A stretch of DNA of 57,956 bases, from the NCBI RefSeq assembly GCF_010672525.1, contig NZ_JAAHGH010000042.1, positions 1-57,956 of the forward strand, in the 5' to 3' direction. Positions 1 to 57,956 of the stretch are shown here, in pieces. Numbering within the stretch: position 1 is the first letter of the stretch; each line of letters starts with the position of its first letter. The notes beneath the pieces were generated by a model that saw only the letters and a program-made list of their open reading frames with translations, had not been told where the DNA came from and did not search any database. The translations under genes were made by a program, and so were the position numbers. Source of the stretch: Okeania sp. SIO2B3. GTDB lineage: Bacteria; Cyanobacteriota; Cyanobacteriia; Cyanobacteriales; Microcoleaceae.

Positions 1-311
1 GCGGTCGAGGGATGGCGAGGTCTCCTCGCCATATCCAATCGACTCCTGTGAAGAAAAATTTTCATCTCTTTGTCAATCCTCTTCTTTTCAAGGAGAGGTA
101 ATTATTCATTATTCATTATTCATTATTAATTGTTGAAGAGCTACTGGATAGAGTAGACAAATTTTAGGGTTGCTGAATGGCTATATGATGAATGTAGTTT
201 ATAGCTTTTATCACAGTCGAAGGAAAGGTTAAAACTCAGAAAACGTAAGATTTTTTCTTCTTCCTTCTTCCTTCTTCCCTCTTACTTCTTCCTTCTTCCT
301 TTCAACAACAA
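1..311. repeat. Gene-free repeat region at window edge
   Basis: No coding sequence is seen. Positions 1-54 carry a partial copy of a dispersed repeat (gcggtcgaggg ... atatccaatcgactcctgtg) that recurs at 2113-2214 and, inverted, at about 54805-54889. Two heptamer tandem repeats follow: attcatt units at about 104-127 and cttcttc units at about 255-300, the latter ending just after the stop codon of the coiled-coil gene. Confidence 0.7.
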
Positions 312-1307
312 CTACTTAGCTTGAGAACCATTATTAGAACTAGCAAAAGCTCTCATAGCTAAATCTTGTGCTTGCTTCATTGCTTCCTGTAACTGAGTAG
401 AAATATCGTTAATTTGTTCAGTTTGTCGCTGAATTGTTTCTTCTAAAGATTCAATCTTTAATTCATAACCATTCTTCATTCCTTCCCACTCTTTGGCAAA
501 TAAATCTTCTTTAACTTTTGCCTGTCGGCTTGCTTCTTTAATTGCGTCATCTTTCGCTTTAACATAAGCCTGTTTCAACTCTTCTTCAAAACCTTCAACT
601 TTCTGTCTATTTTCTTCAAATTCAACTTGATTTTCTGCCAAATAACTTTCTCTTTCCTGCCATTGTTTTTCCTTCTCTTGATTTAACTCCTGTAATTCTC
701 GTTCCAAATTCCGCTTCATTTCTTCATATTCATCCGTTTCAATTTTACGCTGATGTTCCAATTCATATTGATAGTCAGCAGCTTCATTTTCTCGTTGTTT
801 AATTAACAATTGATTTTCCTCTTCAATTGCTGCTTCATACTCTTGTTGTTCCTTTTGCCAAGCTTTTCGCTTAGTCGTCATATCCTTGGCAATATTTTCT
901 TGATGCTCGCTAAAATTCTGATCTAGAAATCCTAGTTTTTCTTGATGTTCTTGAGTTAAAATATGCAAAGCATCAGCAACAATACGAACTTTTTGTAACT
1001 CTTGCAAATGTTGATTTTCAATTTCAATGGCAAGCTTTAATTCTTCAAGTTTAGTAGATTCTTGATGCAAATTGTCTAATAACTGATTAACAATACTACC
1101 AAAATCTAATTGTAAATCAGCCAAACCTTTAACAATACTATCTGTGGTATAGGTAGCAGCAGTTTCTAGGATTTGTTTCCCTTTTTCCTTCTCTGCTTCT
1201 TCCTCCTTAGTTGCCACTTTTGATGCAAGATTTTTCTTAGCCGCTAAAATTTCTTCAAATGATTTCATCACTCTAAATTTGCTACTTTCTGATGCAATTT
1301 GTGTCAT
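312..1307 (-). CDS. Long coiled-coil protein, function unknown
   Basis: The 331-residue product is almost entirely charged heptad-rich helix: residues 60-320 are dominated by E, K, Q, L and A with no enzymatic motif, so it should form an extended coiled coil. No signal peptide or membrane segment is visible. The start is placed at 1307 (MTQIASES) because AGGGAG lies 7 bases upstream at 1315-1320; the frame is open to 1373, but those 22 residues have no ribosome site. It is the last of three minus-strand genes (3874-312) that may be co-transcribed, although the spacers are long. Its first ~47 codons and upstream region are duplicated at about 1622-1905. Filament-like, scaffold and SMC-like roles are all possible; none is shown. 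Confidence 0.8.
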   Translation of the reverse strand: MTQIASESSKFRVMKSFEEILAAKKNLASKVATKEEEAEKEKGKQILETAATYTTDSIVKGLADLQLDFGSIVNQLLDNLHQESTKLEELKLAIEIENQHLQELQKVRIVADALHILTQEHQEKLGFLDQNFSEHQENIAKDMTTKRKAWQKEQQEYEAAIEEENQLLIKQRENEAADYQYELEHQRKIETDEYEEMKRNLERELQELNQEKEKQWQERESYLAENQVEFEENRQKVEGFEEELKQAYVKAKDDAIKEASRQAKVKEDLFAKEWEGMKNGYELKIESLEETIQRQTEQINDISTQLQEAMKQAQDLAMRAFASSNNGSQAK

Positions 1308-1314
1308 TTTTTTT

Positions 1315-1320
1315 CTCCCT
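1315..1320 (-). promoter_or_regulatory. Ribosome binding site AGGGAG
   Basis: AGGGAG, 7 bases before the ATG at 1307, decides the start of the coiled-coil gene. The same sequence is retained before the duplicated fragment at 1765. Confidence 0.7.
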
Positions 1321-1621
1321 AATTTTGATGATTTTAACTGGCCCTGGGCTAACAGCTTTGGTTGAAATTCCAAACTTATAGGTGTCGGATAATTTAAGAG
1401 GGGTTGAAATTCCCTTTAAAATTGCATTTATCTTGGTTTAAGAGTGAAAAAAGAATGCTTTTGTGAGGTGAAACTTCAATTATTAAGTAATTAACACAAG
1501 CGCAATGACATTTTTGATAATTAGCACGCCAGTAATGTATTAATTATTCTGATGTTTACTTCTCCCCCACTCCCCCACTCCCCCACTCCCCTACTTTCCT
1601 ACTCACCTACTTCCCTACTCA

Positions 1622-1765
1622 TTCTAAGATTTGTTTCCCTTTTTCCTTCTCTGCTTCTTCCTCCTTAGTTGCCACTTTTGATGCAAGATTTTTCTTAGCA
1701 GCTAAAATTTCTTCAAATGATTTCATCACTCTAAATTTGCTACTTTCTGATGCAGTTTGTGTCAT
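1622..1765 (-). pseudogene. Duplicated 5' fragment of the coiled-coil gene
   Basis: This stretch copies the first ~47 codons of the coiled-coil gene (compare 1167-1307) with a few substitutions and the same AGGGAG ribosome site. It stops at a junction with tandem-repeat DNA at about 1620 and cannot encode the full protein. The similarity continues upstream through 1905 (matching 1308-1441) and resumes at 2010-2062 and 2380-2510. The duplicated unit was therefore the gene's 5' end plus its whole upstream region. Confidence 0.8.
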
Positions 1766-2062
1766 TTTTTTTCTCCCTAATGTTGATAATTTTAACTAGC
1801 CCTGGGCTAACAGTTTTGGTTGAAATTCCAAACTTATAGGTATCGGATAATTTAAGAGGGGTTGAAATTCCCTTTAAAATTGTATTTCTCTTGGTTTAAG
1901 TCTAAAATTAAGCTTTTTTCGGAGTATTAAATCAGGAAATGCTAACTAATTAAATGCTGTTTTCGTAGCATTCAGGACTAAAAGCTTTTTAATTTGATAC
2001 CGTTATACCAAGAGTGAAAAAAGAATGTTTTTGTGAGGTAAAACTTCAATTATTAAGTAATT

Positions 2063-2379
2063 TAGGACTTGCCGAATAATTAACTAATTAATAATTAAAT
2101 AATTCTGGTTTAAAGCCTCCCCTTTTAAAGGGAAAAAAGCGGTCGTTTGCGGAGCATTCCGTAGGATGGGATGGATGGGTTTCCTAACCATATCCAATCG
2201 ACTCCTGTGAAGAAATAATATTTCCTTATATTCAATTCCGTAGCGGTTTTAACCAGAGGTAATTATCAATTATCCATTATCAATTATCCATTAATGAAGC
2301 AGATACGCTATATATAGTACTCATAACTATTGTCCAATAGTTACTGGACTCTATACACAGTGTCTTTGCGTAAGTCCTG
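2063..2379. mobile_element. Small inverted-repeat element with TAATT duplication
   Basis: The ends are TAGGACTTGCC and, reversed, CAGGACTTACGCA. The flanks are TAATT at 2058-2062 and TAATT at 2380-2384. The empty site is present in copy A of the surrounding duplication (aagtaattaacaca near 1485), so the boundaries are direct. TIR ambiguity leaves the duplication at 4 or 5 bp. No coding capacity. Inside is a copy of the dispersed gcggtcg/atccaatcgactcctg repeat. The ends resemble those of the element at 17067-17248. Confidence 0.8.
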
Positions 2380-2502
2380 TAATTAACACAAGCGCAATGA
2401 CATTTTTGATAATTAGCACACCAGTAGTGTATTAATTATTCTGATGTTTACTTCTCCCCTACTCCCCCACTCCCCCACTCCCCCACTCCCCTACTTTCCT
2501 AC

Positions 2503-2892
2503 TCACCCCAGTTTCCGAAGCTGCTTCAAAATATCTTCATATTCTTGGGCAGTATTTAATTTTTTCCTAGTCATTTCTGGAGCTAATGACTTGAGGATTT
2601 TCTGGCATTTTTCACAACGATTTCCTTTCCAGCAATAACAGTCATCTACTAACTCTAAAAGAGTCGATTTTAAGCAATTATTTTCTGTTAGTAATGCCTG
2701 GTAATTATTTTGAATAGATTCAACAACTAAACTAATATGTTGTAAATCTTGACTGAAATTTTCCAGGTCATTAATAGTATCAGTTCTAATTTGATGCTTA
2801 ACTTCTAACTTTCCCCGTAAACTATCTTCCCATTGCTGGGTTTTTGGTGTTTTTACACCCTGATAAATCCTGAATTTAGCAATTTCACTCAT
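2503..2892 (-). CDS. Hypothetical protein with cysteine cluster
   Basis: This 129-residue protein is not recognised. Residues 45-75 look helical. A cysteine-rich motif (CYCWKGNRCEKC) at about residues 84-95 could bind a metal or form a small zinc site; the rest is charged and soluble. The gene lies between two other minus-strand hypothetical genes. Its last codons (CGG AAA CTG GGG TGA) run straight into the C-rich octamer repeat at 2455-2510, so the stop codon is supplied by repeat DNA and the original C-terminus may have been longer. Confidence 0.6.
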   Translation of the reverse strand: MSEIAKFRIYQGVKTPKTQQWEDSLRGKLEVKHQIRTDTINDLENFSQDLQHISLVVESIQNNYQALLTENNCLKSTLLELVDDCYCWKGNRCEKCQKILKSLAPEMTRKKLNTAQEYEDILKQLRKLG

Positions 2893-3038
2893 TTGTACCT
2901 CTTGAAGTTTTCCAATTTTTTTTCATCATAAAACCACAAAAACTTTAAAACTGAAAGCTGTAAATAGAGACACCAAAAAATCATTAATATTAATATTGCG
3001 TCTCTACATATTTATCTTTTCCCTTATGGGTTTAATAG

Positions 3039-3127
3039 CCCACCGTCAACGGTCGTGCTTAAAATTGTTTGGGGTAAGTAGACGCGGAGTAGCTTGTCGA
3101 AGACTATCCCCATACAATTTTCCCTTC
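3039..3127. repeat. Dispersed repeat, inverted copy at 6056-6134
   Basis: The segment from caccgtcaacgg through aattgtttggggt to atacaattttccctt is found in reverse complement at 6056-6134 (aagggaaaattgcatggg ... ccccaaacaatttt ... ccgttgacggtg). The 6-kb copy lacks about 20 internal bases. Both copies abut tandem heptamers of the ccttctg type. No coding role is seen. Confidence 0.65.
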
Positions 3128-3184
3128 TGCCTTCTGCCTTCTGCCTTCTGCCTTCTGCCTTCTTCAAGAAGATAATGCAGCAGC

Positions 3185-3874
3185 TCAAGACTCATTTCCT
3201 GGTAGTAAAGCTGTATCATTACTAATATTTGAACCTAGTAAAGAAGAATTTTGATTACTATTAGTATGAGCTACCATCAAACTAGCCGTTTCTTCAGCAG
3301 ATAAATTATCTAAGCAAACCATTTTTATGGTTCCTTCTAAGTCAATCATTCTTGATAGATTATTTTCGTCAGAAAGCACTGCTGCTGCCTGCTGAATAAT
3401 CGACCAATCTGTACGTTCTTGCCAACGCCATTTTAAACTGTAATAATTGATAGGTTTGACCACTCCATTTTCATCTGGTTTTTGACCGCTATGCTTGATA
3501 AATTCAGGCAGAAAAATTCCTGTTGCTGGCTCCACTCCTTGACTTTGAACTGAAGCAATTAAACGATTAAAATCATTCAAAGAACGACCTTTAATATATG
3601 TCACCATTAACACTCCATGAGGTAATTCTCCTGACTCAGCAACAAACCAAATTTGACCCCATAATGTATTAATTGTTTGACCTAAATTGCCGAAAAATTT
3701 GCTAAATTTGATAATTGTCATTGAAACTTTAGAACCATAATCTGTGTCTCCAATTACCCATTGTCCTGACTGACAATTATTACGAACTGCAATAGGAATT
3801 TCTGGTACTAATAAAGCTTGTTTTGGTTTAGCTCCAAACACATAAATTTTTGCTTTAACATTAGAATTAGACAT
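3185..3874 (-). CDS. Hypothetical protein, soluble
   Basis: This 229-residue protein is not recognised. The N-terminal ~170 residues have mixed strand and helix character with several Trp residues; the last ~35 residues are Ser/Asn-rich and probably disordered. No signal peptide, membrane segment or catalytic motif is evident. It is the first of the minus-strand set ending in the coiled-coil gene and may be functionally tied to it. The ATG at 3874 follows an A/T-rich leader with only a weak purine stretch (aaggaaat) about 8 bases before it. Confidence 0.6.
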   Translation of the reverse strand: MSNSNVKAKIYVFGAKPKQALLVPEIPIAVRNNCQSGQWVIGDTDYGSKVSMTIIKFSKFFGNLGQTINTLWGQIWFVAESGELPHGVLMVTYIKGRSLNDFNRLIASVQSQGVEPATGIFLPEFIKHSGQKPDENGVVKPINYYSLKWRWQERTDWSIIQQAAAVLSDENNLSRMIDLEGTIKMVCLDNLSAEETASLMVAHTNSNQNSSLLGSNISNDTALLPGNES

Positions 3875-4037
3875 CTTTTATTTCCTTTAATTTGATTTTT
3901 TACCTGCTTTGAAGAAAGTAGTAAGTTATAGAAGAAAAAAAATTATTTAAATCCTAAAACCCACGAATTAAGTAAGTAAGTCTATGGAAGAAAATCACCT
4001 AAAACCTAATACCTAAAACCTTCTTACAAACTAATTA

Positions 4038-4313
4038 GGGCTTGCTGATTAAATCTAAAAGTACTCTTTTGATAAAGGAGCGAAAAAAGTGCCTGGTATC
4101 ACGTTGAAAACCCTCAAAAACTTAGAATAAAAGGCAGGGGGGATAGCAGAAAAATCACTCTGACAAATATATTCGACTATCTCCTAATTAATACCTCGTT
4201 TCTCCTAACTACTCTCTGCTCCCCTACTCCCCCACTCCCCTTTTCCCCTCCTGGGAGGGGGAGGGGCGAGGGGTGGGTCCCCTACTCCTGAAAAAGACTT
4301 TTTCAGCAGACCC
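4038..4313. mobile_element. MITE family 2, copy 1
   Basis: The 276-bp element begins GGGCTTGCTGATTAAAT and ends TTTTTCAGCAGACCC. It is flanked by the direct repeat TAATTA (4032-4037 and 4314-4319). It has no coding capacity. Its interior holds a C-rich octamer tandem repeat and a cccctcc/gggagggg palindromic tract. Four more copies lie at 35289, 41836, 48428 and 56548. The right boundary forms part of the stop codon of the neighbouring small gene. Confidence 0.8.
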
Positions 4314-4579
4314 TAATTAATTAGATGTGTCGCCTTTGCAGGTTGTGGATATTGATAATTTGTAGTTGCTTCCTGCTGCGCTTTAATAATTCGCAATGCT
4401 CCCAACAAATGCTCTAACATTTCTATATGACTAGGAGTAAAGTGAATACTGAAGCCTTCCCCATCTCTTGCATAGCCTGGGCAAACAAGAGAAGCTGAAC
4501 TCTGTTCTTCATGGGTGGCAATATACAGCCAGTCTTCGTCTTCCAATTTGTAGTGTGTATCTGTCCAGGTTCTCAGCAT
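4313..4579 (-). CDS. Small hypothetical protein
   Basis: With the start at 4579 (MLRTWTDTHYK) the product is 88 residues. That start is preferred because GGAGG lies 8 bases upstream; the frame is open to 4648, where spacing is poor. The protein is acidic and soluble, with no recognised domain. Its TAG stop at 4313-4315 straddles the target duplication and first base of the inserted MITE, and the last two codons (Ile, Asn) are also duplication sequence. The C-terminus has therefore been cut or altered by the insertion. It is divergent from the XRE/ImmA pair, with a repeat-rich region between. Confidence 0.55.
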   Translation of the reverse strand: MLRTWTDTHYKLEDEDWLYIATHEEQSSASLVCPGYARDGEGFSIHFTPSHIEMLEHLLGALRIIKAQQEATTNYQYPQPAKATHLIN

Positions 4580-4587
4580 AATGCTAT

Positions 4588-4592
4588 CCTCC
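4588..4592 (-). promoter_or_regulatory. Ribosome binding site GGAGG
   Basis: GGAGG, 8 bases before the ATG at 4579, decides the start of the small hypothetical gene in favour of 4579 over upstream ATGs at 4621 and 4648. Confidence 0.6.
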
Positions 4593-4710
4593 AGGTGAGC
4601 GGTACTTGTTGAGACTCTCATAAATTTACAATTAGTCAACTTGAGCATGACTCCATATATAGAGCCTAAATTTAATTGACTTAATTTTCAACCTTACCAG
4701 TAGTGTCTCG

Positions 4711-4793
4711 TAAGTTGATTTTTCTTTCAACTAAATCTATTGTAGCGCTAGTTGATTTTATCGTCAAGGCTTTAGTTGAAATTTTCGTCAAAG
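4711..4793. promoter_or_regulatory. Candidate operator of the XRE-ImmA pair
   Basis: Three related direct repeats start GTTGA at 4714, 4751 and 4775; the last two share TAGTTGA...TTTTCGTCAA-type sequence. Two inverted repeats are also present: TTTCAACTAAA (4725-4735) against TTTAGTTGAAA (4771-4781), exact over 11 bp, and GTTGA-8-TCAAC (4714-4731). The region ends 32 bases before the GTG start of the XRE gene, the usual place for autoregulation. Binding by this regulator is inferred. Confidence 0.6.
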
Positions 4794-4825
4794 TTGCTTA
4801 AAATACTTATTAGGAGGTAAAAGCC

Positions 4826-5164
4826 GTGGAAAAAAGTTTTGGAAAGTTAATTAGAAAGGCCCGTAAAGACAAAGGATATTCCCAACGAGAGTTGGCCAAG
4901 TACTTAGGAGTGGACTTTACATATTTGTCCAAGCTAGAGAACGATCGCGCCGACTATGCACCAAAAGAAGAAGTGATTCGTGGGTTAGCGAGGAATCTTG
5001 ATTTGGATGAAGAGGAATTAATTTTCCTCGCTGGCAGAATTCCTCAACAGTATGAGGAGATTCTCAAACAAAATCCAAAAGAGATGCTAGCATTGTTCCG
5101 ACGAATGCAAGAAAATCCTGAGTTCGCTCAAACAATATCTCAAGCTGCAACAGAGGGAGAATAA
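4826..5164 (+). CDS. XRE-family transcriptional regulator
   Basis: This 112-residue protein has an N-terminal Cro/CI-type helix-turn-helix at about residues 7-62: RELAKYLGVDFTYLSKLEN is the classic turn plus recognition helix. The short helical tail after residue 70 is probably for dimer or partner contact. The start is GTG at 4826 with AGGAGGT 8-9 bases upstream. The stop is three bases before the GTG of the ImmA-type protease gene, so the two are one operon. In related pairs (ImmR/ImmA, DdrO/IrrE) the protease cleaves the repressor to switch genes on. The repeats just upstream suggest autoregulation. Whether it controls a mobile element or a stress response is not shown. Confidence 0.88.
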   Translation: MEKSFGKLIRKARKDKGYSQRELAKYLGVDFTYLSKLENDRADYAPKEEVIRGLARNLDLDEEELIFLAGRIPQQYEEILKQNPKEMLALFRRMQENPEFAQTISQAATEGE

Positions 5165-5167
5165 AAC

Positions 5168-5851
5168 GTGAGTATCCTCAAACCGTATTGCTTTTATCGC
5201 AAAGAGTCGATTGAGCGTCGGGCAAATGATATTCTCAGGCGAATGCATAAAACCGCAAATTTTGCTCCCAGGTGGCCTTTTGAAGCTTCTTTAGTTGCTG
5301 ATTTTTTAGACTTGGGAGTAGTTTGGGATGAAATTCCTCCTGATGAAGGGGGAGCGATCGCTGCCCGAATTTTACCAACCGAACGACTAATTGAACTCAA
5401 TGAAAAGATTTTAGATAAGCCCCAAGGCTTTCAAGAATCAACACTCGCTCATGAAATTGGTCATTGGGTGCTGCATATTAATCAGGATGAAGCAGATGGA
5501 GTTGCGAAACAGTTAGAACTCGATCTAGGTGATTATGGAACGCCAAATCATTCAGAACAACCTTTTGTTTGTCGGGGTGCAAGTGGCAGCAAAATTGATT
5601 CTATTGAATGGCAAGCTCAATATTTTGCAGGCTGTTTATTGATGCCAAAATCGATTCTTGAAGAAAAAAGACAAGGCAAAGATTTAACTAAATGGTCAAA
5701 TCTTTATAAAATTAAAGATGAGTTAGGCGTCAGCATTTCTAACTTAACTTACCGTCTGCAAGAGTTTGGCTGGATTTACATTCCTAAAGGTAGTCGAACA
5801 ATTTATCGGGGATCTGAGGAAATTCAAGGACAAACACAACTGTTTGGATAA
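5168..5851 (+). CDS. ImmA/IrrE-family metallo-endopeptidase
   Basis: This 227-residue protein has the zinc protease motif HEIGH at residues 95-99 inside the longer LAHEIGHWVLH signature. A conserved block at about 145-160 (WQAQYFAGCLLMP) matches the family's second half, where the third zinc ligand usually sits. The last ~40 residues look like a small winged-helix-like tail (GVSISNLTYRLQEFGWI). It starts GTG three bases after the upstream regulator stop. By family precedent its substrate would be that repressor. No phage integrase is nearby, so an immunity-region origin is not supported; a stress or toxin-antitoxin-like role is equally possible. Confidence 0.88.
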   Translation: MSILKPYCFYRKESIERRANDILRRMHKTANFAPRWPFEASLVADFLDLGVVWDEIPPDEGGAIAARILPTERLIELNEKILDKPQGFQESTLAHEIGHWVLHINQDEADGVAKQLELDLGDYGTPNHSEQPFVCRGASGSKIDSIEWQAQYFAGCLLMPKSILEEKRQGKDLTKWSNLYKIKDELGVSISNLTYRLQEFGWIYIPKGSRTIYRGSEEIQGQTQLFG

Positions 5852-6237
5852 ACCTAAAAACTGACACAAAGAAATTAGCCAGCCTGTTTCAATGGCTGGT
5901 TGAATAATATTAGGAGTCAGAAGTCATACCCAATCGATAAATGTTTGCTACAAATACATAGGGTATTTATTAGGATTAAACCCACCCCCTAACCCCTCCC
6001 AGGAGCAGAATTCAGGAGTCAGAATGAATGGCTTCAATTAAGATTTTGTATATTGAAGAAGGCAGAAGTCAAAAGGGAAAATTGCATGGGAATTCTAACC
6101 CCAAACAATTTTGAGAACCCCCGTTGACGGTGAGGTATAAAAAAATGTTCCATCTTCAACCATTACCAAATCTTTCTTGATCTCCCCATCTCCCCATCCT
6201 CCTGACTCCTTATTCACACTATAGAACTATCAAGAGA
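5852..6237. repeat. Gene-free spacer made of dispersed repeats
   Basis: Three repeat fragments fill this spacer. About 5934-6050 matches 52010-52140 (caatcgataaatgtttgctacaaata against caattcgatcaatatttgtt, then an acccaccc/cccctccc tract and agtcagaatgaat). 6056-6134 is the inverted partner of 3039-3127. About 6145-6185 (aatgttccatcttcaacc) matches the inside of the MITE at 9986-10182. No open gene is seen. Confidence 0.6.
5877..5901 (+). terminator. Stem-loop after the XRE-ImmA operon
   Basis: AGCCAGCC (5877-5884) pairs with GGCTGGTT (5894-5901), with one G-U, across a 9-base loop. No long T run follows, so it may be a weak terminator or mRNA 3' end structure. Confidence 0.4.
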
Positions 6238-7521
6238 TTAGTCAGGAATGGCATCGGGCAATTCCTCTTCCAGTAATCTGAGGCGAGGATACTGATAAGC
6301 AGCAATGGTTCCCACAATTGCTAATAAACCTATAACAATGTCTAGAAGACCAACTCCACGACCTTGGCCAACTCCAATTATTTTTCCTATATTTCCTGCT
6401 AAAAGACTATCAGGAGTCATCAGAGGTTCAAAAATTAAATCGTCTAGAGGACCAGCGATCGCATAACCAAGAGTTAAACTCACACTAACAATGGGAGCTT
6501 TCAAACCAAAAACCCTTCCCTGAGCTTCTGGAGGTACTTTCTTTTGAAACATAACTTGCACTAAAGCGTTAATAACAGGATATGTACCCAACAAACAAAA
6601 GTAAGAAACTGTGAATAGAAACAGGGAAGGTTGTAAACCTGCCAAGAAAATGAAAAGACCTCCCAGAAGGGTAAAGGCAAATATGATTTTGATGTAATGC
6701 TCCTGAGCTTTCCAGATACTCATCATCAGGCTACCTAATACTAATCCACAACTGCCAATAGATAAAACAATCCCCAGACCAGTGGGGGACGTGAGAGATA
6801 AAACTAGGGGAGTAGTAAGAACATTAAATATTCCTATAAATAGGTTATAAGTAGCAAAGAAAATTAATAATCCCAGTAATCCTGGTTTAGTAATGAGGCA
6901 ATTCCAACCATAGATAATCTCCTTCAAAAAGGATTTGTCCAAAGTCTCTTCATCTGGATTGTTTAATTCCTGAAATTTAACTAACATCAAAGGAACAATG
7001 GCAAAAAATAAAGTAGCAAAGTCAATAACAATGATGCCTGGGATGTGAATAATAGGAAGCAATATACCTGCTAAAACTGGTGTAATTAGTTTAGATACAC
7101 CCCGCCCCAAACTGGTTAAGCCACTGGTACGGGATAGGTTTTCCTTTGGTACTAACAGAGTAGTGGCAGCAGCATAAGCATTAGCCTGAAAGGTACTGAA
7201 GCAAGCACTAAGAGCTTCGATGATGTACAAGTGCCAAATTTCTAGGTTTCCTGTAATGAATAACCAAGCAATGCTTAAAGTGCAAAGACCAGCACAAAAA
7301 TCAGCAATAATCATTGTCCAGCGACGGCTCCAGCGGTCTACAAACCCTCCTGCTATTGGGGAAATAAGTAGACTAGGCAAGTTACCACATAAAACCAGTA
7401 AACCAAACTGCGTAACTGAGCCAGTTTCTTGGAACAACCAAACATTGAAAGCAAACTCAGTTAAGCGAGAACCTACCAGGGAGAGAAATTGTCCAATCCA
7501 GATGATAATAAAGATTCTCAT
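6238..7521 (-). CDS. MFS transporter
   Basis: This 427-residue membrane protein has about twelve hydrophobic segments. Its N-terminus (FIIIWIGQFLSLVGSRLTEFA) and the TM2-TM3 loop (GGFVDRWSRRWTMIIADF) carry the major facilitator signature of the MFS_3/enterobactin-exporter-like branch, usually proton-coupled efflux pumps in the inner membrane. The C-terminal ~60 residues contain a final helix and a charged tail. Substrate unknown. The neighbours are the acyl-CoA-dehydrogenase-fold enzyme upstream and repeats downstream; nothing ties it to a pathway. The ATG at 7521 lies next to a heptamer tandem repeat (ggagtag units, 7530-7558), which may have replaced the original leader since no Shine-Dalgarno site is visible. 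Confidence 0.85.
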   Translation of the reverse strand: MRIFIIIWIGQFLSLVGSRLTEFAFNVWLFQETGSVTQFGLLVLCGNLPSLLISPIAGGFVDRWSRRWTMIIADFCAGLCTLSIAWLFITGNLEIWHLYIIEALSACFSTFQANAYAAATTLLVPKENLSRTSGLTSLGRGVSKLITPVLAGILLPIIHIPGIIVIDFATLFFAIVPLMLVKFQELNNPDEETLDKSFLKEIIYGWNCLITKPGLLGLLIFFATYNLFIGIFNVLTTPLVLSLTSPTGLGIVLSIGSCGLVLGSLMMSIWKAQEHYIKIIFAFTLLGGLFIFLAGLQPSLFLFTVSYFCLLGTYPVINALVQVMFQKKVPPEAQGRVFGLKAPIVSVSLTLGYAIAGPLDDLIFEPLMTPDSLLAGNIGKIIGVGQGRGVGLLDIVIGLLAIVGTIAAYQYPRLRLLEEELPDAIPD

Positions 7522-7634
7522 TCAGCAGGGAGTAGGGAGTAGGGAGTAGGGAGTAGGTAGGTTGGGAAGTATGGGGATATCAAAAACACAGAAATCATCA
7601 ATTTAATTTCTACTGCTTCATAAAACTGATATAA

Positions 7635-7761
7635 TATCATGTCCGCTTGAATACTTATACTTTGGTGGAAGGAAGGCAGAGGGCAGCTATGCTGGAGGCA
7701 GAAGGGTTTCTTATAATTGAAACTTAATTCTATACACGCTCCGATGCTACCGGACATGATA
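7635..7761. mobile_element. MITE family 1, copy 1
   Basis: The 127-bp element has ends TATCATGTCCGC and (reversed) TATCATGTCCGG. The flanks are TAA at 7632-7634 and TAA at 7762-7764. The inner end carries GGTAGCATCGGAGCGTGTAT (reversed), shared with the copies at 9832 and 9986. No coding capacity. Confidence 0.85.
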
Positions 7762-7922
7762 TAAAACGTCACATAGCGTGATATTTTAATGTTTACTTCC
7801 TGCTTCCACCGGAACTGTCGGCAGCACTCCGTCCACCGGAACTGTCGGGTCTTGCCCGACCGCATCTCTTAAATTAATACTGGCATTCAGATTAACGTAT
7901 TATATTGTTATTCGTTGATTAA

Positions 7923-8063
7923 TATCATGTCCGGATAATTAGTTATGAAAAAACTTATCATGAGTGCTTCAACAATAAATCTTTCTATTTTCCTTACTCC
8001 CCTACTCCCCCACTCCCCTACTCCCCTACTATCTTAATTATAAGTATTCAACCGGACATGATA
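7923..8063. mobile_element. MITE family 1, copy 2
   Basis: The 141-bp element has ends TATCATGTCCGG and (reversed) TATCATGTCCGG. The flanks are TAA at 7920-7922 and TAA at 8064-8066. The interior is an octamer tandem repeat of the ctcccct type. Its duplication ends one base before the stop codon of the flavoenzyme gene at 8068. Confidence 0.85.
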
Positions 8064-8067
8064 TAAG

Positions 8068-9276
8068 TCAATGCTCTCTCTTCCCCGAAGAATTAAAAAA
8101 CGCCCGGTCGCTTTCTTGCCCCAGTACTTCCTGACCAATTGAGGCCAAGACGCGATCGCAATTATCATGGAGGGTATAAAAGGACAAATCTCGATAAATA
8201 CGTTCCAGAGGACTGGGTTCAATCATACCACGAGCACCACACATCCGAGTACAGTGTTCCAAGGTCTCCATTGCGAATTTTTCTGACAAATAACGAAAGC
8301 GGTTACCAGCTTGTTTTGCCTGCTGGTGTTGACCTGCTTCCCACAAGCTAGCCACTTTTCGCAGCCACAAGTCCATGGTTTCAAGATTCATCATTGATTG
8401 AGCAATGCGATGCTGCACATAAGCATCCTGTTCTCTCCTTTGCTTTTTGATATGAGCTAAGGCATAATCATAAGCCCCCTCTGCCGCCCCCAAAAATGCA
8501 GCCCCATACTGAGGAGTAAAGCGAGTTTGCCACTCTTCCAGCAAGTATTGCCCTGGATAGCCAATTAGATTTTCGTCAGGAATAAACGTGCGATCGAATT
8601 GCACGCGATAACTTACACTTCCCCGCATCCCAATTGGTTTCCACCAGGTTGAATCAAAGCTTACACTTGGGTCTGATAAATCACAGGCTAACATCAACAC
8701 CGAACTCGCTGGTCCATCGTGATGACGAACAGCTCCTGTTCCTGCTGTACTCACAAACAAGACCGCCCATTGTAGTCCATCTGCTCCTGTGGCAAAGACC
8801 TTGGAGCCATCAACAATATAGCCCCCCTCTACAATTTTAACTGTGGTACCAATACCAGTGGTTTGCCCAGGGACTTTGGAGAGAGGTTCCCCACTCCAAC
8901 CCGCCCATTTTTCCCCTCGTTGGACAATCCCTTCAAACCAACGTTGCTTTTGAGCTTCATTAGCATTGGCTGTCAATAATACTTGTATATTAGTATGTCC
9001 TTCCCAGCAACGAGTGAAGGCTAAATCTACTTTTGCCAATTCTCGTGTCATCATCCAGAGGGTGAGAATATCACTGCTGTGACTTAACCCTAAACCACCA
9101 TATTTAACGGGTACAGCTGGAGCATGAAGGCCTGCATGAAACAAAGTCTCAAAGTTTTCTGCAGGGAAGCTTGCTGTTTTGTCGTACTCAGTTGCACGGG
9201 AGGCAAACTGCTCCTGAGTTAGCTGGCTTAAACGCTCAAGCACGGCCTGTTGATTGTAGATAAGATGAGTTTGCAC
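8068..9276 (-). CDS. Acyl-CoA dehydrogenase-fold flavoenzyme
   Basis: This 402-residue protein has the three-domain acyl-CoA dehydrogenase layout: N-terminal helices (1-120), a middle beta domain (about 125-235, with WAGWSGEPLS in the FAD-contact region and GGYIVDGSKVFATGA), and a C-terminal helical bundle with the family signature MCGARGMIEPSPLERIYRD near residue 355. True dehydrogenases have a catalytic Glu in a YEGT-like motif just after this signature; here the position reads TLHDNCD, so classical dehydrogenation is doubtful. Flavin-dependent monooxygenases of the same fold (DszC-like) also lack that Glu, so an oxygenase using reduced flavin is a reasonable alternative. It stands alone between repeats. 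Confidence 0.8.
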   Translation of the reverse strand: MQTHLIYNQQAVLERLSQLTQEQFASRATEYDKTASFPAENFETLFHAGLHAPAVPVKYGGLGLSHSSDILTLWMMTRELAKVDLAFTRCWEGHTNIQVLLTANANEAQKQRWFEGIVQRGEKWAGWSGEPLSKVPGQTTGIGTTVKIVEGGYIVDGSKVFATGADGLQWAVLFVSTAGTGAVRHHDGPASSVLMLACDLSDPSVSFDSTWWKPIGMRGSVSYRVQFDRTFIPDENLIGYPGQYLLEEWQTRFTPQYGAAFLGAAEGAYDYALAHIKKQRREQDAYVQHRIAQSMMNLETMDLWLRKVASLWEAGQHQQAKQAGNRFRYLSEKFAMETLEHCTRMCGARGMIEPSPLERIYRDLSFYTLHDNCDRVLASIGQEVLGQESDRAFFNSSGKREH

Positions 9277-9556
9277 AGTTTATTTAGCAGAAAATTTTTG
9301 TGTTTACTATTTAAATAGCAGTCAGCAGTCAGCGGTCAGCTATCAGCTTCTAGTTGCGTGTATAATGGAGGATTAAAACTCCCATAAAAGGCGCACCGCT
9401 AATTTTTCAAATATAGTGGGGGACTTAAAACCTTGGATTTTTAGCTGATAGCTAAATGCTGAAAGCTAATAGCTAGTTAATATTATCCTAAAAGCTAATT
9501 TATCAAGATAATCTAAAGATAATCTAAAGAAAGTCTGATACAAATCAAGTCAGGTG
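9277..9556. other. Gene-free spacer
   Basis: This stretch holds short cagtcag/cagcggt heptamers (9320-9350) and A/T-rich sequence with the near-palindrome tagctgatagctaaatgctgaa. No gene, promoter or stable RNA is supported. Confidence 0.5.
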
Positions 9557-9559
9557 TTA

Positions 9560-9706
9560 TGTCATGTCCGGTTGAACAGTTATAAATAAATAACGACGGA
9601 GGAGTCAGTCCTCAGTCCTCAGTCCTCAGGAGGAAAGAGGGAAGGAAGAAGAAGAACTGGAGTTGAAGGAGAAAGTTTTTTATCATGCTCTTATCCGGAC
9701 ATGATA
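9560..9706. mobile_element. MITE family 1, copy 3
   Basis: The 147-bp element has ends TGTCATGTCCGG and (reversed) TATCATGTCCGG. The flanks are TTA at 9557-9559 and TTA at 9707-9709. The inner end GTTGAACAGTTATAAATAAA is shared with copies at 23674 and 28477. The middle is a cagtcct heptamer repeat. Confidence 0.85.
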
Positions 9707-9831
9707 TTAGATTCTAAGTAAAATTCAGATTTTAATCAACGCTTCGTTGCAGCAATCTTTAAATGATTTAAACTAGGCTTATCAAAACTTTTTCAAATCA
9801 ACTCAAGGTCAGAGAAGAGATAGACCTATTA

Positions 9832-9960
9832 TATCATGTCCGGTAGCATCGGAGCGTGTATAAAATTAAGGTGACACTCTTGAGAAAACCTTCTGCCTCC
9901 AGCTCCCGCTGCCTTCTGCCTTTGTTCCACCAAAGTCTAATTATTCAACTGGACATGATA
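9832..9960. mobile_element. MITE family 1, copy 4
   Basis: The 129-bp element has ends TATCATGTCCGG and (reversed) TATCATGTCCAG, flanked by TTA at 9829-9831 and 9961-9963. It is the reverse-orientation relative of the copy at 7635: both contain GGTAGCATCGGAGCGTGTAT and a ccttctg heptamer core. Confidence 0.85.
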
Positions 9961-9985
9961 TTAAACCTCCTCAATTTAAAAGTAA

Positions 9986-10182
9986 TATCAAATCCGGTAG
10001 CATCGGTGTAATTAGATGGGGAGATGGAGTACCCACCCCTAGCCCCTCCCAGGAGGGGAATGTGGGGAGATGGGGAGATGGGGACCCACCCCCCGCCCCT
10101 CCCAGGAGGGGAAAATGGGGAAATATTTGGTAATCGTTGAAGATGGAACATTTTTTACGTGCCGAATTAAACGGATTTGATA
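9986..10182. mobile_element. MITE family 1, variant copy 5
   Basis: The 197-bp element has divergent ends, TATCAAATCCGG and (reversed) TATCAAATCCG, flanked by TAA at 9983-9985 and 10183-10185. Both tips changed identically, which suggests a distinct subfamily rather than decay. A stretch near its right end (aatgttccatcttcaac, reversed) recurs at about 6145. Confidence 0.8.
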
Positions 10183-10221
10183 TAAAAAGTCACGCGCAAA
10201 CTGCTAGGTTTACATGCATGA

Positions 10222-10395
10222 GGGTTTAAAGTTGGTCAACATAAAATCTATTTAGCCAAGATTGGAAAGCTGAAAATTGTATGGTCAAGAGAGTTACCTG
10301 CTGCTCCATCACTACAGAGATATTTCTTGAGTTTTGTAGTAGAAATACAACCAGAAGTCTTACCTAAAACTGTATATAGGTATTTTCAGATTTTG
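10222..10395 (+). pseudogene. TnpB (IS605 OrfB) internal fragment
   Basis: Reading from 10222 gives an open stretch of about 58 codons with hallmark TnpB text: LAKIGKLKIVWSRELP followed by RYFLSFVVEIQPEVLP, the beta-barrel segment that precedes the RuvC-like domain. The frame opens directly after a TGA and has no start; the catalytic regions are absent. It is a truncated, dead remnant of an IS200/IS605-type gene, lying just upstream of pstS. Confidence 0.7.
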
Positions 10396-10504
10396 CTAAT
10401 TAAGTTGTATAAGTCTCATTATATTGATATACTATCCTTGATGTAACCATCATGTAAACTGATGATTTACTTGCTCCAAGAGCCTACTAATAAAGAATAA
10501 ATTC

Positions 10505-11338
10505 ATGAAATTTAGACTAGGTTCATTCATCCTACTTCTATTATTCTTATATTTGCAGAGTTGTACTCCATCAGGAGATGGAGAATCTGGGCAACAAAAA
10601 CTAACTTTAACAGGAGCAAGCACTGTTGCTCCTTTAGTTTCAGCTTTAGGTAAAAGATTTGAAGAACAAAATCCAGGGATTCGTATAGATGTACAAACAG
10701 GTGGTTCATCTCGTGGACTAGCAGATGTGCAACAAGGACTTTCTGATATTGGTATGGTTTCTCGGACTCTGACAGCAGAGGAAGCCGTTGGGATGGAAGT
10801 TTTTCTCCTTGGACGGGATGGAATTAGCATCATTATTCATGCTGATAACCCCTTAACAGAAATTAATAGCAAACAAGTCAAGGCCATTAGCACTGGTCAA
10901 ATCCAAAATTGGCAAAGCTTAAATAAAATTGATGCCCCGATCACTTTTGTTCACAGAGCAGAAGGACACTCAACACTAAAGAAATTTCTGGAATACTTTG
11001 GAGTGAATAACTCACAAGTGAAAGCGGATGTGGTAATAGGAGATAATCAACAAGGCATAAAAACTGTTGCAGGTAATCCTAATGCTATTGGTTACGTCTC
11101 CATTGGTGCTGCGGAATATAGTATGCAAGAGGGTGTATCCATCAAACTTTTGGCACTGGACGGCGTTGAAGCAACCAGTGAAGCAGTGGCTAATGGCCGT
11201 TTTCCCTTGCTGAGGCAGTTAACTCTGGTGACTAAAGGACAGCCCACTGGATTAGCAAAGCAGTTCATCGCATTTGTTCAGGGTGAAGAAAATTATGATA
11301 TCATTCGGCTACAAAAATTTGTGCCCCCGGAAAATTGA
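10505..11338 (+). CDS. pstS: Phosphate-binding lipoprotein PstS
   Basis: The 277-residue precursor has a lipoprotein signal peptide: a hydrophobic stretch (residues 5-17) ending in the lipobox LQSC with Cys20. The mature part carries the PstS/PBP-like phosphate site: TLTGASTVAPLVSALG (about 34-49) and GGSSRGLADVQQGLSDIGMVSR (about 66-87). It captures phosphate in the periplasm for the PstCAB importer. It heads an operon with pstC, whose ATG lies inside the pstS 3' end. At 277 residues it is shorter than E. coli PstS (~350) and resembles the SphX/PBP-like group. No convincing Pho box was seen upstream, where a TnpB remnant and repeats now sit. Confidence 0.92.
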   Translation: MKFRLGSFILLLLFLYLQSCTPSGDGESGQQKLTLTGASTVAPLVSALGKRFEEQNPGIRIDVQTGGSSRGLADVQQGLSDIGMVSRTLTAEEAVGMEVFLLGRDGISIIIHADNPLTEINSKQVKAISTGQIQNWQSLNKIDAPITFVHRAEGHSTLKKFLEYFGVNNSQVKADVVIGDNQQGIKTVAGNPNAIGYVSIGAAEYSMQEGVSIKLLALDGVEATSEAVANGRFPLLRQLTLVTKGQPTGLAKQFIAFVQGEENYDIIRLQKFVPPEN

Positions 11339-12173
11339 TCGGATTCTAGCATTAACTTTACAAGGAATTGCCTCTGTGGTAGGTATACTCGTTGTAATTA
11401 TTACAGCGTTCTTGATCGTTGAATCCTTACCAATTTTTGATGACATCGGGATATTAGCCTTTTTTACCGATGCTAGCTGGAGTCCCATTCAAGGATTCTA
11501 TAACCTCACCCCTATGCTGGTCGGTACCCTATTGGTGGTAACAGGAGCAGTTGTGCTAGCGGCTCCCGTTGGAATTTTGTCGGCTTTGTTCTGCCACTAT
11601 TACGCTCCTCCTTTCCTAGCTAGTTTCTACCGTCGCTTACTAGAGTTAATGGCCGGATTTCCCGGGGTAATTTATGGACTCTGGGGATTGGTCGTGTTAG
11701 TGCCACTGATTAATCGCCTCCATCCACCAGGAACCAGTTTACTAGCAGGAATACTAATGTTAGCTCTACTGATTATTCCTACCATTGCCCTCACCGTGGA
11801 CGCGACTTTAGCAGAAATCAACGAAGTTTATTGGCAGGGAGCTGCTTCTCTAGGATTGTCCCGTTGGGGGACTATTTTAGGCATCATGCTACCCGCGGCA
11901 CGACTGGGGGTATTTACTGGCATTATTCTAGGTATTGGACGGGCTCTAGGGGAAACAATGCTGGTGTTAATGGTCTGCGGTAATGTGCCTCAGATTCCAG
12001 ATACGCTGTTCGATCCAATTCGGACCTTACCAGCTAACATTGCTTTGGAAATGGCTTTTGCTCTGGGAAATCATCGTTCATCCCTGTTTGTCAGTGGATT
12101 GTTGTTACTGGGAGTTAGTCTGTTTCTGGCACTCTTGGCAGAAGCGATCGCTGAAGAAAAACACATATATTAG
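11295..12173 (+). CDS. pstC: Phosphate ABC transporter permease PstC
   Basis: The 292-residue inner-membrane permease has about six transmembrane segments. The binding-protein-dependent transport EAA-type loop is at about residues 180-205 (LAEINEVYWQGAASLGLSRWGT). GALGETM-like text (IGRALGETMLVLMV) is typical of PstC. The ATG at 11295 is chosen, with AGGGTGAAG upstream; it overlaps pstS by 44 bases, so translation is probably coupled. TTG and GTG codons further upstream are less likely. The stop TAG arises within a gggagta heptamer repeat, so the original C-terminus may have been slightly different. It works with PstA to form the phosphate channel. Confidence 0.92.
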   Translation: MISFGYKNLCPRKIDRILALTLQGIASVVGILVVIITAFLIVESLPIFDDIGILAFFTDASWSPIQGFYNLTPMLVGTLLVVTGAVVLAAPVGILSALFCHYYAPPFLASFYRRLLELMAGFPGVIYGLWGLVVLVPLINRLHPPGTSLLAGILMLALLIIPTIALTVDATLAEINEVYWQGAASLGLSRWGTILGIMLPAARLGVFTGIILGIGRALGETMLVLMVCGNVPQIPDTLFDPIRTLPANIALEMAFALGNHRSSLFVSGLLLLGVSLFLALLAEAIAEEKHIY

Positions 12174-12210
12174 GGAGTAGGGAGTAAGATACCCACCCCT
12201 ACTCACCCAC

Positions 12211-12433
12211 CTTACAAGGGTACGTTTTTAAGATTTGACACGGAGACGCGGTGACACGGGGACACGGAGATTGGATAATTGAGTAATTAATTCAATCTAT
12301 TTTCTCTATTCATTCAAGAAAACTCCCATCCATCTATACTCCGCGTCTCCCCCTCCCGTTTCCTCTCCGCGTCTCCGTGTCTCCCCCTCCCCGCGTCCTC
12401 TCCACTCAAATTGGAAAAACTTACCCTTGTAAG
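12211..12433. mobile_element. Inverted-repeat element inside the pst operon
   Basis: The left end is CTTACAAGGGTACGTTTTT (12211-12229); the reversed right end is CTTACAAGGGTAAGTTTTT (12415-12433), 18 of 19 identical, with further similarity inward. The inside holds complementary GC-rich arms (gacacggagacgcgg against ccgcgtctccgtgtc) able to form a strong hairpin. It separates pstC from pstA by about 290 bases. A target duplication could not be fixed because the flanks are C-rich repeats. Confidence 0.75.
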
Positions 12434-12463
12434 CTCCCCCACTCCCCCACTCCTAAAAACCCT

Positions 12464-13402
12464 ATGGCTCTCTTTCCTTTTAACTCTCATGGTCCCCATC
12501 CTTCTCAAGGCTCTAAAAATCGGGAATTTTTGAGAGACTCTCAAAATCATCGGCATCGGCGCAAGATTGCTTATCGAGACCGAGTATTGAGCATCATTAT
12601 CTGGTTTGTCGCTTTGTCTGTCGCAGCTAGTTTTGCCTTAATTATGGGGCATCTGCTTTGGCATGGTTCCAGCCATCTATCTTGGGAATTCCTGACCACA
12701 AACCCTCAAAATGCTGGTCGAGAAGGAGGTATTGCCTCCATATTGGTTTCAACAGCATTGATTTTAGGGGTTTGCCTGGGAGTTGCCCTTCCCCTGGGGT
12801 TGGGAACTGGCATCTTGTTAGCAGAATTTACTGCCTCCAATAACTTATTTAGTCGGTTGGTACGACGCAGTTTAGATATGTTGGCAGGAGTTCCTTCAAT
12901 TGTCTTTGGTTTGTTTGGCAATGCCTTTTTCTGTGTCACCCTTGGCCTTGGCTTCTCTATCCTTTCTGGAGGATTGACCTTGGCCTGTATGGTCCTACCA
13001 ATCTTGATTCGTTCCATTGAAGAAGGACTGCGGGCTGTTCCTGACGAATACCGTTTGGGGGCTGCATCCTTGGGCATCTCACGCACTAGCACCCTCATTC
13101 ATTTACTGTTACCTGCTGCTGTTCCCAGTTTAGTAGCAGGCCTAATTTTGGGAGTGGGGAGGGTAATAGCTGAAACAGCGGCCTTGATTTACACCAGTGG
13201 CTATGTCGATCGCACACCTACCTCTTTATTTGACTCTGGAAGGGCCTTGTCCTTACATATTTATGAGCTATCGATGAATGTCCCTGGCGGGGATGATCAT
13301 GCTTATGCCTCAGCTATGATATTAGTTATATTTATCCTGTTGATCAATACCACAGCGATTTACCTAGGAAAGCAATGGCATAATCGCAGTATTCAGCAGT
13401 GA
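12464..13402 (+). CDS. pstA: Phosphate ABC transporter permease PstA
   Basis: With the ATG at 12464 (MALFPFNSHG) the product is 312 residues: a charged cytoplasmic leader of about 45 residues, then six transmembrane segments. The EAA loop is near residues 183-205 (EEGLRAVPDEYRLGAASLGIS) and PstA-type text follows (GVGRVIAETAALIYTSG). The frame is open upstream to 12377, but that part lies in the inserted element and repeat DNA. It pairs with PstC. pstB follows 22 bases later, so pstA-pstB are tightly linked. The element upstream may separate expression of pstSC from pstAB. Confidence 0.9.
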   Translation: MALFPFNSHGPHPSQGSKNREFLRDSQNHRHRRKIAYRDRVLSIIIWFVALSVAASFALIMGHLLWHGSSHLSWEFLTTNPQNAGREGGIASILVSTALILGVCLGVALPLGLGTGILLAEFTASNNLFSRLVRRSLDMLAGVPSIVFGLFGNAFFCVTLGLGFSILSGGLTLACMVLPILIRSIEEGLRAVPDEYRLGAASLGISRTSTLIHLLLPAAVPSLVAGLILGVGRVIAETAALIYTSGYVDRTPTSLFDSGRALSLHIYELSMNVPGGDDHAYASAMILVIFILLINTTAIYLGKQWHNRSIQQ

Positions 13403-13424
13403 AAATATATCATAACTAACATTA

Positions 13425-14249
13425 ATGAGTCAGTTTTCATCCCAGACAAAACCAGTCACTTCTCCTCCCATGGACAACTGGGGCTTTCCTAGCTTATCCA
13501 CGGATCAGCTCAGTTTATGCTATGGCTCAAAACAGGCACTAGAGGATATCACCCTGTCAATTCCACAGGGTTCTATCACTGCCTTGATTGGCCCCTCTGG
13601 TTGTGGCAAGACCAGCTTTTTGTATTGTCTCAATCGTTTAACGGATCTCATCCCCAACTGCCTAGTTTATGGTAATGTTTGGTTAGGTGATTCAAATATT
13701 CTTCACCCTAGCACTGATACTATCGCTCTCCGCCGTCGGATCGGTATGGTTTTGCAGAAACCAAATCCTTTCCCATTTTCAATCTGGAAAAATATTGCTT
13801 TTCCGTTGAAGGAGCATGGTATTATAGAGCGTCGGAAAATTAATGGAATTGTTGAGCGGGTGCTCAAAAATGTTAAGCTCTGGGACGAAGTCAAAGATAG
13901 GCTTACAGCATCAGCATTGCGCCTCTCTGGAGGCCAAAAACAACGTCTTTGCATAGCCCGTACCCTCGCCTTGGCTCCAGAAATTATTTTGATGGATGAG
14001 CCTTGTAGTGCCCTAGATCCTATTTCTAGTGGAGTTGTGGAAGACTTGATTGCTAGTTTGCGGGGGAAATACACTGTGGCGATCGTCACCCACAACCTGG
14101 CTCAAGCTCGACGCATTGCAGACTATGTGGCGTTATTCTGGGTTCAGTCTGGCAGTGGACGCTTAATTGAATTCGGCCCAGTTGAGCAAATCTTCCAGAA
14201 TCCCCAACATTCCATTACAGCAGAATACATCAATGGTCAGCGTGGATAA
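13425..14249 (+). CDS. pstB: Phosphate ABC transporter ATPase PstB
   Basis: This 274-residue ATPase has Walker A GPSGCGKT at 56-63, a Q-loop at about 109-113 (VLQKPNPFP, the PstB-type sequence), signature LSGGQKQR at 167-174, Walker B ILMDEP at 188-193 and the switch His in VTHNLAQARR. The tail FGPVEQIFQNPQHSITAEYINGQRG is typical of PstB. It energises PstCA. It closes the pstSCAB operon; no phoU follows. A second, broken copy lies at 16969-18052. Confidence 0.95.
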   Translation: MSQFSSQTKPVTSPPMDNWGFPSLSTDQLSLCYGSKQALEDITLSIPQGSITALIGPSGCGKTSFLYCLNRLTDLIPNCLVYGNVWLGDSNILHPSTDTIALRRRIGMVLQKPNPFPFSIWKNIAFPLKEHGIIERRKINGIVERVLKNVKLWDEVKDRLTASALRLSGGQKQRLCIARTLALAPEIILMDEPCSALDPISSGVVEDLIASLRGKYTVAIVTHNLAQARRIADYVALFWVQSGSGRLIEFGPVEQIFQNPQHSITAEYINGQRG

Positions 14250-14612
14250 GGGCTAACTAAAAAAGTGAAAAAGTTGGACATACGCCCTAATTTCCTCTGC
14301 CACAAGTTTTACTCTAAATTTAGATCGATAGTCAATAGTTAAATTTTAGGTAGTCCTGCATAGTAATAGTATACAAGAAACAAGGGACCCTTGGCACGGG
14401 AGCAAGATGCTCCCACTGCTGTACCTCGTAACAAAAATAATGCAACGCACGACCATTACGATGCACCACCACCAAATTTTATAAAGTTGTTTCTCTCATC
14501 TCAAACTTCCTTGACGTAAAATCCTTGTCAATCAAGCATTATAGTCTAATTTTGCCAGTTAAGTTGTGTAAGTCCCAATAGCAACCTTAAAAAGTTGGAG
14601 AACAAGAAATTT
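14250..14612. repeat. Spacer with dispersed hairpin repeat
   Basis: Positions 14369-14472 match 53192-53291 over about 100 bases, including the perfect hairpin GGGAGCA-aga-TGCTCCC. Nearer the oxidase gene, gtgtaagtccca (about 14566-14577) looks like a lone end of the element type seen at 17067-17248. No gene is seen. Confidence 0.6.
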
Positions 14613-16749
14613 ATGGAACGATTATTTACCTTCCTGCGCAAGCTAATTATACTATTTTTAGTAGCAATATTTATTGCCGTAGGAACATTTACTGGGCAAG
14701 CTGAAGCTCAAGATCATCCAGCATTCCAAAACCCAGATTTCATAGATGCTGACACATACAAAATTATCCTAGAAGCTACTAACGGTGAGTTCACCATTGG
14801 TGGTGATAGTGGAAACACATATGCTGGTTTACTCTATGGGGGTAGGTATGCTAAAAAGCAGGGTGAGACCCAAGAGAGTGATTGCACCGGGAATAGTACC
14901 TTTAACGAAGATGGGGGCTATTGTGAGTACGATCCTCAGTATAATCCGCCAGTAATAGTAGTTAGTCCTGGTGAAACTATGGACCTGACTCTTGATAATA
15001 GCTTACCGGTACTCAGCCCTGAACTAAAACAAGGAAATGTACCACCAGTAAAGTATAACTTAGAGGCTGTATCTCAGGATACTAACCTTCACTATCACGG
15101 CTTCAACGTATCGCCATTATTGGGTGCTGATGATGTAATTGTCCCAATTCACTCTAGTAATACACCAAAGATACAAGACAATATTCTTGATAGCTTGGAT
15201 GTGATACCGATAGAAACAGGGAAAAACCAGGAATTACCACAAGAATATACTGACTCAAGGGGTAGCAATTTTCCAGGGAACAATGATTTTGCTCCCATCA
15301 ACAAATACCATATGATTTTTGACTTGCCAGAAGGACATCAGAAGGGACTATTCTGGTTTCATTCCCATCAGCACGGTAGTAGCAATCGCCAGGTTAGGTC
15401 TGGGGTGTCAGGTGGAGTTGTGGTTAAGGGTATTGCAACAGCATTCCCTGTGCTTCAAAAGATGAATATTACTGAGGAAAATGTCAATAGCTATGGAAAA
15501 ATAATGTTATTCAAGGATTTTAATAACTCTCTTGGTACTGCAAAGACCAAATTTTGGGTCCTTAATGACTTAAAAGATCCTGAAATAACAATCAACTCAT
15601 TTGAGGACAGATTCTGGCGTATTGGTAATATTGGTGCAGATAAGTACCTTAACTTAACATTTGTCAAGCCAGGCAGTAATCCCAACCATACCCCAGATCT
15701 GGGTTTACCAAAATTCCTAATCTTAAGCCGTGATGTTAGCGAAAATTATTTCGCAAATGCTTCATTGACTGATTCAATTTTGGTACCTCCTGCTGGTCGA
15801 GTTGAGCTAATTGTGGTTGGAGGCCAACCAGGAGAAACCTATGAGCTTATATCGGTAGACAAGAGTAAAACACCTCAGCCCTATACACCAGGGGGTAACG
15901 TGGATCTCAGCGGTGAAAAAACCGAATAAAAATTACTACTACTTAGCCTCTGTAACAGTTCCGACGGCCTCAAAATCTCAATTACTCAAAGGACTACTTT
16001 CTGATCAAGTATGCAGTAATTCTAAGGAAGGATTGGCAGCTTGCCTAAAGTCCCTAAAATTAGGGCAATTAGCAGGAGGGGAAATTCTGCCCAACCCTAA
16101 TACGTTAGCTAGTTATAAGATATGTACCGGGGAACCAAATGATACATGTGTAGTCTCTAGTTCAAGTGACCCAGACGATAAATTTGAATTCATCTTTAAT
16201 CGGGGTTACCTGAATCCATCCGATCAGGACATGGTCTTTACTATAAATGGGGAGTTATATGATGGTAGCCAGATCAACAAAATCGTTAATGTAGGCACTA
16301 ATCAAGACTGGAAGTTGGTAAATAAAGACACACAGGATCACGCTTTCCATATTCACCAACTTGATTTCATAATGACTGAAGTTACAGTGCCTAACAATTA
16401 TCTACTAGAAGATCCGGATGGTCGTAAGTTCTATGACAACTACCCAGTTATATGTGATGATAATCCAGCTACACTTCCTGACGGTAAGGACGGATCTCAC
16501 TGTACACTAAAAACATACAAACATGGGTATCGGGATACCATTAACTTACCCGCAAACAGCGAAATAACAGTCCGTATTCCCTTCTTGAACCCATTCATTA
16601 CTGGTGTATTCGTCTATCACTGCCATATCTTAGGTCACGAAGACTTAGGTATGATGCAGAATATCAAGGTAGTGAATCCCAAGAGCTATATTCCTCGGGC
16701 TTTGCGGGACAAATGGTTTAAGGAATTCCAAGACAAGGATAATAAATAG
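14613..16749 (+). pseudogene. Secreted multicopper oxidase broken by one frameshift
   Basis: Two consecutive frames together give one complete multicopper oxidase of about 715 residues. A signal peptide (hydrophobic run ending TFTGQAEA) is followed by the copper motifs HYHG and HSHQHG in the first frame (14613-15929), and HAFHIHQLDF and HCHILGHEDLGMM in the second (to 16749). The break is at an A6 tract near 15917 (ggtgaaaaaaccg): the first frame hits TAA 10-12 bases later, and the other frame continues with residues aligning to the intact paralogues at 25891 and 29371. All copper ligands are kept, so the break is recent, phase-variable, a recoding site or a base-call error. Otherwise it would oxidise a substrate outside the inner membrane with reduction of O2. 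It follows pstB. Confidence 0.85.
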
Positions 16750-16756
16750 TCTCCAG

Positions 16757-16970
16757 AGAAGTCTTTTTAGCAGGTAGGTAGGGCGTTTTAAAGTCTTCAT
16801 CTCAACATCAAAGACCTGTTGAACAAACTTCCAACGGTGTCCCTCTGGATCGATGCACTCATAAACCCGATCACCATAGAAGTGGGTAAAAGGTTCGTAG
16901 ACAAATTTAGCCCCAGCTTTACGAGCTTGTTCAGCATGAGCATCAACATCATCTACAATAGATGTATATG
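16757..16970 (-). pseudogene. Glyoxalase/VOC-family C-terminal fragment
   Basis: The minus strand from about 16970 reads VDDVDAHAEQARKAGAKFVYEP, then HFYGDRVYECIDPEGHRWKF and QQVFDVEM. This is the second half of a vicinal-oxygen-chelate (glyoxalase/bleomycin-resistance-like) domain with the metal-site Glu region and the DPEGHRW signature. There is no start: the fragment is cut at the junction with the pstB pseudogene at about 16970 and its 3' end runs into the oxidase. It is a relic, probably brought in with the duplicated pstB. Confidence 0.65.
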
Positions 16971-17066
16971 GGGCTTTCCTAGCTGATCCACGGATCAGCT
17001 CAGTTTACACTATGGCTCGAAACAGGCACTAGAGAATAGAACCCTGTCAATTCCACAGGGTTCTAT

Positions 17067-17248
17067 TGGTACTTAGACATTTTTTGGTAGGAAAAATGCT
17101 TCAAAGTTAGTCTAGGCAAGGGAATTACGTCGATGCCCTAAAAATGGCTAGAACCCGTGCTTATTCAGGATTTATACCTTTTTGACGTAAAAGCCTCTAC
17201 CCATATATATTTGAGCCTATTTTCAGGCTTGATTTTGTGTAAGTCCCA
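17067..17248. mobile_element. Small inverted-repeat element in pstB pseudogene
   Basis: The ends are TGGTACTTAGACA and (reversed) TGGGACTTACACA. CTAT flanks both sides (17063-17066, 17249-17252). The intact pstB reads ggttctatcactgcc at this point, giving an exact empty site. No coding capacity. Confidence 0.85.
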
Positions 17249-17801
17249 CTATCACTGCCTTGATTGGCCCCTCTGGTTGTGGTAAGACCAGCTTTTTGTA
17301 TTATCTAAATCGTTTAACGGATCTCATCCCCAACAGCCTAGTTTATGGTAATGTTTGGTTAGGTGATTTCAATATTCTTCACCCTAAAACTGATACTATT
17401 GCTCTCCGCCGTCGGATCGGTATGGTTTTGCACAAACCAAATCCTTTCCCATTTTCAATCTGGAAAAATATTACTTTTCCGTTGAAGGAACATGGTATTA
17501 TAGAGTGTCGGAAAATTAATGGAATTGTTGAGCGGGTGCTCAAAAATGTTAAGCTCTGGGACGAAGTTAAAGATAGGCTTACAGCCTCAGTGTTGCGCCT
17601 CTCTGGAGGCCAAAAACAACGTCTTTGCATTGCCCGTACCCTTGCCTTGGCTCCAGAAATTATTTTGATGGATGAGCCTTGTAGTGCCCTAGACCCCATT
17701 TCTAGTCGAGTTGTGGAAGACTTGATTGCTAGTTTGCGGGGGAAATACACTGTGGCGATCGTCACCCACAACCAGGCTCAAGCTCGACGCATTGCAGACT
17801 A

Positions 17802-17927
17802 TAGCAATGTGCGCTGGCATATTTACAAATTACAGGAGATGTCCAATAGCTAAAAGTCTTATATTATTAGCCTTTTATTCTCCCAGATGAGCTGTTGCCT
17901 GTTGCCTGTTGCCTGCGCACAGCGCTA
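17802..17927. mobile_element. TAGC-ended MITE, copy 1 (in pstB pseudogene)
   Basis: The ends are TAGCAATGTGCGC and (reversed) TAGCGCTGTGCGC. TA flanks both sides (17800-17801, 17928-17929); intact pstB has a single TA here (gactatgtgg). The TA target suggests mobilisation by an IS630/Tc1-type transposase. It contains gttgcct heptamers. Confidence 0.8.
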
Positions 17928-18111
17928 TATGTGGTGTTATTCTGGGTTCAGTCTGGCAGTGGACGCTTAATTGAATTTGGCCCAGTCGAGCAAATATTCC
18001 AGAATCCCCAACATTCCATTACAGCAGAATACATCAATGGTCAGCGTGGATAACTAAATTAATGGATAATTGATAATGAAAACTATCTCTAATTATCAAT
18101 TAGGCATTATA

Positions 18112-18270
18112 TATATCCGAAAATCAAAAATAAAATCAATTATTATCCATAACTTATCAATTATTCCCCTCCTAGGAGGGGTTAGGGGTGGGTTTCCCAG
18201 GAGGGGTTAGGGGTGGGTTCCCTGTTCTCTGTTACCTGTTCCCTCTTGCTCTGGAGATCCCTATTGGTAT
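18112..18270. repeat. Degenerate copy of the GACATCTCC element
   Basis: The text aaaatcaaaaataaaatcaa ... ttatccataacttatcaatt, closing with ctctggagatcccta, matches the element at 39700-39807 with decayed ends. The middle is a ggaggggttaggggtgggtt tandem pair. The surrounding 18053-18398 otherwise holds only short attatcc-type heptamers. Confidence 0.55.
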
Positions 18271-18398
18271 TAGAGATCCTTTTAACCTCTGGGGATTAAT
18301 TATCAATTATCCATTGTCAATTGTGATGCTTTGTATCAGTTTGATCAAGCAGAATTCTACCACACACGAAAAATCCCAAAAGGCTAATTGTAAAGAAG

Positions 18399-19076
18399 AT
18401 GAACCAAAATTTACAGCTGTCCACAGATAACTACTATTCCCAACTTCGGGAGCAAGGTAAAAGTATTTACACTATCTGGGAGGAAGGAAAAGCCTACAAA
18501 GATTCGATCACACCAACAATTTACGATACCAACTATCGGGAATTCATTACTAAAAAAATTGAATCCTTGGTTAACTATGAGGTCACGAGCAATATCTTAA
18601 GTATTGGCAGTGGTAATGCTTTTGTGGAAAGTGATTTACATAAAAAAGGGTATAACGTCATAGCCAATGATGTTAATGAAGATGCCATTGAAATTGCTCG
18701 AAACAAAGGATTACCCGTGGTTTTTGCTGATGTAAATCAGTGGGAACCGGAACCAAAAAATTTTGATTTAATTTACTGTGATGGAGTAGTTGGACATCTA
18801 TACAAACCTGGAGCAGGTTTAACTAAGCTCTTCAGTCGTTTACGAGATTGGTTGATTTCTAACCAGGGTATTCTGCTGATTTCTAATGATGCAGTAGCGA
18901 TCGACGCCCCTGTACATCCTCACCCAGTAGTGAAAGACTTTTATTGGTTTTCGGCAGATTATTTGCGTTCGGAGTTACTTAGCGCTGGTTTTAAAGCTGT
19001 TGAAAACGAAAGTTTCATCTATAACCGTCCTCTTACAGGAGAAAAAGAACGGTTGATTTTAGAAGCTAGATGTTAA
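18399..19076 (+). CDS. Class I SAM-dependent methyltransferase
   Basis: The 225-residue protein has the Rossmann methyltransferase core. Motif I ILSIGSGNAFVESDL is at about residues 67-81, the acidic end of strand 2 follows (VIANDVNEDAIEIA, about 88-101), then VVFADVNQW and the post-I/motif IV region FDLIYCDGVVGHLY (about 124-137). The substrate is unknown; small-molecule methylation is likeliest from size and lack of an extra domain. The start ATG at 18399 overlaps no neighbour. It precedes the SDR by about 220 bases of heptamer repeats and may belong to the same oxidative island. Confidence 0.85.
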   Translation: MNQNLQLSTDNYYSQLREQGKSIYTIWEEGKAYKDSITPTIYDTNYREFITKKIESLVNYEVTSNILSIGSGNAFVESDLHKKGYNVIANDVNEDAIEIARNKGLPVVFADVNQWEPEPKNFDLIYCDGVVGHLYKPGAGLTKLFSRLRDWLISNQGILLISNDAVAIDAPVHPHPVVKDFYWFSADYLRSELLSAGFKAVENESFIYNRPLTGEKERLILEARC

Positions 19077-19079
19077 AGA

Positions 19080-19150
19080 AGCGGTCAGCAGTCAGCATTC
19101 AGCGGTCAGCAGTCAGCATTCAGCGGTCAGCGGTCAGCATTCAGCAAGAT
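19080..19150. repeat. Heptamer tandem repeat (cagcggt/cagcatt)
   Basis: About eight 7-base units of the form cagNNNt fill the spacer between the methyltransferase and SDR genes. Confidence 0.8.
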
Positions 19151-19298
19151 TATTTTTTTAACGTTTATAAGGAGATTTAAACCCATATCTCTTAAAAGTT
19201 GTTAACGCAGTTCCTCCTAAGGAGACTAGCTGTTTGCGGAGCATTCCAGAACGGAAATGCGCTCAAGCTGATAGCTAATTAATTCTACTATTTTTGTG

Positions 19299-20084
19299 AT
19301 GGATTTAGGATTAAAAGGCAAAATTGCTTTAGTAACGGCATCCAGTAGAGGCATCGGTAGAGCGATCGCCGAGGGCTTGGCCAAAGAAGGGTGTCGGGTG
19401 ATTATTTGCAGCAGAGATAAAGATAATTTACTCAAAGTTGCCCAGGAAATAGAAGCCAAGACGGGACAATTAATTACACCTATCCCAGTGGATCTTGAGC
19501 AAAAAGATAGTGTCTCCCAATTGCTAAAGGGCATTACCAATCAATTTTCTACTATTGATATTTTGGTCAATAACGTGGGTGGGATGCCCTACAAGCGCCA
19601 CTATGAACTAAACCAGGAAGATTGGCAGCAATCATTCGATCTGACTTTTATGAGTCAGGTGAATATAGCTGAAGCGTTACTTCCTTTGATGAAAAAACAG
19701 TCTTGGGGTAGGATGATTTTTGTAACTTCAGTAGGTGCTAAACAACCAGGTATGCTGATTGCCCATTCTCAAAGAGCAAGTGTTGTTGCTTATGCTAAAA
19801 CCCTTGCTAATGAATTGGGAGAACATAATATTCTGGTTAATAGTATTTGCCCGTCCTTTGCTGTTACAGATAAGTTCTATGAAGTAGCTGATGAAGTGGC
19901 GAGGAGACAGGGAAGTTCTCGTGAAGAAGTTATCCAGCAATGGATGAAAAGTGTTCCCCTCCGTCGTCCAGCAACAGCCGAAGAAGTGGCTAATTTAGCA
20001 GTATTTTTGGCTTCGGAAAAAGCTAGTTATATCACTGGAACCTGTATTCAAGTTGACGGGGGATTTGTGAAAAGTTTGTTTTAG
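19299..20084 (+). CDS. Atypical short-chain dehydrogenase/reductase
   Basis: The 261-residue protein has the NAD(P) fold: ALVTASSRGIGRAIA (about 9-23) is the glycine-rich turn, NNVGG (about 88-92) the structural motif, and ITGTCIQVDGGF the C-terminal signature. The catalytic Ser is present (VTSVGAK), but the YxxxK pair is absent: the position reads AHSQRASVVAYAK. This agrees with the divergent BKR-like SDR subgroup in which SNxxR-type residues replace YxxxK, so the chemistry may be non-classical. The ATG at 19299 is used rather than the GTG three bases earlier. It leads the gene series containing the flavin monooxygenases. Confidence 0.85.
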   Translation: MDLGLKGKIALVTASSRGIGRAIAEGLAKEGCRVIICSRDKDNLLKVAQEIEAKTGQLITPIPVDLEQKDSVSQLLKGITNQFSTIDILVNNVGGMPYKRHYELNQEDWQQSFDLTFMSQVNIAEALLPLMKKQSWGRMIFVTSVGAKQPGMLIAHSQRASVVAYAKTLANELGEHNILVNSICPSFAVTDKFYEVADEVARRQGSSREEVIQQWMKSVPLRRPATAEEVANLAVFLASEKASYITGTCIQVDGGFVKSLF

Positions 20085-20213
20085 ATATAGCAGGAAACAG
20101 GGAACAGGGAATAGAGAACAGGGAACAGTTAAAATCTTACTTTTGACTTTTGACTTTTGACTTCTCAATTGGTTCTATGAAGAAAATGAACAAACTAAAC
20201 TAACATTCAAACA

Positions 20214-20627
20214 ATGGAAAGTACCAAGCAACTTGTCAAATACATGAAAGCGGATGAAAGACCATCTGTAGATGGCTCGATAGACCTTTCATCTTTGTTG
20301 GGAGAATGGTTTAATACCAAGTCGGATACTAACTACATCAAGAAAGTAATCTTGAGCGATCGCGATGGTAGTTTAATTGTCAATGCTTACGGAACTAGCG
20401 ATGGGGACTTAATTGATTGGGGAGAAGCGGAAGCTATACCCTACGGAACTGATAAATCACCGCTCATAGCAGCAGGGTTCCATGCTCTTTATAGTCTGGA
20501 CGGAATAGAAAGTCTTCTTGTGTCCAATCACAAACTAGGGATAATCGTGATTCAGTCCTATACTCGCTACTTAGATGGTAGTGGTCGTCCGAAGCACTTT
20601 GGTCGTGAATTTTTCTACCGTAAGTAG
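20214..20627 (+). CDS. Small beta-rich protein, paralogue 1
   Basis: This 137-residue protein is not recognised by name. It shares a pattern with the next gene: LGEWFNTKSDTNYIKKVILSD, alternating strands with DAY/NAYG, a YDLDGV/YSLDGI motif and an REFFYRK end. The regular strands, conserved Gly-Trp start and final aromatic strand suggest a small beta barrel (lipocalin- or avidin-like), perhaps binding a small ligand. No signal peptide, so cytoplasmic. Its place between the SDR and monooxygenases suggests a helper or substrate-binding role; this is inference. Confidence 0.7.
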   Translation: MESTKQLVKYMKADERPSVDGSIDLSSLLGEWFNTKSDTNYIKKVILSDRDGSLIVNAYGTSDGDLIDWGEAEAIPYGTDKSPLIAAGFHALYSLDGIESLLVSNHKLGIIVIQSYTRYLDGSGRPKHFGREFFYRK

Positions 20628-20710
20628 GGTTTAGATTCAAAAAATGGGCATTGCTGAAATCAGGTATGAAATTCGTATTGGAGTAAGATTGATAGTAAAG
20701 AAAAAAGCTA

Positions 20711-20852
20711 TAGCGGTTTTCAGTTTGGTGAGGTACGTCAACTATTCCCCTAAATCCTCCTTTTTTTAAGGGGAACTGGAAGTCCCCCCCCCTTGAGAAG
20801 GGGGTTAGGGGGGAACTCCAGCACTGTACCTCACAAAGGGTGAGAAATGCTA
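20711..20852. mobile_element. TAGC-ended MITE, copy 2
   Basis: The left end is TAGCGGTTTTCAGTTTGGTG and the reversed right end is TAGCATTTCTCACCCTTTGTG. Both are followed by AGGTAC. TA flanks both sides (20709-20710, 20853-20854). The interior is a near-palindromic ccctaaatcctcc/gggttaggggg arm pair. It resembles TA-target MITEs known from cyanobacteria (Nezha-like); the exact family was not checked. Confidence 0.8.
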
Positions 20853-20960
20853 TATTTTGACTACTGACTACTAAAAATCATACAATCATTCAGCAACGCC
20901 AAAGAATGTAATAGTCTTCTGATGTCAACCCCAAAAATAGTATAGGAGCTGTGAAATAGG

Positions 20961-21353
20961 ATGAAATCGAACCAAGTTTACGGTGAAACTCAGAATTCTC
21001 AACTTAATAGCAATGCTCAAATTGACTTAAGTACCATACTGGGTACATGGATCAATTCTAATCAAGAAACTGAATGGATTAGAAAGTTTACCATAACTCA
21101 GGAGGGTGAGCAAGTATTTATCGATGCTTATGCTGGTAGCTCCCCGGAAAATTGGGGCAAAATTGAGGTAACAACTTATGTAGACAATCTCGGTCAAACA
21201 GGTTTTAGTGGCCAATATGATCTTGATGGAGTGGAACCCTTATTAGCAGCTAATACTAATAAAGGTTTGTGCATTATTGCTACTTTTCTCAAGTTTAAGA
21301 ATGGCGATCGCCCTAATTTTCTCAGTCGGGAGTTTTACTATAAATTAGATTAA
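20961..21353 (+). CDS. Small beta-rich protein, paralogue 2
   Basis: The 130-residue paralogue of the protein at 20214 shares the frame LGTWINSNQETEWIRKFTIT, FIDAYAGSSPENWG, GQYDLDGVEPLLAANTNKGL and the REFYYK end. The stop codon overlaps the start of the flavin monooxygenase gene (TAATG), indicating translational coupling and a shared job. No catalytic residues stand out. Predicted soluble beta barrel; a ligand-binding or chaperone-like partner of the monooxygenase is plausible, not shown. Confidence 0.75.
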   Translation: MKSNQVYGETQNSQLNSNAQIDLSTILGTWINSNQETEWIRKFTITQEGEQVFIDAYAGSSPENWGKIEVTTYVDNLGQTGFSGQYDLDGVEPLLAANTNKGLCIIATFLKFKNGDRPNFLSREFYYKLD

Positions 21354-22408
21354 TGGAAAAACAGTTAAGATTTCATTGGAGTCTTTCTCAAGCTGGAGAT
21401 AATTTTAGACGCTCAAAATCATCTGAGGAACAATCAGGTATTTTAAGCTCAGAAGCTCAACTTGCCTTATGTCAACAAGCAGAAAAATCTGGTATTGACT
21501 CCATGTTAATGGCAGTTGGTTCTGGTAGGCCAGATCCGATGATGCTATCTGTTATGTTAGGTCAAAAAACGGAGAAAATTAAATTTTTAGTTGCGGTAAG
21601 GCCAGGTTTATTTTCTCCCTCATTCTTTGTGCAGCAAATTAACACCCTATCTTGTCTGGTAAATGGTAGAGTACACGTAAATTTGGTGAGTGGTCGTTCT
21701 CCCCAAGAACTTCGATATTATGGTGATTTTTTGAATCATACCCAAAGATATCACAGAGCAACAGAGTTTTTAACCATTTGTAATGCCTTTTGGCAGGGAG
21801 ATGGGGAAGTTAATTTTACTGGGGATTTCTATCAGATTGAAAAAGGCCAAATTAAGACTCCCTTTATGTCACCCGACGGTAGAGGACCAGAAATTTTTGT
21901 TGGTGGAAACTCCTTAGAGGCAGCGAATCTTGCTAGTCAACACGCTGACTGCCTATGGCGGTTTCCAGACTCCCCAGAAAATATTAAGCCCCAAATCGAA
22001 GTTGTCTTGGATAGTGGCAAAGAAGTGGGTTTGGTCGTGGCATTAATTACTCGTCCAACTCAAGCAGAAGCAGAAGCAGCAGCTCAAGCTCTGATTGCCA
22101 GATTTGGTGATAAATCGCGAAAAATTAATCAGAGATTTTATCAGCAGTCAGATTCTGAGGGCTTTCAGAAAGTCTTTGCCTGGTCTGAAGAAGAATCTCC
22201 TTGGATTACTCCCTACCTTTGGACTGGTGCTGTTCCCTATCTGGGTGTCCCTTCTATTGCTTTAGTTGGTTCCTATGAAAACATTGCCCAAGCAATAATG
22301 GATTATAAGTCTATCGGTATTACTCAATATCTCTTTCTTGGCTGGCCAGATATTGAAGAGATGACCCATTTTTCTGAGGGAGTAGTTCCTTTACTTGCCG
22401 GAAAATAA
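21353..22408 (+). CDS. Luciferase-like flavin monooxygenase, SsuD-like
   Basis: The 351-residue TIM-barrel enzyme belongs to the LLM class. Typical text is FLVAVRPGLFSPSFFVQQINTL (about 77-98), NGRVHVNLVSG (about 103-113), FLNHTQRYHRATEFL (about 125-139), PEIFVGGNS (about 177-185) and a C-terminal GSYENIAQAIMDY. This layout matches alkanesulfonate monooxygenase SsuD, which uses FMNH2 from a separate reductase and O2 to oxidise its substrate. The FMN reductase at 25206 is a natural partner. Coupled to the upstream small protein by TAATG. Its TAA stop touches an inverted-repeat element at 22409. Substrate unknown. Confidence 0.9.
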   Translation: MEKQLRFHWSLSQAGDNFRRSKSSEEQSGILSSEAQLALCQQAEKSGIDSMLMAVGSGRPDPMMLSVMLGQKTEKIKFLVAVRPGLFSPSFFVQQINTLSCLVNGRVHVNLVSGRSPQELRYYGDFLNHTQRYHRATEFLTICNAFWQGDGEVNFTGDFYQIEKGQIKTPFMSPDGRGPEIFVGGNSLEAANLASQHADCLWRFPDSPENIKPQIEVVLDSGKEVGLVVALITRPTQAEAEAAAQALIARFGDKSRKINQRFYQQSDSEGFQKVFAWSEEESPWITPYLWTGAVPYLGVPSIALVGSYENIAQAIMDYKSIGITQYLFLGWPDIEEMTHFSEGVVPLLAGK

Positions 22409-22503
22409 GACTTCTTGCAAAATTGTTAATTAAATCAATTTAAGAGCTGAAATAAATAATTCCCTATTCCCTATTCCCTATTCCCTGACTTCTGCAAGAA
22501 GTC
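22409..22503. mobile_element. Small element with GACTTCTTGCA inverted repeats
   Basis: The 11-bp ends GACTTCTTGCA (22409-22419) and its exact reverse complement (22493-22503) flank attccct heptamers. The left end directly follows the TAA stop of the monooxygenase gene. No clear target duplication. Confidence 0.7.
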
Positions 22504-22537
22504 TATAGTATTTTTTGAGTTTATCTATCAGATAATT

Positions 22538-23629
22538 ATGGAAAATGGAAAAGACCGAAGGTTAAAATTTCACTGGAGATTGTTGCAGGGGGGGACAGGA
22601 AAAAGTCAATCGATCGCCCGCCAGCATGAAGTTGCACAGACTTCACTTCCAGAGATAGAAGCTCAGTTAAAATTTTGTCAACTGGCAGAGGAAATGGAGA
22701 TTGACTCATTACTGGTTGATTTTAGCTATGGCAAACCTGACCCAATTTTGCTTTCAACTGCTCTGGCTTTACAGACACAGAAGATGAAAGTTATGATTGC
22801 CATTCGTTCGGGACTGATGTCCCCTACATTATTTGCTCAACAAGTCAATACTTTCTCGACTCTCATTTCAGGCGATCGCGTCACCTTAAATGTAGTTGCA
22901 GGACATTCTCCGAAGGAACAAAGGTACTATGGTGACTTTTTGTCTCATGATGAAAGGTACGCGCGTACAGAAGAATTTATGACTATATGTAATGCCTTTT
23001 GGGATAACAATGGGCTGGTAAATTATAATGGTAGTTATTTTCAAGTTGAAGATGGCAAGTTGGCAACTCCTTTCAAATCAGAGGGTTATTCTCGTCCCTA
23101 TACTTTTATTTCAGGTGGTTCAGAGGCGGCTAAGAAATTAACCGTTAATGCAGGTCATTGTTGGATGCGTTTTGCTGATGTTCCACAGAAGCTTGTGGAG
23201 TCTATTCAGCCGATGTTAGATGCAGGGAAAGATGTAGGTTTGCGACTTTGTGTTATCCCTCGGTCAACTAGAAAAGAAGCGATCGAAACTGCTAACAACT
23301 TAATTAAAGATTTTATTGATAGTCATCCTCAAGATGCAAAAGAAAAAGCGAGAGCTTTTTTTAAAGAAAGTGATTCTGTCTCTATCAAGGAGATTTACGA
23401 ACATTCAGCAAATGAATGGCTCTCGGATCATCTCTGGAGCGGAGCTATACCTTTTTTTGGTCCTTCTTGCATTGCCCTTGTGGGTTCTTATGAGGAGGTT
23501 GCTTCGGCATTTATTCAATATAAGGAGATTGGTATTACCCATTTTATTTTATCGGGATGGCCTAAGGAAAGTGCAATGATTTCTTTTGGGAAATATGTAT
23601 TGCCATTAGTTAGAGAAATGGAACATTGA
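22538..23629 (+). CDS. Luciferase-like flavin monooxygenase, second paralogue
   Basis: The 363-residue paralogue of the preceding gene starts similarly (RRLKFHWRLLQGG). It keeps VMIAIRSGLMSPTLFAQQVNT, LNVVAGHSPKEQRYYGDFL, EEFMTICNAFW and a GSYEEVASAFIQYKEIG end. It should also be an FMNH2-dependent oxygenase of the SsuD-like branch. Differences concentrate in residues 200-290 (a longer Lys-rich insertion), so the substrate probably differs, or the two form a heteromer. A third family member is the pseudogene at 39688. No Shine-Dalgarno of note. Confidence 0.9.
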   Translation: MENGKDRRLKFHWRLLQGGTGKSQSIARQHEVAQTSLPEIEAQLKFCQLAEEMEIDSLLVDFSYGKPDPILLSTALALQTQKMKVMIAIRSGLMSPTLFAQQVNTFSTLISGDRVTLNVVAGHSPKEQRYYGDFLSHDERYARTEEFMTICNAFWDNNGLVNYNGSYFQVEDGKLATPFKSEGYSRPYTFISGGSEAAKKLTVNAGHCWMRFADVPQKLVESIQPMLDAGKDVGLRLCVIPRSTRKEAIETANNLIKDFIDSHPQDAKEKARAFFKESDSVSIKEIYEHSANEWLSDHLWSGAIPFFGPSCIALVGSYEEVASAFIQYKEIGITHFILSGWPKESAMISFGKYVLPLVREMEH

Positions 23630-23673
23630 GGAAGGAAGAAGGCAAAGGATAAACCCAAAAATCACGGGAGTTA

Positions 23674-23806
23674 TATCATGTCCGGTTAAACAGTGATAAA
23701 TAAATAACTACGGGGGAGTCAGGAGTCAGGAGGAAAGAGGGAAGAAAGAATAACAACAGAAGAAGAAGGAGAAAGCTTTTTTATAACTAATTATCCGGAC
23801 ATGATA
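23674..23806. mobile_element. MITE family 1, copy 6
   Basis: The 133-bp element has ends TATCATGTCCGG on both sides, flanked by TTA (23671-23673, 23807-23809). It is closely similar inside to the copy at 9560 (cagtgataaataaataac, gaggaaagagggaag). Confidence 0.88.
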
Positions 23807-23978
23807 TTACGCAAAGAAACCGGGTTTTTAGGATAAATCGTTGTTTTTAACAATTAACGTTGACGATCTGCACGTTGAGTTTCTTTCTTCTTGACACGCC
23901 CTAGAAATAACTGGTTGAGCATTTTTTACTGACTACTGACTACTGACTATTGACTACTGACTAAGGATAAATCGTTGC

Positions 23979-24992
23979 ATGAAAATTGAAGCCATGGACT
24001 ACCCAAAAATTTGTCAAAAGCTCGATCCATATGATCAAAACTGTCCCTTCGTAATTTGTGCTGACGAATTTCGGGATGTATTAGGAGCAACTCCCCAATT
24101 CAAGAAGTTAGTTGAAACTGATGCTCATGAGGGACCTGTGTATTGGAAGGATGAGGACGCTATTCTATTTACTACTCTTCCAGAGTCAACAAACATTCCT
24201 ATACCGACTAAAAGAGTTGCCATTAAGAAGCTATCTCTTAAGGACAATAAAGTTTCGGTTTGGCGCGACTCATCCAATATGGGAAATGGTATGACTATCG
24301 ATCGCCAGGGACATCTACTTGTTTGTGAGCAAGGAACAAAATCAACTCTGGCTCGGATCAGTCGCTTTAACCTTTACAATAAGGATAACGAGACAGTAGT
24401 CGATGGATGGTGGGGGCTACCGTTTAACTCTCCCAATGATATAGTAGTCAAAAGCGATAATACTATCTGGTTCACTGATCCAAGCTACGGATATCTGCAA
24501 GGACTCAAAAATCCCCCTCTTGTTGGCAACTTCGTGTACCGTTACGATCCTGAAACAGGATTTTTATCAGTTGTTGCTGATTCCTTCAATAAACCAAATG
24601 GTTTGGCATTTTCCCCCGACGAAAGCATTTTGTACATCAATGATAGCGGTGCTATTCAAGAACCTGGTTCCTATTATGTGGATCTACCCCATCATATTCG
24701 TGCCTTCGATGTAAAGGACGATCGCCATTTGGTCAATGACAGGTTATTTGCCGTTGTTACTCCTGGTATTCCTGATGGTTTGAAGGTTGATACAAAAGGT
24801 CGGATCTACTCTTCTGCTGGGGACGGAGTACAGGTTTTCAACCAGCAAGGCGACCTAATTGGAAAAATATTAGTTGATGATGGTGTAGCTAATTTTACTT
24901 TTGGGGGACCGGACAATAACATTCTTTATATGATGGCAGATAAAGCTATTTATAAGGCTACACTACAAGCAGAAGGTCCTAAGTTATATTAG
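23979..24992 (+). CDS. SMP-30/gluconolactonase-type beta-propeller lactonase
   Basis: The 337-residue protein has the six-bladed SMP-30 propeller. HEGPVYW (about 50-56) bears the first metal Glu, GNGMTIDRQGHLLVCEQ a blade signature, SPNDIVV (about 150-156) the Asn ligand, KPNGLAFSPDE a second Asn region, and IPDGLKVDTKGRIYSSAGDGV the Asp ligand. Such enzymes hydrolyse sugar lactones or other esters with Ca2+ or Zn2+. The N-terminal 45 residues precede the propeller without a signal peptide. It sits between monooxygenases and the FMN reductase: a Baeyer-Villiger-like lactone formed upstream could be opened here, which is inference. Confidence 0.88.
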   Translation: MKIEAMDYPKICQKLDPYDQNCPFVICADEFRDVLGATPQFKKLVETDAHEGPVYWKDEDAILFTTLPESTNIPIPTKRVAIKKLSLKDNKVSVWRDSSNMGNGMTIDRQGHLLVCEQGTKSTLARISRFNLYNKDNETVVDGWWGLPFNSPNDIVVKSDNTIWFTDPSYGYLQGLKNPPLVGNFVYRYDPETGFLSVVADSFNKPNGLAFSPDESILYINDSGAIQEPGSYYVDLPHHIRAFDVKDDRHLVNDRLFAVVTPGIPDGLKVDTKGRIYSSAGDGVQVFNQQGDLIGKILVDDGVANFTFGGPDNNILYMMADKAIYKATLQAEGPKLY

Positions 24993-25080
24993 CTTGCTAA
25001 AGCTTATAGAAAACAGGGTTTCTCCTCAGTATTTCAAGCCTCTGGCTGAACCCAGAGGTACTGATAAGTAATAACTGATA

Positions 25081-25190
25081 TAGCATTACGCATTAAGGTT
25101 AGGACATTTCTAAATCCTGTTTGCGGAGCATTTCCGCACCGAAAACCCTTTGAAACTCTACTATTCCCTATTCCCTATTGCCTAGCGCTA
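25081..25190. mobile_element. TAGC-ended MITE, copy 3
   Basis: The ends are TAGCATTACGC and (reversed) TAGCGCTAGGC, with TA on both sides (25079-25080, 25191-25192). The right end lies 16 bases before the FMN reductase start, so it occupies that gene's promoter region. Confidence 0.65.
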
Positions 25191-25205
25191 TAACTGATAA
25201 CTGAA

Positions 25206-25784
25206 ATGACAAAACTATCAATACCTATTCTTTTAGGAAGTTGCCGCATTGGTCGGGAAAGTCTAAAAGTAGCTAAATTTATATTAGCTGAACTTGTTAA
25301 GCAAAACCTAATAAACACTGAGCTTATTGACCTTGGTGAGTATAAGTTACCTATGTTAGAAGAGCGGTTACAGGATAGTTCAAATCCTCCTGAGAATCTC
25401 CTAAAGTTTTGCTCTAAATTAGGTCAAGCAGATGGGATTTTACTTGTTACTCCTGAATACAAAAATGGCTATCCTGGAGTATTAAAAAATGCCCTTGATT
25501 ATCTAGAACCCAAAGCTTTAAAGTATAAACCTATTGGTATATGTACTGTCTCTTCTGGAGGATTTGGAGGACTAGATTGTTTAGCGCAATTACGATTAGT
25601 TTGCCTCGCTTTAGGAGCTTTACCAATTCCCGATAAATTACCTGTTGCTAACGTGAAGGAATTATTTGATGAAAATGGTAATTTGTCTGACTTAAAATTT
25701 AAAATTAGGCTGGAATCTTTTATTAATGAACTGGTTTGGTATACAGAGGCTATGGTTAATCAAAAGCGATGTATTTCTTTGTGA
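25206..25784 (+). CDS. NADPH-dependent FMN reductase
   Basis: The 192-residue flavodoxin-like protein has LGSCRIGRESLKVAK (about 10-24) as the phosphate-binding loop and TPEYKNGYPGVLKNALDYL (about 83-101) as the family signature for FMN binding, then TVSSGGFGGL. It reduces FMN with NAD(P)H and can feed FMNH2 to the two luciferase-like monooxygenases upstream. The multicopper oxidase begins 106 bases downstream. A truncated second copy at 28703-29287 shows that this gene and the oxidase were duplicated together. Confidence 0.9.
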   Translation: MTKLSIPILLGSCRIGRESLKVAKFILAELVKQNLINTELIDLGEYKLPMLEERLQDSSNPPENLLKFCSKLGQADGILLVTPEYKNGYPGVLKNALDYLEPKALKYKPIGICTVSSGGFGGLDCLAQLRLVCLALGALPIPDKLPVANVKELFDENGNLSDLKFKIRLESFINELVWYTEAMVNQKRCISL

Positions 25785-25890
25785 AAAAATCCGGTAGTCC
25801 AAACTAATGCAAAGTTTTATGACAAAGCTTGACATCAAGTTTTACAGAGTGTCATACTAAATCTAGTAAAGTATTTTCTAGGTTAAATTG

Positions 25891-28446
25891 ATGAGCCATT
25901 TATACCTGTTCCTACGCAGGGTACTGATTGTGTTCTTAGTGAGCACGTTGACTTTTGTCAGTACCTTTACTGGGGAAGCGATCGCTGATGATACTCAACC
26001 TTTTGTGGATTCATGTACACTTAATACAGCTAAAAGTGTTCAGCCAGTTTTTCAAAATCCACCATTTGCGTACGCAGATACAATATATACTTCACCAACT
26101 TCTGAAGAGGTCAAAGAATATCGTACAGTTACCTTCGATGCAGTTGAGGACAAATTCTACCTGCAGGGAGATGGAAGTCCGTCTGCTGACAATGGATACG
26201 ATGGCTACCTCTACAAGACTACTTACTATGGTCAGAGTACAAATCCACCTCAACAAAAGACTATTGTTAGAGACGATAGTGGAGGGAATCTACCTGGAAA
26301 GCTTAAGGTAGTAGATTACGATCCAGACAGTCCTCCTAACAATATGGTTGGAACCTTTACCCCACCAACTATAGTGGTATCTCCTAGTGAGAGTAACAAG
26401 ATATTTAGTAGACCTAATTCCATTAACCTAGACCTCACCAATGATTTACCAGTAAATGTTGAATTGGCGGGAAATTTGCCACAAACAAAAGAAAATTTAG
26501 AGAGTGTATCTCAATACACTAACATTCATTATCATGGTTTCAACGTACCTCCTTCACTGGGAATTGATGATGTTTTGGTGGATGTTCCCTCTAATGTGAC
26601 ACCAAAACCTGTAAAATTTTCACAAACTCCAAGCCCGACTCCTATTACGATACCAGTTCAAGATAGTCTAGTTAAAAAAGCAAAATTATATACTGAAGGT
26701 GTCACTACTGATGACAATTACAAGTTAATACCAGTCCCCCCACTTGGCGAAACAACACCTGATTCAAGCGATGGTTCAGCAAGCAATCTTCCTGGTGGTT
26801 ATTATCCAGGTAGTGAAGCCAAGCCTACTAAATATGGTGGTCCGATCAGCGAGTACACGATGGATGTCAAGATTCCATACGTCCATCAGTCAGGACTATT
26901 TTGGTATCATTCCCACGCCCACTCACTCAGCGATAATCAGGTTCGGGGTGGTCTGTCGGGTGGAATTATTATTAAGGGGAGCGATCAGTATTACGAAATT
27001 CTCAGTCCCAATCCAACAAAAGGAATTCACGCCTATCAGAACGCACCAATTATACCACCAGAACCTGAGCGGTTTTCCGTACCTCAAAGGGTAATGACGT
27101 TCAAGGATTTTAATAATGTTCTAGGCTCAAAAAACAACAAACAAAATTGTTTCACTCTTAATGGTCAAGTCAATCCCAGCATAAGTATTGAGCCAGGGGA
27201 GGTTCAGTTCTGGCGCATTGCTAATATTGGTGCAGATACTTACATGAACATTGCTCTGGAAGAAGCAGATATGAATAATCCCGCCCTTGCTCGCCCCAAC
27301 AATAAACCAAATTTTTATATCTTGGCACGGGATGGTAATTTTGTTGAAAAGGTAGTACCAACTAACTCAGTTCTATTGCCACCTGCTAGTCGGGTAGAGG
27401 TTCTTGTTGTAGGAGGTAAGACAGCACAAGGAAATAACACATATAATCTTGTTTCCGACCTTACCACTGGCTTGACTCAAGGCCAAAAGTGGGTATCTTC
27501 TCCGCAGAGTAGCTACTTGTTAGCAACTGTAAACGTAGAAAACAGCGATCCAGTATGCTATGAATCTCCAGGTAATAACAAACTAAACCTTAATGATTGG
27601 AATGGGACATCCCTTTGTTCAGGTGGCTCTGAAGGCTTATATGATTACATTGAAGCACAGGTGCCAACAACTCCAACTGGAGGAGATGGCGATCCTGATG
27701 TAGACAAGATATTGCCAGATCCTGAAGAACTCTTCAATGGTTATTATCCCTCTGGTCGTATACCAATATGCGCAAACAGGAAGCAAGATTTTGTCAATGA
27801 TTCATGCCTAACTCCATCGACTTTGTATAGCGATCCGCTTACTAAGAAACGTTACTTCTATTTCAGTCAAGATAATAAGAAGTTTTTCCTTAAAGGATTT
27901 GAGAAAGCACAAGAAGCAAGCAATACAGACCCTGAAATCCAAGAACTATATGATGGCAACCGAATTGATAAAATATCCCAGATAGGGGACCTAGAAGAAT
28001 GGCACTTGGTCAATGTCACTGGAGCTGCCCATGTTTTCCACATACACCAGCTTGATTTCGTGGGGACTGAGGTTACTCTCAATCAAAATCCATGTGATAG
28101 TGGCTCCCTAGATACCTGCACCTACAATAACTACAAAGTAGGGATTTATAAAGGAGAAGGAGAAGATCCAGAATATAATGGGTGCCGACAAGATGGTGAT
28201 AATTTCATTTGTCCTCTATTACCTCAAGGATATCGGGATGTAATCAACTTACCTCCACACAGTACAACTACAGTCCGTATTCCCTTTGTCAATCCCTTTA
28301 TTACTGGTACATTTGTCTATCATTGCCATATACTAGCACACGAAGACCGGGGCATGATGAATAATCTGAGTGCGGAAAATACAAAAGGGTATCAAGAACA
28401 AGAGGTGATACCACTATTAATACAGAGATCGCGAGGCCAAAGATGA
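25891..28446 (+). CDS. Secreted multicopper oxidase, copy A
   Basis: The 851-residue enzyme has a signal peptide (hydrophobic residues 9-24, then TFTGEAIAD). All four copper motifs are present: IHYHG, WYHSHAHS, HVFHIHQLDF and HCHILAHEDRGMM, the last holding the type-1 Cys and axial Met. It is larger than laccases (~500) because of inserts between the first two motifs (about 230-300) and around 560-640. It should oxidise phenolic, tetrapyrrole or metal substrates in the periplasm or outside, reducing O2 to water. The ATG at 25891 is used (TTG just before). Intact paralogue at 29371, broken one at 14613. Confidence 0.92.
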   Translation: MSHLYLFLRRVLIVFLVSTLTFVSTFTGEAIADDTQPFVDSCTLNTAKSVQPVFQNPPFAYADTIYTSPTSEEVKEYRTVTFDAVEDKFYLQGDGSPSADNGYDGYLYKTTYYGQSTNPPQQKTIVRDDSGGNLPGKLKVVDYDPDSPPNNMVGTFTPPTIVVSPSESNKIFSRPNSINLDLTNDLPVNVELAGNLPQTKENLESVSQYTNIHYHGFNVPPSLGIDDVLVDVPSNVTPKPVKFSQTPSPTPITIPVQDSLVKKAKLYTEGVTTDDNYKLIPVPPLGETTPDSSDGSASNLPGGYYPGSEAKPTKYGGPISEYTMDVKIPYVHQSGLFWYHSHAHSLSDNQVRGGLSGGIIIKGSDQYYEILSPNPTKGIHAYQNAPIIPPEPERFSVPQRVMTFKDFNNVLGSKNNKQNCFTLNGQVNPSISIEPGEVQFWRIANIGADTYMNIALEEADMNNPALARPNNKPNFYILARDGNFVEKVVPTNSVLLPPASRVEVLVVGGKTAQGNNTYNLVSDLTTGLTQGQKWVSSPQSSYLLATVNVENSDPVCYESPGNNKLNLNDWNGTSLCSGGSEGLYDYIEAQVPTTPTGGDGDPDVDKILPDPEELFNGYYPSGRIPICANRKQDFVNDSCLTPSTLYSDPLTKKRYFYFSQDNKKFFLKGFEKAQEASNTDPEIQELYDGNRIDKISQIGDLEEWHLVNVTGAAHVFHIHQLDFVGTEVTLNQNPCDSGSLDTCTYNNYKVGIYKGEGEDPEYNGCRQDGDNFICPLLPQGYRDVINLPPHSTTTVRIPFVNPFITGTFVYHCHILAHEDRGMMNNLSAENTKGYQEQEVIPLLIQRSRGQR

Positions 28447-28476
28447 GGAGTGTGTCGAGAGTTGTCTAGATTTTTA

Positions 28477-28602
28477 TATAGAATCCGGTTGAACAGTCGT
28501 CATTGGGACGGTAGGAAGCAATCTCCTAAATCTCTGAGATTGTTTCCTTCCACTCCGTTCCAGTCGTAATGACTTGGCTATAGTAATTATCCGGATCTTA
28601 TA
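28477..28602. mobile_element. MITE family 1, variant copy 7
   Basis: The 126-bp element has ends TATAGAATCCGG and (reversed) TATAAGATCCGG, flanked by TTA (28474-28476, 28603-28605). The interior is an imperfect palindrome (gggacggtaggaagcaatct against agattgtttccttccactcc). It begins about 30 bases after the stop of oxidase copy A. Confidence 0.75.
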
Positions 28603-28648
28603 TTAGAAGATGATTCTTAACCTTCAAACATTTAGAGATTAAACTATT

Positions 28649-28677
28649 GTAGGGACTTTCCATGGAAAGTCTCTACG
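28649..28677 (+). terminator. Palindromic stem-loop
   Basis: GTAGGGACTTTCCATGGAAAGTCTCTAC folds into an almost perfect stem with a tight turn and is followed by gttattttta. It could end transcripts of the upstream oxidase. It is similar in stem sequence to the terminator at 31755. Confidence 0.45.
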
Positions 28678-28702
28678 TTATTTTTAGAGTAGTTGTTGAC
28701 AT

Positions 28703-29287
28703 ACTCTTCTTTTAGGGAGTTGCCGCATTGGTCAGGAAAGTCTAAAAGTAGCTAAATTTATATTAGGAGAAATAGTTGAGCAAGACCGAATAGATACTGA
28801 ACTTATTGACCTTGGTGAGTATAATTTACCTATGTTAGAAGAGCGGTTACAGGATAGTTTAAATCCTTCTAATAATGTCCTACAGTTTTGCTCCAAATTA
28901 GGTCAAGCAGATGGGATTTTACTTGTTACTCCTGAATACAAAAATGGCTATCCTGGAGTATTAAAAAATGCCCTTGATTATCTGGAACCCCAGGCTTTAA
29001 AGTATAAACCTATTGGTATTTGTACTGTCTCTTCTGGAGGATTTGGAGGACTAGATTGTTTAGCGCAATTACGATTAGTTAGCCTTGCTTTAGGAGCTTT
29101 ACCAATTCCCGATAAATTGCCTGTTACTAATGTGAAGGAATTATTTGATGAAAATGGTAATTTGTCTGACTTAAAATTTAAAACTAGACTGGAATCTTTT
29201 ATTAATGAACTGATTTGGTATACGGAGGCCATGGTTAATCAAAAGCAGTCCATTTCTTTAGTCAAAAAATCCAGTAGTCAACAATAA
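28703..29287 (+). pseudogene. Second FMN reductase copy, start lost
   Basis: The frame is intact from LLLGSCRIGQESLKVAKF to the end and is very close to the protein at 25206, but it begins after an in-frame TGA (28697-28699), and the region of the original ATG is replaced by ttgacatact. The first available ATG is 28832 (MLEERLQDS), which would remove the FMN phosphate loop. The product would be 151 residues and probably inactive unless a rare start is used. It is the left part of the duplicated [reductase + oxidase] module; the 83-base spacer to the oxidase is also copied from copy A. Confidence 0.82.
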
Positions 29288-29370
29288 TGCAAAGTTTTAT
29301 TACAAAGCTTGGCATCAAGTTTGACAGGCTGTCATACTAAATCTAGTGAACTATTCTCTAGATTAAATTT

Positions 29371-31650
29371 ATGAACCATTTATGCCTGTTCCTACGCAGG
29401 GTACTGATTGTGTTCTTAGTGAGCACGTTTACTTTTGTCAGTACCTTTACAGGAGAAGCGATCGCTGATAAGGGTGATTTTCCAATAAGAATTGACATTA
29501 ATATTAATGGTGTACCAGAACTTGACATTAATGTTAATGGTGTACCACTTAATAGAGTACCAGGTACAGCTACTCAATTCAAATCAGAACAGCAAATTGA
29601 TGCTACTGGTAATGTTGATGAGTTTGTCAATGCCTGTACACTTGAGCGAACAGATGGTGACGGTATTGCCCAGCCAGATTTTCAAAATCCGCCCTTTGCA
29701 AATGCGGATCAAGGCCCAGTCACTTTAAATGCAACTTTGGGTGAATTCACGTTGGAGGGAGATGGGACTGGCGAAACTTCTTACCAAGGCTACCTCTACG
29801 GAGCAACTTACGCGGGTTTGAGAAGAGTAGAAACAACCTTAGACCCAACCTATACCCCACCAACTATAGAGGTATCTCCTGGTACTCGCCTTGATTTAAC
29901 CCTTGAAAATAACTTACCAGTAAATGTTCAATTGGCAGGGAGTCTACCACCAACAAAGGAAAATTTAGAGAACCAATCTCAATACACTAACATCCATTAT
30001 CATGGCTTTAACGTATCTCCTTTACTCGGTTCTGATGATGTGTTGGTGGAAGTTCACTCGAATGTGACACCAAATCCAGCTCCTCCTCCTCAATTTATAG
30101 ACAATGGTGGTTATTATCCAGATGATGATCCCCCAGGCTCTACATATGGTTCGATCGCTGATTACCAGATGGGAGTCAGTATTCCAGACATCCATCAGTC
30201 AGGACTATTTTGGTACCATTCCCACGCTCACTCAATGAGCGATAATCAAGTTCGGGGTGGTCTGTCTGGTGGAATTGTTATTAAAGAAACTGAGGAGTTC
30301 TTCCCTTTGCTTAATCGCTTCAAAAAAGGGATTAAGGGAGGAATCAAGTATCTCAACCCTAGTCGGCGTCAGTTCCAAGACGAGGAATTCGACGTTTTGT
30401 CTGTACCTCAGAAGGTGATGATGTTCAAGGACTTTAATGATGTTCTAGGCACAAAACAGGCCGATTGTTTCCCTCTCAATGGTCAAGTCAACCCAAAAAT
30501 CACGATTAAGCCTGGAGAGATTCAGTTCTGGCGGATTGCCAATATAGGGGCGGATCGGTATATGAATATTGCCCTAGAAACTATCGCATCTGATACAAAC
30601 ATCCCTTCATTTACTGAACCCAATGGCAACACCAATTTTTATATCTTGGCCCGTGATGGTGATGTTGTTAAGGAACCAGTAGCAACTAACTCAGTTCTAT
30701 TGCCACCTGCTGCTCGAGTAGAGCTTCTGGTAGTAGGGGGTGAGACAGATAGTGAATATCATCTAGTTTCCGATCTTGACACCCACTTGACCACAAAGCA
30801 GCAACAGTGGGTTAACGATGCAAATAAAAAAAGCTACAAGTTAGCAACTGTTGGAGTAACAACGGATGCTCCTGTATGCTACACAGATGATGAGGGCAAC
30901 CCACTTTCTCTACAGGATGAAAGCGGCACATATATATGTGGCGAAGAAGGAGATCAAACTTTAGATGACTACATCAAAACCCAGACACCATATAAAGTAG
31001 ACAGGATACTACCAGATCCTGATATTTTAGCTGATTTTGAGGAATGCGAGCCGGAGGAATTTCTTACGGCACGTGCTGGCGGACCAGCACCGGAGAAAGC
31101 CTGCATAACTCCAAGTGATGCCTATTCCGATCCACTTACTCAGGAGCGCACCTTCAATTTTCAAGCACCAGGAGGAGGGAAGTTTGCTATAAACGATAAA
31201 GTATACAGTGGAAACCGGATCGATAAAATTTCTCATATCGGGGATACCGAAGAATGGGAAGTGGTCAATACTACTGGTGCTCCCCACGTTTTCCACATAC
31301 ACCAGCTTGATTTCTTAGTTACTAAGGTTAGTCTGACCAAAAGTCAATACCCTGACGGACCGCCAGAGGGAACCTACAATAACTACACCATAAAAAATGG
31401 GGAATGTACGGATGATGGTGAAAACTATATTTGTCCTTTAGAAACTCAGGGATACAGGGATGTAATTAACTTACCCCCAATGAGTACAACTACAATTCGT
31501 ATTCCCTTCGTAAATCCATTTATTGCTGGTATATTCGTCTATCACTGCCATATACTACAACATGAAGATATGGGCATGATGCAGAATCTACAAGTTGTAG
31601 ATCCCAATGCCTATTACGAGCCTTTGGTGCCTGAGCCTTTTTCAAAGTAG
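29371..31650 (+). CDS. Secreted multicopper oxidase, copy B
   Basis: The 759-residue paralogue of the gene at 25891 has nearly the same signal peptide (TFTGEAIADK). Copper motifs: H209xH211G, H283xH285, H639xxHxH and H725CHILQHEDMGM. After the signal is a short internal repeat not found in copy A (ININGVPELDINVNGVPL, residues 43-60). The family copper set is complete, so it should be active. Transcription probably ends at the strong terminator at 31755. Copies A and B differ by inserts and many substitutions, so the duplication is older than that of pstB. Confidence 0.92.
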   Translation: MNHLCLFLRRVLIVFLVSTFTFVSTFTGEAIADKGDFPIRIDININGVPELDINVNGVPLNRVPGTATQFKSEQQIDATGNVDEFVNACTLERTDGDGIAQPDFQNPPFANADQGPVTLNATLGEFTLEGDGTGETSYQGYLYGATYAGLRRVETTLDPTYTPPTIEVSPGTRLDLTLENNLPVNVQLAGSLPPTKENLENQSQYTNIHYHGFNVSPLLGSDDVLVEVHSNVTPNPAPPPQFIDNGGYYPDDDPPGSTYGSIADYQMGVSIPDIHQSGLFWYHSHAHSMSDNQVRGGLSGGIVIKETEEFFPLLNRFKKGIKGGIKYLNPSRRQFQDEEFDVLSVPQKVMMFKDFNDVLGTKQADCFPLNGQVNPKITIKPGEIQFWRIANIGADRYMNIALETIASDTNIPSFTEPNGNTNFYILARDGDVVKEPVATNSVLLPPAARVELLVVGGETDSEYHLVSDLDTHLTTKQQQWVNDANKKSYKLATVGVTTDAPVCYTDDEGNPLSLQDESGTYICGEEGDQTLDDYIKTQTPYKVDRILPDPDILADFEECEPEEFLTARAGGPAPEKACITPSDAYSDPLTQERTFNFQAPGGGKFAINDKVYSGNRIDKISHIGDTEEWEVVNTTGAPHVFHIHQLDFLVTKVSLTKSQYPDGPPEGTYNNYTIKNGECTDDGENYICPLETQGYRDVINLPPMSTTTIRIPFVNPFIAGIFVYHCHILQHEDMGMMQNLQVVDPNAYYEPLVPEPFSK

Positions 31651-31754
31651 CTTTCCATGCGATAGCTCCAGAAGAATATTAACTTCTCGAATCTGATTCT
31701 GAACCCTTAATTTGTCCCTTAAGGCTATTTGAGATATCCAGAAGTTATCTAATT

Positions 31755-31790
31755 GTAGAGACCTGCTATAGAAGGTCTCTACTTTTTTTT
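31755..31790 (+). terminator. Rho-independent terminator after oxidase copy B
   Basis: GTAGAGACC (31755-31763) pairs perfectly with GGTCTCTAC (31774-31782) across a 10-base loop and is followed by eight T. It lies 105 bases after the oxidase stop. Confidence 0.82.
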
Positions 31791-31890
31791 CTCATATCTG
31801 ATACTATGTAGAGGTCGCCTCGCCAGTATTACTCGGTTAAGGGGAGATGGGTGGTTTCGCCCAATAGATGTAATCGAAAACTAAAAACTG

Positions 31891-32679
31891 ATGGAGAAAT
31901 TGATTAAGGCAATCGGAAGTGATTCTGGCTATGAATCAAGGAAAAAAATGGAACCAAGCAGACCAAGAAATTCTTTCCCATCAAATATGTTTGAGGTTCA
32001 ACACGAGTTAATAAAAAACTTAAACAAGACTGATATTTGTATTTTTGATGTAGGTGCAAACAAGGGTCAAACGGCAAAGATATACCGTTCCCAATTTCCG
32101 ACTGCAGAAATTTATTGCTTTGAGCCATTTCCAGATTCAATAGCTGAGTTAAATAGAAAATTTTCTGATGACCCAAAAATACACATTGTGCCCAAGGCTG
32201 TGGCCCAAGAAAAGGGGACTGCCACTTTCTATGTTAACGAGCGTAATGTAACTAATTCCCTTCTTCCTCGACCTAGTTCTGCAAGAAGATATTATCCAAA
32301 ATCAGCAAAGCCAAAAGAGACTATTGAGGTAGAAGTTATCAACCTTGATGAGTTTTTAAAGGAAAGCAATATATCAATTGTTGATATATTGAAATTTGAC
32401 ATTCAAGGTGGTGAATTAAATGCTTTACATGGAGCAGAGTCCCTTTTAGAAGCAGGAAGTACGGCCCTGATATACACGGAAATAATGTTTATACCCCACT
32501 ACGAAGGCGCTCCTTTTTTCCATGAAATTTGGTCATTTCTCTCCAAATTCAACTATTCCCTTTTTGATATTTACAATTTGTCTAGAGCAACAAATGGGCA
32601 AATACGACAAGGAGATGCACTTTTTGTGAGTGAATCTGTAAGGAAGAATGTTATTAATAAATATCCAGAAGAACCATAA
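31891..32679 (+). CDS. FkbM-family methyltransferase
   Basis: The 262-residue protein has motif I CIFDVGANKGQTAKIY (about 50-65), the acidic loop IYCFEPFPDSI, IVPKAVAQEKGTATFYV, and the FkbM signature LDEFLKESNISIVDILKFDIQGGE (about 151-174). FkbM enzymes O-methylate hydroxyls on sugars or natural products with SAM. It begins the glycan-type series (fucosyltransferase-like gene, sulfotransferases), which suggests a surface polysaccharide or glycolipid substrate. No signal peptide. Confidence 0.88.
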   Translation: MEKLIKAIGSDSGYESRKKMEPSRPRNSFPSNMFEVQHELIKNLNKTDICIFDVGANKGQTAKIYRSQFPTAEIYCFEPFPDSIAELNRKFSDDPKIHIVPKAVAQEKGTATFYVNERNVTNSLLPRPSSARRYYPKSAKPKETIEVEVINLDEFLKESNISIVDILKFDIQGGELNALHGAESLLEAGSTALIYTEIMFIPHYEGAPFFHEIWSFLSKFNYSLFDIYNLSRATNGQIRQGDALFVSESVRKNVINKYPEEP

Positions 32680-32819
32680 CTATCATATCATTTCTGTATG
32701 GGAATATTTATAAAATATAATTATCAAAATAATTGGGTCTAAAACCCTGCCTTTTAAGGCAAAACGTTTTTGGAGCGTTGCTCTAATCCCGGTTACAAAA
32801 ACAACTTCTGACTTCGTTA

Positions 32820-33788
32820 ATGGCTATGATAATTGACTCGGAAAAAATGACAAATAATTTTTATTTTGAACGAGGTGAGCAACTAAAAGACCAAGGAAAA
32901 ATAGAGGAAGCGTTAAATGCTTATCAAAAAAGCATTAATTTAACATCTATATCAGATGCTCAATATATTAGAAAAGTAATCTACCAAGCAGCATCTATTG
33001 CTACAATTAATCAACCACCCTATAAAAAAATTATTTTCTATGCAGGAATAGGTGGTCTTTGCAACCGTTTGCGTGCTTTATGCGCCTACCTTTGTTTGAG
33101 CTACTTTTGGGATATTCCCCTACTGATGTGCTGGCATCCAGAGGAAGCTTGTAACTGTTATTTTGAGGATCTTTATGAAACTGTATGTGAAACTATATCT
33201 CCTCAATCAGTTTTACAATTGTTCAGAAATGAAGATTCCTGCAATATTTTATATGTAACTGAACACAAATGGCCTTCAATCCACCAGAGATATCTTGAGG
33301 GCAATATAGATAATGAGACATATAGAAAACATTATTTGAAATTTGTGAGGCAAATGAAACTTAAAAATCACTTGCTTCAGGAAATAGAAAAATTTGTGGA
33401 AAAGTATTGGCACAATGATATTGTTGGGATACATATTAGACGCACAGACCTCTGGAAACACCTAAAATCTAGAGGATTAGAGTCAAAATTTTCTTCAGAT
33501 GATAAGTTTATAAAAGCTATAAAGAAAGAAATATCTAATGGTTATTCGCGCTTTTTCTTGGCTACAGATAACGCAGCAACAAAAAGTTTAATCTCCAAGC
33601 AATTTCCAGAGCAAATAATTAGCTATTGTCAAACTTTCGACGATTCACAAAAGCGCCAAACTTCTACTGAAAATTCTCTGATAGATTTATACTTGCTCTC
33701 TAAAAGCCAAAAAATTATAGGTTCTTATCATTCAAGCTTTAGTGAATATGCTGCAGCTCTGGGTAATATTCCTTTAGTTTATCCTTAG
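32820..33788 (+). CDS. Fucosyltransferase-like protein with N-terminal TPR
   Basis: The 322-residue protein opens with one TPR-like repeat (FERGEQLKDQGKIEEALNAY, about 14-33). A GT-type domain follows: GGLCNRLRALCAYL (about 77-90) is the nucleotide-sugar loop of O-/alpha-1,6-fucosyltransferase families, and GIHIRRTDLWKH (about 203-214) is their conserved Arg motif. It would transfer fucose or a similar sugar from GDP-sugar. It sits between the FkbM methyltransferase and sulfotransferases, in keeping with decoration of an exported glycan. Soluble, cytoplasmic. Confidence 0.72.
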   Translation: MAMIIDSEKMTNNFYFERGEQLKDQGKIEEALNAYQKSINLTSISDAQYIRKVIYQAASIATINQPPYKKIIFYAGIGGLCNRLRALCAYLCLSYFWDIPLLMCWHPEEACNCYFEDLYETVCETISPQSVLQLFRNEDSCNILYVTEHKWPSIHQRYLEGNIDNETYRKHYLKFVRQMKLKNHLLQEIEKFVEKYWHNDIVGIHIRRTDLWKHLKSRGLESKFSSDDKFIKAIKKEISNGYSRFFLATDNAATKSLISKQFPEQIISYCQTFDDSQKRQTSTENSLIDLYLLSKSQKIIGSYHSSFSEYAAALGNIPLVYP

Positions 33789-33913
33789 CATTGCTGCTGC
33801 CTTAGCATCAGGTTTCCCGAAAATATATAGTGTTGAAGTTGCCAGGGAGTTTTATAATGATAAAGATTTCCACAAATGACAACAAAGAAAATTAAAAGCC
33901 TTGGAGGTGCTAA

Positions 33914-34534
33914 ATGCTGCTAAAATACAGTGGGGAAAATAAATTTATTTTTATTGGTCACAAGAAATGTGCATCGACATCTATTGTCAACTCAAACATT
34001 GCAGAAATCGCAGATATAAAGCTACGCGATCCTCTAATTGGTAGACACATGACTATAGAGGAAGTATACGAGACGTTTAATTTTATATTCGAAAAACAAA
34101 ATTTTGAGTTTAATAAGTTCTTTAAGTTTGCCATTATTCGAGACCCCATAGACTGGGCCTTGAGTAAGTATAATTTTCGTTCTGGACGACCAAGTTGGAA
34201 AGGGATGACATTTACTGAATTTTTTCGCTCATCACCCCATCTTGCCAAACCTCAGTCAGATGTTTTGATTTCAACCAAGTACAAGGAGGTTAGAGTAGAT
34301 TATTTGGCGAGATACCACCAACTCACTGAAGATTTATCTCGAATTAAAAACATACTAGGTCTAGAAACATTATCAATTCCCAAATTAAATGCATCGGTTA
34401 AAAAAGTTTATCCCCATGACCTAGAAGAATCTCTTAAGGAAGAGATAAAAGAAAGATTTTATTGTGATTATGAATTGCTGGAAAACTTAGAATCATTCAA
34501 CGCCAGAGGTTTACAGTTATTTCAAGACAACTGA
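33914..34534 (+). CDS. Sulfotransferase-family protein, copy 1
   Basis: The 206-residue protein has the PAPS-binding pair: GHKKCASTSIVNSN (about 15-28) as the 5'-phosphosulfate loop and FAIIRDPIDWALSKYNF (about 72-88) as the 3'-phosphate loop. It transfers sulfate from PAPS to a hydroxyl or amine; small size suits carbohydrate-type sulfotransferases. GGAGG lies 6 bases upstream of the ATG. It is followed by a close tandem copy after 40 bases. Confidence 0.82.
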   Translation: MLLKYSGENKFIFIGHKKCASTSIVNSNIAEIADIKLRDPLIGRHMTIEEVYETFNFIFEKQNFEFNKFFKFAIIRDPIDWALSKYNFRSGRPSWKGMTFTEFFRSSPHLAKPQSDVLISTKYKEVRVDYLARYHQLTEDLSRIKNILGLETLSIPKLNASVKKVYPHDLEESLKEEIKERFYCDYELLENLESFNARGLQLFQDN

Positions 34535-34574
34535 GAGGGAGTAACAAAAAAACTAAGGAAGTTGCAGGTGCTAA

Positions 34575-35213
34575 ATGTTAATAAAATACAGTGGAGAAAA
34601 TAAGTTTATTTTTATTGCCAACACGAAAAGCGCATCGACATCTATTGTCAACTCAAACATTGCAGAAATTGCAGAAATCAAGGTTACTGATGTCCATATC
34701 GGTAGACATATGTCTATAGATAAAGTATACGAGACGTTTAATTTTATATTCCAAAAACAAAATTTTGAGTTTAATAAGTTCTTTAAGTTTGGCATTATTA
34801 GAGATCCTTTAGACTGGGTTATTAGCTGGTATAATTATCGCTCTGGACTACCAAATCACAAACTGGCACGCAAGAAAGATATGACATTTGCTGAATTTTT
34901 TCACTCAGTACCTCATCTAGCGAAACCTCAGTCAAATGTTTTTATTTCAACCAAGTCTAAGGAGATTAGAGTAGATTATCTTGTGAGATACGATCGGCTA
35001 ACTGAAGATTTATCTCGAATTAAAAAAATACTAGGTTTAGATACATTATCAATTCCCAAATTAAATAAATCTTTTGTCAAGAACATTCATCTCCATGATA
35101 TTGAAGAATCTCTTCAGGAAGAGATAAAGGAAAGATATTATTGTGATTATGAGTTGCTGGAAAACTTAGAATCTTTCAACGCCCGAGGTTTACAGTTATT
35201 TCAAGGTGACTGA
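34575..35213 (+). CDS. Sulfotransferase-family protein, tandem copy 2
   Basis: The 212-residue near-duplicate of the upstream protein shares the same start (MLIKYSGENKFIFI), 5' loop NTKSASTS and 3' loop GIIRDPLDWVISWYN, with the same end (FNARGLQLFQGD). The cysteine of the first loop is replaced by Ser (KCAS to KSAS). The leader (aaggaagttgcaggtgctaa) is copied from copy 1. Differences scattered through the middle suggest altered acceptor specificity. Confidence 0.82.
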   Translation: MLIKYSGENKFIFIANTKSASTSIVNSNIAEIAEIKVTDVHIGRHMSIDKVYETFNFIFQKQNFEFNKFFKFGIIRDPLDWVISWYNYRSGLPNHKLARKKDMTFAEFFHSVPHLAKPQSNVFISTKSKEIRVDYLVRYDRLTEDLSRIKKILGLDTLSIPKLNKSFVKNIHLHDIEESLQEEIKERYYCDYELLENLESFNARGLQLFQGD

Positions 35214-35288
35214 AGACCAGGGATTCATTAATGGATAATGGATAATGGATAATGGATAATTACCTCTCCCTTTTAGATTGTTTAATTA

Positions 35289-35554
35289 GGGCTTGCTGAA
35301 AAAATCTCAAAGCATTAACTGATATTGGTTGTAGCATTTTTTGGTCTAAAAAAGTGTCACCTTTTCAATGGAAAAAGCTCATGCATGCTAGTATTTTGGG
35401 AGGATTATGGCAGACAAATCAAGGGACAATTTTCCCGACTACCTCCTCTATAATTCCCATTTCTCCTGTCTTCCCCTCCACGGTCGGGGGAGGGGCGAGG
35501 GGTGGGTTGTCTCCTGTCTCCTACCCTCACCCATAAGACTTTTTCAGCAAACCC
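35289..35554. mobile_element. MITE family 2, copy 2
   Basis: The 266-bp element starts GGGCTTGCTGAAAAAATC and ends TTTTTCAGCAAACCC, flanked by TAATTA (35283-35288, 35555-35560). It shares catgcatg, cataat and the tcaaagcatt end with the copy at 41836 in reverse orientation. It separates sulfotransferase copies 2 and 3. Confidence 0.82.
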
Positions 35555-35618
35555 TAATTATTTAATCATTTAATTATTAATTATTCGGTAATCAAAAAAA
35601 CTAAGGAAGTTGCAGTTA

Positions 35619-36284
35619 ATGATATCACACGATAAGAAATTTATCTTCATACACATACCAAAATGTGCTGGTACGTCTATGGAAGTTTTTTTCAAAGAAG
35701 AAGTAAAGGCATTAGGATGGCAAAAAGAAACAGGACTAGAATACACTATGAGAATGGATGGTTTAGCTCAGATCCTCAACCTATATCCTGATTACTTTAC
35801 CTTGACATTTATTAGAAATCCATTTGATAGATTTATATCTGTATGGAAACATAGTGAGAGAACAATAAAACACACCGACAATAGACCAAATACTTACTTC
35901 CACAGACCTGAGAGAAATCTGAGCCTTAATGAATACGCAAAGTTAATTAGAGATGGGGAGCCAAAACAGCTAAGTGGTTTTGACCAATATCATTCAAAAA
36001 AACAAGTAGAGTTCATATTAGACTACAATAAGGAAGATTTGTTTGGTATCCCCAGAAAAACAAAAGATAATTGTAATTTTATAGGTAGATTTGAAAATTT
36101 AAAGGAGGATTTTGCAGCAGTTTGTGAGTTACTAGCTATAGAAAATAAAACTCTACCTCATTTTAAAAATAGTCAAAATACAAAACACTATAGTGAATAT
36201 TATGATGACGAAACAGTGGAAATTGTTCGAGAACTATATGCTGAAGATATTGAATACTTGGGTTACAGCTTTAACAGTGACTAG
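35619..36284 (+). CDS. Sulfotransferase-family protein, third
   Basis: The 221-residue protein has FIHIPKCAGTSMEVFF (about 9-24, the PAPS 5'-phosphosulfate loop) and FIRNPFDRFISVWKHS (about 68-83, the 3'-phosphate loop); this matches the Sulfotransfer_2-type group more closely than the two upstream genes do. The start is ATG at 35619 behind aaggaag. It converges on the ABC exporter gene with only 23 bases between stops. Probably another decorator of the same exported product. Confidence 0.85.
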   Translation: MISHDKKFIFIHIPKCAGTSMEVFFKEEVKALGWQKETGLEYTMRMDGLAQILNLYPDYFTLTFIRNPFDRFISVWKHSERTIKHTDNRPNTYFHRPERNLSLNEYAKLIRDGEPKQLSGFDQYHSKKQVEFILDYNKEDLFGIPRKTKDNCNFIGRFENLKEDFAAVCELLAIENKTLPHFKNSQNTKHYSEYYDDETVEIVRELYAEDIEYLGYSFNSD

Positions 36285-36307
36285 CTCTTTTCATGTCATG
36301 TTAATGG

Positions 36308-38302
36308 TTAACCAGTAATGCTGAAATTGAAATTTTCAACTTTGTTGCTCTCTATCTCCATTTTATATTGCTCTGCTTGCATATTCCAGAGGGTAGCATA
36401 TTCTCCATTTTGCTGCAAAAGTTCTTCGTGAGTACCCACTTCAACTAACTTGCCAGCTTTCAGCACCAGAATTCGATCTGCTAGATGTACAGAAGCTAGT
36501 CTATGGGTGACTAAAATAGCAGTCTTTCCCTTGACTAACTCAGCAAAACTGCTATAGATTTCGTATTCACTACGGGGGTCTAAAGCTGCTGTAGGCTCAT
36601 CCAAAATCATGATTTGGGCTTCTTTTTCCCGAACAAAAGCTCTTGCGATCGCTATTTTTTGCCATTCTCCTCCAGACAGTTCAGTACCATTAAATTGCTT
36701 ACCTAAAAGCGTTGCATATCCTTCGGGAAGTTTCTCCACTTTAGTCGCAATTTCTGATTTTTCACTGGCACATTTTAATTTCTCTAAGTCATCCATTGCT
36801 GAAGTATCCCCCAAGGCAATATTTTCACCAATAGTGAGAGCATAACGACAAAAATCCTGAAATACAACACCAATTTGCTGTCGCCATTTTTCAATATTAA
36901 AATCTTTGATATTCTCCTCATCTACAAAAATATTTCCTTTAGTTGGGTCATACAAGCGTGCCAAAAGTTTGACTAAGGTACTTTTCCCCGCACCATTTTC
37001 GCCCACTATAGCGACGGTTTCACCAGGATTTAACCGAAAAGAAATGTTGCTTAAAGCCACCCTACCATCTGAATAAGCAAACTCCACATCATCAAAAACA
37101 ATTCCTGACTTAATTGGTTTGGGTGTTGGCCGACCGGGAATAGGAGTTTGCATCATAGATTGAGAATCCATAAATTTGAAAAATAGCTTCATAAACAATA
37201 TAGATCTTTGTATATTTGTAAAAAGCTGTAGCAATTGGTTGATATTGCTTTGAACGTAACCAAGTGATTGAATCAACAACAAGATACTTCCCGGAGTTAA
37301 CTTACCAGCTAGAGCTTGCAGAATTACCCAACCAAAGCAAAATCCATTGCCAAAAACACTTAATATTCCCAGGGCACTTAAAATCAAAGCTTGTTTGCTT
37401 TGCAGACTATGAATGAGCTGATGCCTATCTTCAAAAGCTTCTAAATAACGCTGACTAAACAAAGAATTCAGTCCAAAAAGGCGTACTTCTTTAGCATAGG
37501 TATCTGTTAACATTAATCCAGAGTAATACTTCATGCGACGAGCTTGAGGACTTTTATGAAAAATTGCCTGCCAAATCCCTGACTCAAGTTTCAAAGAAGC
37601 ATAAGTTTGCGGTAGGTATGTTAATAAAATTAATAGGGGAATCCACCAGTCTACAGTAAACAATAAAGCTAACATGGTTGTGAGGGTTACCAGTATTTTT
37701 AAACCTGTTGAAAAACCCCTTAACAGGATGATTGGTTCGTGACTTATGCTTTCTTGAAGCATTTCTAATTCATCGTAAAACTCTGGGTTCTCAAAATTAT
37801 TAATATCAGCAAAGCTATTAGCCTTGTCTATTAATTTTAGGTTAAGACTAGCCATGAGCTTATCTGACAGTTTCATAAAAGCAATGTTAACCCAAGGGTT
37901 GAGAAGATTCTCTAAGAACAGTGCTACCACCCAAAGCAACACCAGCACGGCAATGATTTTCCAGTCATATTCTCCTCCTGGGACTAGGGAAGCGACCGTG
38001 TCCACCACTTGTTTTTGAATTCCTACAGTGATAGCAGGAATTAAACTTTGCAACAACAATACGATGATTACAAATGCCGTTGCTTTTGGCGCAGTTGTCC
38101 ACAATAAAAATAGAGAAAAACTAATACTTTTGATGAAAATTGTAATAGATTGCTTGAGTTTAGCAATTAATTTTTCTTCGTTATTTTGATTAGTATTTTC
38201 CTGATCATTGTTGTTTTCACTAGCTGTTGTTACTTCCTCAGAATCATCTTGATTATTCTTTTCATTCTTAGATTTTATCTGTTCGCTGGGTTGAATCATC
38301 AT
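36308..38302 (-). CDS. ABC exporter, fused membrane and ATPase domains
   Basis: This 664-residue half-transporter has a disordered Asn/Glu-rich leader (1-45), a six-helix exporter membrane domain (about 60-370) and a nucleotide-binding domain: Walker A GENGAGKS from 434, Q-loop VFQDF, signature LSGGEWQK (542-549), Walker B IMILDEP and switch VTHR. The LSGGxWQK signature is typical of exporters such as the NisT/lantibiotic-type group, but no precursor peptide or peptidase domain is visible. It lies 54 bases after the glycosyltransferase, probably the same operon, and may export a glycosylated lipid or small molecule. Confidence 0.88.
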   Translation of the reverse strand: MMIQPSEQIKSKNEKNNQDDSEEVTTASENNNDQENTNQNNEEKLIAKLKQSITIFIKSISFSLFLLWTTAPKATAFVIIVLLLQSLIPAITVGIQKQVVDTVASLVPGGEYDWKIIAVLVLLWVVALFLENLLNPWVNIAFMKLSDKLMASLNLKLIDKANSFADINNFENPEFYDELEMLQESISHEPIILLRGFSTGLKILVTLTTMLALLFTVDWWIPLLILLTYLPQTYASLKLESGIWQAIFHKSPQARRMKYYSGLMLTDTYAKEVRLFGLNSLFSQRYLEAFEDRHQLIHSLQSKQALILSALGILSVFGNGFCFGWVILQALAGKLTPGSILLLIQSLGYVQSNINQLLQLFTNIQRSILFMKLFFKFMDSQSMMQTPIPGRPTPKPIKSGIVFDDVEFAYSDGRVALSNISFRLNPGETVAIVGENGAGKSTLVKLLARLYDPTKGNIFVDEENIKDFNIEKWRQQIGVVFQDFCRYALTIGENIALGDTSAMDDLEKLKCASEKSEIATKVEKLPEGYATLLGKQFNGTELSGGEWQKIAIARAFVREKEAQIMILDEPTAALDPRSEYEIYSSFAELVKGKTAILVTHRLASVHLADRILVLKAGKLVEVGTHEELLQQNGEYATLWNMQAEQYKMEIESNKVENFNFSITG

Positions 38303-38356
38303 GCTCCTTTTTAATTAACTTTAATTATATTTTTATATTTCTCCTTGCTAGAACAA

Positions 38357-39307
38357 TTAATTTACAGATTGACTTTCAGTAAATAATATTTCTTTTTCAT
38401 ATTCCTTAACGTAATTAGCTGCCATTGTTAGATAATGAAAGTCTCTCATGGCTTTTTGCCGACAAGCTTGAGGCGAAATTTCATTGAGTCTCTCTACAGC
38501 AGCAATATATTCGTTCTGTCGGCGACAAATGAAGCCAACATCAGGTGAAACTAATTCCCGAAAAGCTCCGCGATCGCTACAAATTACCGGAGTCCCCGAA
38601 ATTAATGCTTCAGCCACAACTAAGCCAAAAGGTTCATGGATCAGTGTTGGAGCAAGGAGTGCTTTAGCACCAGCTATTAATTCAGCTTTCTGTTGTCCCC
38701 GTATTTCACCAACAAATTCAACTCCTTGCTCCCGGCACATGGCAGCAAATTGACGTTGATAAAATTCGTCCTTACTGGAGCCTGCCACAACCAGCTTGAT
38801 ACCTAGTTCTTGGGCTAAAAGCAAGGCAATACCAAATCCTTTCAACACCGCTCTTTCTAAACCAGATACCAAAAAAATGAAATAATCAGATTTGGTTTCA
38901 GAATAGATGAATTCAGCAGGATCGATGCTATTATGAACATAGCGATCGCAACCATAACTCTGGGCATGGGAGCGTGAAACAAAAATCCAATTCTCTTTTG
39001 AAAAAGCTGAAACATCATGATTCCCAAAAGGAGCATGAAATGTTCTTACCCAAGGCTTACCACAGGGATCAAAAGAACCATATAGGGGAACATCATGAGG
39101 CTGTAAAATGTCAACATCAAACATTCGCTCCCTAACCTGATTAACACTGTCTGGCAAAGGTTCTAGAATTTGATTATCTCTGAGATCGTAAAAAACATCA
39201 TGTCCTAGTTCTCCCAAGCCTTTAGCAAGTAGGTCTGTGATATGCTGAGATGCAGTTCCAGTCAATTTAGCTGGATATTGATGATTACTCGATATGTAGA
39301 TACGCAT
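38357..39307 (-). CDS. Glycosyltransferase, GT-B family 4-like
   Basis: With the start at 39307 (MRIYISSNHQYPAKLTGTA) the product is 316 residues; upstream ATGs at 39340 and 39325 exist but the GT-B first strand begins here. The N-terminal acceptor domain has TASQHITDLLAKGLGELGH. The C-terminal domain has FLVSGLERAVLKG and the donor-binding EX7E region EPFGLVVAEALISGTPVICSD (about 225-245). It adds a sugar from a nucleotide donor. Directly upstream of the ABC exporter gene, so the two likely act on one product. Confidence 0.82.
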   Translation of the reverse strand: MRIYISSNHQYPAKLTGTASQHITDLLAKGLGELGHDVFYDLRDNQILEPLPDSVNQVRERMFDVDILQPHDVPLYGSFDPCGKPWVRTFHAPFGNHDVSAFSKENWIFVSRSHAQSYGCDRYVHNSIDPAEFIYSETKSDYFIFLVSGLERAVLKGFGIALLLAQELGIKLVVAGSSKDEFYQRQFAAMCREQGVEFVGEIRGQQKAELIAGAKALLAPTLIHEPFGLVVAEALISGTPVICSDRGAFRELVSPDVGFICRRQNEYIAAVERLNEISPQACRQKAMRDFHYLTMAANYVKEYEKEILFTESQSVN

Positions 39308-39687
39308 TTTCTGCTCGATAAAACTCATACAAAGCGCCACTCATTGTGACATTTTGAACTTTACTTCTTGGTTCAACTGAGTACGTCGCTAATCCGACGA
39401 CTCCCCTAGCTAGAAGCACCTCATTCACAGGTATTCACGGTCAAGGTAGTCTTAGGGATTATACTACCACACTGCCAGGAAAGTTGTCAACCAGGTTCAA
39501 GCTGCTCTAGAGTGACCAGCAGGAAGACCAACTATCACATTGGTCAAAAAAATAGCAGAAAAATAATGTATACTTATTCAGTTAAGGCAAAAAAAAACTG
39601 CTATGATTAAACGTGGCAGTAAATCTTGTCAATTGTCCTCCAGTAGCTAAAGCCGAATAGTTTCCAAACTAGAGATTTTTTTTTAAG
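39308..39687. other. Gene-free spacer, possible tnpB 3' relic
   Basis: The minus strand near 39430-39450 reads TLTVNTCE, which resembles the C-terminal end of some TnpB proteins, followed by short broken frames to about 39340. The evidence is too weak for a gene call. The rest is A/T-rich without visible genes. Confidence 0.3.
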
Positions 39688-40587
39688 ATGAACTCATTAG
39701 ACATCTCCAAAAATCCAAAATAAAATCAATTCTTATCCATAAGTTATCAATTATTTCTCCCTGTTGCCAGATGAGCTGTTGCCTGTTGCCTCTTTTCTGG
39801 AGATGTCTATTGAGATTCCACTGGCGATTAGCCGCACAAGCAAATAGGCTAGGAGTTGCCTCACAAAATGCTAAACTCCAGGCAGGTAATTCACCTGAGC
39901 AACAAGCGCATTTACCAAATATCGAGAATAATCTTTTCTTCTGTCGCCGTGCTGAAGAAATTGGCATTGATTCCCTGTTGACTGCCTTCAACTATTACAG
40001 ACCAGATCCAATTGTACTTTCTACTGCTTTAGCAATGGCAACCGAAAAGATCAAATTTATGGTTGCCTATCGACCTGGAGCAATTTCACCGACCTTGTTT
40101 GTCCAACAAATTAATACCCTTTCTGCCTTAAGCAATGGTAGAGTCAGCTTAAATATAATTATGGGTCATTCTCAAAAAGAGTAAGGCTACTATGGTGATT
40201 TTCTCGAACACGATCAACGTTATCAGCGAGCTGAAGAGTTTTTAGAGATTTGTCAAGCTTTTTGGCAAAAAAATGGCGGGTTTACCTTCAAAGGCACTTA
40301 TTACAATATTGAACAAGGGCAAGTCGGTACTCCTTTTGTGGCATCAGAGAGAAATTCTCCTGAAATCTACATCGGTGGGGGTTCGCCCCAGGCACAGGAA
40401 CTCGCTGTCAAGCAAGGTAATTGTTGGTTACTTCTTTTTGATACCCCAGATAAACTGCGATCGCGTATTAAAAGCATAATTGAACAAGGAATAGAGGTAG
40501 GTCTGCGTGGTTCTATCATTGCTAGACCTACTCGTGAAGAAGCCATAGAAGCTGCTTATTCTTTGATTAGTACTGGGAACAACGTGC
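39688..40587 (+). pseudogene. Third luciferase-like monooxygenase, disrupted
   Basis: Three lesions are visible. First, a 108-bp element (39700-39807) sits after codon 4; removing it with one TA gives ATG AAC TCA TTA TTG AGA TTC CAC TGG, i.e. MNSLLRFHWRLAAQ, matching the starts of the paralogues at 21353 and 22538. Second, TAA at 40182-40184 replaces the Gln of the KEQRYYGDF motif; the frame then continues to about 40580. Third, the 3' third is missing at a junction with the pyruvate kinase relic. Preserved motifs include FMVAYRPGAISPTLFVQQINTL and PEIYIGGGSP. Dead gene. Confidence 0.88.
39700..39807. mobile_element. Element with GACATCTCC ends and TA target
   Basis: GACATCTCCAAAAATC at the left and its match ...CTGGAGATGTC at the right are flanked by TA (39698-39699, 39808-39809). 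TA duplication points to an IS630/Tc1-type mobiliser. It interrupts the monooxygenase pseudogene after its fourth codon. A decayed relative is at 18112-18270. Confidence 0.85.
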
Positions 40588-41729
40588 AGTATAACCAGAA
40601 CTCGTAAAAGCAGCAATACAACGCAACGGTAAAATCTTATCTATAATATTAAGTGCTTCACTAATAGCATGAGTTTCATCCGTTTCTGCTGGAGGATAAT
40701 TAATAAACTGCGTATCTTTCTCCACATCTTCCGCAATACGCACCATCATTTCTACTGCTTTAACCGGATACTTACCCACTGCTGACTCCCCAGATAGCAT
40801 TACTGCATCAGTACCATCAACAATAGCATTTGCCACATCACTAGCTTCCGCACGAGTGGGGCGAGGTTCGTGAATCATACTCTCTAACATCTGGGTAGCT
40901 GTAATTACCGGAATACCTCTTTTATTGCACATCCAAATAATCTGTTTTTGCAGCATCGGTACTTTTTCCGGTTTCATTTCTACCCCCAGGTCTCCCCTTG
41001 CCACCATAATACCATCGCATTCTTTGACAATAGCTTCTAAGTTAGCGATCGCTTGTGGTTTTTCGATTTTTGCTATTACTGGCACATCTGCATCTTTTTC
41101 TTTTAAGATTGATTTTAGCGTCAAAATATCTTCAGCACTACGCACAAAGCTCAACGATATCCAGTCTACTCCGTGAAACAAACCAAATTCTAAATCTTTT
41201 TTATCTTTTTCTGTCATTGAAGGTAAGCGCAAATTCAAACTTGGTAAATTAACTCCCTTACGACTTTTGAGTAACCCACCTGTAATCACTTTGCAACTAA
41301 CAGCATTTCCCTCTACTGACTCCACTTCTAATTCTAATAACCCAACAACTCTAATACCTGAGTTCCTGGTTTTGCTTCTTCTGCTAAATATGGGTAGTCA
41401 ATGCCTACTTTTTCTGGTTGATGAGTATCATCAGCTAACGGTATTAGAGCTAGCTGTGCCCCTTCTTCTAAAGTTATTGCACCATCAGGGAGTTGACCCA
41501 CTCTAATTTTCGGACCTTGGAGGTCTTGCAAAATAGTAATGGAAGTATTTAATTCTTCAGAAATAGAGCGCAATAGAGAAACTGTGTAAGCATGGTCTTC
41601 ATAGCTACCGTGAGAAAAATTTAGTCTTGCTACATTTAGACCTGCTTCAATTAGTTGTTTAATTACTTCTGGAGAGTTACTAGCAGGGCCAATAGTTGCA
41701 ACTATTTTAGTCCGATGAGGTATAGACAT
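40567..41729 (-). pseudogene. pyk: Pyruvate kinase, frameshifted and truncated
   Basis: Residues 1-131 (41729-41334) read [20 protein letters not shown] ... [12 protein letters not shown], the pyruvate kinase N-terminus. A frameshift near 41345, where the usual LLDDG stretch is garbled, moves to a second frame (41325-40567) with [46 protein letters not shown] and [14 protein letters not shown], the active-site region. The protein ends after [13 protein letters not shown] at the junction with the monooxygenase relic (about 40575-40585), so the C-terminal allosteric domain is missing. A functional copy must exist elsewhere if the cell uses this enzyme. Confidence 0.9.
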
Positions 41730-41835
41730 AATATTATCTATTTCTTTTTGTCATTAGTTTTGAATAAATTGCATAGTTAGATTATAATCTTTGTATTAAC
41801 TTAATTCTAATCAACAAAGCTGACTGAAATAGCTA

Positions 41836-42087
41836 AGTTTTGCGCTTCACTAGTCTTTTAGTAGGGGTAGGAGACAGGAGACAAGCCACCCCTAGCCCCT
41901 CCTGGGAGGGGAGAAATGGGAATTATAGAGGAGGTAGTCGGAAAAATTATCCCTTGATTTTTCTGCCATAATCGTCCCAAAATACTAGCATGCATGAGCT
42001 TGTTCCGCTGAAAAGCTGATACTTTTTTAGACCAAAAAATGCTAAAACCTTTATCAGTCAATGCTTTGATATTTAATCAGCAAACCC
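41836..42087. mobile_element. MITE family 2, copy 3
   Basis: The 252-bp element starts AGTTTTGCGCTTCACTAGTC and ends ATTTAATCAGCAAACCC, flanked by TAGCTA (41830-41835, 42088-42093). The non-TAATTA flank proves a real 6-bp duplication. Interior blocks match the copies at 35289 (inverted) and 48428. Confidence 0.85.
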
Positions 42088-42240
42088 TAGCTAAATTTAT
42101 ACAGGGGTTGTCACTGTTGGCTGTAATCTGATATGATCTACAAAAATCAACAATTATCTGTTTGATCCTACTAGAATTCAAAACTGAACTACATCCAAAT
42201 AACTAGCAAAAAACATTGCTGGCCAAACACCCTGGTGTAG

Positions 42241-42430
42241 CTCGTCTTTGATAGATGGTTTCCTACTTCTAAAACTTGCTCTAACTGTGGAACTGAATCG
42301 CGAGTCTCTGTCTTGATCGGAGCGTGTATTCAGCTGTGAACGCTGCAATTTTAGCTCAGACAGAGACTTAAATGCAGTGTTAAATTTAGCTATTGCGGTC
42401 AGTAAGAGCTATGCTCTGCTAACGCGTTTC
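42241..42430 (+). pseudogene. TnpB (IS605 OrfB) C-terminal relic
   Basis: One frame reads LVFDRWFPTSKTCSNCG, the zinc-finger entry of TnpB. After a shift near 42320 another frame reads RVFSCERCNFSSDRDLNAVLNLAIA, with the second CxxC and the DRDxNA motif that holds the last RuvC Asp. An in-frame TAG lies just upstream and no N-terminal part is seen. It runs into the tandem repeat at 42431. Dead IS200/IS605-type remnant. Confidence 0.75.
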
Positions 42431-42553
42431 GCGCCAGCTTTGCGCCAGCTTTGTGTTGCGCCAGCTTTGCGTTGCGCCAGCTTTGCGTTGTGCCAGCTTT
42501 GCGTTGCGCCAGCTTTGCGAAGCAAAAGCAAAAGCAAAAGCAAAAGCAAACGA
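42431..42553. repeat. 16-bp tandem repeat followed by hexamer repeat
   Basis: About six units of ccagctttgcgttgcg (one shortened to 11 bases) occupy 42431-42520. Four to five units of aaaagc follow (about 42524-42553). The open frames across this block are repeat artefacts. Confidence 0.85.
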
Positions 42554-42840
42554 CCGTGTGTGCCAGTGGACTGGATAACGCTGACGTTACCAGGTTGAGG
42601 CAGGAATAGAACAAACTATCCAGAGAAAATCATAGATTTATCATAGATAGTCATAAGTTTCTAAGAACGGATAAGTAGCGATCGCCATACTAAGGCCCTA
42701 GCAACCTGATAGCGGCTCTTACCACTATCGGGATCGACAACAGGCCATCCGATCAATATCAACTAGCTGTCCCTGAAGGTGGCGGAAGGTTCTGTCCCCA
42801 CTTCACTCATTCTTTACAACCACAACCAGGAGTTACTTCT

Positions 42841-44448
42841 ATGTACACCTTTCCTATTTTTTCCAAATCATTTTTGTCCTCCCTAGACCAGGAAACACTA
42901 TTACGCTTCGTTGAGTATAAGAAAAAGTTCGATAAAGGGGAAGAGTTACCCCCAGAATCGAAGGAGTTGCTTGGTCGCTTTTTTCCCGAGTTGTTGGACT
43001 TTAAGGATTACATTTTCAAGGCAGTAGTACCGGCCATGTTAACAAATATAAATGGAGGAGCGAAGTTAACCCTGCCACTAATTGACAAGGAAATTCTTGA
43101 CAAACAGGATGCAATTCCCTATTTCTTGTGGGGGATGTTCTACGACAGTTGGAAACCAACACCTGAAGAAGGAACTACAGTATTTTTTACTGGTTTCCAA
43201 AACGGCGATCAAAAATCTGATGTTCCTACAATTCGGGGAGAGAACAATGAGAAGAAAAAGATTTACTATTCAGCTCTTACTCCCGATCTATTCCCGAAAT
43301 ATGAAGACAAGGTAGTTGGTTTTTGGGAGGAACTATTAGATAACCGCAATGCCAATAAACCACTGATGGGACTTTACCTAGACTTGTATTTCTACCTATA
43401 CTGGGACTTGCATCTTGGAGTCGAACGCGGTGACATTATTCAAGATGTTCTAGATATAGGAAGGAGTTTTATGAATGTCATTGGTTATCTAAATCCGCTC
43501 GAATCTATTGTCTACACAAGCTACATGGATGTGCGTGAAAAGCGCCAGTCCTTGAATGATTGGATTAAAGACAATATCAGTTCAGGCTCAGGCGAAGAGG
43601 AGAAAAAGACATTCGTACATTACTGGCTCAAGAATAGCGAACAAGATGACAACTCGAAATATTTTAATCAGGACGATATTATTTTCGAGTGCTTCCACAA
43701 TTTTCTGGCCTTTAGCCAGTGGGGGAATACTATTTACAATATCATCGAGAGGTTCATCAATAACGAGGCTAATATTAAAACGAAATTTGAAACAATGATG
43801 AATGCTGGCAATTCAGAAGAACCTGATGATAAGGGATTTAGCCCCCTTGATTATTTTGTAATGGAGTTATTCCGCTGGATTTCGCCAAACAGTGGAAGCA
43901 TCTCTAATATAAAAGATAACAAAATCTTCTCAATCCCAGGAATCTACGAAGGAATCAACTTATATAACTACCATACAACTCCGCACGAGGCCACCAGCGA
44001 CTATGAGATACATTGGACAGACCCTGGAGATTTCAATCCCGATCGCTACAAAGAGGAAAATGTTCCGACTAGCGATGAAATTACTGAGGAGAAGTGCAAA
44101 CAAATCGGATTTGTCCAATGTCCTTTCCACAAGGCGGATTTCAACGTGGATGATGGACGAAACGCTCAGGTGACTAATAGTGGATTTGGTACTGTTTATA
44201 ACGTTACTGAGGGCAAAACATATCCTGTGATTGACTATGCAGGGTACGCGCCCTTCGGTTTCGGATACCGTCGCTGCCCAGGGGAATTATTCACTGTTTT
44301 TGTGATCAAGGAGTTCCTGAAAAAGGTATGGAATGATGGTAACCAAATCCAATTCAAGGAACTAGATGAACCAAGTGGGGGGTATGAGCAACTTCCCTTA
44401 GGACCGCGTGCAGTACTTCCCGACAAATATGGATTTGAGACTTACTAA
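42841..44448 (+). CDS. Divergent cytochrome P450-like haem protein
   Basis: The 535-residue protein has P450 landmarks in order. ELFR (342-345) is the ExxR of the K helix, a meander ends in GDFNPDRY (396-403, like PERF), and the haem loop FGFGYRRCPGE has Cys479. The expected I-helix oxygen-activation motif (AGxxTT) is not seen; residues 280-300 read ECFHNFLAFSQWGNTIY. About 65 extra residues (404-468, with CPFHKADFNVDDGRN) lie between the meander and haem loop. Missing I-helix acid/Thr is known in P450s that do not activate O2, such as CYP74 and peroxygenases. AGGAG precedes the ATG. It converges on the ferritin-like/propeller pair. Confidence 0.78.
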   Translation: MYTFPIFSKSFLSSLDQETLLRFVEYKKKFDKGEELPPESKELLGRFFPELLDFKDYIFKAVVPAMLTNINGGAKLTLPLIDKEILDKQDAIPYFLWGMFYDSWKPTPEEGTTVFFTGFQNGDQKSDVPTIRGENNEKKKIYYSALTPDLFPKYEDKVVGFWEELLDNRNANKPLMGLYLDLYFYLYWDLHLGVERGDIIQDVLDIGRSFMNVIGYLNPLESIVYTSYMDVREKRQSLNDWIKDNISSGSGEEEKKTFVHYWLKNSEQDDNSKYFNQDDIIFECFHNFLAFSQWGNTIYNIIERFINNEANIKTKFETMMNAGNSEEPDDKGFSPLDYFVMELFRWISPNSGSISNIKDNKIFSIPGIYEGINLYNYHTTPHEATSDYEIHWTDPGDFNPDRYKEENVPTSDEITEEKCKQIGFVQCPFHKADFNVDDGRNAQVTNSGFGTVYNVTEGKTYPVIDYAGYAPFGFGYRRCPGELFTVFVIKEFLKKVWNDGNQIQFKELDEPSGGYEQLPLGPRAVLPDKYGFETY

Positions 44449-44635
44449 GAGGAGATAAAGATTAAAAGCTCTAGGGTGCATCTTATTATTTGCTCTCCTA
44501 CCCAGTGTATTAGGGGATGGGGACTCTGTGAGACTCTTGACAAAGTAGATTTCCAGAATATCTGGAATACAATGAGGGCGATCGCTGCATTCGAGATAAC
44601 TGTGGCGATCGCTCTCTAGCTTCTCATTTGCAATC

Positions 44636-46732
44636 TTAGTCTTTCATATCGCTCTCTATCCAGCGATTAAACAGCTCTATTTGATCGTCAGACCAGCAAG
44701 CATCATAAGGAAGAGAACCCCTGTTGAGTCCTTCTCGAAGCTTTTCCGCATTGGCTCGGACATTTTCTACATCATTGAGATTGATTCCGTCTAACTGTTG
44801 CAGAGTTTCTACATCAAAATCTCGAAAGAGTGGCCTGATATCTACGTTGTAACCCACCCCATCGGATTGTCGGTATGCTTGCCTTGGGGGAAGGAGATCG
44901 AGATTTGGTTCTTGTTCGTGGTGGACACCAATCTGCTTTGGTGGCTCGTTATCTGGTGCTTGATCGTCAACCCACTCCCGGACAAACTCTTGCCTGGAAC
45001 TATCCACTTGTGGTCGATAGCGGGGCATTTTACCAGTTTTACTAGAACTCTCCTCTAATCGACTTACCAGTTCCGAGCCTTCTGCGGTTAAATTGCAGTT
45101 CTCGTCTTCATTGCGATTGAGGAAAGGTCGGTTAAACATATGCAATTGCACAAATTGCTCGCGATTGATTCCCGCCCAGAAATTGGTGTGACCATCGATA
45201 GAAAACCCCCGTACTGCTTCTTCCAGAATATGAGCTACCTTCTGAAAAGCTTTTGTCTGAGCATCTGTGGGGATAGTCTGACCCGCAGCCAAAGCCTTTA
45301 AAATGTTCTCCCGTCCTTGGTCAGACTTCTGTAAATCCTCCAAAAATGGGTCTTCTTTGTCTGAACCATCCTGAAGCATTTTTTCCACTAAGCACAATGA
45401 AGCCTGGACAACATCTAAATGGACTCGCCAACGATCGCGTTCGTTGTCTGCTAGATCGAGGGTATAGGGCAATTGAAAAGGAGGACCAGCTGTCACCCCA
45501 TTATAGTCTGATTTTAGTGGCAGTCGCACCATCTTCTGGGCAATTTTCTTAAGATGGCGCATTTCATCAAAAGCCCATAACAGTAAGAAGCCACGGGGGG
45601 TGCGATCGCCTTTATCAGGCCCTGAAGATATGTAGCGACGACCCGTTGTTCTCAAGAAATGGATTAAAAAAGCCAGCAGTAACCGATAGCGTAAGTTGAA
45701 CAAATGTCCCCAGTTACGGGCGCGAGGGTTTGCTATATAGCCCCGTTCCTCAAAGGCCGCCCGGATAGACTCCTCAAGCCCATCGTAAGGTACGGGACGT
45801 GGCGGCACGGTACTGGGGTTAGTTGCCACTGGCCAGACACATTCGACCCCCTCACCCTTCAACTTGCAGAAATCCTGATAAAGTTGAAAGAAGCGCTCGA
45901 AATGGGAGTCAACCGTAGAGCCATAGCCTTCCCCTTGTTCGGCAATGATTTTGAGAGCTTTGACGGCCTCCTGGCGTAAGGTGTCCGGATGAGATCCTTC
46001 AAAGGCATCCACATAAACTCGTCGAGACTCAGTCTCATCATCAGTGCCAAGACCCTCATCATAGCCCCAATCATCCCAGGTAGCTTGGAGGTCGATCCGG
46101 TCTGTCAGAAAGTCTTGATCTTTGATTTCATCTTCATTGCCAAAAAGTTCGAGCAGACGTTCGTAAATCGCTCCCACGTGCTGAATAGGACGACCATCAT
46201 TAGCACGCTGAGCTATGTTGGCAATTTTTTGGAGTTTTTTCCATATTTCGCTAGGAATATCCCCCTGTTCGGCAGGCCGTTCGGCAGTAATATACTTTGC
46301 TAATGAATCCTTTGATAGGGGTTCGAGCTTGAAACGGAATGGATAAAGTTCGCTTTCAAAAGGGGAATGTTCCCGCTCAAAATTTAGGGGAGCGCCAATG
46401 AGGTGCAGCAAATTTTGTACCGTCATCAGATGCCCCATTTCTTCCCGTGCTAGTTGAGCTAATCGCTGATAGAGCGATTTCACTCGTCCCTTTGTCTCAT
46501 TATTTTCTTGGTCGTCGCGCACGGAATAGGCAGCATAGAGGTACTGAACCATTAAAGCGTGCTCCACTTCCGCTGCTACCGTCAGCAATAAGGCGGCTTC
46601 ATCTCGCGGGTTACGTTGGAGTTCAAAACTCAGGGACAATTTTGTGAGATCGAGGCTGGCAATCTCAGATTTGTCTTGTAATGGTGGTTGACAAGCTAGA
46701 ACCTCTAGGGGGATATCATAGTTTTTTTTCAT
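44636..46732 (-). CDS. VioB-type ferritin-like domain protein
   Basis: The 698-residue protein has an N-terminal ferritin-like helical bundle (about 45-290): EVEHALMVQYLYA (55-67), REEMGHLMTVQNLL (96-109, ExxH at 98-101) and EQGEG...DSHFERFFQLY (265-285). This matches the iminophenyl-pyruvate dimer synthase (VioB/RebD-type) domain that binds iron. A second helical part (320-520) has DEMRHLKKI (389-397), another ExxH. The C-terminus (about 630-698: DIRPLFRDFDVETL ... DDQIELFNRWIE) is a small module often attached to such proteins. It follows the propeller gene by 4 bases, so one operon. Likely di-iron redox chemistry; substrate unknown. Confidence 0.8.
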   Translation of the reverse strand: MKKNYDIPLEVLACQPPLQDKSEIASLDLTKLSLSFELQRNPRDEAALLLTVAAEVEHALMVQYLYAAYSVRDDQENNETKGRVKSLYQRLAQLAREEMGHLMTVQNLLHLIGAPLNFEREHSPFESELYPFRFKLEPLSKDSLAKYITAERPAEQGDIPSEIWKKLQKIANIAQRANDGRPIQHVGAIYERLLELFGNEDEIKDQDFLTDRIDLQATWDDWGYDEGLGTDDETESRRVYVDAFEGSHPDTLRQEAVKALKIIAEQGEGYGSTVDSHFERFFQLYQDFCKLKGEGVECVWPVATNPSTVPPRPVPYDGLEESIRAAFEERGYIANPRARNWGHLFNLRYRLLLAFLIHFLRTTGRRYISSGPDKGDRTPRGFLLLWAFDEMRHLKKIAQKMVRLPLKSDYNGVTAGPPFQLPYTLDLADNERDRWRVHLDVVQASLCLVEKMLQDGSDKEDPFLEDLQKSDQGRENILKALAAGQTIPTDAQTKAFQKVAHILEEAVRGFSIDGHTNFWAGINREQFVQLHMFNRPFLNRNEDENCNLTAEGSELVSRLEESSSKTGKMPRYRPQVDSSRQEFVREWVDDQAPDNEPPKQIGVHHEQEPNLDLLPPRQAYRQSDGVGYNVDIRPLFRDFDVETLQQLDGINLNDVENVRANAEKLREGLNRGSLPYDACWSDDQIELFNRWIESDMKD

Positions 46733-46736
46733 TGCA

Positions 46737-48167
46737 TTAATCCTCTCGAAGTTGATGGGGAATACTCGCAGTTAAGGGGATTTGAGTTCCAGTACGTTCA
46801 GGGAAAATCAGTCGGCTTTCTGCATAGCCATCACAGGTGACGCGCACCATAAACTGTCCGGGGGGTAACTTTTGGCCGTTGTCATCTTGTAAATCCCAGG
46901 AGAGAGAGCGATCGCCTGCTGCGGGATTCTGTTCTTCTAGCAAAGTTCGTACTTGTCCCGCAAAGCGATCGTAGACAACTACAGATAAGCTTGTTGCACC
47001 CTCGGGTATGGTGAGGGGAACAAGTGCGCGATCGGCAGCGATTTTAAGTTCCGTTGCTCCGAGCAAGCGGTTACCAGCTACTTCCCCTTCTTTTGGCCCC
47101 CATAACTCTTGATTGGTGTATTTATAAACAGTGTTACCGGAAGCATAAGCAACACGGTTCTCACCTTCGCCAACAAAGCGAAATCGGTTGATATATTGGC
47201 CTATATTGCAACGAGGGGGACAGGGATAGCCGTCAATGGGCTTAGGCCAAGAGCCAGTCAGGTCTATCCAGGTTTTACCCCCATCTCTTGTCTCGCTAGT
47301 GCGACCACTGTCAAAGGTGGCATCTCCCCAACCACCAACCCAACCAAGGTTACGATCCCAAAAACCAATGCCTTCTAGGTTCTCATTAATCATATGACAG
47401 TTGTCGCGAATTTCTTGTCGTCGCCAGGAGTCTCCCCCGTCCTCGGTAATGAAAATTGCTCCTGCCTTCAGGTTCTCACAGGCAACTACCCCAAAGTCTG
47501 GATCGTCCTCTAAAAATTGGATTTTCCAGCCCCATTCCCCTAATGGAACATTGATATCTTCGAGCATATCTTTCCAAGTGTGACCACCATCCTCTGTCTT
47601 CAGGACTGTCGGCACAACATCGTCACGACGGGGGTTAGGCCGAACCGAACGACCCCCGACAACCCAACCTATCTGATCATTTTGGAAGTAGATATCCACT
47701 AGAATGCTAGCTAGATCCTCCATATCCCTCACAAACCAGCTTTCACCACCATTATGTGTTTTGAAGAAGCGTGCCGGTCGTTCGGGGTAGTTAGTTCCTG
47801 ATGCGAATACGTTGTTTTCGTCGAGTACCCAAAGTCCGCAAACGGCTGAGGGGGCATCGGCGGGCAGGTTATTTACCAAATCCCAGTCTTTACCGCCATT
47901 ACTGGTGTGGTAGAGTTGTTTCCCTGGGGTCGTACAACCTGCCCAACCATGTTCACCATCTTGAGTCATCCCAATACAGCGAAAGTAAACGTCCTTTAAC
48001 TGTGTTTTGATATCCCATTTTTTTCCACCATCTTCTGTTTTTAGAATTTGTCCATTCCCGTTAACAGCCCAACCAACATCAGGATTGATGAAATAAATAT
48101 CGTCATAACGACCTGCCAATGGTGCTGGTGTGGCTATCCACTGATAGCCATTGTTTGTTCCGTTCAT
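46737..48167 (-). CDS. Ycf48-like beta-propeller protein
   Basis: The 476-residue protein has at least six BNR/Asp-box motifs of the form TxDGGxxW: TEDGGKKW, TSNGGKDW, THNGGESW, TEDGGHTW, TEDGGDSW and TRDGGKTW. That gives a propeller of about 350 residues like the photosystem II assembly factor Ycf48, followed by a C-terminal Ig-like (FlgD-type) domain (about 390-465: LSWDLQDDNGQKLPPGQFMV). Unlike Ycf48 it has no signal peptide or lipobox, so it is probably cytoplasmic. GAGGA lies 8 bases upstream. It is the first gene of the operon with the ferritin-like protein and may hold or deliver that enzyme. Confidence 0.82.
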   Translation of the reverse strand: MNGTNNGYQWIATPAPLAGRYDDIYFINPDVGWAVNGNGQILKTEDGGKKWDIKTQLKDVYFRCIGMTQDGEHGWAGCTTPGKQLYHTSNGGKDWDLVNNLPADAPSAVCGLWVLDENNVFASGTNYPERPARFFKTHNGGESWFVRDMEDLASILVDIYFQNDQIGWVVGGRSVRPNPRRDDVVPTVLKTEDGGHTWKDMLEDINVPLGEWGWKIQFLEDDPDFGVVACENLKAGAIFITEDGGDSWRRQEIRDNCHMINENLEGIGFWDRNLGWVGGWGDATFDSGRTSETRDGGKTWIDLTGSWPKPIDGYPCPPRCNIGQYINRFRFVGEGENRVAYASGNTVYKYTNQELWGPKEGEVAGNRLLGATELKIAADRALVPLTIPEGATSLSVVVYDRFAGQVRTLLEEQNPAAGDRSLSWDLQDDNGQKLPPGQFMVRVTCDGYAESRLIFPERTGTQIPLTASIPHQLRED

Positions 48168-48427
48168 ATTCTAAATCCTCAAATGCTCAATCAAATCGAT
48201 CTTAGGAGGTGTTTGCTTTTTTATATTCCTTATCTACAGGTGTCTTACATATATCCGATGTCGTACCCAAAAGCATTCATAGCAAGGATTTTGCATTCTC
48301 AAGTGCCTTTGCATAACCTTCGGAAGAACCAACTTTATTTCCTTTACATATATCTTTAAGTTGCCATTGCATACTAGCATTTTTTATAAAAGTTTATATT
48401 TGTAAGTTTTAAAGATATATTTATTTA

Positions 48428-48659
<232 letters not shown>

Positions 48660-48722
48660 TATTTATATAAATTTATATTCAACGAGGGATGTGTCGGAGA
48701 TCGTTGAATTCAGGCTGTGTTA

Positions 48723-48906
48723 TATCATGTTCGGATAATCAGTTATAAATAAAATTTAAGGGCTGACAGTACCAAATAAATACTGAAATTATCAATACCC
48801 CATCTCCCATATTTTCTCTTTTCCTCCTTTCTTCCCTCCTGACTCCTGACTCCTGAGGACTGACTCCTCACAACAGTTATTTATAAGTATTCAACCGAAC
48901 ATGATA
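48723..48906. mobile_element. MITE family 1, copy 8
   Basis: The 184-bp element has ends TATCATGTTCGG on both sides, the C-to-T change being present at both tips. It is flanked by TTA (48720-48722, 48907-48909). Interior: ctcctga heptamers. Confidence 0.85.
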
Positions 48907-49215
48907 TTATACCAAATTCAAAAAAGGTCGTTACAGTAAAAAAAGCAGTATAGAGTAGGGAGTAGGGAATAGAGAAAACCATTGCTCTCTATTTAATTTT
49001 CCTAGTATGGCAAAATCCAGGTTTTCCCTAACTACAAAAAAAGTTAATGTAGCATTATTTTTTGAAATTGGTGTTATACTAAGGATAGTGTTTCCTAATT
49101 TTTCCTGTATTTAATGGTAAATATTAGCTGGATTTGACAACCCTGAATATTTGCACCACGAGCAATTCTACTGATGGTGCAGAAATAGTCATACCAAGAA
49201 TTTAACTTCTAACTT
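48907..49215. other. Gene-free spacer
   Basis: The spacer holds an agtaggg-type short repeat (48955-48972), A/T-rich DNA and aacttct heptamers (49203-49238) that run up to the end of glgX. No gene or clear terminator is seen. Confidence 0.5.
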
Positions 49216-51360
49216 TTAACTTCTAACTTCTGACTTCTGGTACTCCCTTTTTGCCATTAAAACAATAGCAGCTCGCGCCTCGACCCGATACCTAACACCA
49301 ATAACTTTTGTAGCTGTATCTAAATCATTAAAATCTTTAGGAGAAGGAAAAGCAGTATTAATAATTAAATACCAACTTTCCCCTTTTTTTAAACGTGGTA
49401 ACTCAAACATTAAAGGTTTCCAATAAGCATTCAAAATAATATGAAAATATTCACCACTTTCTGGATGCTTCAAACTAAAAGCTAAAGTCCGAGAATCTAG
49501 ATGCCAATCAGGTTTAGCTAAACGTACTCCATGCCAACTAATATTAGGCAGTTCATTTGGGTAAACTTCCCCTTCTTCTCTAGCTAAAGATGACTCTGGA
49601 GTACCCGCACCAACTGTAGCTAAAACCTTATCTACCCGCATAATTTCTAATTCTTGGGTAAAATGAATAATCCCTTTCACAAATCGCAGTAAATCTGTTT
49701 GTTTCTCAATTTGTTCCCAATCAAACCAACTTAGTTTATTATTCTGACAATAACCATTATTATTACCCAGTTGAGTTCGCCTTACTTCATCTCCCATTAA
49801 AATCATTGGTGTCCCTTGGGAGAAAAATAATATGGTGAAAAAATTCTTAATTTGTCGCAGTCGTAATCTTTCAATTTCCTGCTTATTAGTTAATCCTTCA
49901 ACTCCACAATTCCAGCTATGATTATCATTAGCACCATCGCGATTATCTTCACAATTAGCTTCATTATGTTTTTCATTATAAGAAACCAAATCATTCATAG
50001 TAAAACCATCATGGCAAGTAATAAAATTAATACTATGATTGGGTTCGCGGTCTGGTTGAGGATAAATATCCGGACTACCCATAATTCTAGCCGCTAACTT
50101 ATCAACTATCTTGTGGTCACTTTTAACAAACTGACGAACATCATCACGATAATGTCCGTTCCATTCAGCAAAGCGATCGCCAATAAATGAACCCACCTGA
50201 TATAATCCCGCAGCATCCCAAGCTTCTGCAATAATTTTTGTCCCTGCCAAAACAGGATCGGATTCAATTGCCCATAACACAGGTGGATCTTCCAACGGAT
50301 CGCCAGTCATACTCCGAGACATAACAGATGCCAAGTCAAACCGGAACCCATCAACGTGCATTTCTCTAACCCAGTAACAAAGACAGTCAACAATTAAGCG
50401 ATGTACAAAAGGATTATTTGTATTGAAAGTATTGCCACAACCACTATAGTTACTGTAATAAGTGGAGTCGTCTGTCTCCAGAATGTAGTAAGTAGAATTT
50501 TCCAGTCCCCGGAAAGAAACTGTCGGTCCGTTTTCATTCCCCTCTGCAGTGTGATTAAAAACCACATCCAAAATTACTTCTATTCCAGCTTTGTGCAAAG
50601 CTTTTACCATATCTCGGAATTCATCCATCGGTCCGAAAATATCTTTGCGAGAACTATAATTGTGGTGAGGAGTAAAAAATGCGATCGGGCTATAACCCCA
50701 ATAATTGATTAGAGGTTCGCGCACATCTTGTTCATCAAATTGCTGTACCGGTAATAATTCTACAGCAGTAATTCCCAATTCTTTCAAGTAGGGAATTTTT
50801 TCAATTAGTCCGGCAAAAGTACCCCGCTTTTCTGAAGAAACGCCAGAATTAGGGTTACGAGTAAATCCACCAACGTGCATTTCATAGATAATTGTATAAG
50901 CGTAGGGTATGTTTAGAGGTATATCATCTTCCCAGTCATAAGCAGTTGGGTCAACTACTACCCCTTTGAGGGCATAGGCACAATTATCACCATAACCAGT
51001 AGCAGCTTCACGACTATATTTTTCTTGTCCCACTACTACCCTGGCGTAAGGGTCTAGTAATACCTTTGTACCATCAAATCGATGACCTTTTTCTGGCTCA
51101 AGTGGTCCATAAACTCGGTAAGCATATATTTGCCCTGCCTCAAGACCATCAATAAATATGTGCCAGTAATGATGGGTTTTATGTTGTTTAGGGTCGAGTA
51201 AAATTACTTGCTTTGGTTTAGCTGCGTGGGGTTCATCAAATAATAGTAATTCTATTGCTGTAGCATTTTTAGAGTAGATGGAAAAATTTACTCCTTTGGG
51301 GTCTTTGGAGACTGTTGCGCCAATGGGAAAACTATGACCTGGTAAGATATTAAGATTCAT
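49216..51360 (-). CDS. glgX: Glycogen debranching enzyme GlgX
   Basis: The 714-residue protein has an N-terminal CBM48-like domain (about 8-110: GATVSKDPKGVNFSIYSKNA) and a GH13 isoamylase-type barrel. Catalytic features in order are VILDVVFNHTAEG, MHVDGFRFDLASVM (Asp nucleophile), AEAWDAAGLYQ (acid/base Glu) and NFITCHDGFTMND (transition-state Asp). Length matches GlgX/TreX (650-720). It hydrolyses alpha-1,6 branches of glycogen in the cytoplasm. The C-terminal codons run into heptamer repeats at 49203-49238. Divergent from the stress protein gene, with 88 bases between starts. Confidence 0.93.
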   Translation of the reverse strand: MNLNILPGHSFPIGATVSKDPKGVNFSIYSKNATAIELLLFDEPHAAKPKQVILLDPKQHKTHHYWHIFIDGLEAGQIYAYRVYGPLEPEKGHRFDGTKVLLDPYARVVVGQEKYSREAATGYGDNCAYALKGVVVDPTAYDWEDDIPLNIPYAYTIIYEMHVGGFTRNPNSGVSSEKRGTFAGLIEKIPYLKELGITAVELLPVQQFDEQDVREPLINYWGYSPIAFFTPHHNYSSRKDIFGPMDEFRDMVKALHKAGIEVILDVVFNHTAEGNENGPTVSFRGLENSTYYILETDDSTYYSNYSGCGNTFNTNNPFVHRLIVDCLCYWVREMHVDGFRFDLASVMSRSMTGDPLEDPPVLWAIESDPVLAGTKIIAEAWDAAGLYQVGSFIGDRFAEWNGHYRDDVRQFVKSDHKIVDKLAARIMGSPDIYPQPDREPNHSINFITCHDGFTMNDLVSYNEKHNEANCEDNRDGANDNHSWNCGVEGLTNKQEIERLRLRQIKNFFTILFFSQGTPMILMGDEVRRTQLGNNNGYCQNNKLSWFDWEQIEKQTDLLRFVKGIIHFTQELEIMRVDKVLATVGAGTPESSLAREEGEVYPNELPNISWHGVRLAKPDWHLDSRTLAFSLKHPESGEYFHIILNAYWKPLMFELPRLKKGESWYLIINTAFPSPKDFNDLDTATKVIGVRYRVEARAAIVLMAKREYQKSEVRS

Positions 51361-51448
51361 AATTTTTGACTTATTTAATTATTAGATAACGTTGGTAATT
51401 TTATACAATGTAAATAGATATTTAACAAAACCATTGGAAGTATTAATT

Positions 51449-51922
51449 ATGTATGAAAAAATTTTAGTTGCTGTCGATACCTCTGCTATTAGCGATCGCG
51501 TGTTTGACATAGCCCTAAAGTTAGCAAAAATCGGTCATCCGAATCTGATGTTAGTTCATATTCTCTCGGAGGAAGCAGAAGAAAGTCCGATAAATTATTG
51601 GCCAATGATTGGTACTGACATTGGTACAAACCCAGAGATGATGAAAGAATATCATCAGCTTTGGGAAAAATTTGAGCAAGAATGTTTACAAATGTTGAAA
51701 TCAAAAGCAGATAAAGCAAAGGAACTTGGGTTCAATACAGAATTTACCCAACTCAGAGGCAACCCTGGTCGGGAACTATGTAAATTAGCTCAAAAGTGGG
51801 ATGCTGATTTAATCATTATGGGACGCCGTGGGCATTCCGTTTTTAATGAACTGCTATTGGGTAGTGTTAGTAATTATGTGATTCATCGCGCTCATTGTTC
51901 TGTTCATATTGTACAAGATTAG
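51449..51922 (+). CDS. Universal stress protein, UspA family
   Basis: With the ATG at 51449 (MYEKILVAVDTSAISDRVF) the product is 157 residues; GGAAG sits 8 bases upstream. The open frame to 51392 has no ribosome site. The fold is UspA: first strand KILVAVD, then a C-terminal ATP-binding glycine motif MGRRGHSVFNELLLGSVSNYVIHRAHCSVHIV (GxxGH-9-GS). ATP-binding Usp proteins act in stress survival. A paralogue lies 480 bases downstream. Confidence 0.9.
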   Translation: MYEKILVAVDTSAISDRVFDIALKLAKIGHPNLMLVHILSEEAEESPINYWPMIGTDIGTNPEMMKEYHQLWEKFEQECLQMLKSKADKAKELGFNTEFTQLRGNPGRELCKLAQKWDADLIIMGRRGHSVFNELLLGSVSNYVIHRAHCSVHIVQD

Positions 51923-52153
51923 CTTTTTTTTATTAGTAATGAGCAGTTATTCATTAGTATTCATAGATATCAATGAATAATTGCTTATGGATACTCTGGT
52001 AGTAGCTAATATCAATTCGATCAATATTTGTTACAAATAAGTAGGTTATTTCTGAGGATTCAACCCACCCCTCGCCCCTCCCCCTCCCTGGATGGGAGAT
52101 CAGGATTCAGGAATCAGAATAAATAACTTTGATACCATTTATTAGGTGGGAAT

Positions 52154-52270
52154 TTATTTTTTTCGTCCAAGGTAAATCTCCTGCATGTGTCTTTTAATTG
52201 CCCAAATTAATTCGTAACATTCTTTTTTCACGCTTGGTATAACTCTATCAAGAAAGCTACTCAAAATCAT
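52154..52270 (-). CDS. Possible 38-residue peptide
   Basis: ATG at 52270 opens a 38-codon frame ending at TAA, giving a basic, helical product (MILSSFLDRVIPSVKKECYE start; ends YLGRKK). A GTG five codons earlier also fits. It lies between two universal stress protein genes on the opposite strand. The rest of 51923-52405 holds repeat DNA matching 5934-6050. It may be chance or a relic. Confidence 0.25.
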   Translation of the reverse strand: MILSSFLDRVIPSVKKECYELIWAIKRHMQEIYLGRKK

Positions 52271-52405
52271 AGTTTCCGTTTTCACTAAGAATAATTAGTC
52301 TGAGATTGACCATAGTGAAATCAACATTAAAATTTATATTTTTTTCAGATAATTAGGATACAATATTAGTATCAAATAAAATAATTAGATTTTCATCAAA
52401 AGATT

Positions 52406-52870
52406 ATGTATCAAAAAATTCTAGCAACAATGGACACATCGGCAGCAGGCGATCGCGTATTTGCCGCTGCTCTCAATTTAGCAAAACTCAATAATTCTTA
52501 CTTAAAACTATTGCACGTTTTATCTCCCGAAGAAGCAGAAACTCCCCTTAAATTTGGAGCAATTTCCCGGGAATTCAACAAAGAATTGATTGCGCAATAT
52601 CAACAACAATGGAAAGATTTTGACAAAAAATGTCTAGAAATCTTGCAGTCACGGGCTAACGAAGCGACAACAGCAGGGGTAAACACAGAATTTCTTCAAA
52701 CTGAAGGTGCACCTGGAAAGCAGATATGTAAAGTAGCCGAGGAGTGGGGTGCTGAACTAATAGTTATGGGACGCAGAGGACATTCTGTTTTCAGCGAAAT
52801 GGTTATAGGTAGTGTGAGCAGTTATGTAATTCACCGGGCGAAATGTTCGGTACTGGTTGTACAGCAATAA
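52406..52870 (+). CDS. Universal stress protein, UspA family, second
   Basis: The 154-residue protein is close to the one at 51449: YQKILATMDTSAAGDRVF start and MGRRGHSVFSEMVIGSVSSYVIHRAKCSVLVVQQ end, with the ATP-binding glycine motif kept. It is probably the result of gene duplication, with its own promoter since the spacer is 480 bases and repeat-rich. Cytoplasmic stress role by family. Confidence 0.9.
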   Translation: MYQKILATMDTSAAGDRVFAAALNLAKLNNSYLKLLHVLSPEEAETPLKFGAISREFNKELIAQYQQQWKDFDKKCLEILQSRANEATTAGVNTEFLQTEGAPGKQICKVAEEWGAELIVMGRRGHSVFSEMVIGSVSSYVIHRAKCSVLVVQQ

Positions 52871-53009
52871 TTTTTGTAGGTGCGGGTTCAATTGATTTCA
52901 ATTTTGGATGTTGGTGAATCAAGCTATGAAACCTAAATTTTGCCAAGTATAAAATGCTTTTCAGTTAATAGTTAAGCGTTCGCGGTAGCGATGCGGAGCA
53001 TTATCGCCA

Positions 53010-53096
53010 TTAAAGCAAAATCATAGCCAAAATCACCAACGCCAAAAAATGTTCATATTCTATGTCTTCCTCATCTACAAAATCTTCGTTGTTCAT
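53010..53096 (-). CDS. Possible 28-residue acidic/hydrophobic peptide
   Basis: ATG at 53096 gives a short frame with an acidic front (MNNEDFVDEEDIEYEHF) and a hydrophobic tail (LALVILAMILL), like a tiny single-pass membrane peptide. No strong ribosome site. It is adjacent to a lone family-1 MITE end (gcggacatgatatc at 53111-53124). Low support. Confidence 0.22.
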   Translation of the reverse strand: MNNEDFVDEEDIEYEHFLALVILAMILL

Positions 53097-53191
53097 AATT
53101 AGTTCTCAGAGCGGACATGATATCAGAAGTCAGGAGATTCAGGAACGAGAATAGGGAAAAAGGTAGAAAAAGAGTATTCATGCAGCCGTAA

Positions 53192-53291
53192 TGGTATACA
53201 AGAACAAGGGACACTTGGCACGGGAGCAAGATGCTCCCACTGTTTTTGTAACAAAAATAATGACAATGCATAACCATGAGAATGCACTACC
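53192..53291. repeat. Dispersed hairpin repeat, second copy
   Basis: This matches 14369-14472: gtatacaagaa, cttggcacgggagcaagatg, ctcccactg, gtaacaaaaataatg and a similar end (gcactaccac). The central hairpin GGGAGCA/TGCTCCC is unchanged between copies. Its ends are not clear inverted repeats, so it may be part of a larger element or a small RNA. Confidence 0.6.
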
Positions 53292-53345
53292 ACAAAAAAA
53301 TGCTCCCTACTCCCCTACTCCCTATCTATAGCTATTAAATGGTTT

Positions 53346-54719
53346 CTATACAGTTGCAACTGAAGGAGATTCTTGTTTTTGTAGCATACACTTCCCAGTC
53401 ATTACCATTTTTACTCCTCCTGCAGGAGCTAAAGTTACACCGCGACGAACTGTTTTGAGCGATCGCTTCTCTAGTAAAGCCAAACTATAACGTTTGAGAA
53501 TAGTTGCTAATACCAGTTTCATTTCAAACATAGCAAATGCTGCTCCAATACAACGACGACTACTACCGCCAAAAGGTAAAAATTCATAAGCAGAATATTG
53601 CCTTTCTAAAAATCGTTCTGGTTTAAATTTTTCTGGTTCAGGATACAAATCTTCCCGGTGATGAGTTAGATAAATACAGGGAGCCAGAGCAGTACCCTCT
53701 GGATATGCTTGACCCATAATTGTTATTGGTGATTTAGTTATTCGCGCAGATGTAATTATCGCTACTGGGTAGATACGCAAGGTTTCACAGCAAACTGCAT
53801 TCAGATAAGGCAGCTTGATAACTGCCATTGGGTCTGGGTGATCTCCAAGGTCTTCCAATTCTGACAATAGCTTGTTATAGATTTCTGGTTGGTGGTGAAT
53901 CCAATAAAAAGCCCATGCTAAAGCTGTTGCAGTGGTTTCATGTCCAGCTAAAAGCAATGTAATTAACTCATCATGCAATTCACGATCGCTCATAGCTTCC
54001 CCTGCTTCATCCCTAGCTAACAGCAGCATTGTCAAAATATCAGTTTGTTTGGGGTCTAGTTTTTGACGACGTTCGGCAATTTCTGCATACACTAACTCAT
54101 CAATTTCTTGCCGTTCCCTGAGAAATTTACCCCACGGACTCCATGAACCCAAATCAATTTGGAGAAATTTTAAAAATAGCGCACTTGCTTTCCAGGAAGA
54201 AGCGAGTGATTCTAAAACTGAATTCAAAAGTTGCTCTAATTTATCATACCTCTGTCCTTCCTCTAAACCGAAGACCGCTTGTAATATTACCTTTAAAGAT
54301 ATCTCTTGAGTTGATTCTCTCATAGAAAATGGCTGCCCTACTACCCACTTACTAGCTACTTTTTCAGTGATCGCGCAAATTAACTCACCATAAGCTTGCA
54401 TTCGCTCTCCATGAAAAGGTGGCATCAAAAGTTGACGATGACGTTGGTGGCGATCGCCGTCTAACAACAATAATGAATTATCCCCCACCAGTGGTGCCAA
54501 CAATTTATTCCCATAACCAGAATCAAACTGTTTTGGATTAGTCTTGAGAATCTCTTCAATGGCCTTCGGATGACTAATAAATACCATTGGATAATTCAAT
54601 TTTATTTGAAATGCGTCTCCATATTCCTTTGCACATTTTTCCATAAATGTCAAGGGTTTGGCTACCCACTGAAGGAGTTGAATCAAAGCTGGAGCTTTTG
54701 GACCTGGCAGTTGTGTCAT
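53346..54719 (-). CDS. Cytochrome P450, CYP110-like
   Basis: This 457-residue soluble P450 has AGHETT (258-263) in the I helix, ETLR (312-315) as ExxR, PERF (367-370) and the haem loop PFGGSSRRCIG with Cys390. The N-terminus LPGPKAPALIQLLQWVAKPLTFME is characteristic of the cyanobacterial CYP110 family, members of which hydroxylate fatty acids and terpenoids. Needs ferredoxin and reductase from elsewhere. In contrast to the haem protein at 42841, all O2-activation residues are present. A tcagtta heptamer array (54721-54759) begins one base before its start codon, leaving no visible ribosome site. Confidence 0.92.
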   Translation of the reverse strand: MTQLPGPKAPALIQLLQWVAKPLTFMEKCAKEYGDAFQIKLNYPMVFISHPKAIEEILKTNPKQFDSGYGNKLLAPLVGDNSLLLLDGDRHQRHRQLLMPPFHGERMQAYGELICAITEKVASKWVVGQPFSMRESTQEISLKVILQAVFGLEEGQRYDKLEQLLNSVLESLASSWKASALFLKFLQIDLGSWSPWGKFLRERQEIDELVYAEIAERRQKLDPKQTDILTMLLLARDEAGEAMSDRELHDELITLLLAGHETTATALAWAFYWIHHQPEIYNKLLSELEDLGDHPDPMAVIKLPYLNAVCCETLRIYPVAIITSARITKSPITIMGQAYPEGTALAPCIYLTHHREDLYPEPEKFKPERFLERQYSAYEFLPFGGSSRRCIGAAFAMFEMKLVLATILKRYSLALLEKRSLKTVRRGVTLAPAGGVKMVMTGKCMLQKQESPSVATV

Positions 54720-54720
54720 T

Positions 54721-54759
54721 TCAGTTATCAGTTATCAGTTATCAGTTATCAGTTATCAG
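54721..54759. repeat. Heptamer tandem repeat (tcagtta)
   Basis: Five units of tcagtta occupy the leader position of the CYP110-like gene. Beyond it, 54805-54889 is the inverted copy of the repeat at 1-54 and 2113-2214 (ggtcgattggatatgg ... cgaccgcttttt ... cccctttaaaggggagg). Confidence 0.8.
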
Positions 54760-54897
54760 TACCTCTAGTTAAAGTCAGAGGCTTGAAATATTGAACTTGA
54801 TTTTCTCTTGGTCGATTGGATATGGTTAGGTAACCTATCCATCCCTCGACCGCTTTTTCATCCCCTTTAAAGGGGAGGCTTCAGACCTTATTTTTTG

Positions 54898-55042
54898 GGG
54901 TTGCACATTATGGAATGATATTGCCAAAAATTAGTTTAGACTTTGACTAAAAATAACCATTAATTAATCATTCTAGCAATTGATTAATCCACAATCCAAT
55001 TCAATCAAAATTCTTACTCAAATCATTCGTCGCTGTGCAACG
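54898..55042. mobile_element. GTTGCACA-ended MITE, copy 1
   Basis: The left end GGGGTTGCACATTATGGAATGA and the reversed right end GGCGTTGCACAGCGACGAATGA share GTTGCACA-5-GAATGAT. It is an inverted copy of 57398-57542 along its whole length (about 145 bp). The spacer from 55043 to 55206 holds gacacgg/ccgcgtctcc arms like those in the element at 12211. Confidence 0.75.
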
Positions 55043-55206
55043 CCAAAGAGAGAGGATGTATTTCAGTTTCTTTGCCACTCCCCATGAGGAAACGGAGACA
55101 CGGGGACGCGGTGACACGGTGACAACCCCTCTCCGCGTCTCCCCCTCTCCCCCTCCCCGCGTCTTCTCCACTCCCCCTCTCCGTGTCCTCAAGAACCCCC
55201 ACTCCC

Positions 55207-56382
55207 CTACTCCCCTACTCCCCTAGCACGCTCCCAACTTTTATTAGCTTCTTCTATAAAACCTAAATCTCTCAAAACATTCCCCCGCTCATACCAACCA
55301 TTGTCAAAATTAGGTTTAATTTCTAAAGCCTGATCATAACAACCAATTGCTTCGGTTAAACTTCCTAAATTAACGAGAAAACTAGCTTTATTATACCAAG
55401 CCAAATAATAACCAGAATTAATTTCTATCGCCCGCTCACAACTAGCGATCGCCTCTGACCACCTTCCTAACTTTCCCAGTGCTTCAGCACGGTTATTCCA
55501 AGCCAAATAATCATCAGACTTAATTTCTATTGCTCTGTCATGGCTAGCGATCGCTTCTGACCACCTTTCTAGTTGTACTAAAGCTTTTCCTCGATTGTAC
55601 CAAACTTGATGGTAATCTGGCTTTAGAGTCAGAGCGCTTTCCCAACTATCAACTGCTCCAACTAAATCTCCTGCTTTTGCCTGCTCCAAACCCAACTTCG
55701 CCCATATTTCAGCATTACTCTCAGCAGACTGTGCTTGATTTTCCACCCCTATCCCAAGCTGACTAACCATTGCCTGAATAACTACTCTAGGGTCACTCGT
55801 TTGTACCCCTAACTGTTGTGCAACTGTTGCTAATAAATTAGGATTTTCCTGAAGTTTAACTACTAATTCTGTCATGGTGTCATCATCTTTTTCTTCACTC
55901 ACGAATGTTTGTGGAGGTGGAGAAACACCAACATCAGGTCCATCATATTCCCAGATCGCCCCACTATCATCCCTACTTAAAAGTTGAGTACCAATATTAT
56001 TAGCCATTGCTCCCAAAGATTGTAGAGAGGGTAGCGATCGCGTCAATTCAGCAAACCCTACCATTCTCTGAGCCAACTCATCATTAGGTTTAGGGGAAAC
56101 TAATAACCTTTCTCCAAACCGTTGCAACCATTCCTGCCAAAGTTCAGGTTTGCCTCTTTCTCCTAATTCATCAAAAAATCTTTGCACGCGCTCAGACTGC
56201 CAACCCTGGGCAACACCCTCCAATAGTTGACCAAACAAAAAATCGTAATCTGTATCTGTCAGTGTGGGCAAAGACTCAGAAGTTTGTTGAGTGTTCTCAG
56301 ATACATCTAGACGAGACTGAGAAAATAACCCCAAAAGTTTTGTCCATAAATTTTTGAGCCATTGCCAAATTCTATGAAGCAT
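55207..56382 (-). CDS. TPR-repeat protein
   Basis: The 391-residue protein has an N-terminal amphipathic/hydrophobic helix (MLHRIWQWLKNLWTKLLGLF), a middle helical region of unknown type (about 35-220) and five consecutive TPRs at about residues 222-388 (units ending in ALTLKPDY, AIEIKSDD, AIEINSGY, ALEIKPNF). TPRs mediate protein-protein binding; the partner is unknown. The last residues (ARGVGE and stop) are encoded by the ctcccctact repeat at 55196-55224, so the C-terminus comes from repeat DNA. Confidence 0.82.
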   Translation of the reverse strand: MLHRIWQWLKNLWTKLLGLFSQSRLDVSENTQQTSESLPTLTDTDYDFLFGQLLEGVAQGWQSERVQRFFDELGERGKPELWQEWLQRFGERLLVSPKPNDELAQRMVGFAELTRSLPSLQSLGAMANNIGTQLLSRDDSGAIWEYDGPDVGVSPPPQTFVSEEKDDDTMTELVVKLQENPNLLATVAQQLGVQTSDPRVVIQAMVSQLGIGVENQAQSAESNAEIWAKLGLEQAKAGDLVGAVDSWESALTLKPDYHQVWYNRGKALVQLERWSEAIASHDRAIEIKSDDYLAWNNRAEALGKLGRWSEAIASCERAIEINSGYYLAWYNKASFLVNLGSLTEAIGCYDQALEIKPNFDNGWYERGNVLRDLGFIEEANKSWERARGVGE

Positions 56383-56547
56383 TTGTTAAATTAAGAAGTA
56401 GTTTAAAAGACTGTAGAAAATCGTTACAGCTTAATATTTTGATAGATATTGGATTAACTAATACTGGTGCTTTCGGCGCAGTTCACTATTCCCGTTATCA
56501 GGAATGCTATGGAAACGGCAGTAAACGCCTCTATAAATTTCTAATTA

Positions 56548-57047
56548 GGGTTTGCGCTTCACTAGTCTTTTAGTAAGGGTAGGAGACAGGAGACAACCCA
56601 CCCCTCGCCCCTCCCCCTCCCAGGAGCTATGCTTTATAAACATCTTTCTTAACATAAAACGTAGACAAAAAAGACAAGTTATGAGTTAGTCTGGGAGCGG
56701 CTTTTTCGGGAGAAAATTGTATTGAAAAATACACGCAAGTGTGAGGACTGTAGACAAAATTCTTACTCCCCCCTCTTCCCCCTCTTCCCCCTCTTCCCCA
56801 GCCTCCTACAAGGGTTTCAGGAGTTCCTTATCAGGGATAGCTCCCAGGAGGGGGAGACAGGAGAAAGGAGAAGCGGGGAATGAGCGAGGAGGTAGGAGCG
56901 GGCGTTTTGTCCCTTAATTTTTCTGCCCAAATCTTGACCAAAATCCTAAGTTTTTGAACCATTACCACTTAAAACCTCGCACTTTTTGATACTTAAAAAG
57001 GCACTTACCTTTATCTATAAAGACTTTTAGATTTAATCAGCAAGCCC
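56548..57047. mobile_element. MITE family 2, copy 5 with nested insertion
   Basis: The 500-bp element starts GGGTTTGCGCTTCACTAGTC and ends ATTTAATCAGCAAGCCC, flanked by TAATTA (56542-56547, 57048-57053). It is about 230 bp longer than its relatives because another segment (about 56626-56848) is nested inside. That segment begins agctatgc and ends gatagct and splits the cctcccaggag tract. The whole lies within a tnpB remnant. Confidence 0.8.
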
Positions 57048-57065
57048 TAATTATCTGAAGACTGC

Positions 57066-57258
57066 CATTAATGTTGATATTAATGACTATAACAGTTCCA
57101 CTCTTGAATAAACCAGGTTTGATTCGTTTACCTACATAAGTTTCATTTTGACAAGGTTTTTATACGTCAATTACCGATGTTTTACTGGTATAACTTTCTT
57201 CAGTTTCAATGACTTTTATGTCAGCTAATGGACGTTGATCAGTTATCTGATCAACTAA
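57066..57258 (-). pseudogene. TnpB C-terminal relic with MITE insertion
   Basis: The minus strand reads DQRPLADIKVIETEESYTSK, then after a TAA GKRIKPGLFKSGTVIVINI and NINGS. This is the RuvC-III region of a TnpB-like protein (ESYTSKxS ... GKRxKRGL ... NADxNGxxN), with Asn/Ile in place of the Asp-containing motif. The frame stops at the target duplication of the MITE at 56548. A possible continuation lies beyond that MITE at 56400-56540. Dead gene. Confidence 0.65.
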
Positions 57259-57397
57259 CTTATTGTCAGATATCACCCTTACATAAAATATGCTCAGATT
57301 CTATTTCTTTAAAAGAAATTTCTGGCAAAAATTGATAACAGGAAAAATAAACATCAGAAAAAGAAACATTTAACCCACATTCCGCACCACAAAATTT

Positions 57398-57542
57398 GGC
57401 GTTGCACAGTGACGAATGATTTGAGATTTTTGATTGAATTGGATTTTGGATTTGATAATTGCTAGAACGATTAATATTAGGTTTTTTTAGTCAAAGTCGA
57501 ACACCTATTTTTGGCAGTATCATTCCATAATGTGCAACCCCC
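57398..57542. mobile_element. GTTGCACA-ended MITE, copy 2
   Basis: Left GGCGTTGCACAGTGACGAATGA; reversed right end GGGGGTTGCACATTATGGAATG. AAAATTT flanks both sides (57391-57397, 57543-57549), a possible 7-bp duplication. Inverted relative to the copy at 54898. Together they bracket the TPR gene. Confidence 0.75.
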
Positions 57543-57797
57543 AAAATTTAGTATAGAATCAGGAGACAGGAGACAGCAATTCTGAAGAAAATCATAGCTG
57601 CCGTGATTGAGTAATCAATCAAACAAGTATTTATGCGTAAATTATTTACTCGGAATTTGATCAACGAAAAAAGTAATTGAGATGATTTGCATAGTATAAA
57701 TACCTACCAAGCTACGGAATTATACACTACTTTTAATGCTACAAATTGAAGTGCGGAATGTGGGATTTAATTTTTACTTTGGCAGGAAGTTTCTTCT

Positions 57798-57908
57798 TTG
57801 ACATACTCCCCGACCTAAAGGTGCGGGGATTCTCCTGAAACCAGGATTCTTGGTTCAATGAGTCCACTTAAATCAGATACCTTACGATACCTAAGCCAGA
57901 GATGGTTC
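57798..57908 (-). ncRNA. 3' end of IS605-type element, omegaRNA-like region
   Basis: The stem CCCCGACCT (57808-57816) with AGGTGCGGGG (57819-57828), preceded by TTGACATACT, is the typical end hairpin of IS200/IS605-type elements. It lies about 80 bases after the tnpB stop, where the guide (omega/reRNA) is usually encoded. Boundaries are inferred; the element continues beyond the window. Confidence 0.55.
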
Positions 57909-57956
57909 TCACGCCTGCGCGTTTGCTCTATTCCAAGAGCCTGTTCCCGTATGCCC
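57909..57956 (-). CDS. tnpB: TnpB (IS605 OrfB) C-terminus, partial
   Basis: Sixteen codons are visible: GHTGTGSWNRANAQA and TGA. Gly-His-Thr/Ala-Gly-Thr near the end is common in TnpB C-termini, and the end hairpin downstream supports the call. The gene runs off the window edge, so its completeness is unknown; if intact, it would be an RNA-guided nuclease encoded by an IS605-type element. Confidence 0.5.
   Translation of the reverse strand, partial: GHTGTGSWNRANAQA

Follow-up and report, generated by a model that had tools for sequence, protein, structure and literature searches.

The window analysed here is a stretch of 57,956 nucleotides from Okeania sp. SIO2B3, in which three genes lie together at positions 42841-48167. 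The first, on the forward strand (42841-44448), encodes a predicted P450-like haem-thiolate protein of 535 aa, a member of the cyanobacterial branch of its family that lacks a Tat-type pattern. The other two are on the reverse strand and encode a 698-aa ferritin-like protein with a PF12902 domain (44636-46732) and a 476-aa Ycf48-like propeller protein with a FlgD-type Ig tail and no signal peptide by eye (46737-48167). The propeller gene comes first in this pair and is followed after 4 bases by the ferritin-like gene, which converges with the P450-like gene across 187 bases; the three lengths, the convergent layout and the 4-base spacing agree with a preliminary description of this DNA. Its statement that the three genes cluster alone is right for their nearest surroundings, where about 1 kb on each side is free of ORFs above 100 aa apart from short overlapping ones, but not for the wider window, which also contains an ordinary P450 (53346-54719) and two multicopper oxidases (25888-31650). 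Promoter- and terminator-like sites numbered 17 and 7 versus 13.3 and 7.3 in shuffles, which is about chance level. The GC3 values of the three genes (0.444, 0.443 and 0.423) are all raised relative to the seven nearest flanking genes examined (0.266-0.322), so that a joint arrival is possible; this counts against the two-unit reading developed below.

The AlphaFold model of the P450-like protein has a P450 fold (pLDDT 88.9, pTM 0.91). Foldseek analysis of this model returned 891 PDB matches at E<=0.001 (best E 2e-7), and the best 50 of 1264 PDB matches were all P450s, with TM scores of 0.39-0.54 (by query length) and 11-16% identity. The PF00067 score of the window protein, 21.8 bits, is below the 22.8 cut-off, and the same model matches 49 of 50 family members when compared by E-value (E<=0.01) and not by cut-off. 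The family is widespread, with 105 relatives from one scan, 80 of which were kept; the viral_contigs scan gave no relative. Motifs were counted over 85 sequences, including three duplicate records (L005, L006 and L024). The ExxR of the K helix (E342-R345; 43864-43875, forward strand) has its Glu and Arg in all 85, and the Cys479 of the haem loop APFGFGYRRCPGE (44248-44286, forward strand) is present in 84, which bears out both motifs as originally described. The I helix (residues 282-296; 43684-43728, forward strand) bears FECFHNFLAFSQWGN in place of AGxxT; F282, E283, F285-F288, A290 and Q293-G295 are identical in 85 of 85, giving the family an invariant FHNFxAxxQWG. No true AGxxT or AGx(D/E)T was found in the I helix of any of them, a loose AGxxT pattern hitting three sequences that were judged false because the positions were all past the I helix. 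The reported lack of AGxxTT is thus correct, and by its I helix the haem protein is, as had been supposed, unlike a standard O2-activating P450. The PxRY motif is separated from the haem loop by an insertion (residues 404-467; 44050-44241, forward strand) in which C427-P-F, D438, N446 and D465 are conserved; its size is about 51-53 residues relative to the two solved P450s aligned and not the earlier estimate of about 65, and the Arg402-Cys479 interval spans 73-76 residues in the 84 members having both. We take the P450-like family to be an overlooked one within the P450 superfamily.

The H2O2-using CYP152 enzymes (P450BSbeta, CypC and OleT) share with this family the P450 fold and the lack of AGxxT. 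The CypC model (CYP152 peroxygenase) is the most frequent NCBIfam match, recognizing 26 of 50 members at E<=0.01 (best 1.5e-7), and a PDB profile search gave 16 weak matches that include the fatty-acid peroxygenase and OleT of the CYP152 type and are topped by CYP1A2, which is not a peroxygenase. The family differs from CYP152, however, by its SQWG I helix (Q293-W294-G295 in 85 of 85), its insertion of about 50 residues and the Tat-type pattern of many members. The CYP152 I helix bears an Arg-Pro pair that is absent from the family, and no NCBIfam model matches the window protein. CYP152 membership was rejected. In the CYP74 clan and prostacyclin synthase, which are hydroperoxide and endoperoxide isomerases, I-helix amides replace the Thr as they do here, the printed helices being FATcFNTwGGMKI in plant AOS and LQlWATQGNMgPA in PGIS (PMC13049297). 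Their motif differs from that of the family, whose haem loop is ordinary, and neither CYP74 nor prostacyclin synthase was among its PDB-profile, Pfam and NCBIfam matches; CYP74 membership was rejected on account of the F-N-x-W-G-G groove given in PMC13049297, which is missing from the family I helix.

A Tat-type pattern was found in 42 of 66 non-cyanobacterial members (duplicate records omitted) versus 19 of 678 background ORFs, which, like the fetched family ORFs, have mechanical starts (longest ORF) and of which some are probably not genes. Owing to the mechanical starts, the N-terminus may be misplaced in some of the 24 non-cyanobacterial members that received no Tat call. The Tat-type members are grouped on the family tree, from which the short L072 and L103 were left out together with the duplicates, and among 50 members the Tat models of Pfam and NCBIfam matched five and one, respectively. 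Most non-cyanobacterial relatives would therefore work outside the cytoplasm, without NAD(P)H. None of the 16 cyanobacterial members has the pattern, so the export argument fails for the window protein.

The presence of CYP152 among the family-level matches suggests a chemistry that runs on peroxide or hydroperoxide and needs no redox partner. We propose that the P450-like protein takes peroxide or an organic hydroperoxide as its oxygen source, with no electron partner, and acts as a peroxygenase or as a hydroperoxide isomerase or lyase, with the side chains of the invariant I-helix Gln, Asn and His presumably standing where monooxygenases have the acid-alcohol pair. Its P450 fold, ExxR and Cys loop would also suit a monooxygenase of the ordinary O2-dependent kind whose I helix is unusual and which draws electrons from general ferredoxins, and the I-helix Thr is missing in some P450s. 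The Tat-type pattern of most non-cyanobacterial members (42 of 66) and the CYP152 matches speak against this, as do the neighbouring genes: the 30 largest neighbour families, counted without the three duplicates and named solely by eye, showed no evident redox partner. We consider an ordinary monooxygenase quite unlikely. Only one of these families, 'transporter', reaches nine loci within 0.5 kb.

The 698-aa protein scores 105.8 bits with PF12902, versus a gathering cut-off of 22.3. Its ferritin-like bundle (residues 50-286; 45875-46585, reverse strand) carries the candidate ligands E57, E98, H101, E151, E268 and H277, which are kept in 14 of 14 aligned proteins, a hand-chosen set without the ORFs of L030, L118 and L119. 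A second helical part (about residues 316-458; 45359-45787, reverse strand) has limits taken from a low-confidence model and alignment. It had been described as a second ExxH bundle, a claim that fares poorly: E390 occurs in 12 of 14 proteins and H393 in 4 of 14, namely the window protein and its closest relatives, and we rejected the motif as a second conserved metal site. The C-terminal DIRPLF module (residues 628-696; 44645-44851, reverse strand) is real, as the same description had it, and recurs. AlphaFold gave a low-confidence model for the protein alone (pLDDT 36), and phmmer against the PDB returned just three matches at E 0.11, taken as chance. From sequence we would assign the protein as a di-metal, probably di-iron, oxidoreductase of the VioB/PF12902 type that acts with the propeller-Ig protein as its partner.

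The bundle had been called VioB/RebD-type, which the PF12902 match supports at the domain level, where VioB and RebD share both the domain and the candidate ligands; the VioB model itself (TIGR04492) reaches 22.5 bits versus an equivalog cut-off of 1250, with only a partial model aligned and its best stretch at residues 50-153. A VioB/RebD-like role in coupling oxidised amino-acid derivatives could draw on these matches and on a protein annotated as VioB, located next to FAD enzymes, which is a distant relative (26%). The failed cut-off and the CTQ-type operons in which the closer plasmid relatives lie instead led us to reject such coupling, and we hold it to be very improbable.

The propeller protein matches PSII_BNR and FlgD_ig, the latter at residues 383-444 (46836-47021, reverse strand), so the initial reading of a Ycf48-like propeller with an Ig-like tail stands. 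It has the BNR propeller in common with Ycf48/HCF136 but differs by the Ig tail, the absence of a visible signal peptide and a score of 61.2 bits with the Ycf48 model NF010237, below the equivalog cut-off of 326. The propeller and ferritin-like genes are adjacent in all four genomes in which the full-length ferritin-like gene was found (the window and L109, L116 and L117), and in two rhizobia (L008 and L010) the propeller is fused to a distant ferritin-like domain, which shows that the two genes belong together.

Relatives of both pair proteins adjoin genes of the tryptophylquinone (CTQ) systems known as LodA/GoxA and QHNDH (PMC4417212, PMC7876137). There are 12 plasmid records for the ferritin-like gene and 14 for the propeller, six of each being fetched. 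All five fetched plasmid relatives of the ferritin-like gene, from eight records with 59-61% coverage, form one series with LodA_N-, LodA_C-, QhpD- and QhpG-like genes, and three of six fetched propeller relatives adjoin CTQ-type genes, while L011, L012 and L019 do not. In these cassettes a split LodA is combined with maturases of the QHNDH type, and the Cys and Trp columns taken for CTQ are identical in all 11 aligned rows. Further matches to the ferritin-like protein were one partial match, covering residues 25-250 at 32% (E<=1e-15), in 297 genomes from the order of a Bradyrhizobium genome and one (43% over residues 41-225, E<=1e-25) in 200 genomes from the family of a Streptomyces genome; the latter (genome G1080, locus L118) adjoins LodA_C-, QhpD- and QhpG-like genes. 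This neighbourhood suggests a role for the module in handling or using peroxide near such oxidases. The window pair, in contrast, would be an orphan lacking the cassette core, since tblastn (E<=1e-3), using as queries the genes of L008 and the LodA_N and LodA_C genes of L015, found no LodA-, QhpD- or QhpG-like gene in the window.

The host genome does have two LodA_N matches (contigs C23 and C176), each next to a LodB-like flavoprotein gene, and the pair might serve these quinoproteins in trans, in maturation or peroxide protection. The CTQ-type neighbours of its relatives and a remark in PMC4417212 on ferritin-like genes near fungal lodA point the same way; yet the fetched stretches around the two LodA loci (L022 and L023) contain no ferritin-like or propeller match, and a QhpD-like radical SAM query found nothing in the host genome at E<=0.001. 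Such a companion role appears rather unlikely. Among the open-access papers listed, judged by title and the start of the abstract and with subscription journals mostly outside, none dealt with an exported P450 or with the ferritin-like/propeller pair.

The preliminary description joined all three genes into one haem and non-haem-iron oxidation system, in which the P450 would make or consume the substrate of the pair. Its ferritin-like/propeller part stands, the two genes being adjacent in four genomes and the propeller fused in two, and its expectation that the three families are neighbours elsewhere fails for the P450: among 80 P450-like loci the propeller occurs in none and the ferritin-like gene in one, a distant relative (L030, 26% identity). 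As 44 of these loci have at least 9 kb of flank on both sides, 54 have 4 kb and 66 have 3 kb downstream, the absence of neighbours applies to the loci with enough flank. Conversely, the fetched stretches of the pairs L109, L116 and L117 contain no P450-like gene, genomes G800 and G875 yielded none at a threshold of E<=1e-5, and G396, which like the host genome has the pair together with a P450-like gene, carries the latter on another contig. The ferritin-like gene was detected in 2 of 35 P450-bearing genomes searched (E<=1e-10; from 35 of the 80 loci). In full-length form it occurs in 1 of 14 P450-bearing cyanobacterial genomes versus 2 of 194 genomes from a single order, for few of which the P450 status is known (Fisher p 0.19), and some co-occurrence is possible. 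A third genome, G157 (22 bits over 75 residues), was dropped from one genome scan as a chance match.

For a single system speak the adjacency of the three genes, their raised GC3, the two genomes that carry both components and the loci L116 and L117, which are near-identical and in which the pair faces cyclooxygenase-like and catalase-like genes, and not a P450, in the same convergent place. The catalase-like gene product scores 27.5 bits with Pfam Catalase versus a cut-off of 25 and had no match by phmmer. These two genes may correspond to the 10S-DOX and catalase-related hydroperoxide lyase that PMC13049297 describes in Nostoc punctiforme, a tandem without a counterpart beside the window pair. 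The propeller-free P450-like loci and the lack of a P450-like gene near the other pairs led us to reject the three-gene system as the best reading, and we judge it unlikely. We lean instead towards two adjoining, mostly independent units, a peroxide-using P450-like protein and a ferritin-like/propeller module. A further reading, which seems to us rather unlikely, is that the pair serves as a peroxide partner of general use, a module recombined with unrelated makers or users of peroxide: tryptophylquinone oxidases in rhizobia and others, a cyclooxygenase-like dioxygenase plus a catalase-like hydroperoxide enzyme in two cyanobacteria and, in the window, a new peroxide-run P450 family that is Tat-exported elsewhere.

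The P450-like family is more surprising than the pair. The usual assumption is that P450 enzymes depend on cytoplasmic partners driven by NAD(P)H; if our reading is true, a broad bacterial P450-fold family with a Tat-type signal and no oxygen-activating motif would constitute natural oxidants that act beyond the cell membrane without partners, and these would be simple to test and of use in biocatalysis. The pair, for its part, may offer a handle on iron-type proteins linked to tryptophylquinone enzymes, a link that we met in print only as the fungal lodA remark in PMC4417212.

The P450-like gene (42841-44448, forward strand, 535 aa) and the ferritin-like (44636-46732, reverse strand, 698 aa) and propeller (46737-48167, reverse strand, 476 aa) genes are ORFs of contig 187 of the 10.0-Mb Okeania genome. 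The layout in the preliminary description holds: the propeller and ferritin-like genes share a strand and lie 4 bases apart, and the P450-like gene is convergent with them, 187 bases off. GCGATCGC, the cyanobacterial HIP1 octamer, occurs twice at 44576-44616, between the P450-like and ferritin-like genes. What looks, by eye in part, like a decayed stretch lies immediately ahead of the P450-like gene, comprising a pyruvate kinase in two ORFs (40567-41729, reverse strand), the second of which has the barrel domain according to Pfam, and an adjacent short ORF (39771-40184, forward strand) that by eye resembles a fragment of a luciferase-like monooxygenase. An ordinary cytochrome P450 (53346-54719, reverse strand; PF00067, 285 bits) is encoded 9 kb from the P450-like gene.

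The P450-like protein is a member of a large family. Pfam recognizes its haem loop alone, at 21.8 bits against a cut-off of 22.8, and NCBIfam gave no match to it. A seed alignment of relatives from three plasmids and a single further genome of the 386 searched in the phylum was used to scan species genomes; the scan returned 105 relatives, 80 of which were kept, spanning cyanobacteria, proteobacteria, actinobacteria, myxobacteria, Chloroflexota and others. A P450 fold is predicted by the AlphaFold model (pLDDT 88.9, pTM 0.91; 50-row alignment including 49 relatives), for which all 50 PDB matches listed by Foldseek are P450s (TM 0.39-0.54 by query length, 11-16% identity). ExxR is present in each of the 85 members compared, a set with three duplicate records, and the haem Cys in 84. 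All 85 have FHNF and QWG in the I helix, 79 have N296 there, and none has AGxxT in that helix. Arg402 and Cys479 are separated by 73-76 residues in 84 members, an insertion of 51-53 residues relative to two aligned solved P450s, within which C427 is present in 84/85.

Many members outside the cyanobacteria appear to be exported. Near the N-terminus, 42 of 66 non-cyanobacterial members and 0 of 16 cyanobacterial ones have an RRxFL-type motif with a hydrophobic stretch after it, against 19 of 678 neighbouring ORFs from the non-cyanobacterial loci (called mechanically, 200 aa or longer, same pattern test). The Tat call rests mainly on our own pattern, since the Pfam TAT_signal model matches 5/50 members and the NCBIfam Tat model 1/50; the plasmid relatives L006 and L007 are annotated in PLSDB as twin-arginine signal proteins. 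By eye, a lipobox-like Cys ends the hydrophobic stretch in several mycobacterial and related members. On an 80-row tree one change (100/99) accounts for the Tat versus the cyanobacterial rows, 22 rows being in neither group; the Tat rows L087 and L088 group with 16 rows that lack a Tat call. If exported, a P450-fold protein would be less likely to rely on NAD(P)H-fed oxygen activation.

We lean towards use of a peroxide or hydroperoxide by this family. The NCBIfam model for CYP152 fatty-acid peroxygenases matches 26/50 members (best 1.5e-7) and that for P450 ApyO 17/50, while a profile search of PDB sequences gave 16 weak matches, headed by CYP1A2 (7.5e-4), with a fatty-acid peroxygenase next (3.5e-3) and OleT lower. 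According to an excerpt of PMC13049297, self-sufficient P450s that rearrange hydroperoxides or endoperoxides often, though in some cases not, have an I-helix Asn near the iron; the invariant Q293 and common N296 would suit such a role without proving it.

The ferritin-like and propeller genes form a pair. Of 386 genomes of the phylum, the window's own is the sole one with the ferritin-like protein at E<=1e-20, as it is of 292 for the propeller at E<=1e-30. At E<=1e-10, ferritin-like relatives occur in 2 of the 35 P450-bearing genomes (from 80 P450-like loci), G396 (a full-length match at 64%) and G390 (partial matches at 37% and 33%). Within the order of G396 (195 genomes), the full-length gene is present in three, namely G396 itself and G800 and G875 (both 84%), the last two being closely related to each other. 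In all three it is immediately preceded by the propeller gene, just as it is in the window, the propeller match in G875 being restricted to residues 54-476. Rhizobium leguminosarum (L008) and Bradyrhizobium barranii (L010) each encode a single protein in which a propeller is fused to a ferritin-like domain of more distant kinship. In Brasilonema (L111) a propeller gene adjoins a ferritin-like gene whose product ends in a DIRPLF-like tail. This C-terminal DIRPLF-type module is elsewhere a separate small gene after the propeller (L011, L012 and L019) or the tail of the next gene (L009). E57, E98, H101, E151, E268 and H277, kept in 14/14 aligned ferritin-like proteins including distant ones, are plausible ligands for two irons. 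Of the second helical part, E390 is conserved in 12/14 and H393 in 4/14.

Relatives of both pair proteins occur beside quinoprotein genes. Among 12 plasmid records with a ferritin-like match, eight have coverage of 59-61% of the protein, and the five of these fetched (34-39% identity) all have the same series of ferritin-like, LodA_N-like, LodA_C-like, QhpD-like radical SAM and QhpG-like flavoprotein genes (L013 8737-15261, L014 8659-15458, L015 8893-15634, L016 7255-13750, L017 8800-15237), the families being tested on L008 and L015 genes and the LodA_N match in L013 being split between two ORFs. The presumed CTQ Cys and Trp columns of LodA, residues named in an excerpt of PMC4417212, are the same in 11/11 rows. 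The series unites a split LodA/GoxA-type quinoprotein, QHNDH-type maturases (QhpD- and QhpG-like, with roles as given in PMC7876137) and a ferritin-like gene, and resembles a hybrid of two known tryptophylquinone systems. Six of 14 propeller plasmid records were fetched, of which three (L008, L009 and L010) are next to CTQ-type genes and three (L011, L012 and L019) are not. L110 has a ferritin-like gene ahead of LodA- and LodB-like genes. L118, a locus in a genome of the same family as a Streptomyces genome, groups a partial ferritin-like match with LodA_C-, QhpD- and QhpG-like ones (5893-9814), with no LodA_N match returned there. The Okeania genome has LodA-like genes with LodB-like flavoproteins on contigs C23 (L022 8507-12217) and C176 (L023 4700-7876), with a DIRPLF-like module near the first (L022 7269-7526). 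The window has two multicopper oxidase genes (25888-28446 and 29371-31650, both forward strand); such genes also occur near some LodA operons (PMC4417212, in part). At L116 (6233-9188) and L117 (10954-13936), from two genomes closely related to each other, genes for a COX-like protein (PGHS-2, E 9e-68; 95-96% identity between the G800 and G875 proteins) and a catalase-like protein are what the pair faces, recalling the Nostoc punctiforme 10S-DOX and catalase-related lyase in an excerpt of PMC13049297. The Okeania genome has weak partial matches alone to this COX-like protein (best 2.2e-11).

The P450-like gene and the pair are probably separate units. The three are not regular neighbours elsewhere: by tblastn, the propeller was found at 0/80 P450-like loci, 44 of which had 9 kb on both sides, and the ferritin-like protein at 1/80 (L030, 26% identity). 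Neighbouring ORFs were clustered, and the 30 largest clusters were named by eye or from annotation of fetched loci. Of these, a single family ('transporter') reaches 9 loci at a distance of no more than 0.5 kb; a gene so annotated adjoins the P450-like gene in L007 (11610-12539) and L006 (11683-12642). Broad families, such as LysR-type regulators (13 loci), response regulators (10) and short-chain dehydrogenases (10), show no fixed spacing from the P450-like gene. The full-length ferritin-like gene is present in 1/14 cyanobacterial P450-bearing genomes versus 2/194 others (p 0.19, with few genomes), and the P450-like gene in 2/4 full-pair genomes, the Okeania genome and G396, the latter found via its P450. 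The trio may still have arrived jointly, since its GC3 (0.444, 0.443 and 0.423) is raised relative to the seven nearest flanking genes examined (0.266-0.322); six window genes further off range over 0.293-0.427, two of them (0.400 and 0.427) near the trio.

The boldest reading, a peroxide-chemistry theme common to both units, is doubtful. As separate units, the P450-like protein would carry out peroxide chemistry, and in the pair the ferritin-like protein would perform di-iron chemistry with the propeller as scaffold or partner, a pair that may be linked to peroxide-forming oxidases.
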